Shown here: one piece after another, positions 1 to 37,150 of the stretch
Layout: every line of letters begins with the position of its first letter
Position numbering within the stretch: the stretch's first letter is position 1
Position numbers and translations under genes: made by a program
Origin: a virus
Virus record (IMG/VR): IMGVR_UViG_3300009154_002438
Span: 1-37,150 of that record
Direction: 5' to 3' (one strand)
Length of the DNA: 37,150 bases
Notes under the pieces: model-generated
What the model saw: the letters and a program-made list of their open reading frames with translations, nothing else
Database searches by the model: none
Told to the model about the DNA's origin: nothing

Positions 1-3000
1 ACTGCCCCCAAACGCAAAGGTAGTGGATGTCCAGTACAGTGTTATGCCACTTAGTGTGCCGCTAGACACAGGAACAAATTGATTGGCATCGGCCGCAAAT
101 TGTGTAGTACTGATTGTAAATGTTGTTGCACTTGGGATACTTTGAATGTAATAAGTTGTGCCAACTGTTGCCGAGGTAGTGGTTGTAGCAGGCAAACCTG
201 CTACAATATTTCCCAGTTGTGAACTGGTAGCAGTAGGCAAGCTGAATATGATTTGGTTACCTACAGTCAATCCTGTGGTTGAAGTTACAGTAAGTAAATT
301 GCCGGTAAATGCTAATATAGTTACTGCTCCACCTTGTACATAGCTGGTTCCTGTAACTGCAATAGGATATCCCACTGTGATCTGAGTGGCATTGTTAGAA
401 CTGGTAACCGTCGAAGTAAACACTGTAGTAGTTGACATAGTAACAACAAATGTTGCACTGCCAAAACTTGGAGTTACTATAGGAGTTGACGAATATCCGT
501 AGCCGCCGCTGGTTACAGTAACCCCGGTGATGGTCTGTGTAGTAGCATCGATAGTAGCTATGGCCTGTGCTGAAATTCCTGTAAAGGTTGATCCATTGTT
601 AAATGTCAAGCTAGGTGCTATAGAGTAACTGTTGTTACCAGACACATTTACTGAAATTCCAGTCACTGTCTGCGGGAATGACGCAGTAATATTTGCATTA
701 GTGGTAAGCCATACTGCAGGACTCACAACAAATGTAGTACCGTTGGCCGACACCGACTGCACTAAACAGTTGGCAGGCACTATACAGTTATTGGTCAAAG
801 TAATACCGGTAAATGAACTAACAGTGGTAGTTGTTGCATTTGAATAAGTTACACTGGTATTAGTACCGGTACCTACTGTGTATGTGCCGTTGTATCCTGC
901 GGCGGTGCTAGTAAATCCACTTACCACAATAGTACTGCCACTGGGGAATGGAATTTGTGTGGCATTTGAATTCAAGAATGTTATAGTAACTGTAGAGCCA
1001 CTACCGCTTATACTTGTGGGTGTAAATGTTCCACCACTAGTTATAATCATACCCACTAACAGATTGGTAGTACTAGCCACGGTAATAGTAGTTTGACTGG
1101 TATTACCAACCACTTGATAAGTGCCATTGTAGGCAGTGTTACTTTGTCCGCTGATAGTGGTGTAACTGTCTACTGGCGGTAGAGCTGGCGTTGGGTTAGT
1201 ACTAGTTTGTGTACTGGGCACATTGTAAGTAATATACTGATAAGCAGTGCTGTTAACATTGTACTGGGCACTGGCAAATGTCAACGCACCGGAAGAAGTA
1301 TTAGTACCTGCCAAGTTATATAACGAATTTGGATCAATTGTAACATACGATTGGAATGAAGTTCCAAAGGTCAATGCCGCACCTGCGGATATACCACTTG
1401 TGGTAGTACTCAATGTAATATTAGTACCTGACACTGCTGTTACATAAATTCCATTACCTGTGAATCCAGAACCTTGCACGTAAGTGTATTGATTTTTTGC
1501 AGGAACACTTGGTGTTATAGTTCCACCTATGCCACTGACAACCAATGTGGGGCTACCCGAAGTTCCGCCACTTACGTAAGTGGCTGTGCCCGCAACCACT
1601 GCAGGAGTATAGCTAATAACTCTATGTACACGACCGTTCCATGATGTGAGATATGTACCTGTGTTCAATTGCGATATTACAATTGACTGTGACAATGGGG
1701 TAATAGCAATCTTGTTATCGCCAACTTGAGAGCCTTGTGTCCTAGCGGCAAAGTAAACAAAAGTATTTGTTGGGTTGATAGTTGGATACGCATTGGTAGC
1801 ACTGGTATTGTTAAGAACAATAGTATATGGTCCTGTACCTGTACCAGAGACTGAACTGACATATAAACCAGTTGAACTAAATCCTAATCCTCCAACATAC
1901 ATGCCTATTGCAATAGTTCCAACAACACTGTTTACAGTTATCGATGAACTTGATATACTGCCTGCAGTCACAGTACCGGTGGCATACCCTGTGGAGTAGG
2001 CTGTAGGATCTGGATTTGCTATGCTCAATGGATCAGTACCAAGTTGGTAATAGTTAAACGATGAATCAGTTTGAATCACAGCAGTTGTTTGTGATATAGT
2101 TTGGAACGTGATTTGAGTCACATTAGCAACTGGTTGTGAAGTTGGCGTTGCAGTTAGAGTAACAGCATAGGTAGACCCGCTGATCAATGATACAGCGTAT
2201 ACTGTACTAGTTCCTGAAAATCCTGTACCAGTTACTATCTGTCCAACAGTGATAGTTCCTTGAGTTACTAATACTGTTATAACAGCACTGCTAGTAGCAT
2301 TAGCAACAGGGCTAACGAATGTTGCAGTGGCCGAACCAGTTCCGCCAACAGTGCTCAATTGTGTTAGACTTTCTCCAGTTGATTCAGATAGATTATATGT
2401 AATAATTCTATAAACACTAGATAGATTGTTTAAGTATTGAAAACTTGTGCTAGGTCTAGTAGGTCTTACTGTACCAACATTGTAAACTTTTTGGTTCTGC
2501 AGTACTCGAATGGTCACTATCTGCCCATCATACAATGCATATTGCAGACCACTAGTGGCAGTGCCACTGCCTGCTGTACTGAAACTTATTTGTAAAACAT
2601 CTTGTCCGTTGATACTGATACCAGCATGCTGGACACTAGAAACACTGTATCTAGTGACACCACCGCCTGCTAAAGTATGATCGATTTCAAGTTCAGAGTT
2701 ATTAAAAGGTGTGTACTGATAACCTATAATCCAAACACTAAGAGCCGCTTTGGTTGCAGTTGGCTCCATAAATCCAGAGGTAGTGGCCTGTTTGTATACT
2801 CTGGCAGTTTGTATCTGATTGTTGGCCAACGTTACTATGTTGGGTAATGAAGTAGTATCATACCCAGTGGCACGTAAACCATAGTCACCGTTTGAATTAG
2901 ATCCGGCTACACTACGAATTTGAGCACCGTTCAACGCCCAATATGCAGTGTGATTATAGTATGTAAAGGTTGAAACTTGTTCTGTTAAACCGTTGTTGGT

Positions 3001-6000
3001 TGCAAGCACACCAAATCCCAGATCGTTTACTTGTGTGTAATCATTGGCCAACATTGACCGATTGCCGCCCATCTCTATCGGTACACTCAAAGCGCCGCCT
3101 TGATTGATATAGTTCAATAATCCAGTGGCTTTTGTTCCTGTAATTGCAATAGGACTTGAACTCAATGCCACGATCTGTGTAGCACTAACTGTCCATGTGC
3201 TAGTACCAGTGGCGCCACTACCAGTTAGGTTAGTAGAAATTGTTGTTCCTGTTAGAATACCTAGGCCTGAAATAGTCATGCCAACAGCGATAGTTCCTGA
3301 TGACCAAGTAGCATACAGTGTGGTTCCTGATATATAACCAGTAAATGATGCTGAACTATATGTACCGATCATATTGGTTTTGGCATTGGCTATGGTGGTA
3401 AAATCTGCAGAACTGACTGTTGGAGTATATCTGCCTAGCGGGTTAGTTGACACCAAATTGCCACCAGTAAATGTTACAACAGTACCATCAATATTATTGC
3501 CATTGGTGCTAGGAGAACTTGCAGTAGCCACAGCACTGATAGTGATCGGACCACCTATATTGGCAGTGTAATTTGCCACAGCTGAACCTGTAGCACCAGT
3601 TGCCGGAGTTGTTGCTAGTTGAACAGTAACTTGTGTTGTAGTAGCTGACAATACAGTCCAAGTGCCATTGTAGCCTGACACTACAAACGAAGAAACAGTC
3701 AGTGTAGAACCTACAGTAAATGGGATACTTGTTTGTACTGCATAGTTTAGTGTACCAATAGTACTGCTGGCGGTGGCGCTGGTAATACTGATAGCTGGAC
3801 CGTTAAGTGCAGTTATAGTTGTGCCTGGACTAATACCGGTACCTGTGATAGTAGTAGATGGACTTACGCTGAGTCCTGGAATCCAAGATACGTTATAAAG
3901 GTACGTGCTGTTTGCTGTCAGTGTTGCCTGTGCTGAGTAATTGAATGCTCCGTCTCCTGTGTAATCGATCAAATAACTGACCAAATTAGCGATTCTTGTC
4001 TGCTCAGGTGAAGGTGAACCACTTGGAGTATAGGTATAAGTTGTCGTGTCTTGCAGTAAGTTATTACCATTGGTCACAGTAATTGCTTTGTTAACAACAA
4101 TTGATTGCAGTATTGAGTTAAGTTTTACAAATGCTGCCAGGTAAATTGCTTGCACACTTACAGTATTGGTACCAATGACTGTCTGCAATGTGCTAGTGCT
4201 ACCGTTGTAGTTCCATAACGATATATCATAAATTGCACTGTTGGCATTATTACCTATATTATTATAAACAATATCATAAGTCAATGCATCAATGATATAG
4301 CTGATGCTGGTTTGTACTTTAATTGCGCTGTAGGCAGCATTGGCACTGATATTAAAATTAGACGATATCCAAGAAGTAATTTCTTGTTGAATGAATGCCT
4401 TGTTAGCTTGTAAAATATTCTTAACAGCTAGCTGATTAGTTGTAGTATAAGTGCTAGTAGTTGTAGGCCAATTAATAATTGGTAAGTAGCTGAGACCGTA
4501 GTTGAGAATGTTAGTGACAATAGTAAGGTTACTGGTGATTGTACCAGTGCCCACAACTGACGGACTAGAAAGATTAGATACCAATGTACCGATATAGTTT
4601 GCGGCTTGACCCGTTAAAGACAATGCTAGACCGGCCGGACTATTTTGAGGCTGTAGCAAAGTCAACGCTATTTTTTGACTTTGATAGTTTATACCCAATG
4701 CCAAGTCAAATGATACTGCATCGATAATTGAACCTAATGTTGTGCTGATGCCGTTGTAGCTGTTACCAAACGATGCAATAGGGTTATATGGTGTTGAGGC
4801 ATCTAACACAAGTATAGCCTGCGGCAACGAGAACACATAAGTTCCAGAAGCTTGAGCATTTAATGCTGTTGTTAACAACACAGTAGTACTTGCTCCGTTC
4901 CATATAGGACTAACGTAGGTATAGGCTGGAAGTCCATTACCAGTTACCAGCATGCCGCTGGTAATTCCTGCGTATGAATTAAGAACAATACTGGAGCTAC
5001 CGCTTGCTCCACCTGAAACATAGCTAGCACTGACTTGTTGTACTGCTTGACTGTAACTTAAAATCTGGTTAACTTGATAACGATTACCTTGAACATAGAA
5101 ACTACATGGAACTTGCGGAGCACGTACATCAAGTCCTGAATTAGAATAACCAGTAAGTGTAACGCTGAGTCCAGCAATGCCATTAACAGAATTTACCGCA
5201 GTAATATTCCCTAATAGTCTTCCGGCAAAGCCGTCAATAAATTGGCCACCCGCGAATCTAGGAGCATTAGTACTACCACTAAAACAACCGCTTTCCTGTG
5301 CATAGGGACTCTTGGCTTTTATTTGACCGTTAGGATCAAGAACCATCATGAAGCCACCATGCCCTTGTCCCGATATTAGTCGAACACGAGTTGCATCGTT
5401 TACCAAGAACATATCAATCAGTTTGTTGTTCAACGGTGTTGAATAAATGTTCTGCGGGTCAGTTAGATAATGATAGCCATATGGCAGTGCTCCGTACAAG
5501 TGCCAGTTGCCTGATGGTAAAACGTTAGGACTTGCATCTGCTGAGATGAATGGATATCCTTGCAATACATTGGCATAAAATACATTACCGCTGACACTGG
5601 TAACAGTTGCTAGACCAGTAAATGCAATTATGTTAATTGGACTGCCTGATGTACCAACTGTGAATGAATTATTTAGAACCCACTGCGCTCCTGCCCCGGA
5701 ATTCACTGTTGTGCTGTTGCTGTTATTGGCAACGCCACTTGTGGCAGTTCCTGTAATATAAGTACCAGTTGGTATACCGCTGCCAGTTATGGCCTGTCCT
5801 ACAAAATTAGGAGAACTATATGTACTGGTATATCCAGTGTTGGCTCCAATGATAGTGCCAGTAGTCACTGATGACACAGTTAATATAGTAGCTTTGGTTG
5901 TAGGATTGACAGCAATATATCCAGTGAATGTTACTATGGCATCTGTTAGGATCAATCCTATCCATGTGTTTGGAGCAGTTCCTGTACCTAATGTTCCAGT

Positions 6001-9000
6001 AATAGAACCACTGGTAGAACTGAGAGTCAGCGTAGTATTAGCTGCCGCGGCATAGTCAATCCCGCCTCTCTTCAAACTTGGAAAGTTGATTTGACCTGTG
6101 AGTAAATTATCAACTGTAGCATCTCGATAAAAGAATGTGTTTATCCAAGGACTTTGACTTATACGATCTCGTGGGCGAATTATTGTACGTCTAAAATCAT
6201 CACCTGCTATGGTACAGTTTTCAGGCAATTTAATTGGATAATCTTCGTAGTAAATACCGCTTTCGACATAGATGGCAATTTGTAAATTACTAGTAGTTGC
6301 ACCAAAATCTATAGTTTCGCCAGTGATAAAGAATCCAGGTTGTGTCAATTGTAAAGTGATAGTATCATACGCTGATGTTGCACCTTGCAAGTAACTGACA
6401 ATAACACCTTGCGCACCACTAAGGTTACCGATCAAAATGTTACCTGGTAGTATATGCACATCACCCGGAGTTCCTTGGTCAACATATCCACGACCGCCAT
6501 TACTGAACTGTATGGTCCAGAGACCTGTTCCAAAACTAGGTGTCGGAGCAGACCCTACACCGTTGTTCACTATGCCCAACATAGTGGTATAATTAGTCAA
6601 GAATGTGTTGGTTGCTCCAGCTGCCAATAATGAACCTGAATCGAAATTCTGTGAAGCTTGTTGTTGATATCTAATTGCACCCACTCGGTTCAATACCTGG
6701 ATGGCTAAATTTTGTGCAAACACTAGACCATCGTATGTCTCTGTATACTGGGAACCGATAGCTATACTAGCACTTGTATTCTTGAAGTAGGATTTACCGG
6801 CATTGATGCTTTGATAAGTTCCACCAGTCCATAGATCAATTGCCATAGCATCGATGATCAAACCAATGTCTCTATAGCAAGTTGATTGATTGTAGTTGAA
6901 TCCTCCTACATATTTTTTAGTCATGTATGTTAACACATTGCCTGCAATAGCAGATGCCTGACCTAGCAGGGTCTGGGTCGCCGCATACAGTTGAGCATTA
7001 GTGACTAGGTATCCCGCCAAGTTAGGATATGTTGGTACTAGCGCAGTGTTGCTGCCTATTATTGGTTCAACAGTTTGAGTAAACAGGGTTGTGATAGTAT
7101 TGGTTGCATAGGCACTTGGAGTATCGAATGTATACACAGGTGAATTACTGAATGTCTGTGCCAATTGTGCTCCATTCTGAGGAGTAACACTGTTACTACT
7201 TGCACAGGCTACCACAGTGCTTAACAAGCGACTAACAACTGAATTGGTACCGCCGTACCAGATACTTTGTTCTGCACTACCGCTGGCAAAATTTAACAGT
7301 ATAAGATTGGCCGCATTGGCTGTGGCCACATTGCTGGCAGTGGTCGCTGTAGTAGCAGATGTGTCATAAGCAATGGCTTCGCACAGATATACTATACTGT
7401 TTTTAAACTGTGCTACTCCTTCTGCTGGTACAAATCCACTATGATTGGCCACAGCATACAGGTATGCATCTTCAGCCAAGAACTGTAAGTTATATAGAAT
7501 ACCCGACGCAGCCAAGCCATAGGTCAAATAAGGGACATTTGGCATTGAAGGTGTAGGACGATTGTATATGGTAGCAGTCGAAGTAGCACTGATGGCTACC
7601 AAGGGCAACGCAGTTGCACCTGTGCCGTATGTTTGGCTAATGGTAAATGTATTGCTTACTGAATTGATTGCCAATACGTAGTAGGTTGAACCAGCAGACC
7701 CTGCGACGTTTACACTGCCGCCCCAGTTGCTGGCGAATGTGATAGGTTGGCCAACATACAAATTGTAAACATTATAGGTTGAGAAAGCTGTGGTAGTTGT
7801 GCCTGTTAAAGTGATTGTGGCAGTGGTAGGACCATAAGTTAGTATTTGATTGATAGTTCCAAACAGTGAGTTTACACTGGCTGTGAGCGATGAATTATTG
7901 ATAGTGGGGTATAGATATTGACCCTGACTATTTTGCGCACCACTGATATTTGAACCTGCCTGATTGGCCAATGCTGTGATATTAAACAGTTGTACATAGT
8001 TGTAGGCGATACCGCTCTGTGGTGTGGTAGCAGTAACTAGCGAAAATGTTAGCAATGCTGATGCTTGGCTTGTGCTACTGACAATACCTTGAACAGTTGT
8101 AATATTTGCAATGATAGAATTGTATAAAGTATCGCCGTTTACTACTAGATTTAATGTTTGATTAACATACTGTGGCACACTTGTTTGATACAATACAGTG
8201 CCATTGGTGCCCATTAGAGAATTGGTAATCACATTTTGTACTAGAGTCTTTAGGTAAATTACAGCCGCTACAGTAGCATCTTTTTCTTGATCTTGGAATG
8301 TGTTAATATTATAACTAGCGGCCCAATATTGTAATCCAGCATAGACGCTTTGACTATTGCCACCGTACATTAAATCATAAACTAGTGACCAGACAATAAA
8401 TTTAACATCTCGTTGGCAAGTGGTTTTGTTGTATACTAGAGAAGGATATTTACTAGTTAGGTAGGCTATAATCTCTGCCTGCATAAATGTAATGTTGTTC
8501 AACAGTAGGGTCTTAGCATGAGTTTGTTCAGCAGTGGTTGAACCGATACTGGGGAAAGTTGGTGTAGGGGCAATGCCACTTGAAATAATTGACTGTAGAT
8601 TGGTTATGTAGGGACCTATCAAAGACGCCTGACCAGCACTAGTTCCTATAGTAGCCAGTATGCTGGCTTGCAATCGATCCAACTCATAGTTCATTTCAGC
8701 ACTGGTTATACCAATACCATAATGGCTAAAGTTCAATCCAGCCAGTGTGGTCTGCAGTGTTGATCCCAACAAAAGATCGTATTCTAATGCAGTGACAATT
8801 TGACCAACATATTGAGTTAACAATGCAGTATTGTAAGAATAGCTGGCGATCTGAGTCTGTATTTGATTAATAGCATCTTTGACCTGGGCCAATTGATTGG
8901 TAACAATATTTAGATTGATTGCGCTGTTGGGATTAAACAGACTAGTAGCTGCCGTGATACTGTTGTAGTTTGACCCTAGAATAACGTCATATCCAATACC

Positions 9001-10353
9001 TTGAGTTAGATTAACAAGTATATTGTAAAACCCGGTATTGTTAAACTGTGAGATGTATTTTTGATTAATGTAAGCAACAGTTTCTGTTTGAATGAATGTT
9101 TTGTTAAGTTCCAATAGATTCTGAGCTTGATAATACACAGGATTATTATTGTTACCGCTGGTACCTAACCCAGCTGAATAGATAGTTGATTGGGTTTGTA
9201 CAGCATTTTGCGTGTAGGCAATGGTTTGACGATATGGTCCTGGTTCTAGCTGGCTTAGAGATATAAGACTGTCGGCCTGTAGCGCGGCTGCCCCTACGGT
9301 TTTGTATGCATAATGCCATGCACGACCATTGCGTCCCGGAGGAGTAAGCGTCTGATTGTCGTCGCCAGTAGTTGACACATACAGATTTATACTGCTGTAA
9401 AATGTGTTGTTGTCAACATAGAATTTGCTAGCGGCTTGTAGATCTGTACTGGAATTTGGAGTGCCATATCCTGCAAGTGGGCTCGGATGATCACCTAATG
9501 TTAGCGAACCAGTCATAGTGTCGCCGCCGCGATAGACCACGTCTTTACGTTGCATGACCTCAGTGCTTAAATAATTTCCAGTTAACCCAGAATCATAATC
9601 AGAATCGATTGCAGTGCCAGTGCCTGACCCAACGCCAGTTGCAGTGAATTTTACTCCAACTGTATTACTAACAGCACCTATCAAAGTAAAATCGGTAGAT
9701 CCTACAGTGACGATTGTATAAGAATACCCTACACTAAATAATCCTGCTGTTACAGCACTGGTAGCAACTACTGGTTGTGCTCGTGACTTGATAGCGGCAG
9801 AGACAGTATAGGTACCTGCGATCTTTGCAGTGGTGGTTTGTCCAACATTGGTAAAATTATTGCCATCGGCTGCGATGAAATTACTGACACCGTAGTTGAC
9901 AGTAACAGGCAATCGTCCCAGAGTGGTTGGCGCTCCGGAATAAAAATTATTAAACGCAGTAACTAGTCCAACACTGGGATCTTGCAAGTTGCCAACGGTG
10001 TATAAAGACACAGCATTGACACTTTGATTTAGTGTAGGGCTAGGATCATTGATCAATCTCGATGCTGTGGTTTTGAGATCGATGCTGTTTGAAGTGTAGG
10101 TAATAGTGATGTTGCCATCGCTGTTGGTAAGCGTTCTCGCTGACAAACTGGTTCCAGTGGCATTGGCAGTGATAAGTTGATTAGCAGAATATGCAGTACC
10201 GTCACTGAGTCCCCCGAATCCCAATTTGCCGCCCAGTCCAAAAATAGCATAAAGTTCGCTAAAGTTTGCATTAACTTTGTTGAACGATTGGCGAATACTG
10301 TCGCCAGTACCGTCGTTGCCCTGTATACCTGTATTAATTACTTGTTGTGTCAT
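1..10353 (-). CDS. Giant tail-fibre/appendage-like virion protein (3' end outside window)
   Basis: The minus-strand frame starting with ATG at 10353 has no stop codon down to base 1: I read all triplets and found none, giving at least 3451 residues with the C-terminus beyond the left edge. GGAG lies 8 nt before the ATG. Residues about 5-45 carry the NTGIQGNDGTGDSIRQSF...VNANFSELY motif seen at the N-terminus of many virion proteins of T4-like marine phages. Around residues 266-311 is a fibre-like GGDTMTGSLTLG...SKFYVDNN stretch. Residues about 400-1250 and 1850-2085 are mostly helical repeats. Residues about 1355-1395 (GIYYEDYPIKLPENCTI) resemble a pectin-lyase-like beta-helix. The rest is Ser/Thr/Gly/Val-rich beta modules. 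It follows the Fe-S carrier gene by 3 nt. It is a structural protein, probably for host contact; its exact place in the virion is not known. Confidence 0.9.
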   Translation of the reverse strand, partial: MTQQVINTGIQGNDGTGDSIRQSFNKVNANFSELYAIFGLGGKLGFGGLSDGTAYSANQLITANATGTSLSARTLTNSDGNITITYTSNSIDLKTTASRLINDPSPTLNQSVNAVSLYTVGNLQDPSVGLVTAFNNFYSGAPTTLGRLPVTVNYGVSNFIAADGNNFTNVGQTTTAKIAGTYTVSAAIKSRAQPVVATSAVTAGLFSVGYSYTIVTVGSTDFTLIGAVSNTVGVKFTATGVGSGTGTAIDSDYDSGLTGNYLSTEVMQRKDVVYRGGDTMTGSLTLGDHPSPLAGYGTPNSSTDLQAASKFYVDNNTFYSSINLYVSTTGDDNQTLTPPGRNGRAWHYAYKTVGAAALQADSLISLSQLEPGPYRQTIAYTQNAVQTQSTIYSAGLGTSGNNNNPVYYQAQNLLELNKTFIQTETVAYINQKYISQFNNTGFYNILVNLTQGIGYDVILGSNYNSITAATSLFNPNSAINLNIVTNQLAQVKDAINQIQTQIASYSYNTALLTQYVGQIVTALEYDLLLGSTLQTTLAGLNFSHYGIGITSAEMNYELDRLQASILATIGTSAGQASLIGPYITNLQSIISSGIAPTPTFPSIGSTTAEQTHAKTLLLNNITFMQAEIIAYLTSKYPSLVYNKTTCQRDVKFIVWSLVYDLMYGGNSQSVYAGLQYWAASYNINTFQDQEKDATVAAVIYLKTLVQNVITNSLMGTNGTVLYQTSVPQYVNQTLNLVVNGDTLYNSIIANITTVQGIVSSTSQASALLTFSLVTATTPQSGIAYNYVQLFNITALANQAGSNISGAQNSQGQYLYPTINNSSLTASVNSLFGTINQILTYGPTTATITLTGTTTTAFSTYNVYNLYVGQPITFASNWGGSVNVAGSAGSTYYVLAINSVSNTFTISQTYGTGATALPLVAISATSTATIYNRPTPSMPNVPYLTYGLAASGILYNLQFLAEDAYLYAVANHSGFVPAEGVAQFKNSIVYLCEAIAYDTSATTATTASNVATANAANLILLNFASGSAEQSIWYGGTNSVVSRLLSTVVACASSNSVTPQNGAQLAQTFSNSPVYTFDTPSAYATNTITTLFTQTVEPIIGSNTALVPTYPNLAGYLVTNAQLYAATQTLLGQASAIAGNVLTYMTKKYVGGFNYNQSTCYRDIGLIIDAMAIDLWTGGTYQSINAGKSYFKNTSASIAIGSQYTETYDGLVFAQNLAIQVLNRVGAIRYQQQASQNFDSGSLLAAGATNTFLTNYTTMLGIVNNGVGSAPTPSFGTGLWTIQFSNGGRGYVDQGTPGDVHILPGNILIGNLSGAQGVIVSYLQGATSAYDTITLQLTQPGFFITGETIDFGATTSNLQIAIYVESGIYYEDYPIKLPENCTIAGDDFRRTIIRPRDRISQSPWINTFFYRDATVDNLLTGQINFPSLKRGGIDYAAAANTTLTLSSTSGSITGTLGTGTAPNTWIGLILTDAIVTFTGYIAVNPTTKATILTVSSVTTGTIIGANTGYTSTYSSPNFVGQAITGSGIPTGTYITGTATSGVANNSNSTTVNSGAGAQWVLNNSFTVGTSGSPINIIAFTGLATVTSVSGNVFYANVLQGYPFISADASPNVLPSGNWHLYGALPYGYHYLTDPQNIYSTPLNNKLIDMFLVNDATRVRLISGQGHGGFMMVLDPNGQIKAKSPYAQESGCFSGSTNAPRFAGGQFIDGFAGRLLGNITAVNSVNGIAGLSVTLTGYSNSGLDVRAPQVPCSFYVQGNRYQVNQILSYSQAVQQVSASYVSGGASGSSSIVLNSYAGITSGMLVTGNGLPAYTYVSPIWNGASTTVLLTTALNAQASGTYVFSLPQAILVLDASTPYNPIASFGNSYNGISTTLGSIIDAVSFDLALGINYQSQKIALTLLQPQNSPAGLALSLTGQAANYIGTLVSNLSSPSVVGTGTITSNLTIVTNILNYGLSYLPIINWPTTTSTYTTTNQLAVKNILQANKAFIQQEITSWISSNFNISANAAYSAIKVQTSISYIIDALTYDIVYNNIGNNANSAIYDISLWNYNGSTSTLQTVIGTNTVSVQAIYLAAFVKLNSILQSIVVNKAITVTNGNNLLQDTTTYTYTPSGSPSPEQTRIANLVSYLIDYTGDGAFNYSAQATLTANSTYLYNVSWIPGLSVSPSTTITGTGISPGTTITALNGPAISITSATASSTIGTLNYAVQTSIPFTVGSTLTVSSFVVSGYNGTWTVLSATTTQVTVQLATTPATGATGSAVANYTANIGGPITISAVATASSPSTNGNNIDGTVVTFTGGNLVSTNPLGRYTPTVSSADFTTIANAKTNMIGTYSSASFTGYISGTTLYATWSSGTIAVGMTISGLGILTGTTISTNLTGSGATGTSTWTVSATQIVALSSSPIAITGTKATGLLNYINQGGALSVPIEMGGNRSMLANDYTQVNDLGFGVLATNNGLTEQVSTFTYYNHTAYWALNGAQIRSVAGSNSNGDYGLRATGYDTTSLPNIVTLANNQIQTARVYKQATTSGFMEPTATKAALSVWIIGYQYTPFNNSELEIDHTLAGGGVTRYSVSSVQHAGISINGQDVLQISFSTAGSGTATSGLQYALYDGQIVTIRVLQNQKVYNVGTVRPTRPSTSFQYLNNLSSVYRIITYNLSESTGESLTQLSTVGGTGSATATFVSPVANATSSAVITVLVTQGTITVGQIVTGTGFSGTSTVYAVSLISGSTYAVTLTATPTSQPVANVTQITFQTISQTTAVIQTDSSFNYYQLGTDPLSIANPDPTAYSTGYATGTVTAGSISSSSITVNSVVGTIAIGMYVGGLGFSSTGLYVSSVSGTGTGPYTIVLNNTSATNAYPTINPTNTFVYFAARTQGSQVGDNKIAITPLSQSIVISQLNTGTYLTSWNGRVHRVISYTPAVVAGTATYVSGGTSGSPTLVVSGIGGTITPSVPAKNQYTYVQGSGFTGNGIYVTAVSGTNITLSTTTSGISAGAALTFGTSFQSYVTIDPNSLYNLAGTNTSSGALTFASAQYNVNSTAYQYITYNVPSTQTSTNPTPALPPVDSYTTISGQSNTAYNGTYQVVGNTSQTTITVASTTNLLVGMIITSGGTFTPTSISGSGSTVTITFLNSNATQIPFPSGSTIVVSGFTSTAAGYNGTYTVGTGTNTSVTYSNATTTTVSSFTGITLTNNCIVPANCLVQSVSANGTTFVVSPAVWLTTNANITASFPQTVTGISVNVSGNNSYSIAPSLTFNNGSTFTGISAQAIATIDATTQTITGVTVTSGGYGYSSTPIVTPSFGSATFVVTMSTTTVFTSTVTSSNNATQITVGYPIAVTGTSYVQGGAVTILAFTGNLLTVTSTTGLTVGNQIIFSLPTATSSQLGNIVAGLPATTTTSATVGTTYYIQSIPSATTFTISTTQFAADANQFVPVSSGTLSGITLYWTSTTFAFGGS
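1350..5810 (-). repeat. Beta modules of the G-M-x-V-x-G-x-G type within the giant protein
   Basis: About seven copies of a beta-rich module built around (V/I)(G/S)xx(V/I)xGxG(I/F/L)xx(G/S)TxxxxxxxG are coded near 5810-5700, 5030-4850, 3925-3740, 3360-3130, 2300-2120, 1990-1790 and 1590-1350. Examples are GMTISGLGILTGTTI, GQIVTGTGFSGTSTVY and GMYVGGLGFSSTGLYV. A second short motif, YNGT(W/Y)xV, occurs three times (near 3670, 1120 and 890). The copies are diverged, which suggests old tandem expansion of a fibre shaft. Confidence 0.65.
4200..9135 (-). repeat. Degenerate helical repeat modules within the giant protein
   Basis: At least five diverged copies of a roughly 70-residue module are coded at about 9135-8930, 8900-8735, 8555-8320, 7010-6785 and 4445-4200. 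A copy starts with a helix such as LLELNKTFIQTETVAYI or LLLNNITFMQAEIIAYL. It continues into C-x-RD-x(3)-I...YDL...GG-x-x-QS-x-x-AG-x-x-Y(W/F), as in CQRDVKFIVWSLVYDLMYGG and CYRDIGLIIDAMAIDLWTGG. Some copies lack the Cys or the GG. The pattern recalls modules in large cyanophage structural proteins; that is from memory, not a search. Confidence 0.7.
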
Positions 10354-10356
10354 TTA

Positions 10357-10680
10357 TTAAACTCCAAAGCTAGAACCGCAACCGCATGTTGTTTGTGCGT
10401 TGGGATTCTTTATGCTGAATGAACTGCCCTGTAAATCTTCTTTATAATCTATCTCTGCACCTGTAAGATACTGCATACTCATTGCATCTACAAGTACTCG
10501 AAATTCGTCTAAGGGAATTGTAAAATCATCTTCATTTGCTATTTCATCGAATGTGAAGCCATAGCTGAATCCGCTACACCCGCCGCCCTGTACAAATGTA
10601 CGCAGTGCTAGGTTAGGATTGCCCTCTTCGTAGATCAAATCTTTAATTTTAGTCTTGGCCGAAGCAGAAATAGTGATCAT
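10357..10680 (-). CDS. HesB/IscA/ErpA-type Fe-S cluster carrier protein
   Basis: A 107-residue A-type Fe-S carrier, which receives a [Fe-S] cluster from a scaffold and passes it to apoproteins. It has the family's three cysteines in their usual places: C35 in [12 protein letters not shown], and C99 and C101 in TTCGCGSSF at the C-terminus. The start at 10680 is chosen because AAGGGA lies 4 nt before it; an in-frame ATG at 10707 would add nine residues and has no ribosome site. A late-type box (GCTAAATA) lies 17 nt upstream of the ATG and would drive this gene together with the giant fibre gene 3 nt downstream. It may help load host or phage Fe-S proteins late in infection. Whether it matches host IscA, ErpA or SufA cannot be told. 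Confidence 0.93.
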
Positions 10681-10697
10681 GTTGTCCCTTGTTGTAA

Positions 10698-10705
10698 TAT
10701 TTAGC
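10698..10705 (-). promoter_or_regulatory. Late-type promoter box GCTAAATA
   Basis: The minus strand reads GCTAAATA, one mismatch from NATAAATA (T4 late consensus TATAAATA). It lies 17 nt before the Fe-S carrier ATG, which has a Shine-Dalgarno. It would serve the Fe-S carrier and giant fibre genes. Confidence 0.5.
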
Positions 10706-10725
10706 ATAGAATTTTATAACCTTAA

Positions 10726-10733
10726 TGTAAATA
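10726..10733 (+). promoter_or_regulatory. Late-type promoter box TGTAAATA, 5 nt before an ATG
   Basis: TGTAAATA on the plus strand has one mismatch from NATAAATA. It ends exactly 5 nt before the ATG at 10739, which has no Shine-Dalgarno. This matches two other genes in the window and would give a leaderless message. Confidence 0.4.
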
Positions 10734-10738
10734 CATTA

Positions 10739-11026
10739 ATGTATATCAGAACAGAACAGCGACAAAACCACTATGTAAGAACCAGTAATCGGGGATTTAC
10801 TCACACCTATGTGCGAGAAAAGCAAGTACTTGTGTTCAGATGCGACTGTTGTCAGGAAGTGTTTACACGAGATAGGGGATCAATGGATCCCAAGCGACTA
10901 AGCAACAATGTATACCATGTGTGTGGTGATTGTGACGCTAAAAAGTTTGCCCAGCTCAAGGGCGTGGAAGCTAGAAAAGTATGGTCAATGCCGGCCAGCA
11001 GTCTTAAGACACTCGACCAACTCTAG
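10739..11026 (+). CDS. Small C4 zinc-ribbon-like protein of unknown function
   Basis: A 95-residue protein with two cysteine pairs, C35-x-C-C38 (FRCDCCQEVF) and C62-x-x-C65 (HVCGDCD), spaced as in a C4 zinc ribbon. A basic segment (DRGSMDPKRLSNN) lies between the pairs. I know similar proteins in aquatic T4-like phages but no assigned function; nucleic-acid or protein binding is an inference. The ATG at 10739 is preferred over the upstream in-frame ATG at 10655, which lies inside the divergent Fe-S carrier gene and would add a non-conserved hydrophobic leader. There is no Shine-Dalgarno; a late-type box ends 5 nt before the start. Its 3' end overlaps the convergent dismutase gene by 23 nt. 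Confidence 0.75.
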   Translation: MYIRTEQRQNHYVRTSNRGFTHTYVREKQVLVFRCDCCQEVFTRDRGSMDPKRLSNNVYHVCGDCDAKKFAQLKGVEARKVWSMPASSLKTLDQL

Positions 11027-11564
11027 AGCCAATCACATTCCAGTTGATTATTTTGTAGATGTTTCGCAAGTAGGCTTTTTTGTCAGCTTGATAATCCAAA
11101 GCCCAAGCATGTTCCCACCAGTCAATCAGCAGTATGATATCCATTCGAATCTCATGATTCTTGATAGTTTTGATTGACCCATCACGAGCCAGGTATACCC
11201 AACCAGACCCCTGTATACCCATAGCTGACTTTTGCACTTTGTCTCGGAAATTTTCAAAAGTCTTAAAGTGTTTGTTGATAAAATTCAAAGCTATGTGATC
11301 GGGATGATTGTTACCTGTGGGTTTATGAAACTGTTTGAAATAAATGTCATGTAAAAAAGCACCTGCTTCGTTGAAGTCGGGATCTCCTTCACCTTTGTTG
11401 TAGCGATCTACATATCCTTTGTACAGTGTTCCATAATGATAGTTTATAGTATCTTCACTTTTGACTGGCTCTAAATCATCCTTGGCGTATGGCAAGGGAG
11501 ATTGCTCCAATGTTTTGGGAGAGTAGCCCTCATTTAAACTAACGTACCTAATAAAGTTATACAT
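11004..11564 (-). CDS. Fe/Mn superoxide dismutase
   Basis: A 186-residue protein of the Fe/Mn superoxide dismutase family, which converts superoxide to O2 and H2O2. The family's order is intact: LPYAKDDLEPV at 24-34, H43 in NYHYGTLYKGYV, H72 in FLHDIYF, GSGWVYL at 119-125, and D148-x3-H152 in LIDWWEHAWALDY. These give the four expected metal ligands (H43, H72, D148, H152). Fe versus Mn use cannot be settled by eye. The N-terminus is about 20 residues longer than usual, with no other Met before the conserved core. The ATG lacks a Shine-Dalgarno and lies 5 nt after an AATAAATA late box. With the peroxiredoxin at 31641-32168 it forms a phage-encoded oxidative-stress set. Superoxide dismutase is uncommon among phage genes. 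Confidence 0.92.
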   Translation of the reverse strand: MYNFIRYVSLNEGYSPKTLEQSPLPYAKDDLEPVKSEDTINYHYGTLYKGYVDRYNKGEGDPDFNEAGAFLHDIYFKQFHKPTGNNHPDHIALNFINKHFKTFENFRDKVQKSAMGIQGSGWVYLARDGSIKTIKNHEIRMDIILLIDWWEHAWALDYQADKKAYLRNIYKIINWNVIGSRVGRVS

Positions 11565-11569
11565 AATGA

Positions 11570-11577
11570 TATTTATT
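11570..11577 (-). promoter_or_regulatory. Late-type promoter box AATAAATA, 5 nt before the dismutase ATG
   Basis: The minus strand reads AATAAATA, an exact NATAAATA match ending 5 nt before the ATG at 11564. It abuts a plus-strand box at 11577-11584, making a compact divergent late promoter pair. Confidence 0.5.
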
Positions 11578-11584
11578 ATAAATA
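11577..11584 (+). promoter_or_regulatory. T4-type late promoter TATAAATA
   Basis: An exact TATAAATA octamer 20 nt before the ATG of the basic peptide gene, with AGGAG between them at 11592-11596. Its position suits a late transcript starting near 11590. Confidence 0.65.
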
Positions 11585-11604
11585 TTGGACTAGGAGATTT
11601 AACT

Positions 11605-11820
11605 ATGTTACATCACATTAAAAAACTATTTGGTATTAAGCCTAAAGCAGTAGAAGCAGAAGTTCCTTATAAAGTGGAAACTCCTGCACCTACAGCAGTT
11701 GCTGAACAAGCTACACAAGCAGTTGTAGAATCTATGGCACCAGCTAAGAAAAAGCCAGCGGCTAAGAAAGCACCAGCTGTTAAAAAGCCACGTGCTCCAC
11801 GTAAGCCTAAAGCAGTTTAA
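11605..11820 (+). CDS. Lys/Ala/Pro-rich histone-H1-like small protein
   Basis: A 71-residue protein. The first 14 residues (MLHHIKKLFGIKPK) could form a short amphipathic helix. A Glu/Val/Pro/Ala-rich linker follows, then a strongly basic tail of AKKKPAAKK and KKPRAPRKPK type, like the tail of histone H1 or bacterial H1-like proteins. Such tails bind DNA without sequence preference, so packaging or nucleoid binding is a reasonable inference; a virion or membrane role is also possible. ATG 11605 is chosen over 11566 because AGGAG lies 8 nt upstream and an exact late promoter ends 20 nt upstream. The 3' end overlaps the convergent UV endonuclease gene by 14 nt. Confidence 0.75.
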   Translation: MLHHIKKLFGIKPKAVEAEVPYKVETPAPTAVAEQATQAVVESMAPAKKKPAAKKAPAVKKPRAPRKPKAV

Positions 11821-12832
11821 GTAGTTTAGCTTGCTCGTATAGAGCAAAGCTAGCCAAGTTCTTACCCTTAGATTCGCACATAATATCGTGTGTTTCTAAA
11901 AAGCTCAAGGCCCATTCACTAACTTTTGTATTCCAATAAAAGTCAGAGTGGGCTCTGAGCTTTTGCTTTTTGTAACCGTCTAAAAGAAGCTGTTTATGGT
12001 CTGGTGGAACCATTGGATCGTGTCCAACAAGATAGTCTTCTCTTGATATGGAGTAATGCATAGTAGGACGAAGGCCGCGCCAGCTGTCAACAACCCGTGT
12101 AACTCGGATATCGCTAGGATCTAAGTAACTTCCTTCTCGAATCCAAAAATGATGAACGTCAAGAACAATAGGTATAATATCGCTAATAGTGAGACAATCA
12201 TCTAGCCCCCATGAGTTTTCTTCGTTTTCGATTGTAATACAGTTTCGAGCTTCGGGTGTTAGTTTTCCGTAGGCTCGTCTGATACCTTCGGGACCTTGTT
12301 TACCTGATATGTGTACATTGATTTTAAAGTCTTGAAACGACTTTCCATAGCCCATCCAGCGGGCCATGTCTGTGTGATATTCGAACTCTGCGATTGAGCG
12401 TTCGACAATGCCTGGGTTATCGCTTGCCAGGACAGTAAACTGCCCAGGATGCATAGACAACCGAACATTGCTATTGCGAGCAAGATCGCCCACTCTTTTA
12501 AACGCGGTTTCGGCGTATGAAACCACGTCAGGTTTACGCCAATAATCAGCAAAGTCAGCGTGAGTATAAACAGGGAGAATGTCACTGCTAATCCTAACCA
12601 TCCTAAGATGAGGGTCAAGTGTGCTGACACGTTCTACCAACTTTCGAGTTGCCTCGATATTGCCTACCATTAGGTCCCATAACTTTTGTTCCGCTTGATC
12701 TCTCGATTGTCTATTTAACCAAGAAACTGTAGTCGAACCAGTGTTGTATTTTTTTGCATCGTCTTTTGGACTGATACCGTCCACTTGATCTGGACGATCG
12801 ATCCACTTGCAGGCAAAGCCGAGACGTTTCAT
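11807..12832 (-). CDS. uvsE: UV DNA damage endonuclease (UvsE/UVDE)
   Basis: A 341-residue TIM-barrel endonuclease of the UvsE/UVDE family. It nicks DNA 5' of UV photoproducts and other distortions, starting an excision repair path separate from UvrABC. The N-terminal signature (LGFACKW) is present. So are metal-site motifs in barrel order: SMHPGQF near 127-132, INVHISGK near 171-178, CITIENEE near 198-205, IVLDVHHFW near 222-230 and MHYS near 258-261. Length fits the family (about 300-350). The ATG shares one base with the stop of the upstream membrane protein gene (TAATG), so the two are coupled in the QueD operon. It would protect phage DNA or repair host damage in sunlit water. Confidence 0.95.
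   Translation of the reverse strand: MKRLGFACKWIDRPDQVDGISPKDDAKKYNTGSTTVSWLNRQSRDQAEQKLWDLMVGNIEATRKLVERVSTLDPHLRMVRISSDILPVYTHADFADYWRKPDVVSYAETAFKRVGDLARNSNVRLSMHPGQFTVLASDNPGIVERSIAEFEYHTDMARWMGYGKSFQDFKINVHISGKQGPEGIRRAYGKLTPEARNCITIENEENSWGLDDCLTISDIIPIVLDVHHFWIREGSYLDPSDIRVTRVVDSWRGLRPTMHYSISREDYLVGHDPMVPPDHKQLLLDGYKKQKLRAHSDFYWNTKVSEWALSFLETHDIMCESKGKNLASFALYEQAKLLKLL
11827..11852 (+). terminator. Imperfect hairpin after the H1-like gene
   Basis: TAGCTTGCTC, a 5-nt loop GTATA and GAGCAAAGCTA pair over 10 bp with one bulge, starting 6 nt after the H1-like stop codon and lying within the convergent UV endonuclease coding region. No U-tract follows, so terminator function is uncertain. 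Confidence 0.3.
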
Positions 12833-13077
12833 TAGTGTAGCCAGTAGTTTATAATACCTATAGTATACATGAAACAGACGACAAATTCAACTGTTATGAG
12901 CGACCATTTGCGCCAGATAATACCTACTATTAACCAAAGTACATTGGTTAATAGACTGATATATAGATAAGTTGGATAGTAGTTAAGAGAGGTCAACGCC
13001 ACTGAACATAAAAATGATACAGTAGCGAGCCACTCAATATAAAAATCAACCTTCGTAGGTAGCCGAATTTGCGCCAT
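12832..13077 (-). CDS. Small integral membrane protein of unknown function
   Basis: An 81-residue hydrophobic protein with about three predicted membrane spans (roughly 14-30, 34-53 and 58-78). A charged turn, WRKW, lies between the second and third. GAGGTG lies about 8 nt before the ATG at 13077 and supports this start even though it overlaps the QueD gene by 32 nt. It lies between QueD and the UV endonuclease, coupled to both. The fold is vaguely like small transporter subunits, but I cannot assign a family. Confidence 0.7.
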   Translation of the reverse strand: MAQIRLPTKVDFYIEWLATVSFLCSVALTSLNYYPTYLYISLLTNVLWLIVGIIWRKWSLITVEFVVCFMYTIGIINYWLH

Positions 13078-13531
13078 GTTCGAACACCTCGACCGATTTG
13101 ATTCTTACTGTTGGATTAATTGGATAACGCATATCACCACTTGCCAAAAGTTCAGCCATTTTATCGTAGGCTATTTTAGCAAACATTTCACAGCCTACTC
13201 CGGGCACAATGCGTAGATCACATATTCCGCTGTCTTCAAAACCGCCCTTAATTGCATTTAGTTTTTGGAATGTTTCTAAGTGAGGATCATCTTCTGCGAT
13301 TACTAACGTGTGATCAAACATATAGTCTGCCCACGCTTTAAATTCTTTAAGCCCACCAAAGTCCATACACCAGTTTTTGTCATCTAGTGTATCGCATTCA
13401 AAGATTAGCTCGATGCCGATTGAGTAACCATGTAGTGTCGAGCAGTGGCTGTGTGTGGCACGCCATTGTCTAAAACAGCATGATAAGCCGCGGTCGTTTC
13501 CGTAAGTTTTTGTTGAGTAAAATTTTGCCAT
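13046..13531 (-). CDS. queD: QueD-like 6-carboxytetrahydropterin synthase
   Basis: A 161-residue member of the 6-pyruvoyl/6-carboxytetrahydropterin synthase family, which converts dihydroneopterin triphosphate to carboxytetrahydropterin on the way to preQ0, queuosine and 7-deazaguanine bases. The diagnostic stretch is CCFRQWRATHSHCSTLHGY at 18-36, with the Cys and His expected for catalysis and zinc binding. MDFGGLKEFKAWAD and FDHTLVIAEDDP follow, and VEVFEHGANSA with the active-site Glu/His is near the C-terminus. AAGGAG precedes the ATG. It is first in a three-gene operon behind a sigma70-type promoter. No FolE, QueE or QueC is in the window, so it may feed host queuosine synthesis or phage DNA modification with partners encoded elsewhere. 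Confidence 0.92.
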   Translation of the reverse strand: MAKFYSTKTYGNDRGLSCCFRQWRATHSHCSTLHGYSIGIELIFECDTLDDKNWCMDFGGLKEFKAWADYMFDHTLVIAEDDPHLETFQKLNAIKGGFEDSGICDLRIVPGVGCEMFAKIAYDKMAELLASGDMRYPINPTVRIKSVEVFEHGANSATYEG

Positions 13532-13568
13532 TGTAATCTCCTTGATTAAGCAATGGCATGCAGAGTTT

Positions 13569-13600
13569 ATATTGCGGGATGAATGCCTAAGTCCGCATAT
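13569..13600 (-). other. Possible 5' UTR hairpin before queD
   Basis: Just after the presumed transcription start, the RNA reads ATATGCGG, then a loop of about 15 nt, then CCGCAATAT, which can pair over 8 bp with one bulged A. I could not fit it to a preQ1 riboswitch. It may be chance. Confidence 0.25.
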
Positions 13601-13604
13601 AGTA

Positions 13605-13632
13605 ATTATACAGATTTAACTGTAAAGGTCAA
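13605..13632 (-). promoter_or_regulatory. Sigma70-type promoter for the queD-uvsE operon
   Basis: The minus strand reads TTGACC (13627-13632), 16 bp, TATAAT (13605-13610). It lies just after the stop of the minus-strand fibre-like gene and about 75 nt before the queD ATG. It has an early/middle, host-type form, unlike the late boxes of the neighbouring structural genes. Confidence 0.8.
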
Positions 13633-13634
13633 CT

Positions 13635-15086
13635 CTATTGGCTAGCAATCAATCCAAACGGCGCCCATGCTCCTGGGGTTCCACTGGCTGTACAAATCCA
13701 ACCCGCATATCCGCCTGGCTGCGGTCCTATGTTCCAGCAAATGTCGCCCTGTGTAAATGTACCACTACTTGGAACACCTATACCATTGGTAAACTTTTTG
13801 CCGCCGATACTGACATCACCGTTGACGCTGAACTGTACACCCGGTTCTGGATTGTTTACATTCACGCTCAACGGTCCAAATATCTTGACCGGAGCAGTTT
13901 GTACATCTCTATTGCCTATGATAGTTTGATTGCCATAGGCTGTGATCACTGGTTGTCCTTCATATGAGAAGCCACCGGATCCATACACTGTGTTATCCAC
14001 TGTTAGAGATCCAGCTGTGATTGATTTTACCACTGCAGGACCGCTCACGTGCAGATCACTCAGTATGCCTAATTTGGTCAAATTGCTGATAGTGATAGAT
14101 GATCCCAGGGTGCCGGCGCTAAGGGCCACTTCACCGTTGATATGATACGAGCGATCTTTGTCAAGATCAAAGTTTTCTGTAGTCCAAAGTCTGCGAGGAT
14201 GATCCATCATGACCAACTGATGTGATAAAGCACCACTGGTCCATACTAGACCTGTACCAAACATACTGGATTCTTGCGTGGATACGAATTCTACGCTTTT
14301 TGGTATGCCTGTGCTGCCAGCTGATTCGATACGATCAGCATAGATAGTACCGTAAACACGTAGCACAGCACCGTTGCTTTGAGCGTTGCCTATCTGCACT
14401 TCGCCCATATTCTTGACTGTGATACGTGGAATATTGTCTGTAACAATAGCAAGATCGTGACTGCTGTGTGTACCAATGGCACCTAGACTGATCTGCGGAC
14501 TGCCTATAGTGAGTTCCACGTTGTTGTCTAAAATACTGAGCGAACTGTTGGGCTCGGGTGTGCCTATACCAATTCTATTACTGTCGCTGTCAATGTAAAC
14601 AAAGTCTGCAAATGTGCTACTGCCGGACACTGCAAGTGAATTTAGAGTGCCTATACTGGTCAGGCTACTGTTGGTAATAGTGGCACCCAAACTGTTACTG
14701 GTAAGCACAGCAATGTTGTCAATACGGTAACTGGATTCTGCTGTGATGTCAAAACTAGCGTTGGCCCAAATTCTGCTACCCGAACGATACACCAGTTGTG
14801 TTTGTCCAGTACCCCAGCTCCAGGTAAAACCTTTGCCGTTTAGTTCAGCTTCTGAGTTGTAAATCCAATTGCCTACAGATGCTAGACTGCCGTTTTCTGT
14901 GATTAAATTCTTAACATTGAACGTGTCGGCCGTGATGGTTCCAGCAACAACTAGATTGTTGTCGATCTGTACAGAGTTGATTACTTCAAGACTTCCAGAA
15001 TGGATTATGCTCCCTGATGTGTATTTCAGGGCTACTTTGTCCATTATGACGGTGCCGTCTTCTGTTACATTTAATAGTTGGGCCAT
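13635..15086 (-). CDS. Fibre-like virion structural protein with internal duplication
   Basis: A 483-residue Ser/Gly/Thr/Ile-rich beta protein without a signal peptide, typical of a tail-fibre or decoration protein. Residues about 86-156 and 278-349 are diverged copies of one module: W-(S/T)-x-G...QLV...(S/P)RR/SRIW...FD(I/L)...SY(R/H)I...LG(A/S)(T/S)IT...L...G-x-L-x-x-L-x-VSG. Fibre-type lines such as IGIGTPEPNSSLSILDNN near 172-189 and PGVQFSVNGDVSIGGKKF near 420-437 are also present. The C-terminus (GDICWN...GWICTASGTPGAWAPFG) resembles the end domain of many phage fibres. A GATAAATA late box lies 18 nt upstream of the ATG. It is divergent from the second fibre gene at 15156, and both probably belong to the same appendage. 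Confidence 0.82.
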   Translation of the reverse strand: MAQLLNVTEDGTVIMDKVALKYTSGSIIHSGSLEVINSVQIDNNLVVAGTITADTFNVKNLITENGSLASVGNWIYNSEAELNGKGFTWSWGTGQTQLVYRSGSRIWANASFDITAESSYRIDNIAVLTSNSLGATITNSSLTSIGTLNSLAVSGSSTFADFVYIDSDSNRIGIGTPEPNSSLSILDNNVELTIGSPQISLGAIGTHSSHDLAIVTDNIPRITVKNMGEVQIGNAQSNGAVLRVYGTIYADRIESAGSTGIPKSVEFVSTQESSMFGTGLVWTSGALSHQLVMMDHPRRLWTTENFDLDKDRSYHINGEVALSAGTLGSSITISNLTKLGILSDLHVSGPAVVKSITAGSLTVDNTVYGSGGFSYEGQPVITAYGNQTIIGNRDVQTAPVKIFGPLSVNVNNPEPGVQFSVNGDVSIGGKKFTNGIGVPSSGTFTQGDICWNIGPQPGGYAGWICTASGTPGAWAPFGLIASQ

Positions 15087-15104
15087 ATAGGGTTCTCTTT
15101 CAAG

Positions 15105-15112
15105 TATTTATC
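15105..15112 (-). promoter_or_regulatory. Late-type promoter GATAAATA
   Basis: An exact NATAAATA match on the minus strand, 18 nt before the ATG of the 483-residue fibre-like gene. Confidence 0.55.
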
Positions 15113-15127
15113 TTAAGCCCAAATTAC

Positions 15128-15135
15128 ACTAAATA
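15128..15135 (+). promoter_or_regulatory. Late-type promoter ACTAAATA
   Basis: One mismatch from NATAAATA and exactly 20 nt before the ATG at 15156, the same spacing as the exact TATAAATA box before 11605. AAGAGGA lies between box and ATG. Confidence 0.5.
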
Positions 15136-15155
15136 TCATATAAAGAGGACTTTTT

Positions 15156-17399
15156 ATGTCAGTAGCCATTGCAGATGCTTTCCGTTATGTCGCAACCAGC
15201 GGCACAAACGCAGGGGAAGTTGACGGAACATTAACAGCACCCGGCGTGGGCGGTACACTTACCATAGTGGGCGGGTTCGGTATTACGCTTACTTCAGATA
15301 CTGCAAACCGTAAAATCACCATTACAAACACTGGTAACGGTACAGGCGCACTAACAACGATTACAGCACAGAACTCAGCTGGTACTTATTACCCTGTGTT
15401 CACCACAGCACCTGGAACATTTAATCCTGCTACAGGCACCTATACTAGTAGTACACTCTACTATGAAAGCACAACTACTCCGTTGAGTTATAATCCGGGA
15501 ACTGGTACACTTAATGTAAACAACTTGGTGCTAGGTGCAGCCGGTACATTTTCTCTAGATGGAATAACATCAACCGGTGTTACCGGAACAGGTAACGTAG
15601 TATTTGGAACAAGTCCTTCGCTAGTAACTCCTACATTAGGTGTTGCAACTGCTACCAGTTTGAACGGACTAACAATTACATCTAGTACAGGTACATTTAC
15701 ACTGACCAATCTTAAAACATTTGCAGTGCAAAACACAATTACCTTAGCTGGCACTGATTCAACAACAATAACATTGCCCGGCACAACTGGTACAGTGCCG
15801 TTAAACAACCAAACATTTTTCATAGGTTCAACCAGTGTGGCTATCAATCGTGCCAGTGCAAGTTTGGCATTGACTGGTATTACCAGTATTGATGGCTATG
15901 CCGCGGGCATAACTGGCGGAGCAGTCGGCTATATTCCATATCAGTCAGCCGCAAATACCACATTGTTTGTTACTGGCAACACATCAACAACACCGCAGTT
16001 CTTAACATCAACTGGTACTGGTTCTGTTGCTCAAGCGCCTACATTGACCAGTTCAACTGGTACAGGTAATGTGGTACTGGCAACAAGTCCATCATTGACC
16101 ACTCCCACACTAGGAGTAGCTACTGCTACCAGTGTCAACAAGATGGCAATTACTGCACCAGCTACCGGTTCAACACTGGCAGTGGCAGATGGTAAAACAT
16201 TTTCAGTTAGTAACACTATTACGCTAGCCGGTACTGATTCAACAACAATTACATTACCAAGCACAACTGGTACTGTGCCTTTGAATAATCAAACAATGTT
16301 CATAGGTACAACCAGTGTGGCTATCAATAGAGCTACGGCCAATCTGGCTTTGACCGGTATCAGTTCAGTAGCGTTTCCCGGCAGTACCAGCGGTACGGTA
16401 ACAGTACAAGCAACAGCTACAGCAGGTACTCCAACTTTATCCTTACCAATCACAACAGGCACACTAATTGGCACTGGTGATACAGGCACAGTATCAAACA
16501 CCATGTTGGCCAATAGCTCAGTGACATTTGGTAGCACTGCGGTTTCGTTAGGTGGATCATCAACTACCTTAGCTGGACTAACAAGTATAGATGGTACTAC
16601 AGGATTGACTAGCGCATTTGCTACTCCGAATGGCACTGTAGCATTATTAGGAGCCGCAACTACTCTTAACTTAGCAAATGCGGCAACAACTGTTGCTGAA
16701 TTTGGCGCGGCAACAACATACAGTTTGGCAAATACAGCAACAGGTGCTCAAACTGTAAACATGTTTACAGCATCAACTGGTGCAAGTACATATAATTTTG
16801 CCACAGGTGCAACACTTTCAGCGACCACCAAAGCCATAAACATTGGTACTGGAGGTGTAAGCGGATCAACTACAAACATTACTATTGGTTCAAGTACAGG
16901 CGGTGGTGCTACTACTATCAACAACTATACACCTAACTTGTCCTATGTAACCGCTAACTTGTCCGCTGTGGCATTTACTTCAACAACTTGGGTCAGTTTA
17001 GGTAGTATAGTAATACCAAGCTCGGGTATATGGCGTGTGTGGGCTAATTTACGTATTAGGGCAAGCGGTGCCGCAGAATTCATTAAATGCGGACTATTCA
17101 GTAGCGGTACATCAGGAACTGGGGAACTTTTGAACAGTGGTGTGGCTCAAGAAAGAATGTTAGTTGAACGTATTGCGCAGACTAGTGGACAAAGTTTTTT
17201 CAATTTATTATGTGCGCCAGAATGGATAGTAAACATGCCTACTGGACAAACTTATCCTTATACAATTTATATACAAGTACAATCTAGCGCCGCAGATGCA
17301 CAGGGGCTAAACAATACTGATGCTAACGGTATTCCAACATTTAATGCTGTTAGGATTGCCCCAACTGCTACATCGGGGACAACCGTTAACATCAATTAA
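15156..17399 (+). CDS. Tail-fibre/receptor-binding-type protein with repeated shaft
   Basis: A 747-residue Thr/Gly/Ser-rich structural protein, the only large plus-strand gene here. Residues about 144-245 and 301-404 are two copies of one module carrying GTGNVV...TSPSL-x-TPTLGVATATS, a motif common in phage fibre shafts, then NTITLAGTDSTTITLP and TSVAINRA. From about residue 600 the composition changes to a compact beta domain with aromatic residues (TTWVSLGSIVIPSSGIWRVW, LLCAPEWIVNMP), a good candidate for the receptor-contact tip. AAGAGGA precedes the ATG. Its TAA overlaps the stop of the convergent gene at 17396 through a shared TTAA. It probably works in the same appendage as the divergent 483-residue protein. 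Confidence 0.85.
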   Translation: MSVAIADAFRYVATSGTNAGEVDGTLTAPGVGGTLTIVGGFGITLTSDTANRKITITNTGNGTGALTTITAQNSAGTYYPVFTTAPGTFNPATGTYTSSTLYYESTTTPLSYNPGTGTLNVNNLVLGAAGTFSLDGITSTGVTGTGNVVFGTSPSLVTPTLGVATATSLNGLTITSSTGTFTLTNLKTFAVQNTITLAGTDSTTITLPGTTGTVPLNNQTFFIGSTSVAINRASASLALTGITSIDGYAAGITGGAVGYIPYQSAANTTLFVTGNTSTTPQFLTSTGTGSVAQAPTLTSSTGTGNVVLATSPSLTTPTLGVATATSVNKMAITAPATGSTLAVADGKTFSVSNTITLAGTDSTTITLPSTTGTVPLNNQTMFIGTTSVAINRATANLALTGISSVAFPGSTSGTVTVQATATAGTPTLSLPITTGTLIGTGDTGTVSNTMLANSSVTFGSTAVSLGGSSTTLAGLTSIDGTTGLTSAFATPNGTVALLGAATTLNLANAATTVAEFGAATTYSLANTATGAQTVNMFTASTGASTYNFATGATLSATTKAINIGTGGVSGSTTNITIGSSTGGGATTINNYTPNLSYVTANLSAVAFTSTTWVSLGSIVIPSSGIWRVWANLRIRASGAAEFIKCGLFSSGTSGTGELLNSGVAQERMLVERIAQTSGQSFFNLLCAPEWIVNMPTGQTYPYTIYIQVQSSAADAQGLNNTDANGIPTFNAVRIAPTATSGTTVNIN
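15588..16368 (+). repeat. Direct duplication inside the plus-strand fibre gene
   Basis: Two copies, about 15588-15892 and 16059-16368, are similar in DNA as well as protein. For example, ACTGATTCAACAACAAT occurs in both, followed by near-identical coding of TLP-x-TTGTVPLNNQT-x-FIG. The period is about 472 bp. The similarity points to fairly recent duplication or ongoing recombination between copies. Confidence 0.8.
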
Positions 17400-18595
17400 G
17401 CTACTTTAACTAGGATAGTTTCTTCGTTAATGCGTCCATTCATCTTAGTGTCTGTAGCATTAATGTCTTCTAAGAACTTGCGTAGTTGTACCTTACCAGC
17501 GGCTTTGAACTCTTTTAGCTTGTCTTCGGGCTTGCGTAGTGTTTTGCAAACGCTAGTATTTTCGTTGAAGCCTGTAATAGTAGTACCCTTGACTCCAAGT
17601 TCCATGTACTCGTTAGCCACGTACTTGCCTAACTTACGAGTCTTGGTATTGTAGATCCAAAGTTCCTTAGCACCAATGATGTCTACAGGATTGATAGACA
17701 CTAGCTTCATGGGCTCGTCACTCTTCTTATACTTCAACTTGGCCACAACCTTTTCTTTAGGTTGTGCTTTCTTAGCACGTGGCGCACGATTAACTTTAGC
17801 TTCTTGCGCTAGCATGTCACACGCACTCATGATCTCTTGATAAAACGCAATCAAATTACGAATCTGCTTCTTAGTACGATGACTGTAGCCTTCGATCAAC
17901 TGCTCATCTTTGCTACCGCTTGCAAGTTCTTCAAGTTCTGCTAAATCTCGAGCATAAAACGTTTTGATGATTCTAGCATGTGCGGCTTTGACTTCTTTGC
18001 CTTTGAGCAAGTTCAGCATCTTGAATGCTTTTGGATCAAATGTGTCTGGGTCAGTTTGGAAGCCTTCAATTGCGTCTTCAATTTCTTCTGTCATCTTCAT
18101 GGCAGTTTCACGCACACGCTCTTGGATAGTGGGTTGAATCACTACAGGTTTGCTTGCTTCCAGCAATTTTGTTTCTTCTGGATCAACGTCATGCTTGCCT
18201 GCCGCAATAACTTTGACAATCTCTGATCGCAACCAAGCGGCAGTGTCACGACCTTGATTGAAGTCTGCACGATTAGCTGTCATTCCGCGATTCAAACAGC
18301 AAGCCACAGCACCCATTGTGGTACCAATACGCGAATCTTTGACTTTCTTAAACGCTGTAATGTCTGCTTTAGTACAGCCAACTGATTCCATCCAACGAAT
18401 CACAGCGGGCTTGTAAGTTTTGATATCGCTTTCTAAGCGGTAGTAGTCCATTGCCTTCTTAAAGAAGCGGTGGAATGTATCTGCGTCCCAAGACTCACAA
18501 CCTTCCCAAACTGGGCTGTGATCTTTTACAGCTCGTGTACGATGTGCAATTACCTGCTTTTTTGTAACACGGGGTTTTGTAGCGACTTTAGCCAA
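17396..18595 (-). CDS. Conserved phage protein of unknown function with UUG start
   Basis: A 399-residue soluble, Lys-rich, mostly helical protein I cannot place in a family. It has a basic N-terminus (KVATKPRVTKKQVIAHRTRAV), a helical middle with many charged residues, an Ala/Lys/Pro-rich linker near 270-290 (RAPRKAK-like) and a compact C-terminal domain near 300-399. The composition suggests nucleic-acid binding, but no catalytic motif is visible. The start codon is TTG at 18595: AGGAG lies 7 nt before it but only 1 nt before an out-of-frame ATG at 18600. It has its own sigma70-type promoter (18628-18656). The stop codon overlaps that of the convergent fibre gene. Confidence 0.8.
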   Translation of the reverse strand: MAKVATKPRVTKKQVIAHRTRAVKDHSPVWEGCESWDADTFHRFFKKAMDYYRLESDIKTYKPAVIRWMESVGCTKADITAFKKVKDSRIGTTMGAVACCLNRGMTANRADFNQGRDTAAWLRSEIVKVIAAGKHDVDPEETKLLEASKPVVIQPTIQERVRETAMKMTEEIEDAIEGFQTDPDTFDPKAFKMLNLLKGKEVKAAHARIIKTFYARDLAELEELASGSKDEQLIEGYSHRTKKQIRNLIAFYQEIMSACDMLAQEAKVNRAPRAKKAQPKEKVVAKLKYKKSDEPMKLVSINPVDIIGAKELWIYNTKTRKLGKYVANEYMELGVKGTTITGFNENTSVCKTLRKPEDKLKEFKAAGKVQLRKFLEDINATDTKMNGRINEETILVKVA

Positions 18596-18627
18596 TTCAT
18601 GCTCCTAACTAGTTAAACAATACTTAT

Positions 18628-18656
18628 ATTATAGCACCAAATTGATGCTATGTCAA
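18628..18656 (-). promoter_or_regulatory. Consensus sigma70-type promoter whose -35 box holds a stop codon
   Basis: The minus strand reads TTGACA (18651-18656), 17 bp, TATAAT (18628-18633), a perfect consensus. The TGA inside the -35 box is the stop codon of the upstream E1-beta-like gene. It drives the 399-residue gene. Confidence 0.88.
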
Positions 18657-19192
18657 GCAATATATAACTGTGGGTATTCTGCCACAATGTGGATTCCGCC
18701 CGTTTTGTAAGCATTTTTATAAGTGTCCAAAATGCTATCTGCAGATTTTAGATCGTAAAATCGAGTATTTGGACACATGCTGGTAAACTCTGCAATGAAA
18801 TTGGCTTTGTGCTGTGGACCCGGATCCAACGGCTCGTCTGCACCTTTGGCCACTCGAATGATTATATTGGCTTGTTTGCCAGTCATTTCCTCGTACTTGT
18901 CCACATGATTGATCAATTGATTAGCCGCGCAGATCAAAAAGTTCCAGCGAGGATAAAAGCTGATCACAGTTTGGCCCATCATACTCATGCCCAAACTCAT
19001 GCCCATTTGTGTTTCTTCCATTACTGGAACTTCGATCATCTTGTCTTTGGCTACGTTTACTAAAGTAGTACTCATCGGGTTACCCGGATACACAATCTGC
19101 TGTCCAATGAATACAGTATCGATTTGCTCACCCAAATAGGTCATAGCTTCAGTCAAAGCGTCTTTGTAAATTGATGTTTGTGGTTTGGTCAT
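18653..19192 (-). CDS. Thiamine-diphosphate enzyme, E1-beta/transketolase pyrimidine-domain subunit
   Basis: A 179-residue protein resembling the N-terminal (Pyr) domain of pyruvate-dehydrogenase-type E1-beta subunits. The family order is visible: YKDALTEAMTYLG at the start; PVMEETQMGMSLGMSMMG at 56-73, where E59 fits the conserved Glu that activates thiamine diphosphate; then NQLINHVDKYEEMTG and RVAKGADEPLDPGPQH. E1-beta proteins are about 325 residues; this one lacks the C-terminal transketolase domain. ATG 19192 is chosen because it overlaps the upstream stop as ATGA; a longer frame to 19270 exists but lies inside that gene. Its likely partner, E1-alpha-like, is at 23872-24501 in the same operon. 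Together they may transfer a two-carbon unit or make a branched sugar; the substrate is unknown. Confidence 0.82.
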   Translation of the reverse strand: MTKPQTSIYKDALTEAMTYLGEQIDTVFIGQQIVYPGNPMSTTLVNVAKDKMIEVPVMEETQMGMSLGMSMMGQTVISFYPRWNFLICAANQLINHVDKYEEMTGKQANIIIRVAKGADEPLDPGPQHKANFIAEFTSMCPNTRFYDLKSADSILDTYKNAYKTGGIHIVAEYPQLYIA

Positions 19193-19635
19193 GGCACTGA
19201 TGGCTTGTTGTCTTGTGAAACATCTTTGTTCCAGCTGATTTCCCAACCCTGGAAGTCTGCAGCCAAACAATCAACTTTGTAGTCTTTGCGTCCGCCCACG
19301 ACTTCTTGTATGATATTTTTGCTAGTGTTGCGGATTCCGTTCAAGCCGTGTGTCAATTCCAAATTGTTGCCGTCTTTGATTCCTCTGCGGTAGTTTGATT
19401 CGTTGTGCCAAATATGCAAGTTCATTTGAGCCAACACCACAATGGCTCGAATAGTTTCTGCATCCACTTTGGCATCCGGATGCTGGTCCATAATCAACTG
19501 TATGTCATGCACGATATCGGCGATCTCTTCACCGTACTCTTTTTTGTAATCTGTAATGAATACTTCTTTAAGCTGTACGATGCTCAATCTATCGATCAGC
19601 TCGCTAAATGTCTGTAGGTATCTGCGTTCGGTCAT
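19189..19635 (-). CDS. Conserved helical protein, DUF4254-like
   Basis: A 148-residue, mostly helical protein. FSELIDRLSIVQLKE near 10-24 and LAQMNLHIWHNESNYRRG near 68-85, followed by LNGIRNTSKN, recall the DUF4254 proteins found beside lipopolysaccharide and glycan genes. That resemblance is from memory and tentative. No catalytic motif is clear. Its start overlaps the SDR gene upstream and its stop overlaps the E1-beta-like gene downstream (both ATGA), so it is translated with the sugar genes. Confidence 0.7.
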   Translation of the reverse strand: MTERRYLQTFSELIDRLSIVQLKEVFITDYKKEYGEEIADIVHDIQLIMDQHPDAKVDAETIRAIVVLAQMNLHIWHNESNYRRGIKDGNNLELTHGLNGIRNTSKNIIQEVVGGRKDYKVDCLAADFQGWEISWNKDVSQDNKPSVP

Positions 19636-20570
19636 AGGTTTGTAAAGTTCCGGTTGTTGTGGACTATTGTCATCTGATATGCTGTAATTAGTTGTTCAAT
19701 GCCGTAGTCTAAACTAAAAGTGGGATTCCATCCTAATGCTTCCAATTTGGCATTGCTCACTATGTAATTGCGCTGATCAAAGTCTTTGGCAAACTCGTCC
19801 TGCTTGATTGCCAGTTTAGGCACATACTTTTTAATGCACTCTGCAAGTTCCAGCTTGCTTAGGTTAGCAGTAGACAATCCTACATTATAAGCCTGCCCTC
19901 GACACTGGTCGTAGTTTTCAATTATAAACTGAAACGTTTGGGCAATGTCCTGTACATGAATGTAATTGCGTTTAAAGTGCGCTTCAAACAATACCAAGTA
20001 TCCATCAGTAACTGCTTTATAAACAAAGTCATTTACCAGCAAGTCTTGACGCATACGTGGACTGACACCAAACACTGTGGCCAGTCTTAGTGCAACACCG
20101 TTGCCATGATACAGCACAGCATCTTCTGCATCGCATTTGGTTTCGGCATATAAACTCAAAGGTTTGAATGGACTATCTTCGGTAATGATTTCGTCACTTG
20201 ATCCGTATTGGCTGTTGGTGTTGGGAATGATCAGCTTTTGATCACTGGCCAGTACTTCCACTATGTATCTTATATGCTTGTAGTTTACATCTCTGGCCAG
20301 TTCGGGATTGGCTCGGCAAGCAGGCATTCCCACGATTGCGGCTAGGGGAATAATGATATCATGTTCTTTAACCAATGCCTGTAGTTGTCTAGTATCTCTA
20401 ACATCACCTAAGACAAATTTAAAGCCCTGTCTGTTAAATAGATGCAACAAGGATAACTGTTTGTACAACAAGTTATCAAATACAGTTACACTGTAGCCCT
20501 GTGTTAGTAAATGTTCAGCTAGTGTAGAGCCTAGGTAGCCAGCACCGCCTGTGATTAGTACTCGCTTCAT
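19632..20570 (-). CDS. NAD(P)-dependent sugar epimerase/dehydratase (extended SDR) 1
   Basis: A 312-residue extended short-chain dehydrogenase. The Rossmann motif G8-x-x-G11-x-x-G14 (ITGGAGYLG), GDVRD at 55-59 and catalytic Y141-x3-K145 (LYAETKC) are intact, with the serine near 120 (TNSQYG). Family members convert nucleotide sugars (epimerases, dehydratases, reductases). The exact substrate (UDP-, GDP-, CDP- or dTDP-sugar) is not readable from sequence. It is the only one of the three SDRs in this operon with a textbook YxxxK, so it is the most likely active oxidoreductase. ATGA overlaps link it to genes on both sides. Confidence 0.92.
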   Translation of the reverse strand: MKRVLITGGAGYLGSTLAEHLLTQGYSVTVFDNLLYKQLSLLHLFNRQGFKFVLGDVRDTRQLQALVKEHDIIIPLAAIVGMPACRANPELARDVNYKHIRYIVEVLASDQKLIIPNTNSQYGSSDEIITEDSPFKPLSLYAETKCDAEDAVLYHGNGVALRLATVFGVSPRMRQDLLVNDFVYKAVTDGYLVLFEAHFKRNYIHVQDIAQTFQFIIENYDQCRGQAYNVGLSTANLSKLELAECIKKYVPKLAIKQDEFAKDFDQRNYIVSNAKLEALGWNPTFSLDYGIEQLITAYQMTIVHNNRNFTNL

Positions 20571-21559
20571 GGCTTGCTATTTGGATCAAATTGTTCTTTG
20601 TGCGCACGATACCATTCGATAGTATCCTTTAGTGCTTGTTTAATCTCACGCTTTGGTTTCCAGCCTAGCGCATTAATCTTTTCACTAGATACTAGACGAA
20701 CTGGAATCATAGGTGCTCGATTGTTAACGTACTCAATTGGGTTAGTATTGCCGTCGGCTTCTTTCATCCACTCAAGTAATTGGTTAACGCTGTAGCCTTG
20801 ACCGTAGCACACATTGTAGATATCATAGGTGTCCACATGCTCTGCAACATACACAATGCCTCCGGCCATGTCGTCTGCGTGTAGCACATCACGTATTTCT
20901 GTACCATCACCCCAAACAGGAATTGGATTCAGCCTGTCCGCCACTTTGCGAATGTTTGCAGGTGTAACATGGCATTTCTCAAAGTCATACTTGTCATTGG
21001 GCCCAAATGCGTTGCTTGGACGAATAATGACGCACTGCATTGGATCATGTATTTGATTACTAAAGAAGTCGCACATCATCTCGCCAAAGCGTTTCATAGC
21101 ACCCACTGCTTTGTACACAGGTACTAGCGGCAAGTTCATAAAGTTGGCGTCTTCTACAGCATACACTGAACCAAGGTCGCCATTGACGTTTGCTGTGCTG
21201 ATAAAGATAAATTTACGCACCTTGTTCTTCCAGCTTTGTTCCATTATGTTGTTATTCATCTCAACATTGGGAGTAACATGTAATAACGGATTGAACTTAG
21301 TATCCAGTGCATTACTAGTGTTAGCCGCGCAGTGTATTACCACATCAATGTCTTGCGACACAAATTTAGCAAAGTCTGCATCACGCAGATCACCCTTAAC
21401 TAGTTCGATAGTTTCCGATCCGTTAAAGTCATTCCGTAAGCCTCTCTGTAGTGTGCTAGCACGTAGATTAGTGAACCCTTGTTGATACAGCACTCGAAGC
21501 ACATTGGAGCCAATGAATCCGCTTGCCCCTGTTACCAAAATCTTATCTGTAGTTTTCAT
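20567..21559 (-). CDS. Extended SDR sugar-nucleotide enzyme 2 (altered active site)
   Basis: A 330-residue extended SDR with a clear NAD(P) motif (VTGASGFIG at 9-17), GDLRD at 56-60 and C-terminal substrate-binding lines typical of epimerases and GDP-fucose-synthase-like enzymes (WGDGTEIRDVLHADDMA). The catalytic region reads STANVNGD and VPVYKAVGAMKRFGEMM. The Lys expected four residues after Y149 is Gly; Lys residues stand at +1 and +8. Either the active site is shifted or the enzyme has lost oxidoreductase activity. It overlaps both neighbouring SDR genes by 4 nt. Confidence 0.88.
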   Translation of the reverse strand: MKTTDKILVTGASGFIGSNVLRVLYQQGFTNLRASTLQRGLRNDFNGSETIELVKGDLRDADFAKFVSQDIDVVIHCAANTSNALDTKFNPLLHVTPNVEMNNNIMEQSWKNKVRKFIFISTANVNGDLGSVYAVEDANFMNLPLVPVYKAVGAMKRFGEMMCDFFSNQIHDPMQCVIIRPSNAFGPNDKYDFEKCHVTPANIRKVADRLNPIPVWGDGTEIRDVLHADDMAGGIVYVAEHVDTYDIYNVCYGQGYSVNQLLEWMKEADGNTNPIEYVNNRAPMIPVRLVSSEKINALGWKPKREIKQALKDTIEWYRAHKEQFDPNSKP

Positions 21560-22539
21560 TGGCCTAACCTTTGTTTGTATGCTAGGATGGTCTGCTTGAT
21601 ACCATCACGCAAGGTTGTTTGCGGAAGTATACCGTATTTCTTTTGACGATCTGGACTTAGACAACGAACAGGATCTCCATTCATTTTTGTTTCGTCCCAG
21701 ACAATGTTCTTAGTTTCACCTGATATTTCTTTATAGCAGTCAACTATAGTCTCAATGGTTTCTTTGATAGTGATGGCTTCTGCACAACCAAAGTTGATAA
21801 TATCTTTTACTTCTTTCTTGACCACATCAACACTAGCCTGTGCAACATCATCGCCGAACACAAAGTCACGCCTTGCACTGCCGTTACCCCAACACACTAT
21901 ATCTTTGCCCTCAACGTTGTACAACTTCCAGACGTTGCTACTGATCACAGTAGCGTCTTGTGCAAAGTTGTCATTGAGTCCGTAGATGTTGCTGGGACGT
22001 ATCACAGTCCAGTTGTCCCATCCATACTGTACTTGTAGGCTTTCTAATGTAGCTTCACCCATACGTTTGGTCCACCCCGGATACCAATCATTCTTACTGG
22101 GCACAGTGACCCATACATCTTCTTCACGCATGATCTCTGTAGGTTGGTAAACACCTACACTTGAAAGATAAACAAACCAACCGACCTTGGCATCAAATGC
22201 GGCCTTGATCATGTTGGTATTGAACATCAACATAGGAAACAAGTAGTCTGCAGGTTGTTTGCTACTACGTGCTGGCGATCCTTTTATTCCTGCAATATGC
22301 AGTACAATATCAATCGGTTGTTCTTCAAACAGTGACTCGCAGTTGTCCAAATATGTTAGGTCTTTCATTACCAGTATTAGATTAGAGTATTGTTCTCTTA
22401 AGGAAATCAATCCTTCTCCTATATTAATGTCCACTGCATAAACTGCATGAGCACCTTCTTCTAAGCACTTGCGAACCGCAGGTAATCCCACTAGTCCGTT
22501 GGCACCTGTAACGACTATATTTTTATTTTTAAATTCCAT
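21556..22539 (-). CDS. Extended SDR sugar-nucleotide enzyme 3, GDP-fucose-synthase-like
   Basis: A 327-residue extended SDR. VTGANGLVG at 10-18 binds NAD(P). WGNGSARRDFVFGDDVA near 218-234 and the overall length resemble GDP-L-fucose synthase and GDP-sugar epimerase/reductases. The catalytic stretch is YLSSVGVYQ and NDWYPGWTKRMGE: Y153 and K158 are five apart instead of four, with Pro at the usual Tyr position. A relative of this motif (PGW-x-K) may exist in other families, so this may be a subfamily trait. It is translationally coupled to SDR 2 and to the glycosyltransferase-like gene upstream (11-nt overlap). Confidence 0.88.
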   Translation of the reverse strand: MEFKNKNIVVTGANGLVGLPAVRKCLEEGAHAVYAVDINIGEGLISLREQYSNLILVMKDLTYLDNCESLFEEQPIDIVLHIAGIKGSPARSSKQPADYLFPMLMFNTNMIKAAFDAKVGWFVYLSSVGVYQPTEIMREEDVWVTVPSKNDWYPGWTKRMGEATLESLQVQYGWDNWTVIRPSNIYGLNDNFAQDATVISSNVWKLYNVEGKDIVCWGNGSARRDFVFGDDVAQASVDVVKKEVKDIINFGCAEAITIKETIETIVDCYKEISGETKNIVWDETKMNGDPVRCLSPDRQKKYGILPQTTLRDGIKQTILAYKQRLGQ

Positions 22540-23887
22540 GTTGAAGGTCTCTTATTAAATTTTGGTAAGGTTGTGCATTGATAAATGTAGTCAGATGGTT
22601 TCGATTATGGATCAATATATCTTTTACACTAAAATACAATTCGTGAATTTGTTCAAGTGTTAAATCATTTAATTTTTTTAATTCGTGTTCTATCAGCGCC
22701 ATGCGCAATTCGGGATCTTGTTCAAGATCGTATTCCTCGTTAATATAAGGATGAAATGTTCTAAACCCTAATTCATGCAGGTCTTTCAAAGAATTATAAT
22801 TACCTACATATAAAAACGGTTGAAAGTTTGCTATAGGCCTATATGTCTTTTCCGACATAAAGGGACTATCACCATCGTGAAATCTTGTTTCAGATACAAT
22901 ATGAATATAAGTGTTGAGATAAAGTTCTTTTTTGTTGTTGTGTGTTGAAAAGTTAGTTTTTTCAGACTGACTCAAAAGATGCGTGTCAACTTCCCAAGGC
23001 AGTATCTTTACAATTTGTCTAGCCATTTCTGACAGGTCTACATCTTTGTAATAGGTACTCCACGCCCTGGAACTGTCCAGCACCTGTCGCTCAGTTATCT
23101 GTTCAAGGAAACTGAACACATTATGATCTAGCAGATTGTATTTCAATGCTAGGTATGCCAGTGATATTCTGTGTGCGCGATTACTTAATTGTCTATTGAA
23201 GCACATGAATTTGTGAGGGCGTATTTTATCAGGATTCAACTCATGCTGTTTGACAAAATCGTTCATGTAGCCAAGTCGACCTGGTCGAGGCCTTGATGTT
23301 ATTCTTTCAGCATCTTCTCTAGGAAATAACAAAGGTCCACCAACTACTCTTATACTACAACCAGACACAGCGAATTCGTTTCCCGCAACTACTATTACAT
23401 TCTTGCCGTTGATACCTATTGATTGCAATAATGAATCAAACTTCAGTAGGTCTTCTTCGTTGGAGACAGGATCATGAATGTAATTTATAACCAGTTTTAC
23501 TTTGCCAGATCGCAGATGGTTTAACACTTTGGGGGAGATGGTATCGCTGATATTGTAAGTACAACTATTTCCTCCTATGTTAAATGAGTGATCTTGAAAT
23601 AGTGAATTTAGTGAAGTGCGTATTTCAATCGGGTAGATGTAGATATCAGCATCGTCCACAATTTGATCCGGATCAACCATAGCATGATTTTTAAAATATT
23701 TAAAAAAGTTGTTATGCCACCTGAATGGGAACATGTCACTATTCATTAGACTAGTAGCTGTACTTTCTACAGAATCGATACTTGGTATAGAACTTTTGAT
23801 ATGATTGGCCAGTATGGGATGAAGTCCGTTGGACAGCGGTACAGATTGATACCAATTGTCATAAACTATTTTTAGAATACTATCCAT
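22529..23887 (-). CDS. Putative glycosyltransferase-like protein A
   Basis: A 452-residue soluble protein, a paralogue of the gene at 25052-26461. Shared blocks are FMCFNRQLSNRAHRISLAYL near 228-247; IHIVSETRFH...SEKTYRPIANFQPFLYVG near 325-354; and LGFRTFHPYINEEYD near 365-379. The pattern Et...(S/T)EK...PI...PF...GF-x-TF-x-x-(Y/F)I-(N/D)E-x-YD recalls the donor-binding half of some glycosyltransferases. I cannot give a CAZy family, and the transferase role is inferred from this and from the sugar genes around it. It overlaps the E1-alpha-like gene by 16 nt and SDR 3 by 11 nt. Confidence 0.72.
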   Translation of the reverse strand: MDSILKIVYDNWYQSVPLSNGLHPILANHIKSSIPSIDSVESTATSLMNSDMFPFRWHNNFFKYFKNHAMVDPDQIVDDADIYIYPIEIRTSLNSLFQDHSFNIGGNSCTYNISDTISPKVLNHLRSGKVKLVINYIHDPVSNEEDLLKFDSLLQSIGINGKNVIVVAGNEFAVSGCSIRVVGGPLLFPREDAERITSRPRPGRLGYMNDFVKQHELNPDKIRPHKFMCFNRQLSNRAHRISLAYLALKYNLLDHNVFSFLEQITERQVLDSSRAWSTYYKDVDLSEMARQIVKILPWEVDTHLLSQSEKTNFSTHNNKKELYLNTYIHIVSETRFHDGDSPFMSEKTYRPIANFQPFLYVGNYNSLKDLHELGFRTFHPYINEEYDLEQDPELRMALIEHELKKLNDLTLEQIHELYFSVKDILIHNRNHLTTFINAQPYQNLIRDLQHGI

Positions 23888-24501
23888 TTGCCTGTGCCGT
23901 AATGCGGATACTTAGATTTGTAATGGTAGTGTACTACATCATGGGGTACGCTACGTTTACCATTCCATGTGGTATCTGTTGGAGTATATGTTGATACTGC
24001 ATTGTCTTCCACTACAAAGTATAATGGTAAATCAAAGTTTCTAGCATACTTGTGTATCTCGTAGAATATACCGCTTTCAAAACTCATGTCACCAATAAAG
24101 CACCATACTTTATCTGTAGAACCTGCACGTTTGATTTGCTGAGCAACACCCAGTGCAACGGGCAGTGTTCCGCCAACTATGGCACTGCTGTAAAATTTTT
24201 CATCAACATTGCAAATACTAATTGACTTTCCTTTGAGAATTTCTGCAGTTATCCATTGAGGATCTAGGCCTTTAAGCAGTGCATGATAATGACTGCGCCA
24301 GGTACTGAACACCCAATCAGTTGTATTAACACGTTTAAATATTTCGATCAAACTGTGTTCATTGCCGTTTGACAAGTGTATAGGTCCTCGAACTCGAGCA
24401 CCTTCCCATAGAGCTATGATCGAATCTTCAAACTTGATCAAACTATCTGGTGTATGATCGATATCTCGCACGACGGGATACTGGTCTAAATTAGTTATCA
24501 T
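23872..24501 (-). CDS. Thiamine-diphosphate enzyme, E1-alpha-like subunit
   Basis: A 209-residue protein like the alpha subunit of pyruvate/branched-chain dehydrogenase E1. Visible family lines are RVRGPIHLSNGNEHSLIEIF at 36-55, VFSTWRSHYHALLKG at 64-78, SAIVGGTLPVALGVA at 106-120, and the thiamine diphosphate/Mg motif from G137-D138 to N167 (CFIGDMSFESG...VVEDNAVST). The usual GDG is GDM here. The family is about 320-360 residues; this protein ends soon after the cofactor motif. The beta-like partner lies about 4.7 kb downstream at 18653. It sits between the RmlC-like cupin (4-nt overlap) and a glycosyltransferase-like gene, which points to sugar chemistry and not central metabolism. Confidence 0.85.
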   Translation of the reverse strand: MITNLDQYPVVRDIDHTPDSLIKFEDSIIALWEGARVRGPIHLSNGNEHSLIEIFKRVNTTDWVFSTWRSHYHALLKGLDPQWITAEILKGKSISICNVDEKFYSSAIVGGTLPVALGVAQQIKRAGSTDKVWCFIGDMSFESGIFYEIHKYARNFDLPLYFVVEDNAVSTYTPTDTTWNGKRSVPHDVVHYHYKSKYPHYGTGKWIVF

Positions 24502-25043
24502 TTGTCACGCCCTTGTATTATAGGATCTTTAGTAGGCCATTCTATATTGTAAGCCGGGTCATTCCATTTTATTACACCCTGATTATTTTCATTAACATAG
24601 TCGCCTTGATAAAATAGGCTGTAGTGAAAAATGCAATCTGTCAGTGCATAGTGCCCGTTAGCAAATCCCGGGGGTACCAGTACTTGGTCTCTGGTCTTTT
24701 CACTTATGATGTAAGATTCCCATTTGCCAAATGTATCGCTGTCTTGTCTTACATCAAGCACTACTAGATAGATATCGCCGACTAGAGCTTGAACCAGCTT
24801 CCAAGTTTTGTCATCATAGTGTAGTCCACGCAGTACACCTTGATATGATTTTGAAAATCTAGTATGAACTTGCACATCGTTTGGTAATATTTGGTTAACA
24901 GGGTGCGCAGTAGAATGATAGGTAGTAAATATCTCTCCCCTGTACTCTCTATAAACAGCAGGCGAGTACACAGGGACTTCTTTACCAAAGGTATTTAGAT
25001 ATGCTGTGTCTACTGTTTGCCAGTTACTGTCTTTGTAATTCAT
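24498..25043 (-). CDS. RmlC-like dTDP-4-dehydrorhamnose 3,5-epimerase family cupin
   Basis: A 181-residue cupin of the RmlC family, which epimerises C3 and/or C5 of 4-keto-6-deoxy nucleotide sugars. GVLRGLHYDDKTWKLVQAL at 69-87 includes the catalytic His H75. DIYLVVLDVRQDS, FGKWESYIISEK, VPPGFANGHYAL and IKWNDPAYNIEWP follow, with D162 at the usual Asp. The common GFAHGF reads GFANGHY, so the second His is shifted by two positions. The ATG has no Shine-Dalgarno and lies 5 nt after an AATAAATA box. With the SDRs it supports a 4-keto sugar pathway. Confidence 0.9.
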   Translation of the reverse strand: MNYKDSNWQTVDTAYLNTFGKEVPVYSPAVYREYRGEIFTTYHSTAHPVNQILPNDVQVHTRFSKSYQGVLRGLHYDDKTWKLVQALVGDIYLVVLDVRQDSDTFGKWESYIISEKTRDQVLVPPGFANGHYALTDCIFHYSLFYQGDYVNENNQGVIKWNDPAYNIEWPTKDPIIQGRDK

Positions 25044-25048
25044 GGAAA

Positions 25049-25056
25049 TATTTATT
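25049..25056 (-). promoter_or_regulatory. Late-type box AATAAATA, 5 nt before the RmlC-like ATG
   Basis: An exact NATAAATA match on the minus strand that includes the TAA stop of the upstream gene and ends 5 nt before an ATG lacking a Shine-Dalgarno. It could restart the distal half of the sugar operon late in infection. A chance match with the stop codon is possible. Confidence 0.4.
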
Positions 25057-26461
25057 CGTTGGTTCGTTGGTGCAGATATTTTATTAATTCAATACTGCTA
25101 GGATCGTTCTTGTGTAGTGTCAACAACAGATTATGATTGTGTTCTAATATAGACTCCATCTGCCAATACCAATCATGCAGTTGGTCTTGAGTCATAGCAC
25201 ATAGTCTGGCAATTTCTTTATAGATCATATGTACACGACGACCTTCGTCAGATTCAATATCGTAGCTTTCGTCTATAAACGGACTAAAGGTTTTGAATCC
25301 CAAACTTCTTAACAAAGCTAATGCGCCTGGATATGCTACAAATAAAAACGGTTGGAAATTTGCAATTGGCTTAAACACTTTTTCAGTAAGTGACTTGTGC
25401 TCTCCGTGTACAAAAGTTTCTGTGCAGATATAGAAATAACTGTCAGCATGTGGCTTGGCATCTTTGTCAGTCCATGCGCTTACTAGCTCATGACGATTGT
25501 CTCTTTCACTTTGTAGGACATGCGGCGTTGAATTGCATAGCTCTTTTACTGTGTCAGTGTTTATGTCAAACTGATAAAGATTCCTATAATAATCTAGCAT
25601 ACGATCATTAACTTGTAGTTTAGTCAAGCAAGACCAATCTCCCTGACTTAATAATCCATCTGTGGCCATCTTATACAGCAGAGCCAGTCTATGATTTCGA
25701 GAGTTTCTAATTTTAAATAAGAAATGATTTGGTCTTTTAAAATATCTGCTGTTTCTAAATTGCTCAACGCTCAGACGGAAGCTAGGGTTCTCAAAGTAAA
25801 ACATAGATGCTTCGCTCATTACATAGCACCAGTTGTGTACTTCTAGTCTACGTTCGTCGGGTCTAAACCATGATTCGTATACTTCTCGACCATTGAACGT
25901 GTTAAACGCTAGGATAACTTGTTCCTTAGGTATTCCGCTGTATCTAAGAACTTCATGTAAATTTATATAAGTTTCTTTTTCTATAAAGTTCTCTTGTCCA
26001 TAATCTATGAATATGATAGCTCTTCTTGATTGTGCATCTTGTAAGGCTTCTTCACTCATGTGTTTCCAAAAGTATTCGCCATTTAGTTTGTTGCCTGGCC
26101 TTAAATTAACTCCTACAAATTCATGCAGATGCGGCCCTAGTTTTATAGGGTAGATATATCGATTGACCTGATGCTTGCCAAGGTACAAAGAGTTTTCAAT
26201 TATTTGTACCTTATTAGAGTATACTCCCCTATCAAGATGCGAGCCGTTGTGTCTAATACTGTTTGGCCAATCACCGAATTTTTTATTAAAGACAGATCGT
26301 GTTACATCACTGGCACCTGGATCTGTAAAACAATTTTCTCTGTCTTTGTTTGAATATTGACTGTTAAAGTAATTTAAGATAGCGTATTCTGGCATCAATG
26401 CATTTGGCAAGATGTAGTTAGGAAATACGTAGTCGTAGAAAAAATGCAATTGATATTTCAT
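25052..26461 (-). CDS. Putative glycosyltransferase-like protein B
   Basis: A 469-residue paralogue of the protein at 22529-23887. It shares FLFKIRNSRNHRLALLYKM near 247-265, YFYICTETFVHGEHKSLTEK, VFKPIANFQPFLFVA near 360-375 and LGFKTFSPFIDESYD near 387-401. Its N-terminal half differs from the paralogue's and is rich in aromatics, which suggests a different acceptor. Transferase activity is inferred, not shown. It overlaps the radical SAM gene by 4 nt and is followed by an 8-nt gap before the RmlC-like gene, the widest gap between two genes in the operon. Confidence 0.72.
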   Translation of the reverse strand: MKYQLHFFYDYVFPNYILPNALMPEYAILNYFNSQYSNKDRENCFTDPGASDVTRSVFNKKFGDWPNSIRHNGSHLDRGVYSNKVQIIENSLYLGKHQVNRYIYPIKLGPHLHEFVGVNLRPGNKLNGEYFWKHMSEEALQDAQSRRAIIFIDYGQENFIEKETYINLHEVLRYSGIPKEQVILAFNTFNGREVYESWFRPDERRLEVHNWCYVMSEASMFYFENPSFRLSVEQFRNSRYFKRPNHFLFKIRNSRNHRLALLYKMATDGLLSQGDWSCLTKLQVNDRMLDYYRNLYQFDINTDTVKELCNSTPHVLQSERDNRHELVSAWTDKDAKPHADSYFYICTETFVHGEHKSLTEKVFKPIANFQPFLFVAYPGALALLRSLGFKTFSPFIDESYDIESDEGRRVHMIYKEIARLCAMTQDQLHDWYWQMESILEHNHNLLLTLHKNDPSSIELIKYLHQRTNE

Positions 26462-27819
26462 AGCTGTTGACAGTAATTGTAAAATTTTACCATCTCGGGA
26501 AATGTAGCCGAGAAGTTTGTGCCACGTCTGCGATCATGCTCGTCAACAAACGCTACAAAGTCTTTTTGATTCTTTACAGTATCTGGTTCATCGTGTGATT
26601 GAAATATTTCGTATATTCGTTTCATACGTTCGACTTCAAGACGATCAAATCCTTGGTATGTTTCTGTTGCAGTGCCTTCTGCATAAGACTGCACAAAGTC
26701 CACATGCTCTTTGATTGTTGTGGCAAAGTCCTTTGTTAGAATAAAGATTGACTGATGTGGAGGCCACCGCAGATACGGTATGTCTAATAGTACAGCAGTT
26801 TGCTTATATTCTGGTTTGTAATATTGTGTTTTGAGTCTCAATACATCTTGCAAGAATTTGGTATAGCTGGGAACGCTTAGGGCATTGTAGGTGCTCATGA
26901 TTGTAAACCCTACACTTGGTACTTCTTTTAGCACACGTTCAATATTATCGATCCATTGAGCATAGTCCATACCATTGCGTATATACTCTGCCTGAGCGCC
27001 ATATGCCTCTGCACTAGTAAAGATTTTGAATCTTTTTACTTTGCCTTCCAACAGTTTAATCTTTTCAATAAACTTATCTAGTATGTCACTCGGTGGACAC
27101 ATGTTGGCATTAATACTAAAGTCCAAGTTTGGATTGGGATTAGCAATTATGTAATCTAGAATCTTAAATGTATTTTTGTTCAGTAAAGGTTCACCGCCAG
27201 TGATACGAAAATGCTCTAGCTCACGATAAGCAGTAGGCCACCATTCCCAAAATGCATCAACATAGGGATTGTCGTCCTTGTGTGGTATGGGCATCTGATC
27301 TGTTTGTTTCAGCCACTCCAGGTTGTTGAACTTGCCCGATGTGGGATATGGTCCAAACTTTTCAATTTCTTCCATCCAACGTGAGCTGACATTGGGCGCA
27401 CAATAACTGCATTTAAAATTACACACATTACCAAAGCTAACTTCTACGTAGCTGGGTACAACATCATGGTCCCAGGGTTTACTGGCTATGTCTTGAATAT
27501 GAGGTGCCGCCCACTTGTCGGCACTTTTAAAAATTCTATCACTTAGTGAGTTACTGTTGTCTTCAACACGCCAGCAGTAGTCACACTCTGCCGGACGTTC
27601 GCCACTCAGCATCATCTTACGTTGTAGTTTTTTAAACTTGGTATTGTGTAACGCTGATGGATTGGCTGACAGTTCTTCTAACGGTATCTTGTGAGGTGCC
27701 GGATGATGGCAACTATGGTTATGCCCAGTTTGGAGATGAAGCGTTACCTGCTTCCACTTAGCGGCACAAAATGATGGACTGACACTATTAAGTTCATCTC
27801 TAAACTTGTTTATGTCCAT
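26458..27819 (-). CDS. Radical SAM protein, twitch/SPASM-like type
   Basis: A 453-residue radical SAM enzyme. C133-x3-C137-x2-C140 (NVCNFKCSYC) binds the [4Fe-4S] cluster that cleaves S-adenosylmethionine, and FRITGGEPLL at 204-213 is the SAM-binding GGEP line. Extra N-terminal cysteines (C37 in HSCHHP, C79-x2-C82 in ECDYC) suggest a second, auxiliary cluster, as in twitch/SPASM proteins. The reaction cannot be told; candidates in this setting are sugar dehydration or epimerisation, or peptide/protein modification. It is coupled to the glycosyltransferase-like gene downstream (4-nt overlap) and to the unknown 278-residue gene upstream (10-nt overlap). An Fe-S carrier is encoded elsewhere in the window. 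Confidence 0.9.
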   Translation of the reverse strand: MDINKFRDELNSVSPSFCAAKWKQVTLHLQTGHNHSCHHPAPHKIPLEELSANPSALHNTKFKKLQRKMMLSGERPAECDYCWRVEDNSNSLSDRIFKSADKWAAPHIQDIASKPWDHDVVPSYVEVSFGNVCNFKCSYCAPNVSSRWMEEIEKFGPYPTSGKFNNLEWLKQTDQMPIPHKDDNPYVDAFWEWWPTAYRELEHFRITGGEPLLNKNTFKILDYIIANPNPNLDFSINANMCPPSDILDKFIEKIKLLEGKVKRFKIFTSAEAYGAQAEYIRNGMDYAQWIDNIERVLKEVPSVGFTIMSTYNALSVPSYTKFLQDVLRLKTQYYKPEYKQTAVLLDIPYLRWPPHQSIFILTKDFATTIKEHVDFVQSYAEGTATETYQGFDRLEVERMKRIYEIFQSHDEPDTVKNQKDFVAFVDEHDRRRGTNFSATFPEMVKFYNYCQQL

Positions 27820-28646
27820 AGACTCTGACGGATTTTGATAAGGCGAATCATCATAGCTTCGTCTTCTGCTTCATAAGCCTTTTCAATCTTTTGAAGTAGC
27901 TTGTGAGCCTTGTCGCTGGCTTTTTTAAGTGTAGGATCTTTCTCACCGCTGAAACTCAGTCGGCCACCGTTGGCCAAACGACTGGCTTCGCATGCCGCAG
28001 TCCAGCCACTTGCTTCGTATGGGTCAGGACGATTGCGATATGTAACAGTCCACCAAGTGTAAAGCTCGATGATTTCTTTAGCGGATTTGGCTTGATAGGT
28101 GGGCTCGCCGAATCCTTTGTCCCCAGGAGTAGCACCCATGTCTTCACCAACGACAAGCTCGCTAGCCCATTTGAGATATTCCATACCTGCTTCGGCATTG
28201 CGCCATGTACGCAAACGTAGCCAGCCACTGCGCCACCAAGGCACATCAAATTTGGTTTTGGCTTCATCACTCCACATGCAGTGATGCCATGCTTGTTCTA
28301 TTTCAACAAAGTCCACAAGCTCATTGAACATACAAGGAAGAAAGCGATTGCCAACATCACTCCAGTTACCCGGTTGTATGTCTCGAGGATGTGCGGTAAG
28401 AGCATGGCTGTAACTAACCCAGCGATTGTTAATATAATAGCGTATGTCATTTAGTCGATCCGGAATATAATAAACAAATTTTTGAAGGTGATCTAATCCT
28501 TCTTCGGCAATCCACCAACGAACAGGATGTGCTGACTTGGCTTTTTCAGTCCACTCATCCCAGCCTTCACTGGTTTGGGCTCCTGGTTTTGGTGTGCCAC
28601 GTAACCAGTCTGCAAATTTCGAACATGTCCAATAGTGTGATCTCAT
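27810..28646 (-). CDS. Conserved protein of unknown function, Trp-rich
   Basis: A 278-residue soluble protein with very high Trp and Tyr content (for example HYWTCSKFADWLRGTPKPG at the start and VPWWRSGWLRLRTWRNAEAG near 135-154). The C-terminal 70 residues are helical and charged. I recall similar proteins in large aquatic phages but no known function. It overlaps the radical SAM gene by 10 nt and the small membrane protein gene by 4 nt, so it belongs to the ligase-led operon. Confidence 0.75.
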   Translation of the reverse strand: MRSHYWTCSKFADWLRGTPKPGAQTSEGWDEWTEKAKSAHPVRWWIAEEGLDHLQKFVYYIPDRLNDIRYYINNRWVSYSHALTAHPRDIQPGNWSDVGNRFLPCMFNELVDFVEIEQAWHHCMWSDEAKTKFDVPWWRSGWLRLRTWRNAEAGMEYLKWASELVVGEDMGATPGDKGFGEPTYQAKSAKEIIELYTWWTVTYRNRPDPYEASGWTAACEASRLANGGRLSFSGEKDPTLKKASDKAHKLLQKIEKAYEAEDEAMMIRLIKIRQSLWT

Positions 28647-28900
28647 ATAATTTCCTTGTGTAATGCTGGTGTTGATAGTGTGTCATTTTCATTACATGCT
28701 ACAGGTTTACCACTTACACCTAAAAAAGTAGTACCCCAGGTCTTACCTGCATGTTCAAACTCTACATACACCTGTCCATAAGCACAGAATCTGCGTGTAT
28801 GAACATCTTCCTCAATACTTAGCAGGTTGCGGAATGGCCACAAGGCCATAATGAGTATCGTTAATATAACAAACAGTACAGTGTTCTTAAATCTTTTCAC
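28643..28900 (-). CDS. Small single-span membrane or exported protein
   Basis: An 85-residue protein. MKRFK plus hydrophobic residues 8-22 form a signal anchor or signal peptide without a lipobox. The rest would face the periplasm and contains two cysteines (near 39 and 69) that could form a disulphide. No family recognised. It overlaps the DNA ligase gene by 14 nt and the next gene by 4 nt. Confidence 0.65.
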   Translation of the reverse strand: MKRFKNTVLFVILTILIMALWPFRNLLSIEEDVHTRRFCAYGQVYVEFEHAGKTWGTTFLGVSGKPVACNENDTLSTPALHKEII

Positions 28901-30212
28901 CCGCTTCGAATCCTCTAAATTTTAAGAATCTAGGAAATCTCAACGAATAAGTACCGTCTTGATTTTGCGTTACAGCGTCTGCCCTTACTTCAACAACAGT
29001 TCCGACAACATGATCGCGGCCACTCCAATAACTATCGCGGTCGCTGTCGCTGAAACCACTGCCCACGTTAACTTTAATACTTTTTCCATCATCTTCTCCT
29101 TCGCAAACTAATGCACCTAATTTACCTACGTTACGACCTGTACCTTCTTCTGTGGCAACCACAGTAAGACTAACTTCAATGAATGGCTTGAGCTTCAACC
29201 ATGCAACACTGCGTTTACACTCATATCCAGCGGCAGGATCCTTAAGCATGATGCCTTCGTATCCGCCTGCAATCGCTTTTGCATTGATCTCTTTGTAGCG
29301 AACTTGTCCTGCTTCAGTGTCCAAATCAACAAGCTCATTGGCCACATAAGTCACATTGGGCATCATGTCTTGATTTTGTTCAACCCAAAATTTGACCATG
29401 CTACTTCGAGTAGTTTGATCCTTGTTGTAAATGCCTTTTTCAAAATCTTCCAATGGCACCACATCAAACAGGTTAAGCACAGCATCACCCGCTTCTACAT
29501 TGTCCTTGCGATGTACTTGCTTCATCAAGTCTTGGAAACTGCTGGACATAATTTCTCCATCCAGTACAATGTCCATACTCTTGCTGGCGCCTTTGAGTTG
29601 AATCACGTTTGAAATCTGTTGTGCTATGTGAGGAAAGTTAGCAAGTTCTTTACCATTGCGACTGAACATATCCACCCGACCGTCACTACGTACAATAGTA
29701 ATAACTCTAACTCCGTCGAGTTTAACTTCAATAAGTTTTTTGCCCGATACCTTCGACTCATGATTAGCACTATCATGAGCAAGCTGACAACCGAATACAG
29801 GAATAGCATAGTCAGCATACTTCTTCTCCACTACTTTGTTAATTGTTTTTTCGCTTACACCACAGCGCAAGTCTTTGATTAAAATCCTACGATACCAACC
29901 ATTCCATTCTGCTTTGGTTGCTGACTTCATCATGGCGGCAATCATATCACGTGCTGTATTACCAGTAACTTGACGTGTAACAAAACCAGTAAGAGCGAGA
30001 GTAAAACTGTCCCAAGGTAAGCCAGCACCATCCGCATCTGTTTTCTCAGGTATCTGTTTGAGTCCAAAAGTGATCATTGGATCTAGCGCAAGACGACAAC
30101 CTTCAAAGAATTCTTTATTGCCTTCTTCAGCTATGGCTAGGATTATGGCTTCTTTGTTTAAACGGCTTGGATGGGTTTCTAGGGCCCAAATGTGACTGGC
30201 ACAAACGCTCAT
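28887..30212 (-). CDS. ATP-dependent DNA ligase
   Basis: A 441-residue ATP-dependent DNA ligase that seals nicks during phage replication, recombination and repair. The nucleotidyl Lys is K164 in VKLDG (KxDG motif I). MFSRNGKEL follows, then LDGEIM (motif III), GYEGIMLKDP (motif IV) and WLKLKP (motif V), then an OB-fold ending in LRFPRFLKFRG. The N-terminal helical domain (about 1-155) resembles T4 gp30-type ligases. AGGAG precedes the ATG. It is the first gene behind the strong sigma70-type promoter at 30246-30274, ahead of the sugar operon. Confidence 0.95.
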   Translation of the reverse strand: MSVCASHIWALETHPSRLNKEAIILAIAEEGNKEFFEGCRLALDPMITFGLKQIPEKTDADGAGLPWDSFTLALTGFVTRQVTGNTARDMIAAMMKSATKAEWNGWYRRILIKDLRCGVSEKTINKVVEKKYADYAIPVFGCQLAHDSANHESKVSGKKLIEVKLDGVRVITIVRSDGRVDMFSRNGKELANFPHIAQQISNVIQLKGASKSMDIVLDGEIMSSSFQDLMKQVHRKDNVEAGDAVLNLFDVVPLEDFEKGIYNKDQTTRSSMVKFWVEQNQDMMPNVTYVANELVDLDTEAGQVRYKEINAKAIAGGYEGIMLKDPAAGYECKRSVAWLKLKPFIEVSLTVVATEEGTGRNVGKLGALVCEGEDDGKSIKVNVGSGFSDSDRDSYWSGRDHVVGTVVEVRADAVTQNQDGTYSLRFPRFLKFRGFEAGEKI

Positions 30213-30230
30213 GTTTGACTCCTATAAGTT

Positions 30231-30255
30231 GCTGTATAAGTTTATATTATACAGC
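30231..30255. repeat. Perfect 9-bp inverted repeat over the ligase promoter -10
   Basis: GCTGTATAA, a 7-nt spacer and TTATACAGC form a perfect palindrome. One arm covers the TATAAT box (30246-30251). It could be an operator for a repressor or activator, or a hairpin at the 5' end of the transcript. Confidence 0.7.
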
Positions 30256-30274
30256 CTAACTGCTAGTATGTCAA
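30246..30274 (-). promoter_or_regulatory. Consensus sigma70-type promoter for the ligase/sugar operon
   Basis: The minus strand reads TTGACA (30269-30274), 17 bp, TATAAT (30246-30251), a perfect consensus. The -35 box lies in the last codons of the metalloprotein gene. It would drive about 11.6 kb down to 18653. Confidence 0.88.
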
Positions 30275-30988
30275 GTGGTTTGTGGTCTTAAATGGCTTGC
30301 CGTAATAGGCATTTTCCAATTGGCGCAAGATCAAATTACGCATTCTGCGTATAATTGGATGATTGTGATTCCAATCAAATGACTTCAAATAATCATTCCA
30401 AGTTGAATTTTTATGTCTACGGCATTGATTTGAATCTAGGTATCGTCCAATTGTTGTAGGATCGTATCCAAATCGATCAATCAATTCACAGGCACAATTG
30501 AACGCATGTGCGCCCATTTCGTCTCTGTCACCATAGTACTCTTGCTTTTTACGATCAGTAGCATAATAGGCAGTGCTTTCGTATCCGGGAATGTTTTTAA
30601 AGTTACGGGCACGGAATTGGCGCTGATGTACAATTTCATGCAGTACTACATCAGCAAATCGGATAGCCATACGTTTAAAACGATGATTGGTTAATCGTAA
30701 CTTTCGATCGTTTGGATTGTAGTTGAAATTGACTTCAATCGCAGGCTTGCCTTTGTGATCCAAATCGCTGTAGTAAACTCCGCCCATGAATACAAATCCA
30801 GGTGTAGTAGGAGCATACAAACACTTTTTGAGTTTAACAGGCAGGTGCGCCTTAATGTGGCGAATAATGCGTTTTTGGATTTGACTGGGAGATAGCTCTT
30901 TGCCCACTATTTCGCTGTTGAGCGAATAGAACATAGAGTACAGATTACTGCGGGTTAATTCCGACCAATCGAATGGTAGTTGGGCCAT
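30263..30988 (-). CDS. HExxH metalloprotein, putative peptidase
   Basis: A 241-residue basic protein with H117-E118-x-x-H121 (VLHEIVHQRQF), the zinc-binding motif of many metallopeptidases. E157 in YGDRDEMGAHAF is a candidate third ligand. Proteins of this form are known from T4-like phages of aquatic bacteria and loosely resemble SprT-like peptidases; the substrate is unknown. TAGGAG precedes the ATG, and an exact TATAAATA late promoter lies 20 nt upstream, so it is made late, which suits a role in virion maturation or lysis. Confidence 0.82.
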   Translation of the reverse strand: MAQLPFDWSELTRSNLYSMFYSLNSEIVGKELSPSQIQKRIIRHIKAHLPVKLKKCLYAPTTPGFVFMGGVYYSDLDHKGKPAIEVNFNYNPNDRKLRLTNHRFKRMAIRFADVVLHEIVHQRQFRARNFKNIPGYESTAYYATDRKKQEYYGDRDEMGAHAFNCACELIDRFGYDPTTIGRYLDSNQCRRHKNSTWNDYLKSFDWNHNHPIIRRMRNLILRQLENAYYGKPFKTTNHLTY

Positions 30989-31008
30989 AGTAAACTCCTA
31001 GACATAGC

Positions 31009-31016
31009 TATTTATA
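31009..31016 (-). promoter_or_regulatory. T4-type late promoter TATAAATA
   Basis: An exact TATAAATA on the minus strand, 20 nt before the ATG of the HExxH gene and with a Shine-Dalgarno between them. The best late promoter in the window. Confidence 0.7.
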
Positions 31017-31047
31017 GTTTACTACAGCAACCAATTATATACGCACT

Positions 31048-31638
31048 TTATGGGCGTTTTGTTATGATCTCGTCAATTAATCCAAAATCTAGTGCTTCTT
31101 GCGCACTCATAAAGTTATCACGTTCCATAGCAGAGTGGAACTGCTCAAACGTCTTGCCCTTGCTGTTATGGTCTACATAAATTTGGGTCAAGTTCTTTTT
31201 CATTTTAATGATTTCGTTTACTTGGATTTCCATGTCTGTAGCTTGTCCACCTGCACCACCGCTTGGCTGGTGAATCATGTGGCGAGCGTTTGGAAGCATT
31301 TTGCGTTTGCCAGGAGCCCCAGCAGTAGCGAGCAAGGAACCCATACTGCAAGCCTGACCCATAACGACGGTACAGACGTCTGGTTTAATAAATTGCATTG
31401 TGTCATAGATAGCCATGCCGGCAGTAACCACACCCCCAGGACTATTGATGAAAAAAGTAATGTCTTCATTTCCTTGACTTTCTAAAAATAGTAGCTGTGC
31501 TACCAGCAAACTTGCCGAATGTTCATTAACATCTGTGTCCAGCATAACAATACGGTCCTTGAGCAAGCGACTGTAAATATCATAACTACGTTCTCCACGA
31601 GCTTCTTGCTCGATCACCATTGGTACTAGGTTTGGCAT
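31048..31638 (-). CDS. clpP: ClpP-type serine protease
   Basis: A 196-residue ClpP, the proteolytic core that degrades proteins fed by ClpA/ClpX. The catalytic triad is complete: S98 in [12 protein letters not shown]123 in [11 protein letters not shown] and D174 in ERDNFMS. The substrate-binding INSPGG is at 64-69. Length is normal (about 195-205). No Clp ATPase is in the window, so it probably works with host ClpX or ClpA, or trims virion proteins. AAGGA precedes the ATG. It is last in the operon that begins at 34809. Confidence 0.95.
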
Positions 31639-31640
31639 TT

Positions 31641-32168
31641 TTATCCTTTAAGATGCTTCATTACGTTTTCTGGGCTTGATACGCCGTAGGGATCTGGATC
31701 AGTGTCGCTAGCTTCGGGTTCGATGAACATGTGCTGTACTTGCCCATTATCGATGATGGCCGCATAACGGCGACTGCGTTTTCCAAAACCAATTGCACTC
31801 ATATCTATCAACATGCCCATACCTTCTGTAAACACTCCTGCTCCGTCTGGAATAGGATGTACATTTTGAATGTTCAAACTACGAGCCCACTCGTTCATAA
31901 CGAACGCATCATTAACACTGACACAATAGATATCATCAATACCTTGTGCTCTAAAGTCTTCATACTGCTCTTCAAAGCCGGGTAGTTGGTATGTTGAACA
32001 AGTTGGGGTAAATGCTCCCGGCAAGCTGAATACCACTACTCGCTTGTTGTCAAACAGCTCTGCTGTAGTCTTGAATACAAATTCTCCACCGATTGGGCAA
32101 CCACCGCCCTCGGGTGCTAGATCGCCTTGGCGAAATGCAAATGTTACATTTGGTACTAGTTGTGTCAT
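31641..32168 (-). CDS. Peroxiredoxin (Prx5-like)
   Basis: A 175-residue thioredoxin-fold peroxidase of the Prx5 type, which reduces H2O2 and alkyl peroxides. The signature PGAFTPTCS gives the peroxidatic C57. VFSLP, the [19 protein letters not shown] stretch and [11 protein letters not shown] match the family; C24 and C82 are possible resolving residues. AAGGA precedes the ATG. It lies 2 nt upstream of clpP and overlaps the MazG-like gene. It would remove the H2O2 made by the phage dismutase at 11004-11564. Confidence 0.94.
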
Positions 32169-32542
32169 AATTGTTCCTTAATAAATTGTTTTAATTCTGG
32201 CGGAGTCCAGCCAATTGGCTTTAGAACCTTGCCGTCTTCACGCTTGCGCACCTTGCCTGTTTCGTGATCGATCTTGGCAAAGTTAGTGCGCATAACTTCT
32301 TTCCATGCACCCTCGGCATCGCTACCTGTACTATGAATGGCACCGATAGTGACTACTAGAATATCTATAAGTGCATCTAACGTTTCTAACTGATTATTGT
32401 TGTTGACAGCTTCCCAAAGCTCTTTGTATTCTTCTTCAATGAGTCTGAGATACATTGCAAACTGATCTCGATTAAACTCACCACCTGCGACTTGATCACA
32501 GGCTTTCATAAACTTTTCTTGATCTCTAAATGGATTGGTCAT
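32165..32542 (-). CDS. MazG-like nucleotide pyrophosphohydrolase
   Basis: A 125-residue all-alpha NTP pyrophosphohydrolase. E36-E37-E38-x2-E41 (EEEYKELWEA) and D56-x3-D60 (LDALIDILVV) are the Mg-binding residues of the MazG/HisE superfamily. The C-terminal FAKIDHETGKVRKREDGKVLKP stretch is common in phage members. It may hydrolyse (d)NTPs or ppGpp-like alarmones; which one is not known. It overlaps both neighbours by 4 nt. Confidence 0.88.
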   Translation of the reverse strand: MTNPFRDQEKFMKACDQVAGGEFNRDQFAMYLRLIEEEYKELWEAVNNNNQLETLDALIDILVVTIGAIHSTGSDAEGAWKEVMRTNFAKIDHETGKVRKREDGKVLKPIGWTPPELKQFIKEQL

Positions 32543-32826
32543 TCTGCTGGCTCGTATGTTTGTTCAAAGATGTCTGGCTTGCAAGCATAGAACTCGCCCT
32601 GCACACCTTTGATAATCCAATCCCCTTCTGTGGCAATGTGTTTCACAGTCAAATGAACACCATCTTCCAATGTTCCAATTTCTGCTTCTGCTAGTGCGCT
32701 AGGATGACGATCCTTGCTCACATTACCCAATGCTGTGCCACAAAAAGATTTGACAGCAATCATTCCCTGTTCATCATAGATAAATCGAACTGCTTCGATC
32801 ACTACGGGTTTTTTTCTAAATTTCAT
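32539..32826 (-). CDS. Small conserved phage protein (KKPVVIEAVRF...GDWIIKGVQGEFY family)
   Basis: A 95-residue protein of a family very common in phages and prophages. It begins MKFRKKPVVIEAVRF, has GTLEDGVHL in the middle, and ends GDWIIKGVQGEFYACKPDIF. The function is not established. It overlaps the genes on both sides by 4 nt. Confidence 0.85.
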   Translation of the reverse strand: MKFRKKPVVIEAVRFIYDEQGMIAVKSFCGTALGNVSKDRHPSALAEAEIGTLEDGVHLTVKHIATEGDWIIKGVQGEFYACKPDIFEQTYEPAE

Positions 32827-33275
32827 TCTGTTTCCTGGTGTAATTGGCTTTGATATAACTCCAGCTGATCTATAAGATTTTGAACACCTTGATAGTTCAT
32901 AGTAAGTGTGGTATAACCCATTTTTAGAGATACACGGTTGTCAGAGGTATGCCCAATTTCGTAGTATGTAGTTGGATCCTTTTCTTTAGGAGCAGGCGGT
33001 TCAACTGGTGCTACGGCTCGAGGAGCAGGAAACGGTACTACATTTTTTGGCATTTTATTTTTCTTAAACAAATCAAACATGGTATTTTCTTTCATATTGA
33101 GCCAGCGAGCCAGCGGATTACAAACCAACGGTAATGCAATTATACATAACCATGCTAACTGTGTCAATGGAAACAAATCTGTTTTGAGCACAAAGAGATC
33201 TAGCATGCCAATGATGAAGTAAACAGCACTCCACCAAAACAACCAATACCCGCCTGAGCGTTCAAACAACTTCAT
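32823..33275 (-). CDS. Membrane-anchored protein with soluble C-terminal domain, unknown function
   Basis: A 150-residue protein. Two membrane spans lie at about 10-29 and 38-54. From M66 (MFDLFKKNKMPKN) it has a Pro/Ala linker and a compact domain (YYEIGHTSDNRVSLKMGY...LIDQLELYQSQL). The second half is like a separate small protein I recall from aquatic T4-like phages, so this may be a fusion, or an internal start at 33080 may be used; no clear Shine-Dalgarno is seen there. It starts 1 nt after the stop of the Bax-inhibitor-like gene. Confidence 0.65.
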   Translation of the reverse strand: MKLFERSGGYWLFWWSAVYFIIGMLDLFVLKTDLFPLTQLAWLCIIALPLVCNPLARWLNMKENTMFDLFKKNKMPKNVVPFPAPRAVAPVEPPAPKEKDPTTYYEIGHTSDNRVSLKMGYTTLTMNYQGVQNLIDQLELYQSQLHQETE

Positions 33276-33276
33276 A

Positions 33277-33975
33277 TTAGTCTTTCTTGTCTCCGAACAA
33301 CTGTAGCAAACTGAGGAAGATATTGATAAAATCCAAGTACAGAGTTAACGCACCTATCACTTCTGCGGCAGGGCTAGAATCGGTACTGACCATTTCACGA
33401 ATCTGCTGTGTGTCGTAAGCAGTTAGACCCATGAAGATTACGATAGCCAGGGCTGAGATAACCATCTGCATTACTGAGCTACCGATAAAGATATTGATAA
33501 TGCTGGCAATGATAATAGCAATCAATCCCACAAACATAAACTTACCTAGACTGTCCAAATCTTTCTTGGTAAAGTATCCATAGAAGCTCATAGTTCCAAA
33601 CAACACACTGGCACCCATGAACGCACTAAAGATACTAGCCATAGTATAGACAGCAAAGATTACAGCAAAGCTCAATCCCATAATGGCCGCAAAGCCTGCC
33701 AACAATAGTACAGCAGTTTCTTTTGGAGGATTAGCGTTGAGTGCAATGCTAATTCCAAATACAGCAACTAGTGGGGCAAAAATTACTACCCAATGCATTG
33801 CACCTGTAAAGAAAAACTTCACAAGTTCTGGATCAGTTCCTACGAAGAAACTGACCAGCATACTTACCAGTGTGGCAAGCCCCATGTAACCGTACACACG
33901 GCCCATAGCTTGATTGACTTCGCCTGCCGAACGATAACTAACGATTCCGTCAGCTGAATAATTTGTTCCAAACAT
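33277..33975 (-). CDS. Bax-inhibitor-1/YccA-family membrane protein
   Basis: A 232-residue protein with about seven membrane spans. The family marks are GRVYGYMGLAT near 25-35, GTMSFYGYFTKKDL near 127-140, MGLTAYDTQQIREM near 181-194, and the final ALTLYLDFINIFLSLLQLFG. Bacterial members such as YccA bind and restrain the FtsH protease; others act as ion channels or anti-apoptotic factors. In a phage it could protect phage membrane proteins or steady the host envelope. AAGGA precedes the ATG. Confidence 0.9.
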   Translation of the reverse strand: MFGTNYSADGIVSYRSAGEVNQAMGRVYGYMGLATLVSMLVSFFVGTDPELVKFFFTGAMHWVVIFAPLVAVFGISIALNANPPKETAVLLLAGFAAIMGLSFAVIFAVYTMASIFSAFMGASVLFGTMSFYGYFTKKDLDSLGKFMFVGLIAIIIASIINIFIGSSVMQMVISALAIVIFMGLTAYDTQQIREMVSTDSSPAAEVIGALTLYLDFINIFLSLLQLFGDKKD

Positions 33976-33986
33976 ATTTTTTCCTT

Positions 33987-34538
33987 TTAGTTAAGTTCTT
34001 TAAATGCTTCCGGAGCACGTTTAGTAGCAAAATCTTGTTGAGCCTGTGCCAGTTTGGCCTTCTTCAAAAGATTGGCATCACCTGTGGGCAAAGCAACTAG
34101 AACGAACACACGAAAGCGTCCACCTTCTGCGATGCGCTTGATGTCACGTACTTCTACACCAGTAAGGTCAACTTCCTTGCAGTTTGTACGCAGAGCCATT
34201 TCGCTCATTTCAGTGCTGGCAACGGCCGAGTCTGTACGATAGATCTTGGTTTGTTGCGTTGCAGTACCACCTGCCAGCATACAGATCTTGCCATAGGCAT
34301 CTGCTTTGGCTTTGATGTCTGCCATGCTAAAGTCTCCACTTACCGCAGAGCCAGCTTCAAACACTGCACTGTTACTCAATGGAACTTTGGTCATCCAATC
34401 CGGAGCCTTGTCGATAGCACGTTCAACATATCGTTCTTGGCGTTCACGTTCTTGATCAGCACGTTTTTGATACACATCAGTTGTACCACAAGCGGCTAAG
34501 ACAGCAACAATGGGTAATAGTAATAGAGTCTTTTTCAT
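33987..34538 (-). CDS. LPP20-like lipoprotein
   Basis: A 183-residue lipoprotein. MKKTLLLLPIVAVLAAC gives a textbook signal peptide with lipobox LAAC and lipidated C17. A charged coil (QERERQERYVERAIDK) follows, then a domain beginning APDWMTKVP that matches LPP20/LpoA-type outer-membrane lipoproteins, including AKADAYGKICML and VEVRDIKR. Its start overlaps the entericidin-like gene stop (ATGA). Its role in infection is unknown; it may change the host outer membrane or take part in exclusion or lysis. Confidence 0.82.
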   Translation of the reverse strand: MKKTLLLLPIVAVLAACGTTDVYQKRADQERERQERYVERAIDKAPDWMTKVPLSNSAVFEAGSAVSGDFSMADIKAKADAYGKICMLAGGTATQQTKIYRTDSAVASTEMSEMALRTNCKEVDLTGVEVRDIKRIAEGGRFRVFVLVALPTGDANLLKKAKLAQAQQDFATKRAPEAFKELN

Positions 34539-34684
34539 TTCATTTTTTCCTTAGTCCATTCGGCAGTTGACGAAATGTCTTTGCCAATACCTGAAACTGT
34601 GCTACAACCACTGAGTAGGAACAGCATCAAGAATGTCATAATGATAACTGTCCACATGATATTTTTGATTCTGTATTGGTTCAT
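34535..34684 (-). CDS. Entericidin-like small lipoprotein
   Basis: A 49-residue protein. A hydrophobic signal (residues 11-24) ends in the lipobox LLSGC, with lipidated C27. The mature part CSTVSGIGKDISSTAEW is characteristic of the entericidin family (C-x-T-V-x-G-x-GKD). Entericidins are host-encoded membrane lipoproteins, one toxic and one protective. Here it overlaps the genes on both sides as ATGA. It could aid lysis or alter the envelope. It is shorter than the usual ORF cutoff. Confidence 0.78.
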   Translation of the reverse strand: MNQYRIKNIMWTVIIMTFLMLFLLSGCSTVSGIGKDISSTAEWTKEKMK

Positions 34685-34809
34685 TTTGCCAACTCCACTG
34701 ATTGTGTTTTAACTGTGTCTACGCCTTTGTCCAGCATGCGAGCAACACCGCCAAACCCAACTGTAAAGAAAATACCGCCTGCGATAAAAACCACAATGTA
34801 CTTCAACAT
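34681..34809 (-). CDS. 42-residue single-span membrane peptide
   Basis: MLKYIVVFIAGGIFFTVGFGG is one membrane span with glycine spacing, followed by a short soluble tail (ARMLDKGVDTVKTQS). AAAGG lies about 7 nt before the ATG. The stop overlaps the entericidin-like ATG. It is the first gene behind the consensus promoter at 34848-34876. Its function is unknown. Confidence 0.7.
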   Translation of the reverse strand: MLKYIVVFIAGGIFFTVGFGGVARMLDKGVDTVKTQSVELAK

Positions 34810-34847
34810 ATTAAACCTTTCTGTGTGTGTTTGTTGAACATGTTACT

Positions 34848-34876
34848 ATTATACAGCAGTTAGACTGGAATGTCAA
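34848..34876 (-). promoter_or_regulatory. Consensus sigma70-type promoter for the envelope/proteostasis operon
   Basis: The minus strand reads TTGACA (34871-34876), 17 bp, TATAAT (34848-34853). The TGA inside the -35 box is the stop codon of the lipoprotein gene upstream, as at 18651. It drives genes 34809 to 31048. Confidence 0.88.
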
Positions 34877-35277
34877 CCTCGATCTTTAATAACACAATCG
34901 ATTTTGGCTTCACTCTTGAATTCACCACCCAATCCCAGCAATAGATTCTCTCTTGCCTTTTGTTTGGCATAGTAGCAGATACTGGCCATTTGTTCAAGTC
35001 CCTTTTCGGTTTCGTCCAAATGATGCACAACACCATTGACTTCTATATCAAAATGCACAGTGCATGAGTTTTCCCAACCGTTGGCTACTTCTTCTTTGGT
35101 TAAGTTTGTGATGTTGCCAACTCGGTGTTGAGTAACCAAACGAGTGCTGGTATCTATAACGCAACCTTGCGGCTTGTCTACCCGTGCTTCTTGAATGGGC
35201 TCTGCTGTAGCCACAGGAATGGGCGAGTTATTGCAACCCGCCAGCAAGATAACCAAAAGTGCAGGTAAAAGTTTCAT
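34873..35277 (-). CDS. Lipoprotein of unknown function
   Basis: A 134-residue lipoprotein with signal peptide MKLLPALLVILLAGC (lipobox LAGC, C15). The mature part has four more cysteines (near 39, 72, 100 and 127) and no recognised family. It may form disulphides in the periplasm. Its start overlaps the gene upstream by 4 nt. Its stop codon lies in the -35 box of the next promoter. Confidence 0.7.
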   Translation of the reverse strand: MKLLPALLVILLAGCNNSPIPVATAEPIQEARVDKPQGCVIDTSTRLVTQHRVGNITNLTKEEVANGWENSCTVHFDIEVNGVVHHLDETEKGLEQMASICYYAKQKARENLLLGLGGEFKSEAKIDCVIKDRG

Positions 35278-35714
35278 TGGTATTTGTCATTAAGTTCTAC
35301 ATTAGTGAGGCCTGCCACTGTTTGGAATTTATCCCAAGCGGTCTTTGCGGCAGGATTGTTTGCCAATTCACTGCTGGGCAACACAGCTTCTAGCCAAATT
35401 TCTGGACGGCGTTTTGGGTGTGCGCCAAACTTACGGGGCTGATGCATCTTGCCAGACTCCCAAAGTTCAATGCTGACACTACGGAATTGATCCTCGTCGT
35501 GGTAACCTGCCCATTCTGGATTGGATTGGCTAAAGAAGCCGCTACTGTAAGCATTGTCAGTACCGCCACCGTATCCAATCCAAATGCCCGACCATTGTTC
35601 GTCATCGTGCGGATCAAAATCCGTACGAGTAATTAAGACTAGCACATCGTCGATGTCTACCTTGCCGTCTACAATATCTCGAACACAACGACTATAACTT
35701 AGTCCGATTTTCAT
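35274..35714 (-). CDS. Conserved phage protein of unknown function
   Basis: A 146-residue soluble acidic protein beginning MKIGLSYSRCVRDIVDGKVD, with FDPHDDEQWSGIWIGYGGG and PRKFGAHPKRRPEIWLE further on. I recall near-identical N-termini in other aquatic phages, but no function is known. It is coupled by ATGA overlaps to the SGNH hydrolase and lipoprotein genes. Confidence 0.75.
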   Translation of the reverse strand: MKIGLSYSRCVRDIVDGKVDIDDVLVLITRTDFDPHDDEQWSGIWIGYGGGTDNAYSSGFFSQSNPEWAGYHDEDQFRSVSIELWESGKMHQPRKFGAHPKRRPEIWLEAVLPSSELANNPAAKTAWDKFQTVAGLTNVELNDKYQ

Positions 35715-36112
35715 TTTGATGCCTCTGCAATTTCTTTATAACCTGCCCAACTTGGATGAACGTTGTCTGCTTGCATACGTTCAGTTTTAAGTACGGTATC
35801 GTGATATTCATTTGCGATTCGCCAAATAGCATCACGCTGTACTGGAAACTTGTTACTGGGCATAACCCAGTAAACTCGATCAGCTTTGGTCAGCTGTCTA
35901 ATAGTGCGTAACTCTTGTTCAGTTTTAATATACTGATGATCATTTGAGCCAAGCGATATGATCACATGGCTAGCAATCAGCGGAGTATTTTGGATATTCT
36001 TATCCAACCACTGCTTAGAATTGATTCCACCTTTAACATAGGCTACACATTCTTTGCGAATGTTGGCAACGCCAACTCCAATACTATCTCCTACAATTAA
36101 ACAGTCAAACAT
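35711..36112 (-). CDS. SGNH/GDSL-type hydrolase
   Basis: A 133-residue minimal SGNH hydrolase. Block I GDS (S10, VGDSIGVG), block III GSND (SLGSNDH at 54-59) and block V D116-x2-H119 (ADNVHPSWAGY) give the Ser-His-Asp active site. Family members are esterases or lipases, including O-antigen and sialate deacetylases. At 133 residues it is small for the family (about 180-230). It may act on host surface glycans or on a phage-made sugar. It overlaps the glycosylase gene by 8 nt. Confidence 0.8.
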   Translation of the reverse strand: MFDCLIVGDSIGVGVANIRKECVAYVKGGINSKQWLDKNIQNTPLIASHVIISLGSNDHQYIKTEQELRTIRQLTKADRVYWVMPSNKFPVQRDAIWRIANEYHDTVLKTERMQADNVHPSWAGYKEIAEASK

Positions 36113-36515
36113 TTACTTCCTCCCGTAGATAACGGACAAGCTCTTTGTCTTTGGGCTCGACCGCATAGTTGCGTTTAAAAAATATTTCATAACTGTCACT
36201 GCCGTACTTGCCAATGCCATACAACATTGTAGCATCTTCTCCGTCCCAAGTCAAGTAATCTCGACTCATTCCAATCAATCTTTGATAACGCACATTCAGC
36301 ATGCCCAAAGGAGCCAAAATCGTTTTGACAAAGTCCTCGTCAGCGTTGAGCAAGGCCTGCGGGGTAGGAAACCAATAAAGGAATTCTGGTAAGGTCATCT
36401 TGACTGGTTTGCGACCAGTTTGGTTAAGCATGATGACACCCACCATATGTTCCCAGGCATTGTTGATCTGTTGTTGCACCATCAGATCGTCACGAAGAGG
36501 TTCAAAGAACTTCAT
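36105..36515 (-). CDS. MBD4-like HhH-GPD DNA glycosylase
   Basis: A 136-residue helix-hairpin-helix DNA glycosylase. WEHMVGVIMLNQTG, FPTPQALL, APLGMLNVRYQRL and LYGIGKYGSDSYEIF (hairpin G100-x-G102) followed by catalytic D123 in EPKDKEL match the catalytic domain of eukaryotic MBD4, which removes T or U from mispairs with G. No C-terminal Fe-S cysteines are present, as in MBD4 and unlike MutY/Nth. It could fix deaminated bases in phage DNA. It overlaps the SGNH gene by 8 nt and the coiled-coil peptide gene by 4 nt. Confidence 0.82.
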   Translation of the reverse strand: MKFFEPLRDDLMVQQQINNAWEHMVGVIMLNQTGRKPVKMTLPEFLYWFPTPQALLNADEDFVKTILAPLGMLNVRYQRLIGMSRDYLTWDGEDATMLYGIGKYGSDSYEIFFKRNYAVEPKDKELVRYLREEVNV

Positions 36516-36685
36516 TCTGATTTGGATGCGTTCTCTAATCCAGACACTCGAGCCTGCAACTGTACAATGCCTTCCTCTAATTTCTCAATATGGGAAGCCA
36601 CTTGTTCCATAAACTCGGCTGTGTTTTTGCCAGTGGTTCGTAGCATTTCTGCAACGGTTACTGTGTTTTTAAGTTCTTCAGTCAT
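36512..36685 (-). CDS. 57-residue coiled-coil protein
   Basis: Starts at the ATG at 36685, right after the metallophosphoesterase stop, and overlaps the glycosylase start as ATGA. Residues about 24-53 form heptads (FMEQVASHIEKLEEGIVQL) typical of a coiled coil. Function unknown. Confidence 0.65.
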   Translation of the reverse strand: MTEELKNTVTVAEMLRTTGKNTAEFMEQVASHIEKLEEGIVQLQARVSGLENASKSE

Positions 36686-37150
36686 TTAAATCTCCAATAA
36701 AATGTTAGGGTTCCAGCCAGTGTCTTCACTGTAGCCTGGACTTTCGTAACCACGTGGGTTACATACAACTCTTGTTTCACCGATTTGATAATCAAACGGA
36801 TGATGCGTGTGACCATGTGTCCACAATTTAATCTGTGGGTGATCTAAAATGAACTCACTCAAGTCGCTGTGATATCCACCGTTCATCAAAGTTTCGTGAG
36901 CATACATTGGGTGTACACTTTGGAAACTGGGACTATGATGTCCCACCACAACGCACTTCTTGTCCTTGTGTTCTTGGATAATGTGCTTGATGTAAGCCAA
37001 AGTTTTGTCGTGGCGGATAGCCACATCCAACGCACTCATAGTAGCATAACTTCTAAAGTCGTTGCGGATGATACGGAAGTCGTTCATCATACCTTCAATG
37101 GCATGCATGGTCAGCGGATCACGCCGGTTCATGTTGGTCCAAAGTGTTCC
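36686..37150 (-). CDS. Calcineurin-like metallophosphoesterase (5' end outside window)
   Basis: At least 154 residues are visible. The frame continues upstream past the ATG at 37132 to the right edge (GTLWTNMNRRDP), so the true start is outside. CVVVGHHSP and LWTHGHTHHPF are the last two metal-binding blocks of the metallophosphoesterase fold, and the earlier D-x-H and GD blocks must lie beyond 37150. VVCNPRGY is typical of small phage and bacterial members. The substrate is unknown (phosphodiesters or nucleotides). Confidence 0.88.
   Translation of the reverse strand, partial: GTLWTNMNRRDPLTMHAIEGMMNDFRIIRNDFRSYATMSALDVAIRHDKTLAYIKHIIQEHKDKKCVVVGHHSPSFQSVHPMYAHETLMNGGYHSDLSEFILDHPQIKLWTHGHTHHPFDYQIGETRVVCNPRGYESPGYSEDTGWNPNILLEI

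What the first reader, a model, noticed from the sequence alone, without database searches (positions are those of the whole stretch)
18653..30212. Phage operon for making and transferring an unusual sugar
Thirteen coupled minus-strand genes (overlaps of 4-16 nt, one 8-nt gap) combine three extended SDRs, an RmlC-like 3,5-epimerase, E1-alpha-like and E1-beta-like thiamine-diphosphate subunits, a twitch-type radical SAM protein, two paralogous glycosyltransferase-like proteins and a DUF4254-like protein, headed by DNA ligase. Lipopolysaccharide gene clusters are known in some cyanophages such as P-SSM2, but I do not know this set with a split E1 enzyme and a radical SAM protein. The logic fits a 4-keto sugar that is epimerised, reduced, perhaps carbon-extended, and then transferred to host LPS, virion protein or DNA.
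Basis: partly seen in the sequence, partly recalled or inferred. Interest (0 to 1): 0.85.

Follow-up and report, generated by a model that had tools for sequence, protein, structure and literature searches.

The report
Phage pathway remodelling a GDP-heptose-like sugar
Many aquatic phages carry a conserved gene set that appears to convert an activated seven-carbon sugar supplied by the host into an unusual, perhaps carbon-branched, sugar and attach it to something, most likely the host's surface coat.

Summary
The operon is real: 13 coupled minus-strand genes. The recurrent set lies between the radical SAM gene and E1-beta (27819-18653); ligase and two small genes are local. Of 80 viral loci found with E1-alpha, 65 carry one of two alternative 4-keto-sugar enzymes, none both, and 50 of the 51 loci of at least 18 kb have one. 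SDR1's best solved relative is 6VO6/6VO8 (340 bits; next 78), by recall Cj1427, the GDP-D-glycero-D-manno-heptose C4-dehydrogenase. The 'RmlC' is closest to GDP-4-keto-heptose epimerases (125-132 bits against 86 for rhamnose enzymes). Cellular relatives often place the E1 pair among GDP-heptose synthesis genes; 20 phage records lack GmhA and E2 and nearly lack sugar-activation genes. Best reading: the phage takes host GDP-heptose, oxidises C4, epimerises it, and a minimal thiamine-diphosphate alpha/beta enzyme joins a two-carbon unit to the ketone (inferred from AviB1/B2); GT-B transferases then use the sugar. E1 reaction, sugar and acceptor are unproven. New variant of a known kind.

The parts
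26458..27819 (-). N-twitch radical SAM protein (453 aa); role unknown (sugar dehydrogenation or epimerisation is a guess)
   Evidence: NF033640 346 bits, cut-off 170; CxxxCxxC seen in the sequence; at least 90 bits in 40 of 80 viral loci
25052..26461 (-). GTb: glycosyltransferase-like protein (469 aa), related to GTa
   Evidence: 32.7% identity to GTa over 220 aa; shared invariant E-K in alignment A2; no Pfam hit
24498..25043 (-). Cupin C3 or C3/C5 epimerase of the GDP-4-keto-heptose type (181 aa)
   Evidence: Best PDB matches 7ani, 8dcl, 7ang, 7an4, 7m14, 8db5, 8dak, 8dco at 124.6-132.3 bits, next (dTDP-rhamnose type) 85.8; H67, K74, N121, H123, Y134, D173 equivalents kept, I56 is S, Y132 is F
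23872..24501 (-). E1-alpha-like thiamine-diphosphate-binding subunit, minimal (209 aa)
   Evidence: PF00676 6e-14; profile best in PDB: PDH E1-alpha 72 bits; GD...N motif invariant in 66 of 66 viral rows
22529..23887 (-). GTa: GT-B-fold glycosyltransferase-like protein (452 aa)
   Evidence: AlphaFold2 model pLDDT 92.7; Foldseek E 6.8e-6 to trehalose-6-P synthases, but TM-scores only 0.3-0.4; VIA-align Z 11.3, rmsd 5.4 over 277 residues to alpha1,3-fucosyltransferase 2nzw, tied with exostosin and T4 BGT
21556..22539 (-). SDR3: GDP-fucose-synthase-like extended SDR (327 aa) without the usual YxxxK
   Evidence: NF047922 134 bits, cut-off 500; PDB best GDP-L-fucose synthase 76 bits; GWxK-like motif
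20567..21559 (-). SDR2: extended SDR (330 aa) related to GDP-fucose synthase / MlghC, without the usual YxxxK
   Evidence: 8rdg 94 bits, 7anh 88 bits; Y at K-7 instead of K-4
19632..20570 (-). SDR1: GDP-heptose C4-dehydrogenase of the Cj1427 type (312 aa)
   Evidence: 6vo6/6vo8 340 bits over residues 2-309, next 78 bits; YxxxK in 55 of 55 aligned viral and cellular rows; that 6vo6 is Cj1427 is recalled
19189..19635 (-).
   Evidence: 46 of 80 viral loci; four-helix model, best of five pLDDT 77.5; no PDB match at E <= 0.001; no DUF4254 hit
18653..19192 (-). E1-beta-like subunit (179 aa from the ATG at 19192), pyrimidine-binding half of the thiamine-diphosphate enzyme; too short to hold the E1-beta/transketolase C-terminal domain
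   Evidence: PF02779 8.8e-7; aligned with human PDH E1-beta at 25 bits; Glu59 and His128 kept in 47 of 47 viral and 55 of 55 cellular rows

Best explanation
A phage-borne cassette that remodels a host-supplied GDP-D-glycero-D-manno-heptose (or a near relative). SDR1 oxidises C4 to a ketone; the cupin epimerises next to that ketone; the E1-alpha/E1-beta pair, one minimal thiamine-diphosphate enzyme, decarboxylates a 2-oxo acid (probably pyruvate) and joins the two-carbon unit to the C4 ketone, giving a C4-branched sugar; SDR2 and/or SDR3 tailor it; GTa and GTb (GT-B-like) transfer it, most likely onto host surface polysaccharide to change the receptor and exclude other phages. Shown by sequence: gene set, families, conservation, closest relatives, catalytic residues, absence of E2 and near absence of sugar-activation genes in the 20 records examined. 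Inferred: GDP-heptose as substrate, the E1 reaction, the order of steps, the acceptor.
For: (1) SDR1 matches 6vo6/6vo8 at 340 bits over the full length, next 78. (2) The cupin is nearer to eight heptose-epimerase chains (124.6-132.3 bits) than to any rhamnose enzyme (85.8 or less); PMC7949155 assigns 7ANI, 7ANG, 7ANJ and 7AN4 to the DdahB/MlghB structures (passages). (3) In viral loci the Cj1427-type enzyme (49 of 80) and a GMD-type 4,6-dehydratase (16 of 80) never co-occur and 50 of 51 long loci have one, mirroring the two ways C. jejuni makes a 4-keto heptose (PMC7949155 and PMC10680097, passages). (4) E1-alpha of the phages is sister to cellular genes, mostly of SAR11, Gammaproteobacteria and Chloroflexi (100/98, midpoint root); 13 of those 19 cellular loci carry at least one HddA/GmhA/HddC/GmhB-like gene and 16 of 19 a 4-keto enzyme. 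(5) GmhA-type SIS domain in 0 of 20 phage records, nucleotidyltransferase in 1 of 20 (a 39-position match), GHMP kinase in 2 of 20 (far from the cassette): the phage seems to work on an already activated sugar. (6) E2 acyltransferase in 0 of 20, so the acyl unit needs another acceptor. (7) E1-like pairs AviB1/B2 and Pau11/12 are proposed to add a C2 branch at C4 of keto sugars (PMC4753412, first quarter of the text read). (8) At least one SAR11 locus (L105) holds a split transketolase and an acetolactate-synthase-like protein besides the E1 pair, and those families recur in 8-9 and 6 of 78 cellular loci, so the E1 pair is not simply their transketolase.
Against: No activity of the E1 pair is known and the AviB1/B2 reaction itself is called 'proposed' in the paper read. 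The cupin has Ser and Phe where DdahB/MlghB have I56 and Y132. SDR2 and SDR3 lack the usual YxxxK, so the final reduction is unassigned. HddA, HddC and GmhA assignments are best matches below NCBIfam cut-offs. In cells the two 4-keto enzymes are not exclusive (both in 2 of 78 loci). Of the 54 cellular loci with nearer E1-alpha (at least 165 bits) 19 have neither 4-keto enzyme, several on contigs over 20 kb; of 24 with more distant E1-alpha only 1 has one, so the E1 family may do other chemistry too. Host and its GDP-heptose supply are unknown. Identity of 6vo6 with Cj1427 is recalled; a paper search for it found nothing relevant and the structure paper is not held.
Confidence: 0.5

Rival explanations
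1. The E1 pair is a minimal transketolase-like enzyme that makes a heptulose (or other ketose) phosphate as precursor for the heptose pathway, not a branching enzyme.
For: Cellular relatives often sit among GmhA/HddA/HddC-like genes; fused relatives in S-SM2 and P-TIM68 are annotated transketolase, in P-TIM68 next to HldE-like kinase and nucleotidyltransferase genes.
Against: The phages keep the E1 pair but not GmhA (0 of 20) and hardly any activation gene; E1-alpha is nearer to PDH E1-alpha (72 bits) than to a split transketolase (22.5 bits); some cellular loci hold a separate split transketolase.
Confidence: 0.15
2. Same pathway logic, but the substrate is a hexose (GDP-mannose derived), giving a C4-branched 6-deoxyhexose of the yersiniose kind.
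For: 16 of 80 viral loci use a GMD-type dehydratase; the cupin has Ser at the I56 position, as RmlC does by the paper's account; GDP-mannose is common in bacteria (general knowledge).
Against: SDR1's 340-bit match to the heptose dehydrogenase; cupin nearest to heptose epimerases, with the H123 equivalent kept; heptose genes in cellular relatives.
Confidence: 0.2
3. The sugar is attached to phage DNA or to a virion protein, not to the host surface.
For: GTa's structural matches include T4 beta-glucosyltransferase and alpha-glucosyltransferase at Z about 10-11, tied with others; virion-protein-like genes lie close to the cassette.
Against: Thymidylate-synthase-family genes, which would include known pyrimidine hydroxymethylases (general knowledge), are in 4 of 20 records only and not in the 265-kb record with this locus; cellular relatives include polysaccharide-type genes, with an ABC exporter family in 7 of 78 loci. 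No direct test of the acceptor.
Confidence: 0.15
4. Passenger DNA: host surface-sugar genes carried without function.
For: Raised for cyanophage LPS genes as possible 'stuffer DNA' (PMC3037559, passages).
Against: One phage clade (66 viral rows and 2 phage-like contigs of 127 rows, support 100/95) with invariant catalytic residues and replacement of the 4-keto enzyme by an alternative.
Confidence: 0.04

Closest known systems
Campylobacter jejuni capsular GDP-heptose modification pathways (Cj1427/MlghB/MlghC and DdahA/B/C)
   Same: Cj1427-type C4-dehydrogenase or GMD-type 4,6-dehydratase as alternatives, C3 or C3/C5 cupin epimerase, GDP-fucose-synthase-like SDRs (PMC7949155, PMC10680097 passages)
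   Different: In phages; adds the E1 pair, an N-twitch radical SAM and GT-B-like proteins; the 20 phage records examined lack GmhA and nearly lack activation genes; its SDR2/SDR3 lack YxxxK
AviB1/AviB2 and Pau11/Pau12 two-carbon branching of antibiotic sugars; yersiniose enzyme YerE
   Same: E1-like alpha/beta pair (Avi, Pau) acting with NDP-sugar enzymes; proposed acetyl transfer to a C4 ketone (PMC4753412)
   Different: Phage subunits are minimal (209 + 179 aa), here encoded apart, tied to heptose-type enzymes; no sequence comparison with AviB1/B2 was made
LPS gene clusters of cyanophages (S-SM2, P-TIM68) and pelagimyophages
   Same: Phage-borne nucleotide-sugar and glycosyltransferase genes; S-SM2 and P-TIM68 hold a fused relative of the E1 pair; radical SAM cassettes and LPS genes in the host-recognition region of pelagimyophages (PMC7029224 passages)
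   Different: In the 33-37 kb stretches examined, S-SM2 and P-TIM68 show no cupin match and only distant SDR matches (48 bits or less to SDR1); P-TIM68 carries its own HldE-like genes and both a Zn alcohol dehydrogenase gene beside the E1 fusion

Membership tests
C. jejuni-type GDP-heptose modification pathway | C4-dehydrogenase of the Cj1427 type | tested here: met
   340 bits to 6vo6/6vo8; that this entry is Cj1427 is recalled
C. jejuni-type GDP-heptose modification pathway | Epimerase nearer to heptose than rhamnose enzymes, catalytic H67/K74/Y134/D173 | tested here: met
   (54 of 54 viral rows)
C. jejuni-type GDP-heptose modification pathway | C7-recognition residues I56 and H123 | tested here: inconclusive
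   H123 kept in 54 of 54 viral rows, I56 is Ser in 54 of 54
C. jejuni-type GDP-heptose modification pathway | C4-reductase with the S-Y-K triad | tested here: not met
   SDR2 and SDR3 resemble GDP-fucose synthase but lack YxxxK at the usual spacing
C. jejuni-type GDP-heptose modification pathway | GDP-heptose synthesis genes GmhA, HddA, HddC in the same genome | tested here: not met
   SIS 0 of 20, NTP transferase 1 of 20 (partial), GHMP kinase 2 of 20 phage records, which may be fragments; host not testable
AviB1/B2-type C4 branching system | E1-alpha/beta pair linked to a 4-keto-sugar-forming enzyme | tested here: met
   50 of 51 long viral loci have a 4-keto enzyme and 45 of 51 an E1b
AviB1/B2-type C4 branching system | Sequence orthology to AviB1/B2 | not tested
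   Sequences were not at hand
AviB1/B2-type C4 branching system | C4-branched product | not testable with these tools
   needs enzyme assay
Pyruvate dehydrogenase E1 | Thiamine-diphosphate motif and active-site Glu/His | tested here: met
Pyruvate dehydrogenase E1 | E2 partner | tested here: not met
   PF00198 in 0 of 20 phage records; rings in 10 of 14 controls
Transketolase | Closest family by sequence | tested here: not met
   E1-alpha profile: PDH E1-alpha 72 bits, split transketolase 22.5 bits
GT-B glycosyltransferase | GT-B fold | tested here: met
   Z 11.3, rmsd 5.4 A over 277 residues to 2nzw; Foldseek TM-scores low (0.3-0.4)
GT10 fucosyltransferase | Clearly best structural match | tested here: inconclusive
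   Z 11.3 tied with exostosin 11.2 and T4 BGT 11.1
DUF4254 (PF14063) | Pfam match | tested here: not met
   no hit at E <= 0.01; the accession PF14063 is recalled

The most novel reading that the evidence does not exclude
Aquatic phages carry an assembly line for an undescribed C4-branched heptose (a nine-carbon GDP-sugar): a minimal two-subunit thiamine-diphosphate carboligase of about 388 residues, working without E2, builds a carbon branch on a host GDP-4-keto-heptose, and the phage uses the product to re-label the infected cell. The phage 'transketolases' on record would then be misnamed sugar-branching enzymes.
Probability: 0.33. Interest if true: 0.75.

Novelty: new variant of a known kind. 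Interest (0 to 1): 0.6.

Why it matters
It turns a vague 'phage LPS cluster' into a testable pathway with a named substrate class, names the likely function of phage genes now filed as transketolase or unknown, and points to a minimal thiamine-diphosphate enzyme shared by phages, SAR11 and many uncultured bacteria and archaea. If the branched sugar is real it would be a new surface sugar made to order by phages, relevant to superinfection exclusion in the plankton.

Tried and rejected
Rhamnose pathway for the RmlC-like gene: rejected, because the nearest solved relatives are heptose epimerases. SDR1 as a dTDP-glucose 4,6-dehydratase: rejected, 83 bits to TIGR01181 against a cut-off of 365, and the T-D-E motif (recalled) is absent; 0 of 15 phage records has a TIGR01181 match over its cut-off, though all 15 have weaker SDR matches.

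Ligase, p85 and p278 as members: rejected by conservation (9, 5 and 6 of 80). My first regex for 4,6-dehydratases missed the GMD motif S-S-E and undercounted (2 of 78); corrected by similarity to the L087/L094 GMD-like proteins. in turn sorted loci by my own gene calls, which had missed some E1-alpha and SDR1 frames (it gave 32 of 52 and 2 of 26); one search repeats the count by tblastn (35 of 54 and 1 of 24) and is the one used. Bit thresholds are my own; SDR2 and SDR3 counts may include near paralogues.

Searches that led nowhere: phage collection for GTa and the radical SAM (none at E <= 1e-5); PDB for the radical SAM protein (none at E <= 0.01); fold search for the small helical protein (none at E <= 0.001); papers on phages with LPS, radical SAM and transketolase (4 listed, none opened), on freshwater phage nucleotide sugars (1 listed, not opened), on viral genomes with heptose or radical SAM (11 listed, passages of PMC7029224 read), on cyanophage transketolase (21 papers, 15 listed, passages of PMC3037559 read), on branched heptoses in phages (none) and on 6VO6/6VO8 (2 listed, unrelated). 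Gp23 capsid family: over its cut-off in 11 of 20 records but not matched in the 265-kb record holding this very locus, so T4-like membership of the window's own phage is not shown.

Full report
OBSERVATION. The window is a 37,150-base virus record. With E1-beta begun at the ATG at 19192, the 13 genes join by overlaps of 4-16 nt at 11 junctions and one 8-nt gap. The longer TTG start gives 205 aa and an 82-nt overlap (coordinates); aligned relatives have a median of 180 aa (viral) and 178 aa (cellular), so the ATG is preferred. Pfam and NCBIfam confirm three extended SDRs, an RmlC-type cupin, E1_dh, Transket_pyr, a radical SAM protein of the N-twitch subfamily and an ATP-dependent DNA ligase. 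The 'DUF4254' name found no Pfam match.

CONSERVATION. A scan of viral contigs with E1-alpha gave 133 relatives, of which the best 80 were kept; 77 of the 80 are below 99% identity to the window. By my bit thresholds the 80 loci hold E1-beta in 67, the cupin in 70, SDR3 in 72, SDR2 in 65, SDR1 in 49, the small helical protein in 46, the radical SAM in 40, and GTa- or GTb-like proteins in 53 and 57; ligase in 9, p278 in 6, p399 in 5, p85 in 5. E1-alpha is present in all by construction. Of 51 loci of at least 18 kb, 37 hold E1-alpha, E1-beta, cupin, SDR2 and SDR3 together. In most of these phages, as here, the two E1 genes are apart (within 150 bases in 9 of 67 loci, median distance 5.1 kb). 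The E1-alpha tree (127 rows, midpoint root) puts all 66 viral rows and two phage-like contigs from MAG bins (L085, L086) in one group (100/95), next to (100/98) a group of 19 cellular rows and one more phage-like contig (L153), mostly SAR11, Gammaproteobacteria and Chloroflexi.

WHICH SUGAR. SDR1's only close solved relative is 6vo6/6vo8 (340 bits over residues 2-309; next 78 bits). I recall these entries as Cj1427. [quoted passage not shown] a paper search for the entry codes gave nothing relevant. The cupin's eight best solved relatives are heptose epimerases by name or by PMC7949155 (124.6-132.3 bits); the best rhamnose enzyme has 85.8. Mapped on the alignment, the catalytic H67, K74, Y134 and D173 and the residues N121 and H123 are kept in 54 of 54 viral rows; I56 is Ser and Y132 is Phe in all 54. 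H123 was proposed to bind O7 of the heptose and I56 to touch C7 (PMC7949155), so this signature is mixed.

THE 4-KETO SWITCH. In 16 of the 31 loci without SDR1 a GDP-mannose-4,6-dehydratase-type enzyme (A-S-S-E and YAISK motifs) takes its place: 49 loci with SDR1, 16 with the dehydratase, none with both, 65 of 80 with one; 14 of the 15 with neither are shorter than 18 kb. C. jejuni has the same two entries, Cj1427 for heptoses and DdahA in the Ddah (6-deoxy) pathway (PMC7949155 passages). So a 4-keto sugar is the common denominator of the cassette, and the E1 pair goes with it.

CELLULAR RELATIVES. A genome scan with the E1-alpha profile gave 120 relatives, of which 78 distinct loci were kept; 72 of 78 have an E1-beta match. 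Recurring neighbours are a GHMP kinase (28 loci), SIS isomerase (18), nucleotidyltransferase (17), HAD phosphatase (11), DegT aminotransferase (27) and B12-binding radical SAM (28). In L107 these match GmhB above its cut-off and GmhA, HddA and HddC as best hits below theirs; L087 gives GmhA and HddC, and L094 HddA, likewise below cut-off. Of 54 loci with E1-alpha of at least 165 bits (four of them phage-like contigs) 35 have a 4-keto enzyme (17 SDR1, 20 dehydratase, 2 both) and 31 at least one heptose-type gene; of 24 with weaker E1-alpha 1 and 10 (Fisher p 3e-7 for the 4-keto enzyme, but loci are not independent). In the 19 cellular loci next to the phages 16 have a 4-keto enzyme and 13 a heptose-type gene. 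P-TIM68, whose fused E1 relative is annotated transketolase, has HldE-like kinase and nucleotidyltransferase genes beside it; the protein annotated phosphoheptose isomerase there had no NCBIfam match.

WHAT THE PHAGES LACK. In 20 phage records nucleotidyltransferase was found in 1 (a 39-position match), SIS in 0, GHMP kinase in 2 (far from the cassette) and E2 acyltransferase in 0. Records may be fragments. The phage therefore seems to start from an activated host sugar, and its E1 pair has no E2 of its own to feed.

THE E1 PAIR. Both halves keep what is needed: G-D...N for thiamine diphosphate in E1-alpha, Glu59 and His128 in E1-beta, aligned with a glutamate and a histidine of human PDH E1-beta. 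They are too short for the usual C-terminal parts. By sequence they are nearer to PDH E1 than to transketolase. E1-like pairs AviB1/B2 and Pau11/12 are proposed to put a C2 branch on C4 of sugars (PMC4753412, first of four parts read). On this analogy the phage pair would make a C4-branched heptose. This is inference.

TRANSFER. GTa gives a confident model (pLDDT 92.7) of GT-B type, though Foldseek TM-scores are only 0.3-0.4; the nearest structures (alpha1,3-fucosyltransferase, exostosin, T4 BGT) are tied, so donor and acceptor stay open. Host surface is favoured by pelagimyophage parallels (PMC7029224 passages) and by the polysaccharide-type setting of cellular relatives (ABC exporter family in 7 of 78 loci); thymidylate-synthase-family genes in only 4 of 20 records speak mildly against DNA.

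LOOSE ENDS. SDR2 and SDR3 lack YxxxK at the usual spacing in the aligned viral and cellular rows alike, so they may not be ordinary reductases. The roles of the radical SAM and the small helical protein are unknown.

VERDICT. Real, conserved, not an artefact; a new variant of known kinds (phage surface-sugar clusters and GDP-heptose modification), with a possibly new sugar at its end. That no paper was found describing it rests only in an open-licence library, most of whose listed papers I did not open.

Noticed in passing
window 20567-22539: SDR2 and SDR3 families lack the canonical YxxxK of extended SDRs in the aligned rows (38 viral + 17 cellular; 54 viral + 17 cellular), with largely conserved substitutes (Y..VG.MK-like and GWxK-like).
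   Followed up: partly
L105:12023-15383: A SAR11 locus with three different thiamine-diphosphate systems near each other: the E1 pair, a split transketolase and an acetolactate-synthase-like protein.
   Followed up: partly
L129:8952-10004 and similar loci: In some Nanoarchaeota and other loci a radical SAM protein (SPASM-like C-terminus seen by eye in L129) sits directly before a distant E1-alpha.
   Followed up: no
L082:18001-19209; L083:16049-17194: S-SM2 and P-TIM68 'transketolase central region' proteins are fused relatives of the E1 pair (E1-alpha then E1-beta), next to a Zn alcohol dehydrogenase gene.
   Followed up: partly
window 1-10353: Open reading frame of 3,451 aa running off the record, no PHROG match at E <= 1e-4; beside fibre-like genes 13635-15086 and 15156-17399.
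   Followed up: no
window 10357-13531 and 31048-33975: Host-like genes: a PHROG 17776 protein resembling HesB/IscA (recalled), UvdE, QueD-like, ClpP, peroxiredoxin, MazG-like, Bax1-I.
   Followed up: no
L078:16032-16805: PhyH-type dioxygenase in the neighbourhood; its family occurs in 17 of 80 viral loci.
   Followed up: no
L084, L085, L086, L153: Genome-collection contigs with phage-type cassette genes (GT-like proteins, and N-twitch radical SAM in three of the four), probably phage DNA in bacterial bins; L085 is binned as Pelagibacterales, a weak host hint.
   Followed up: partly
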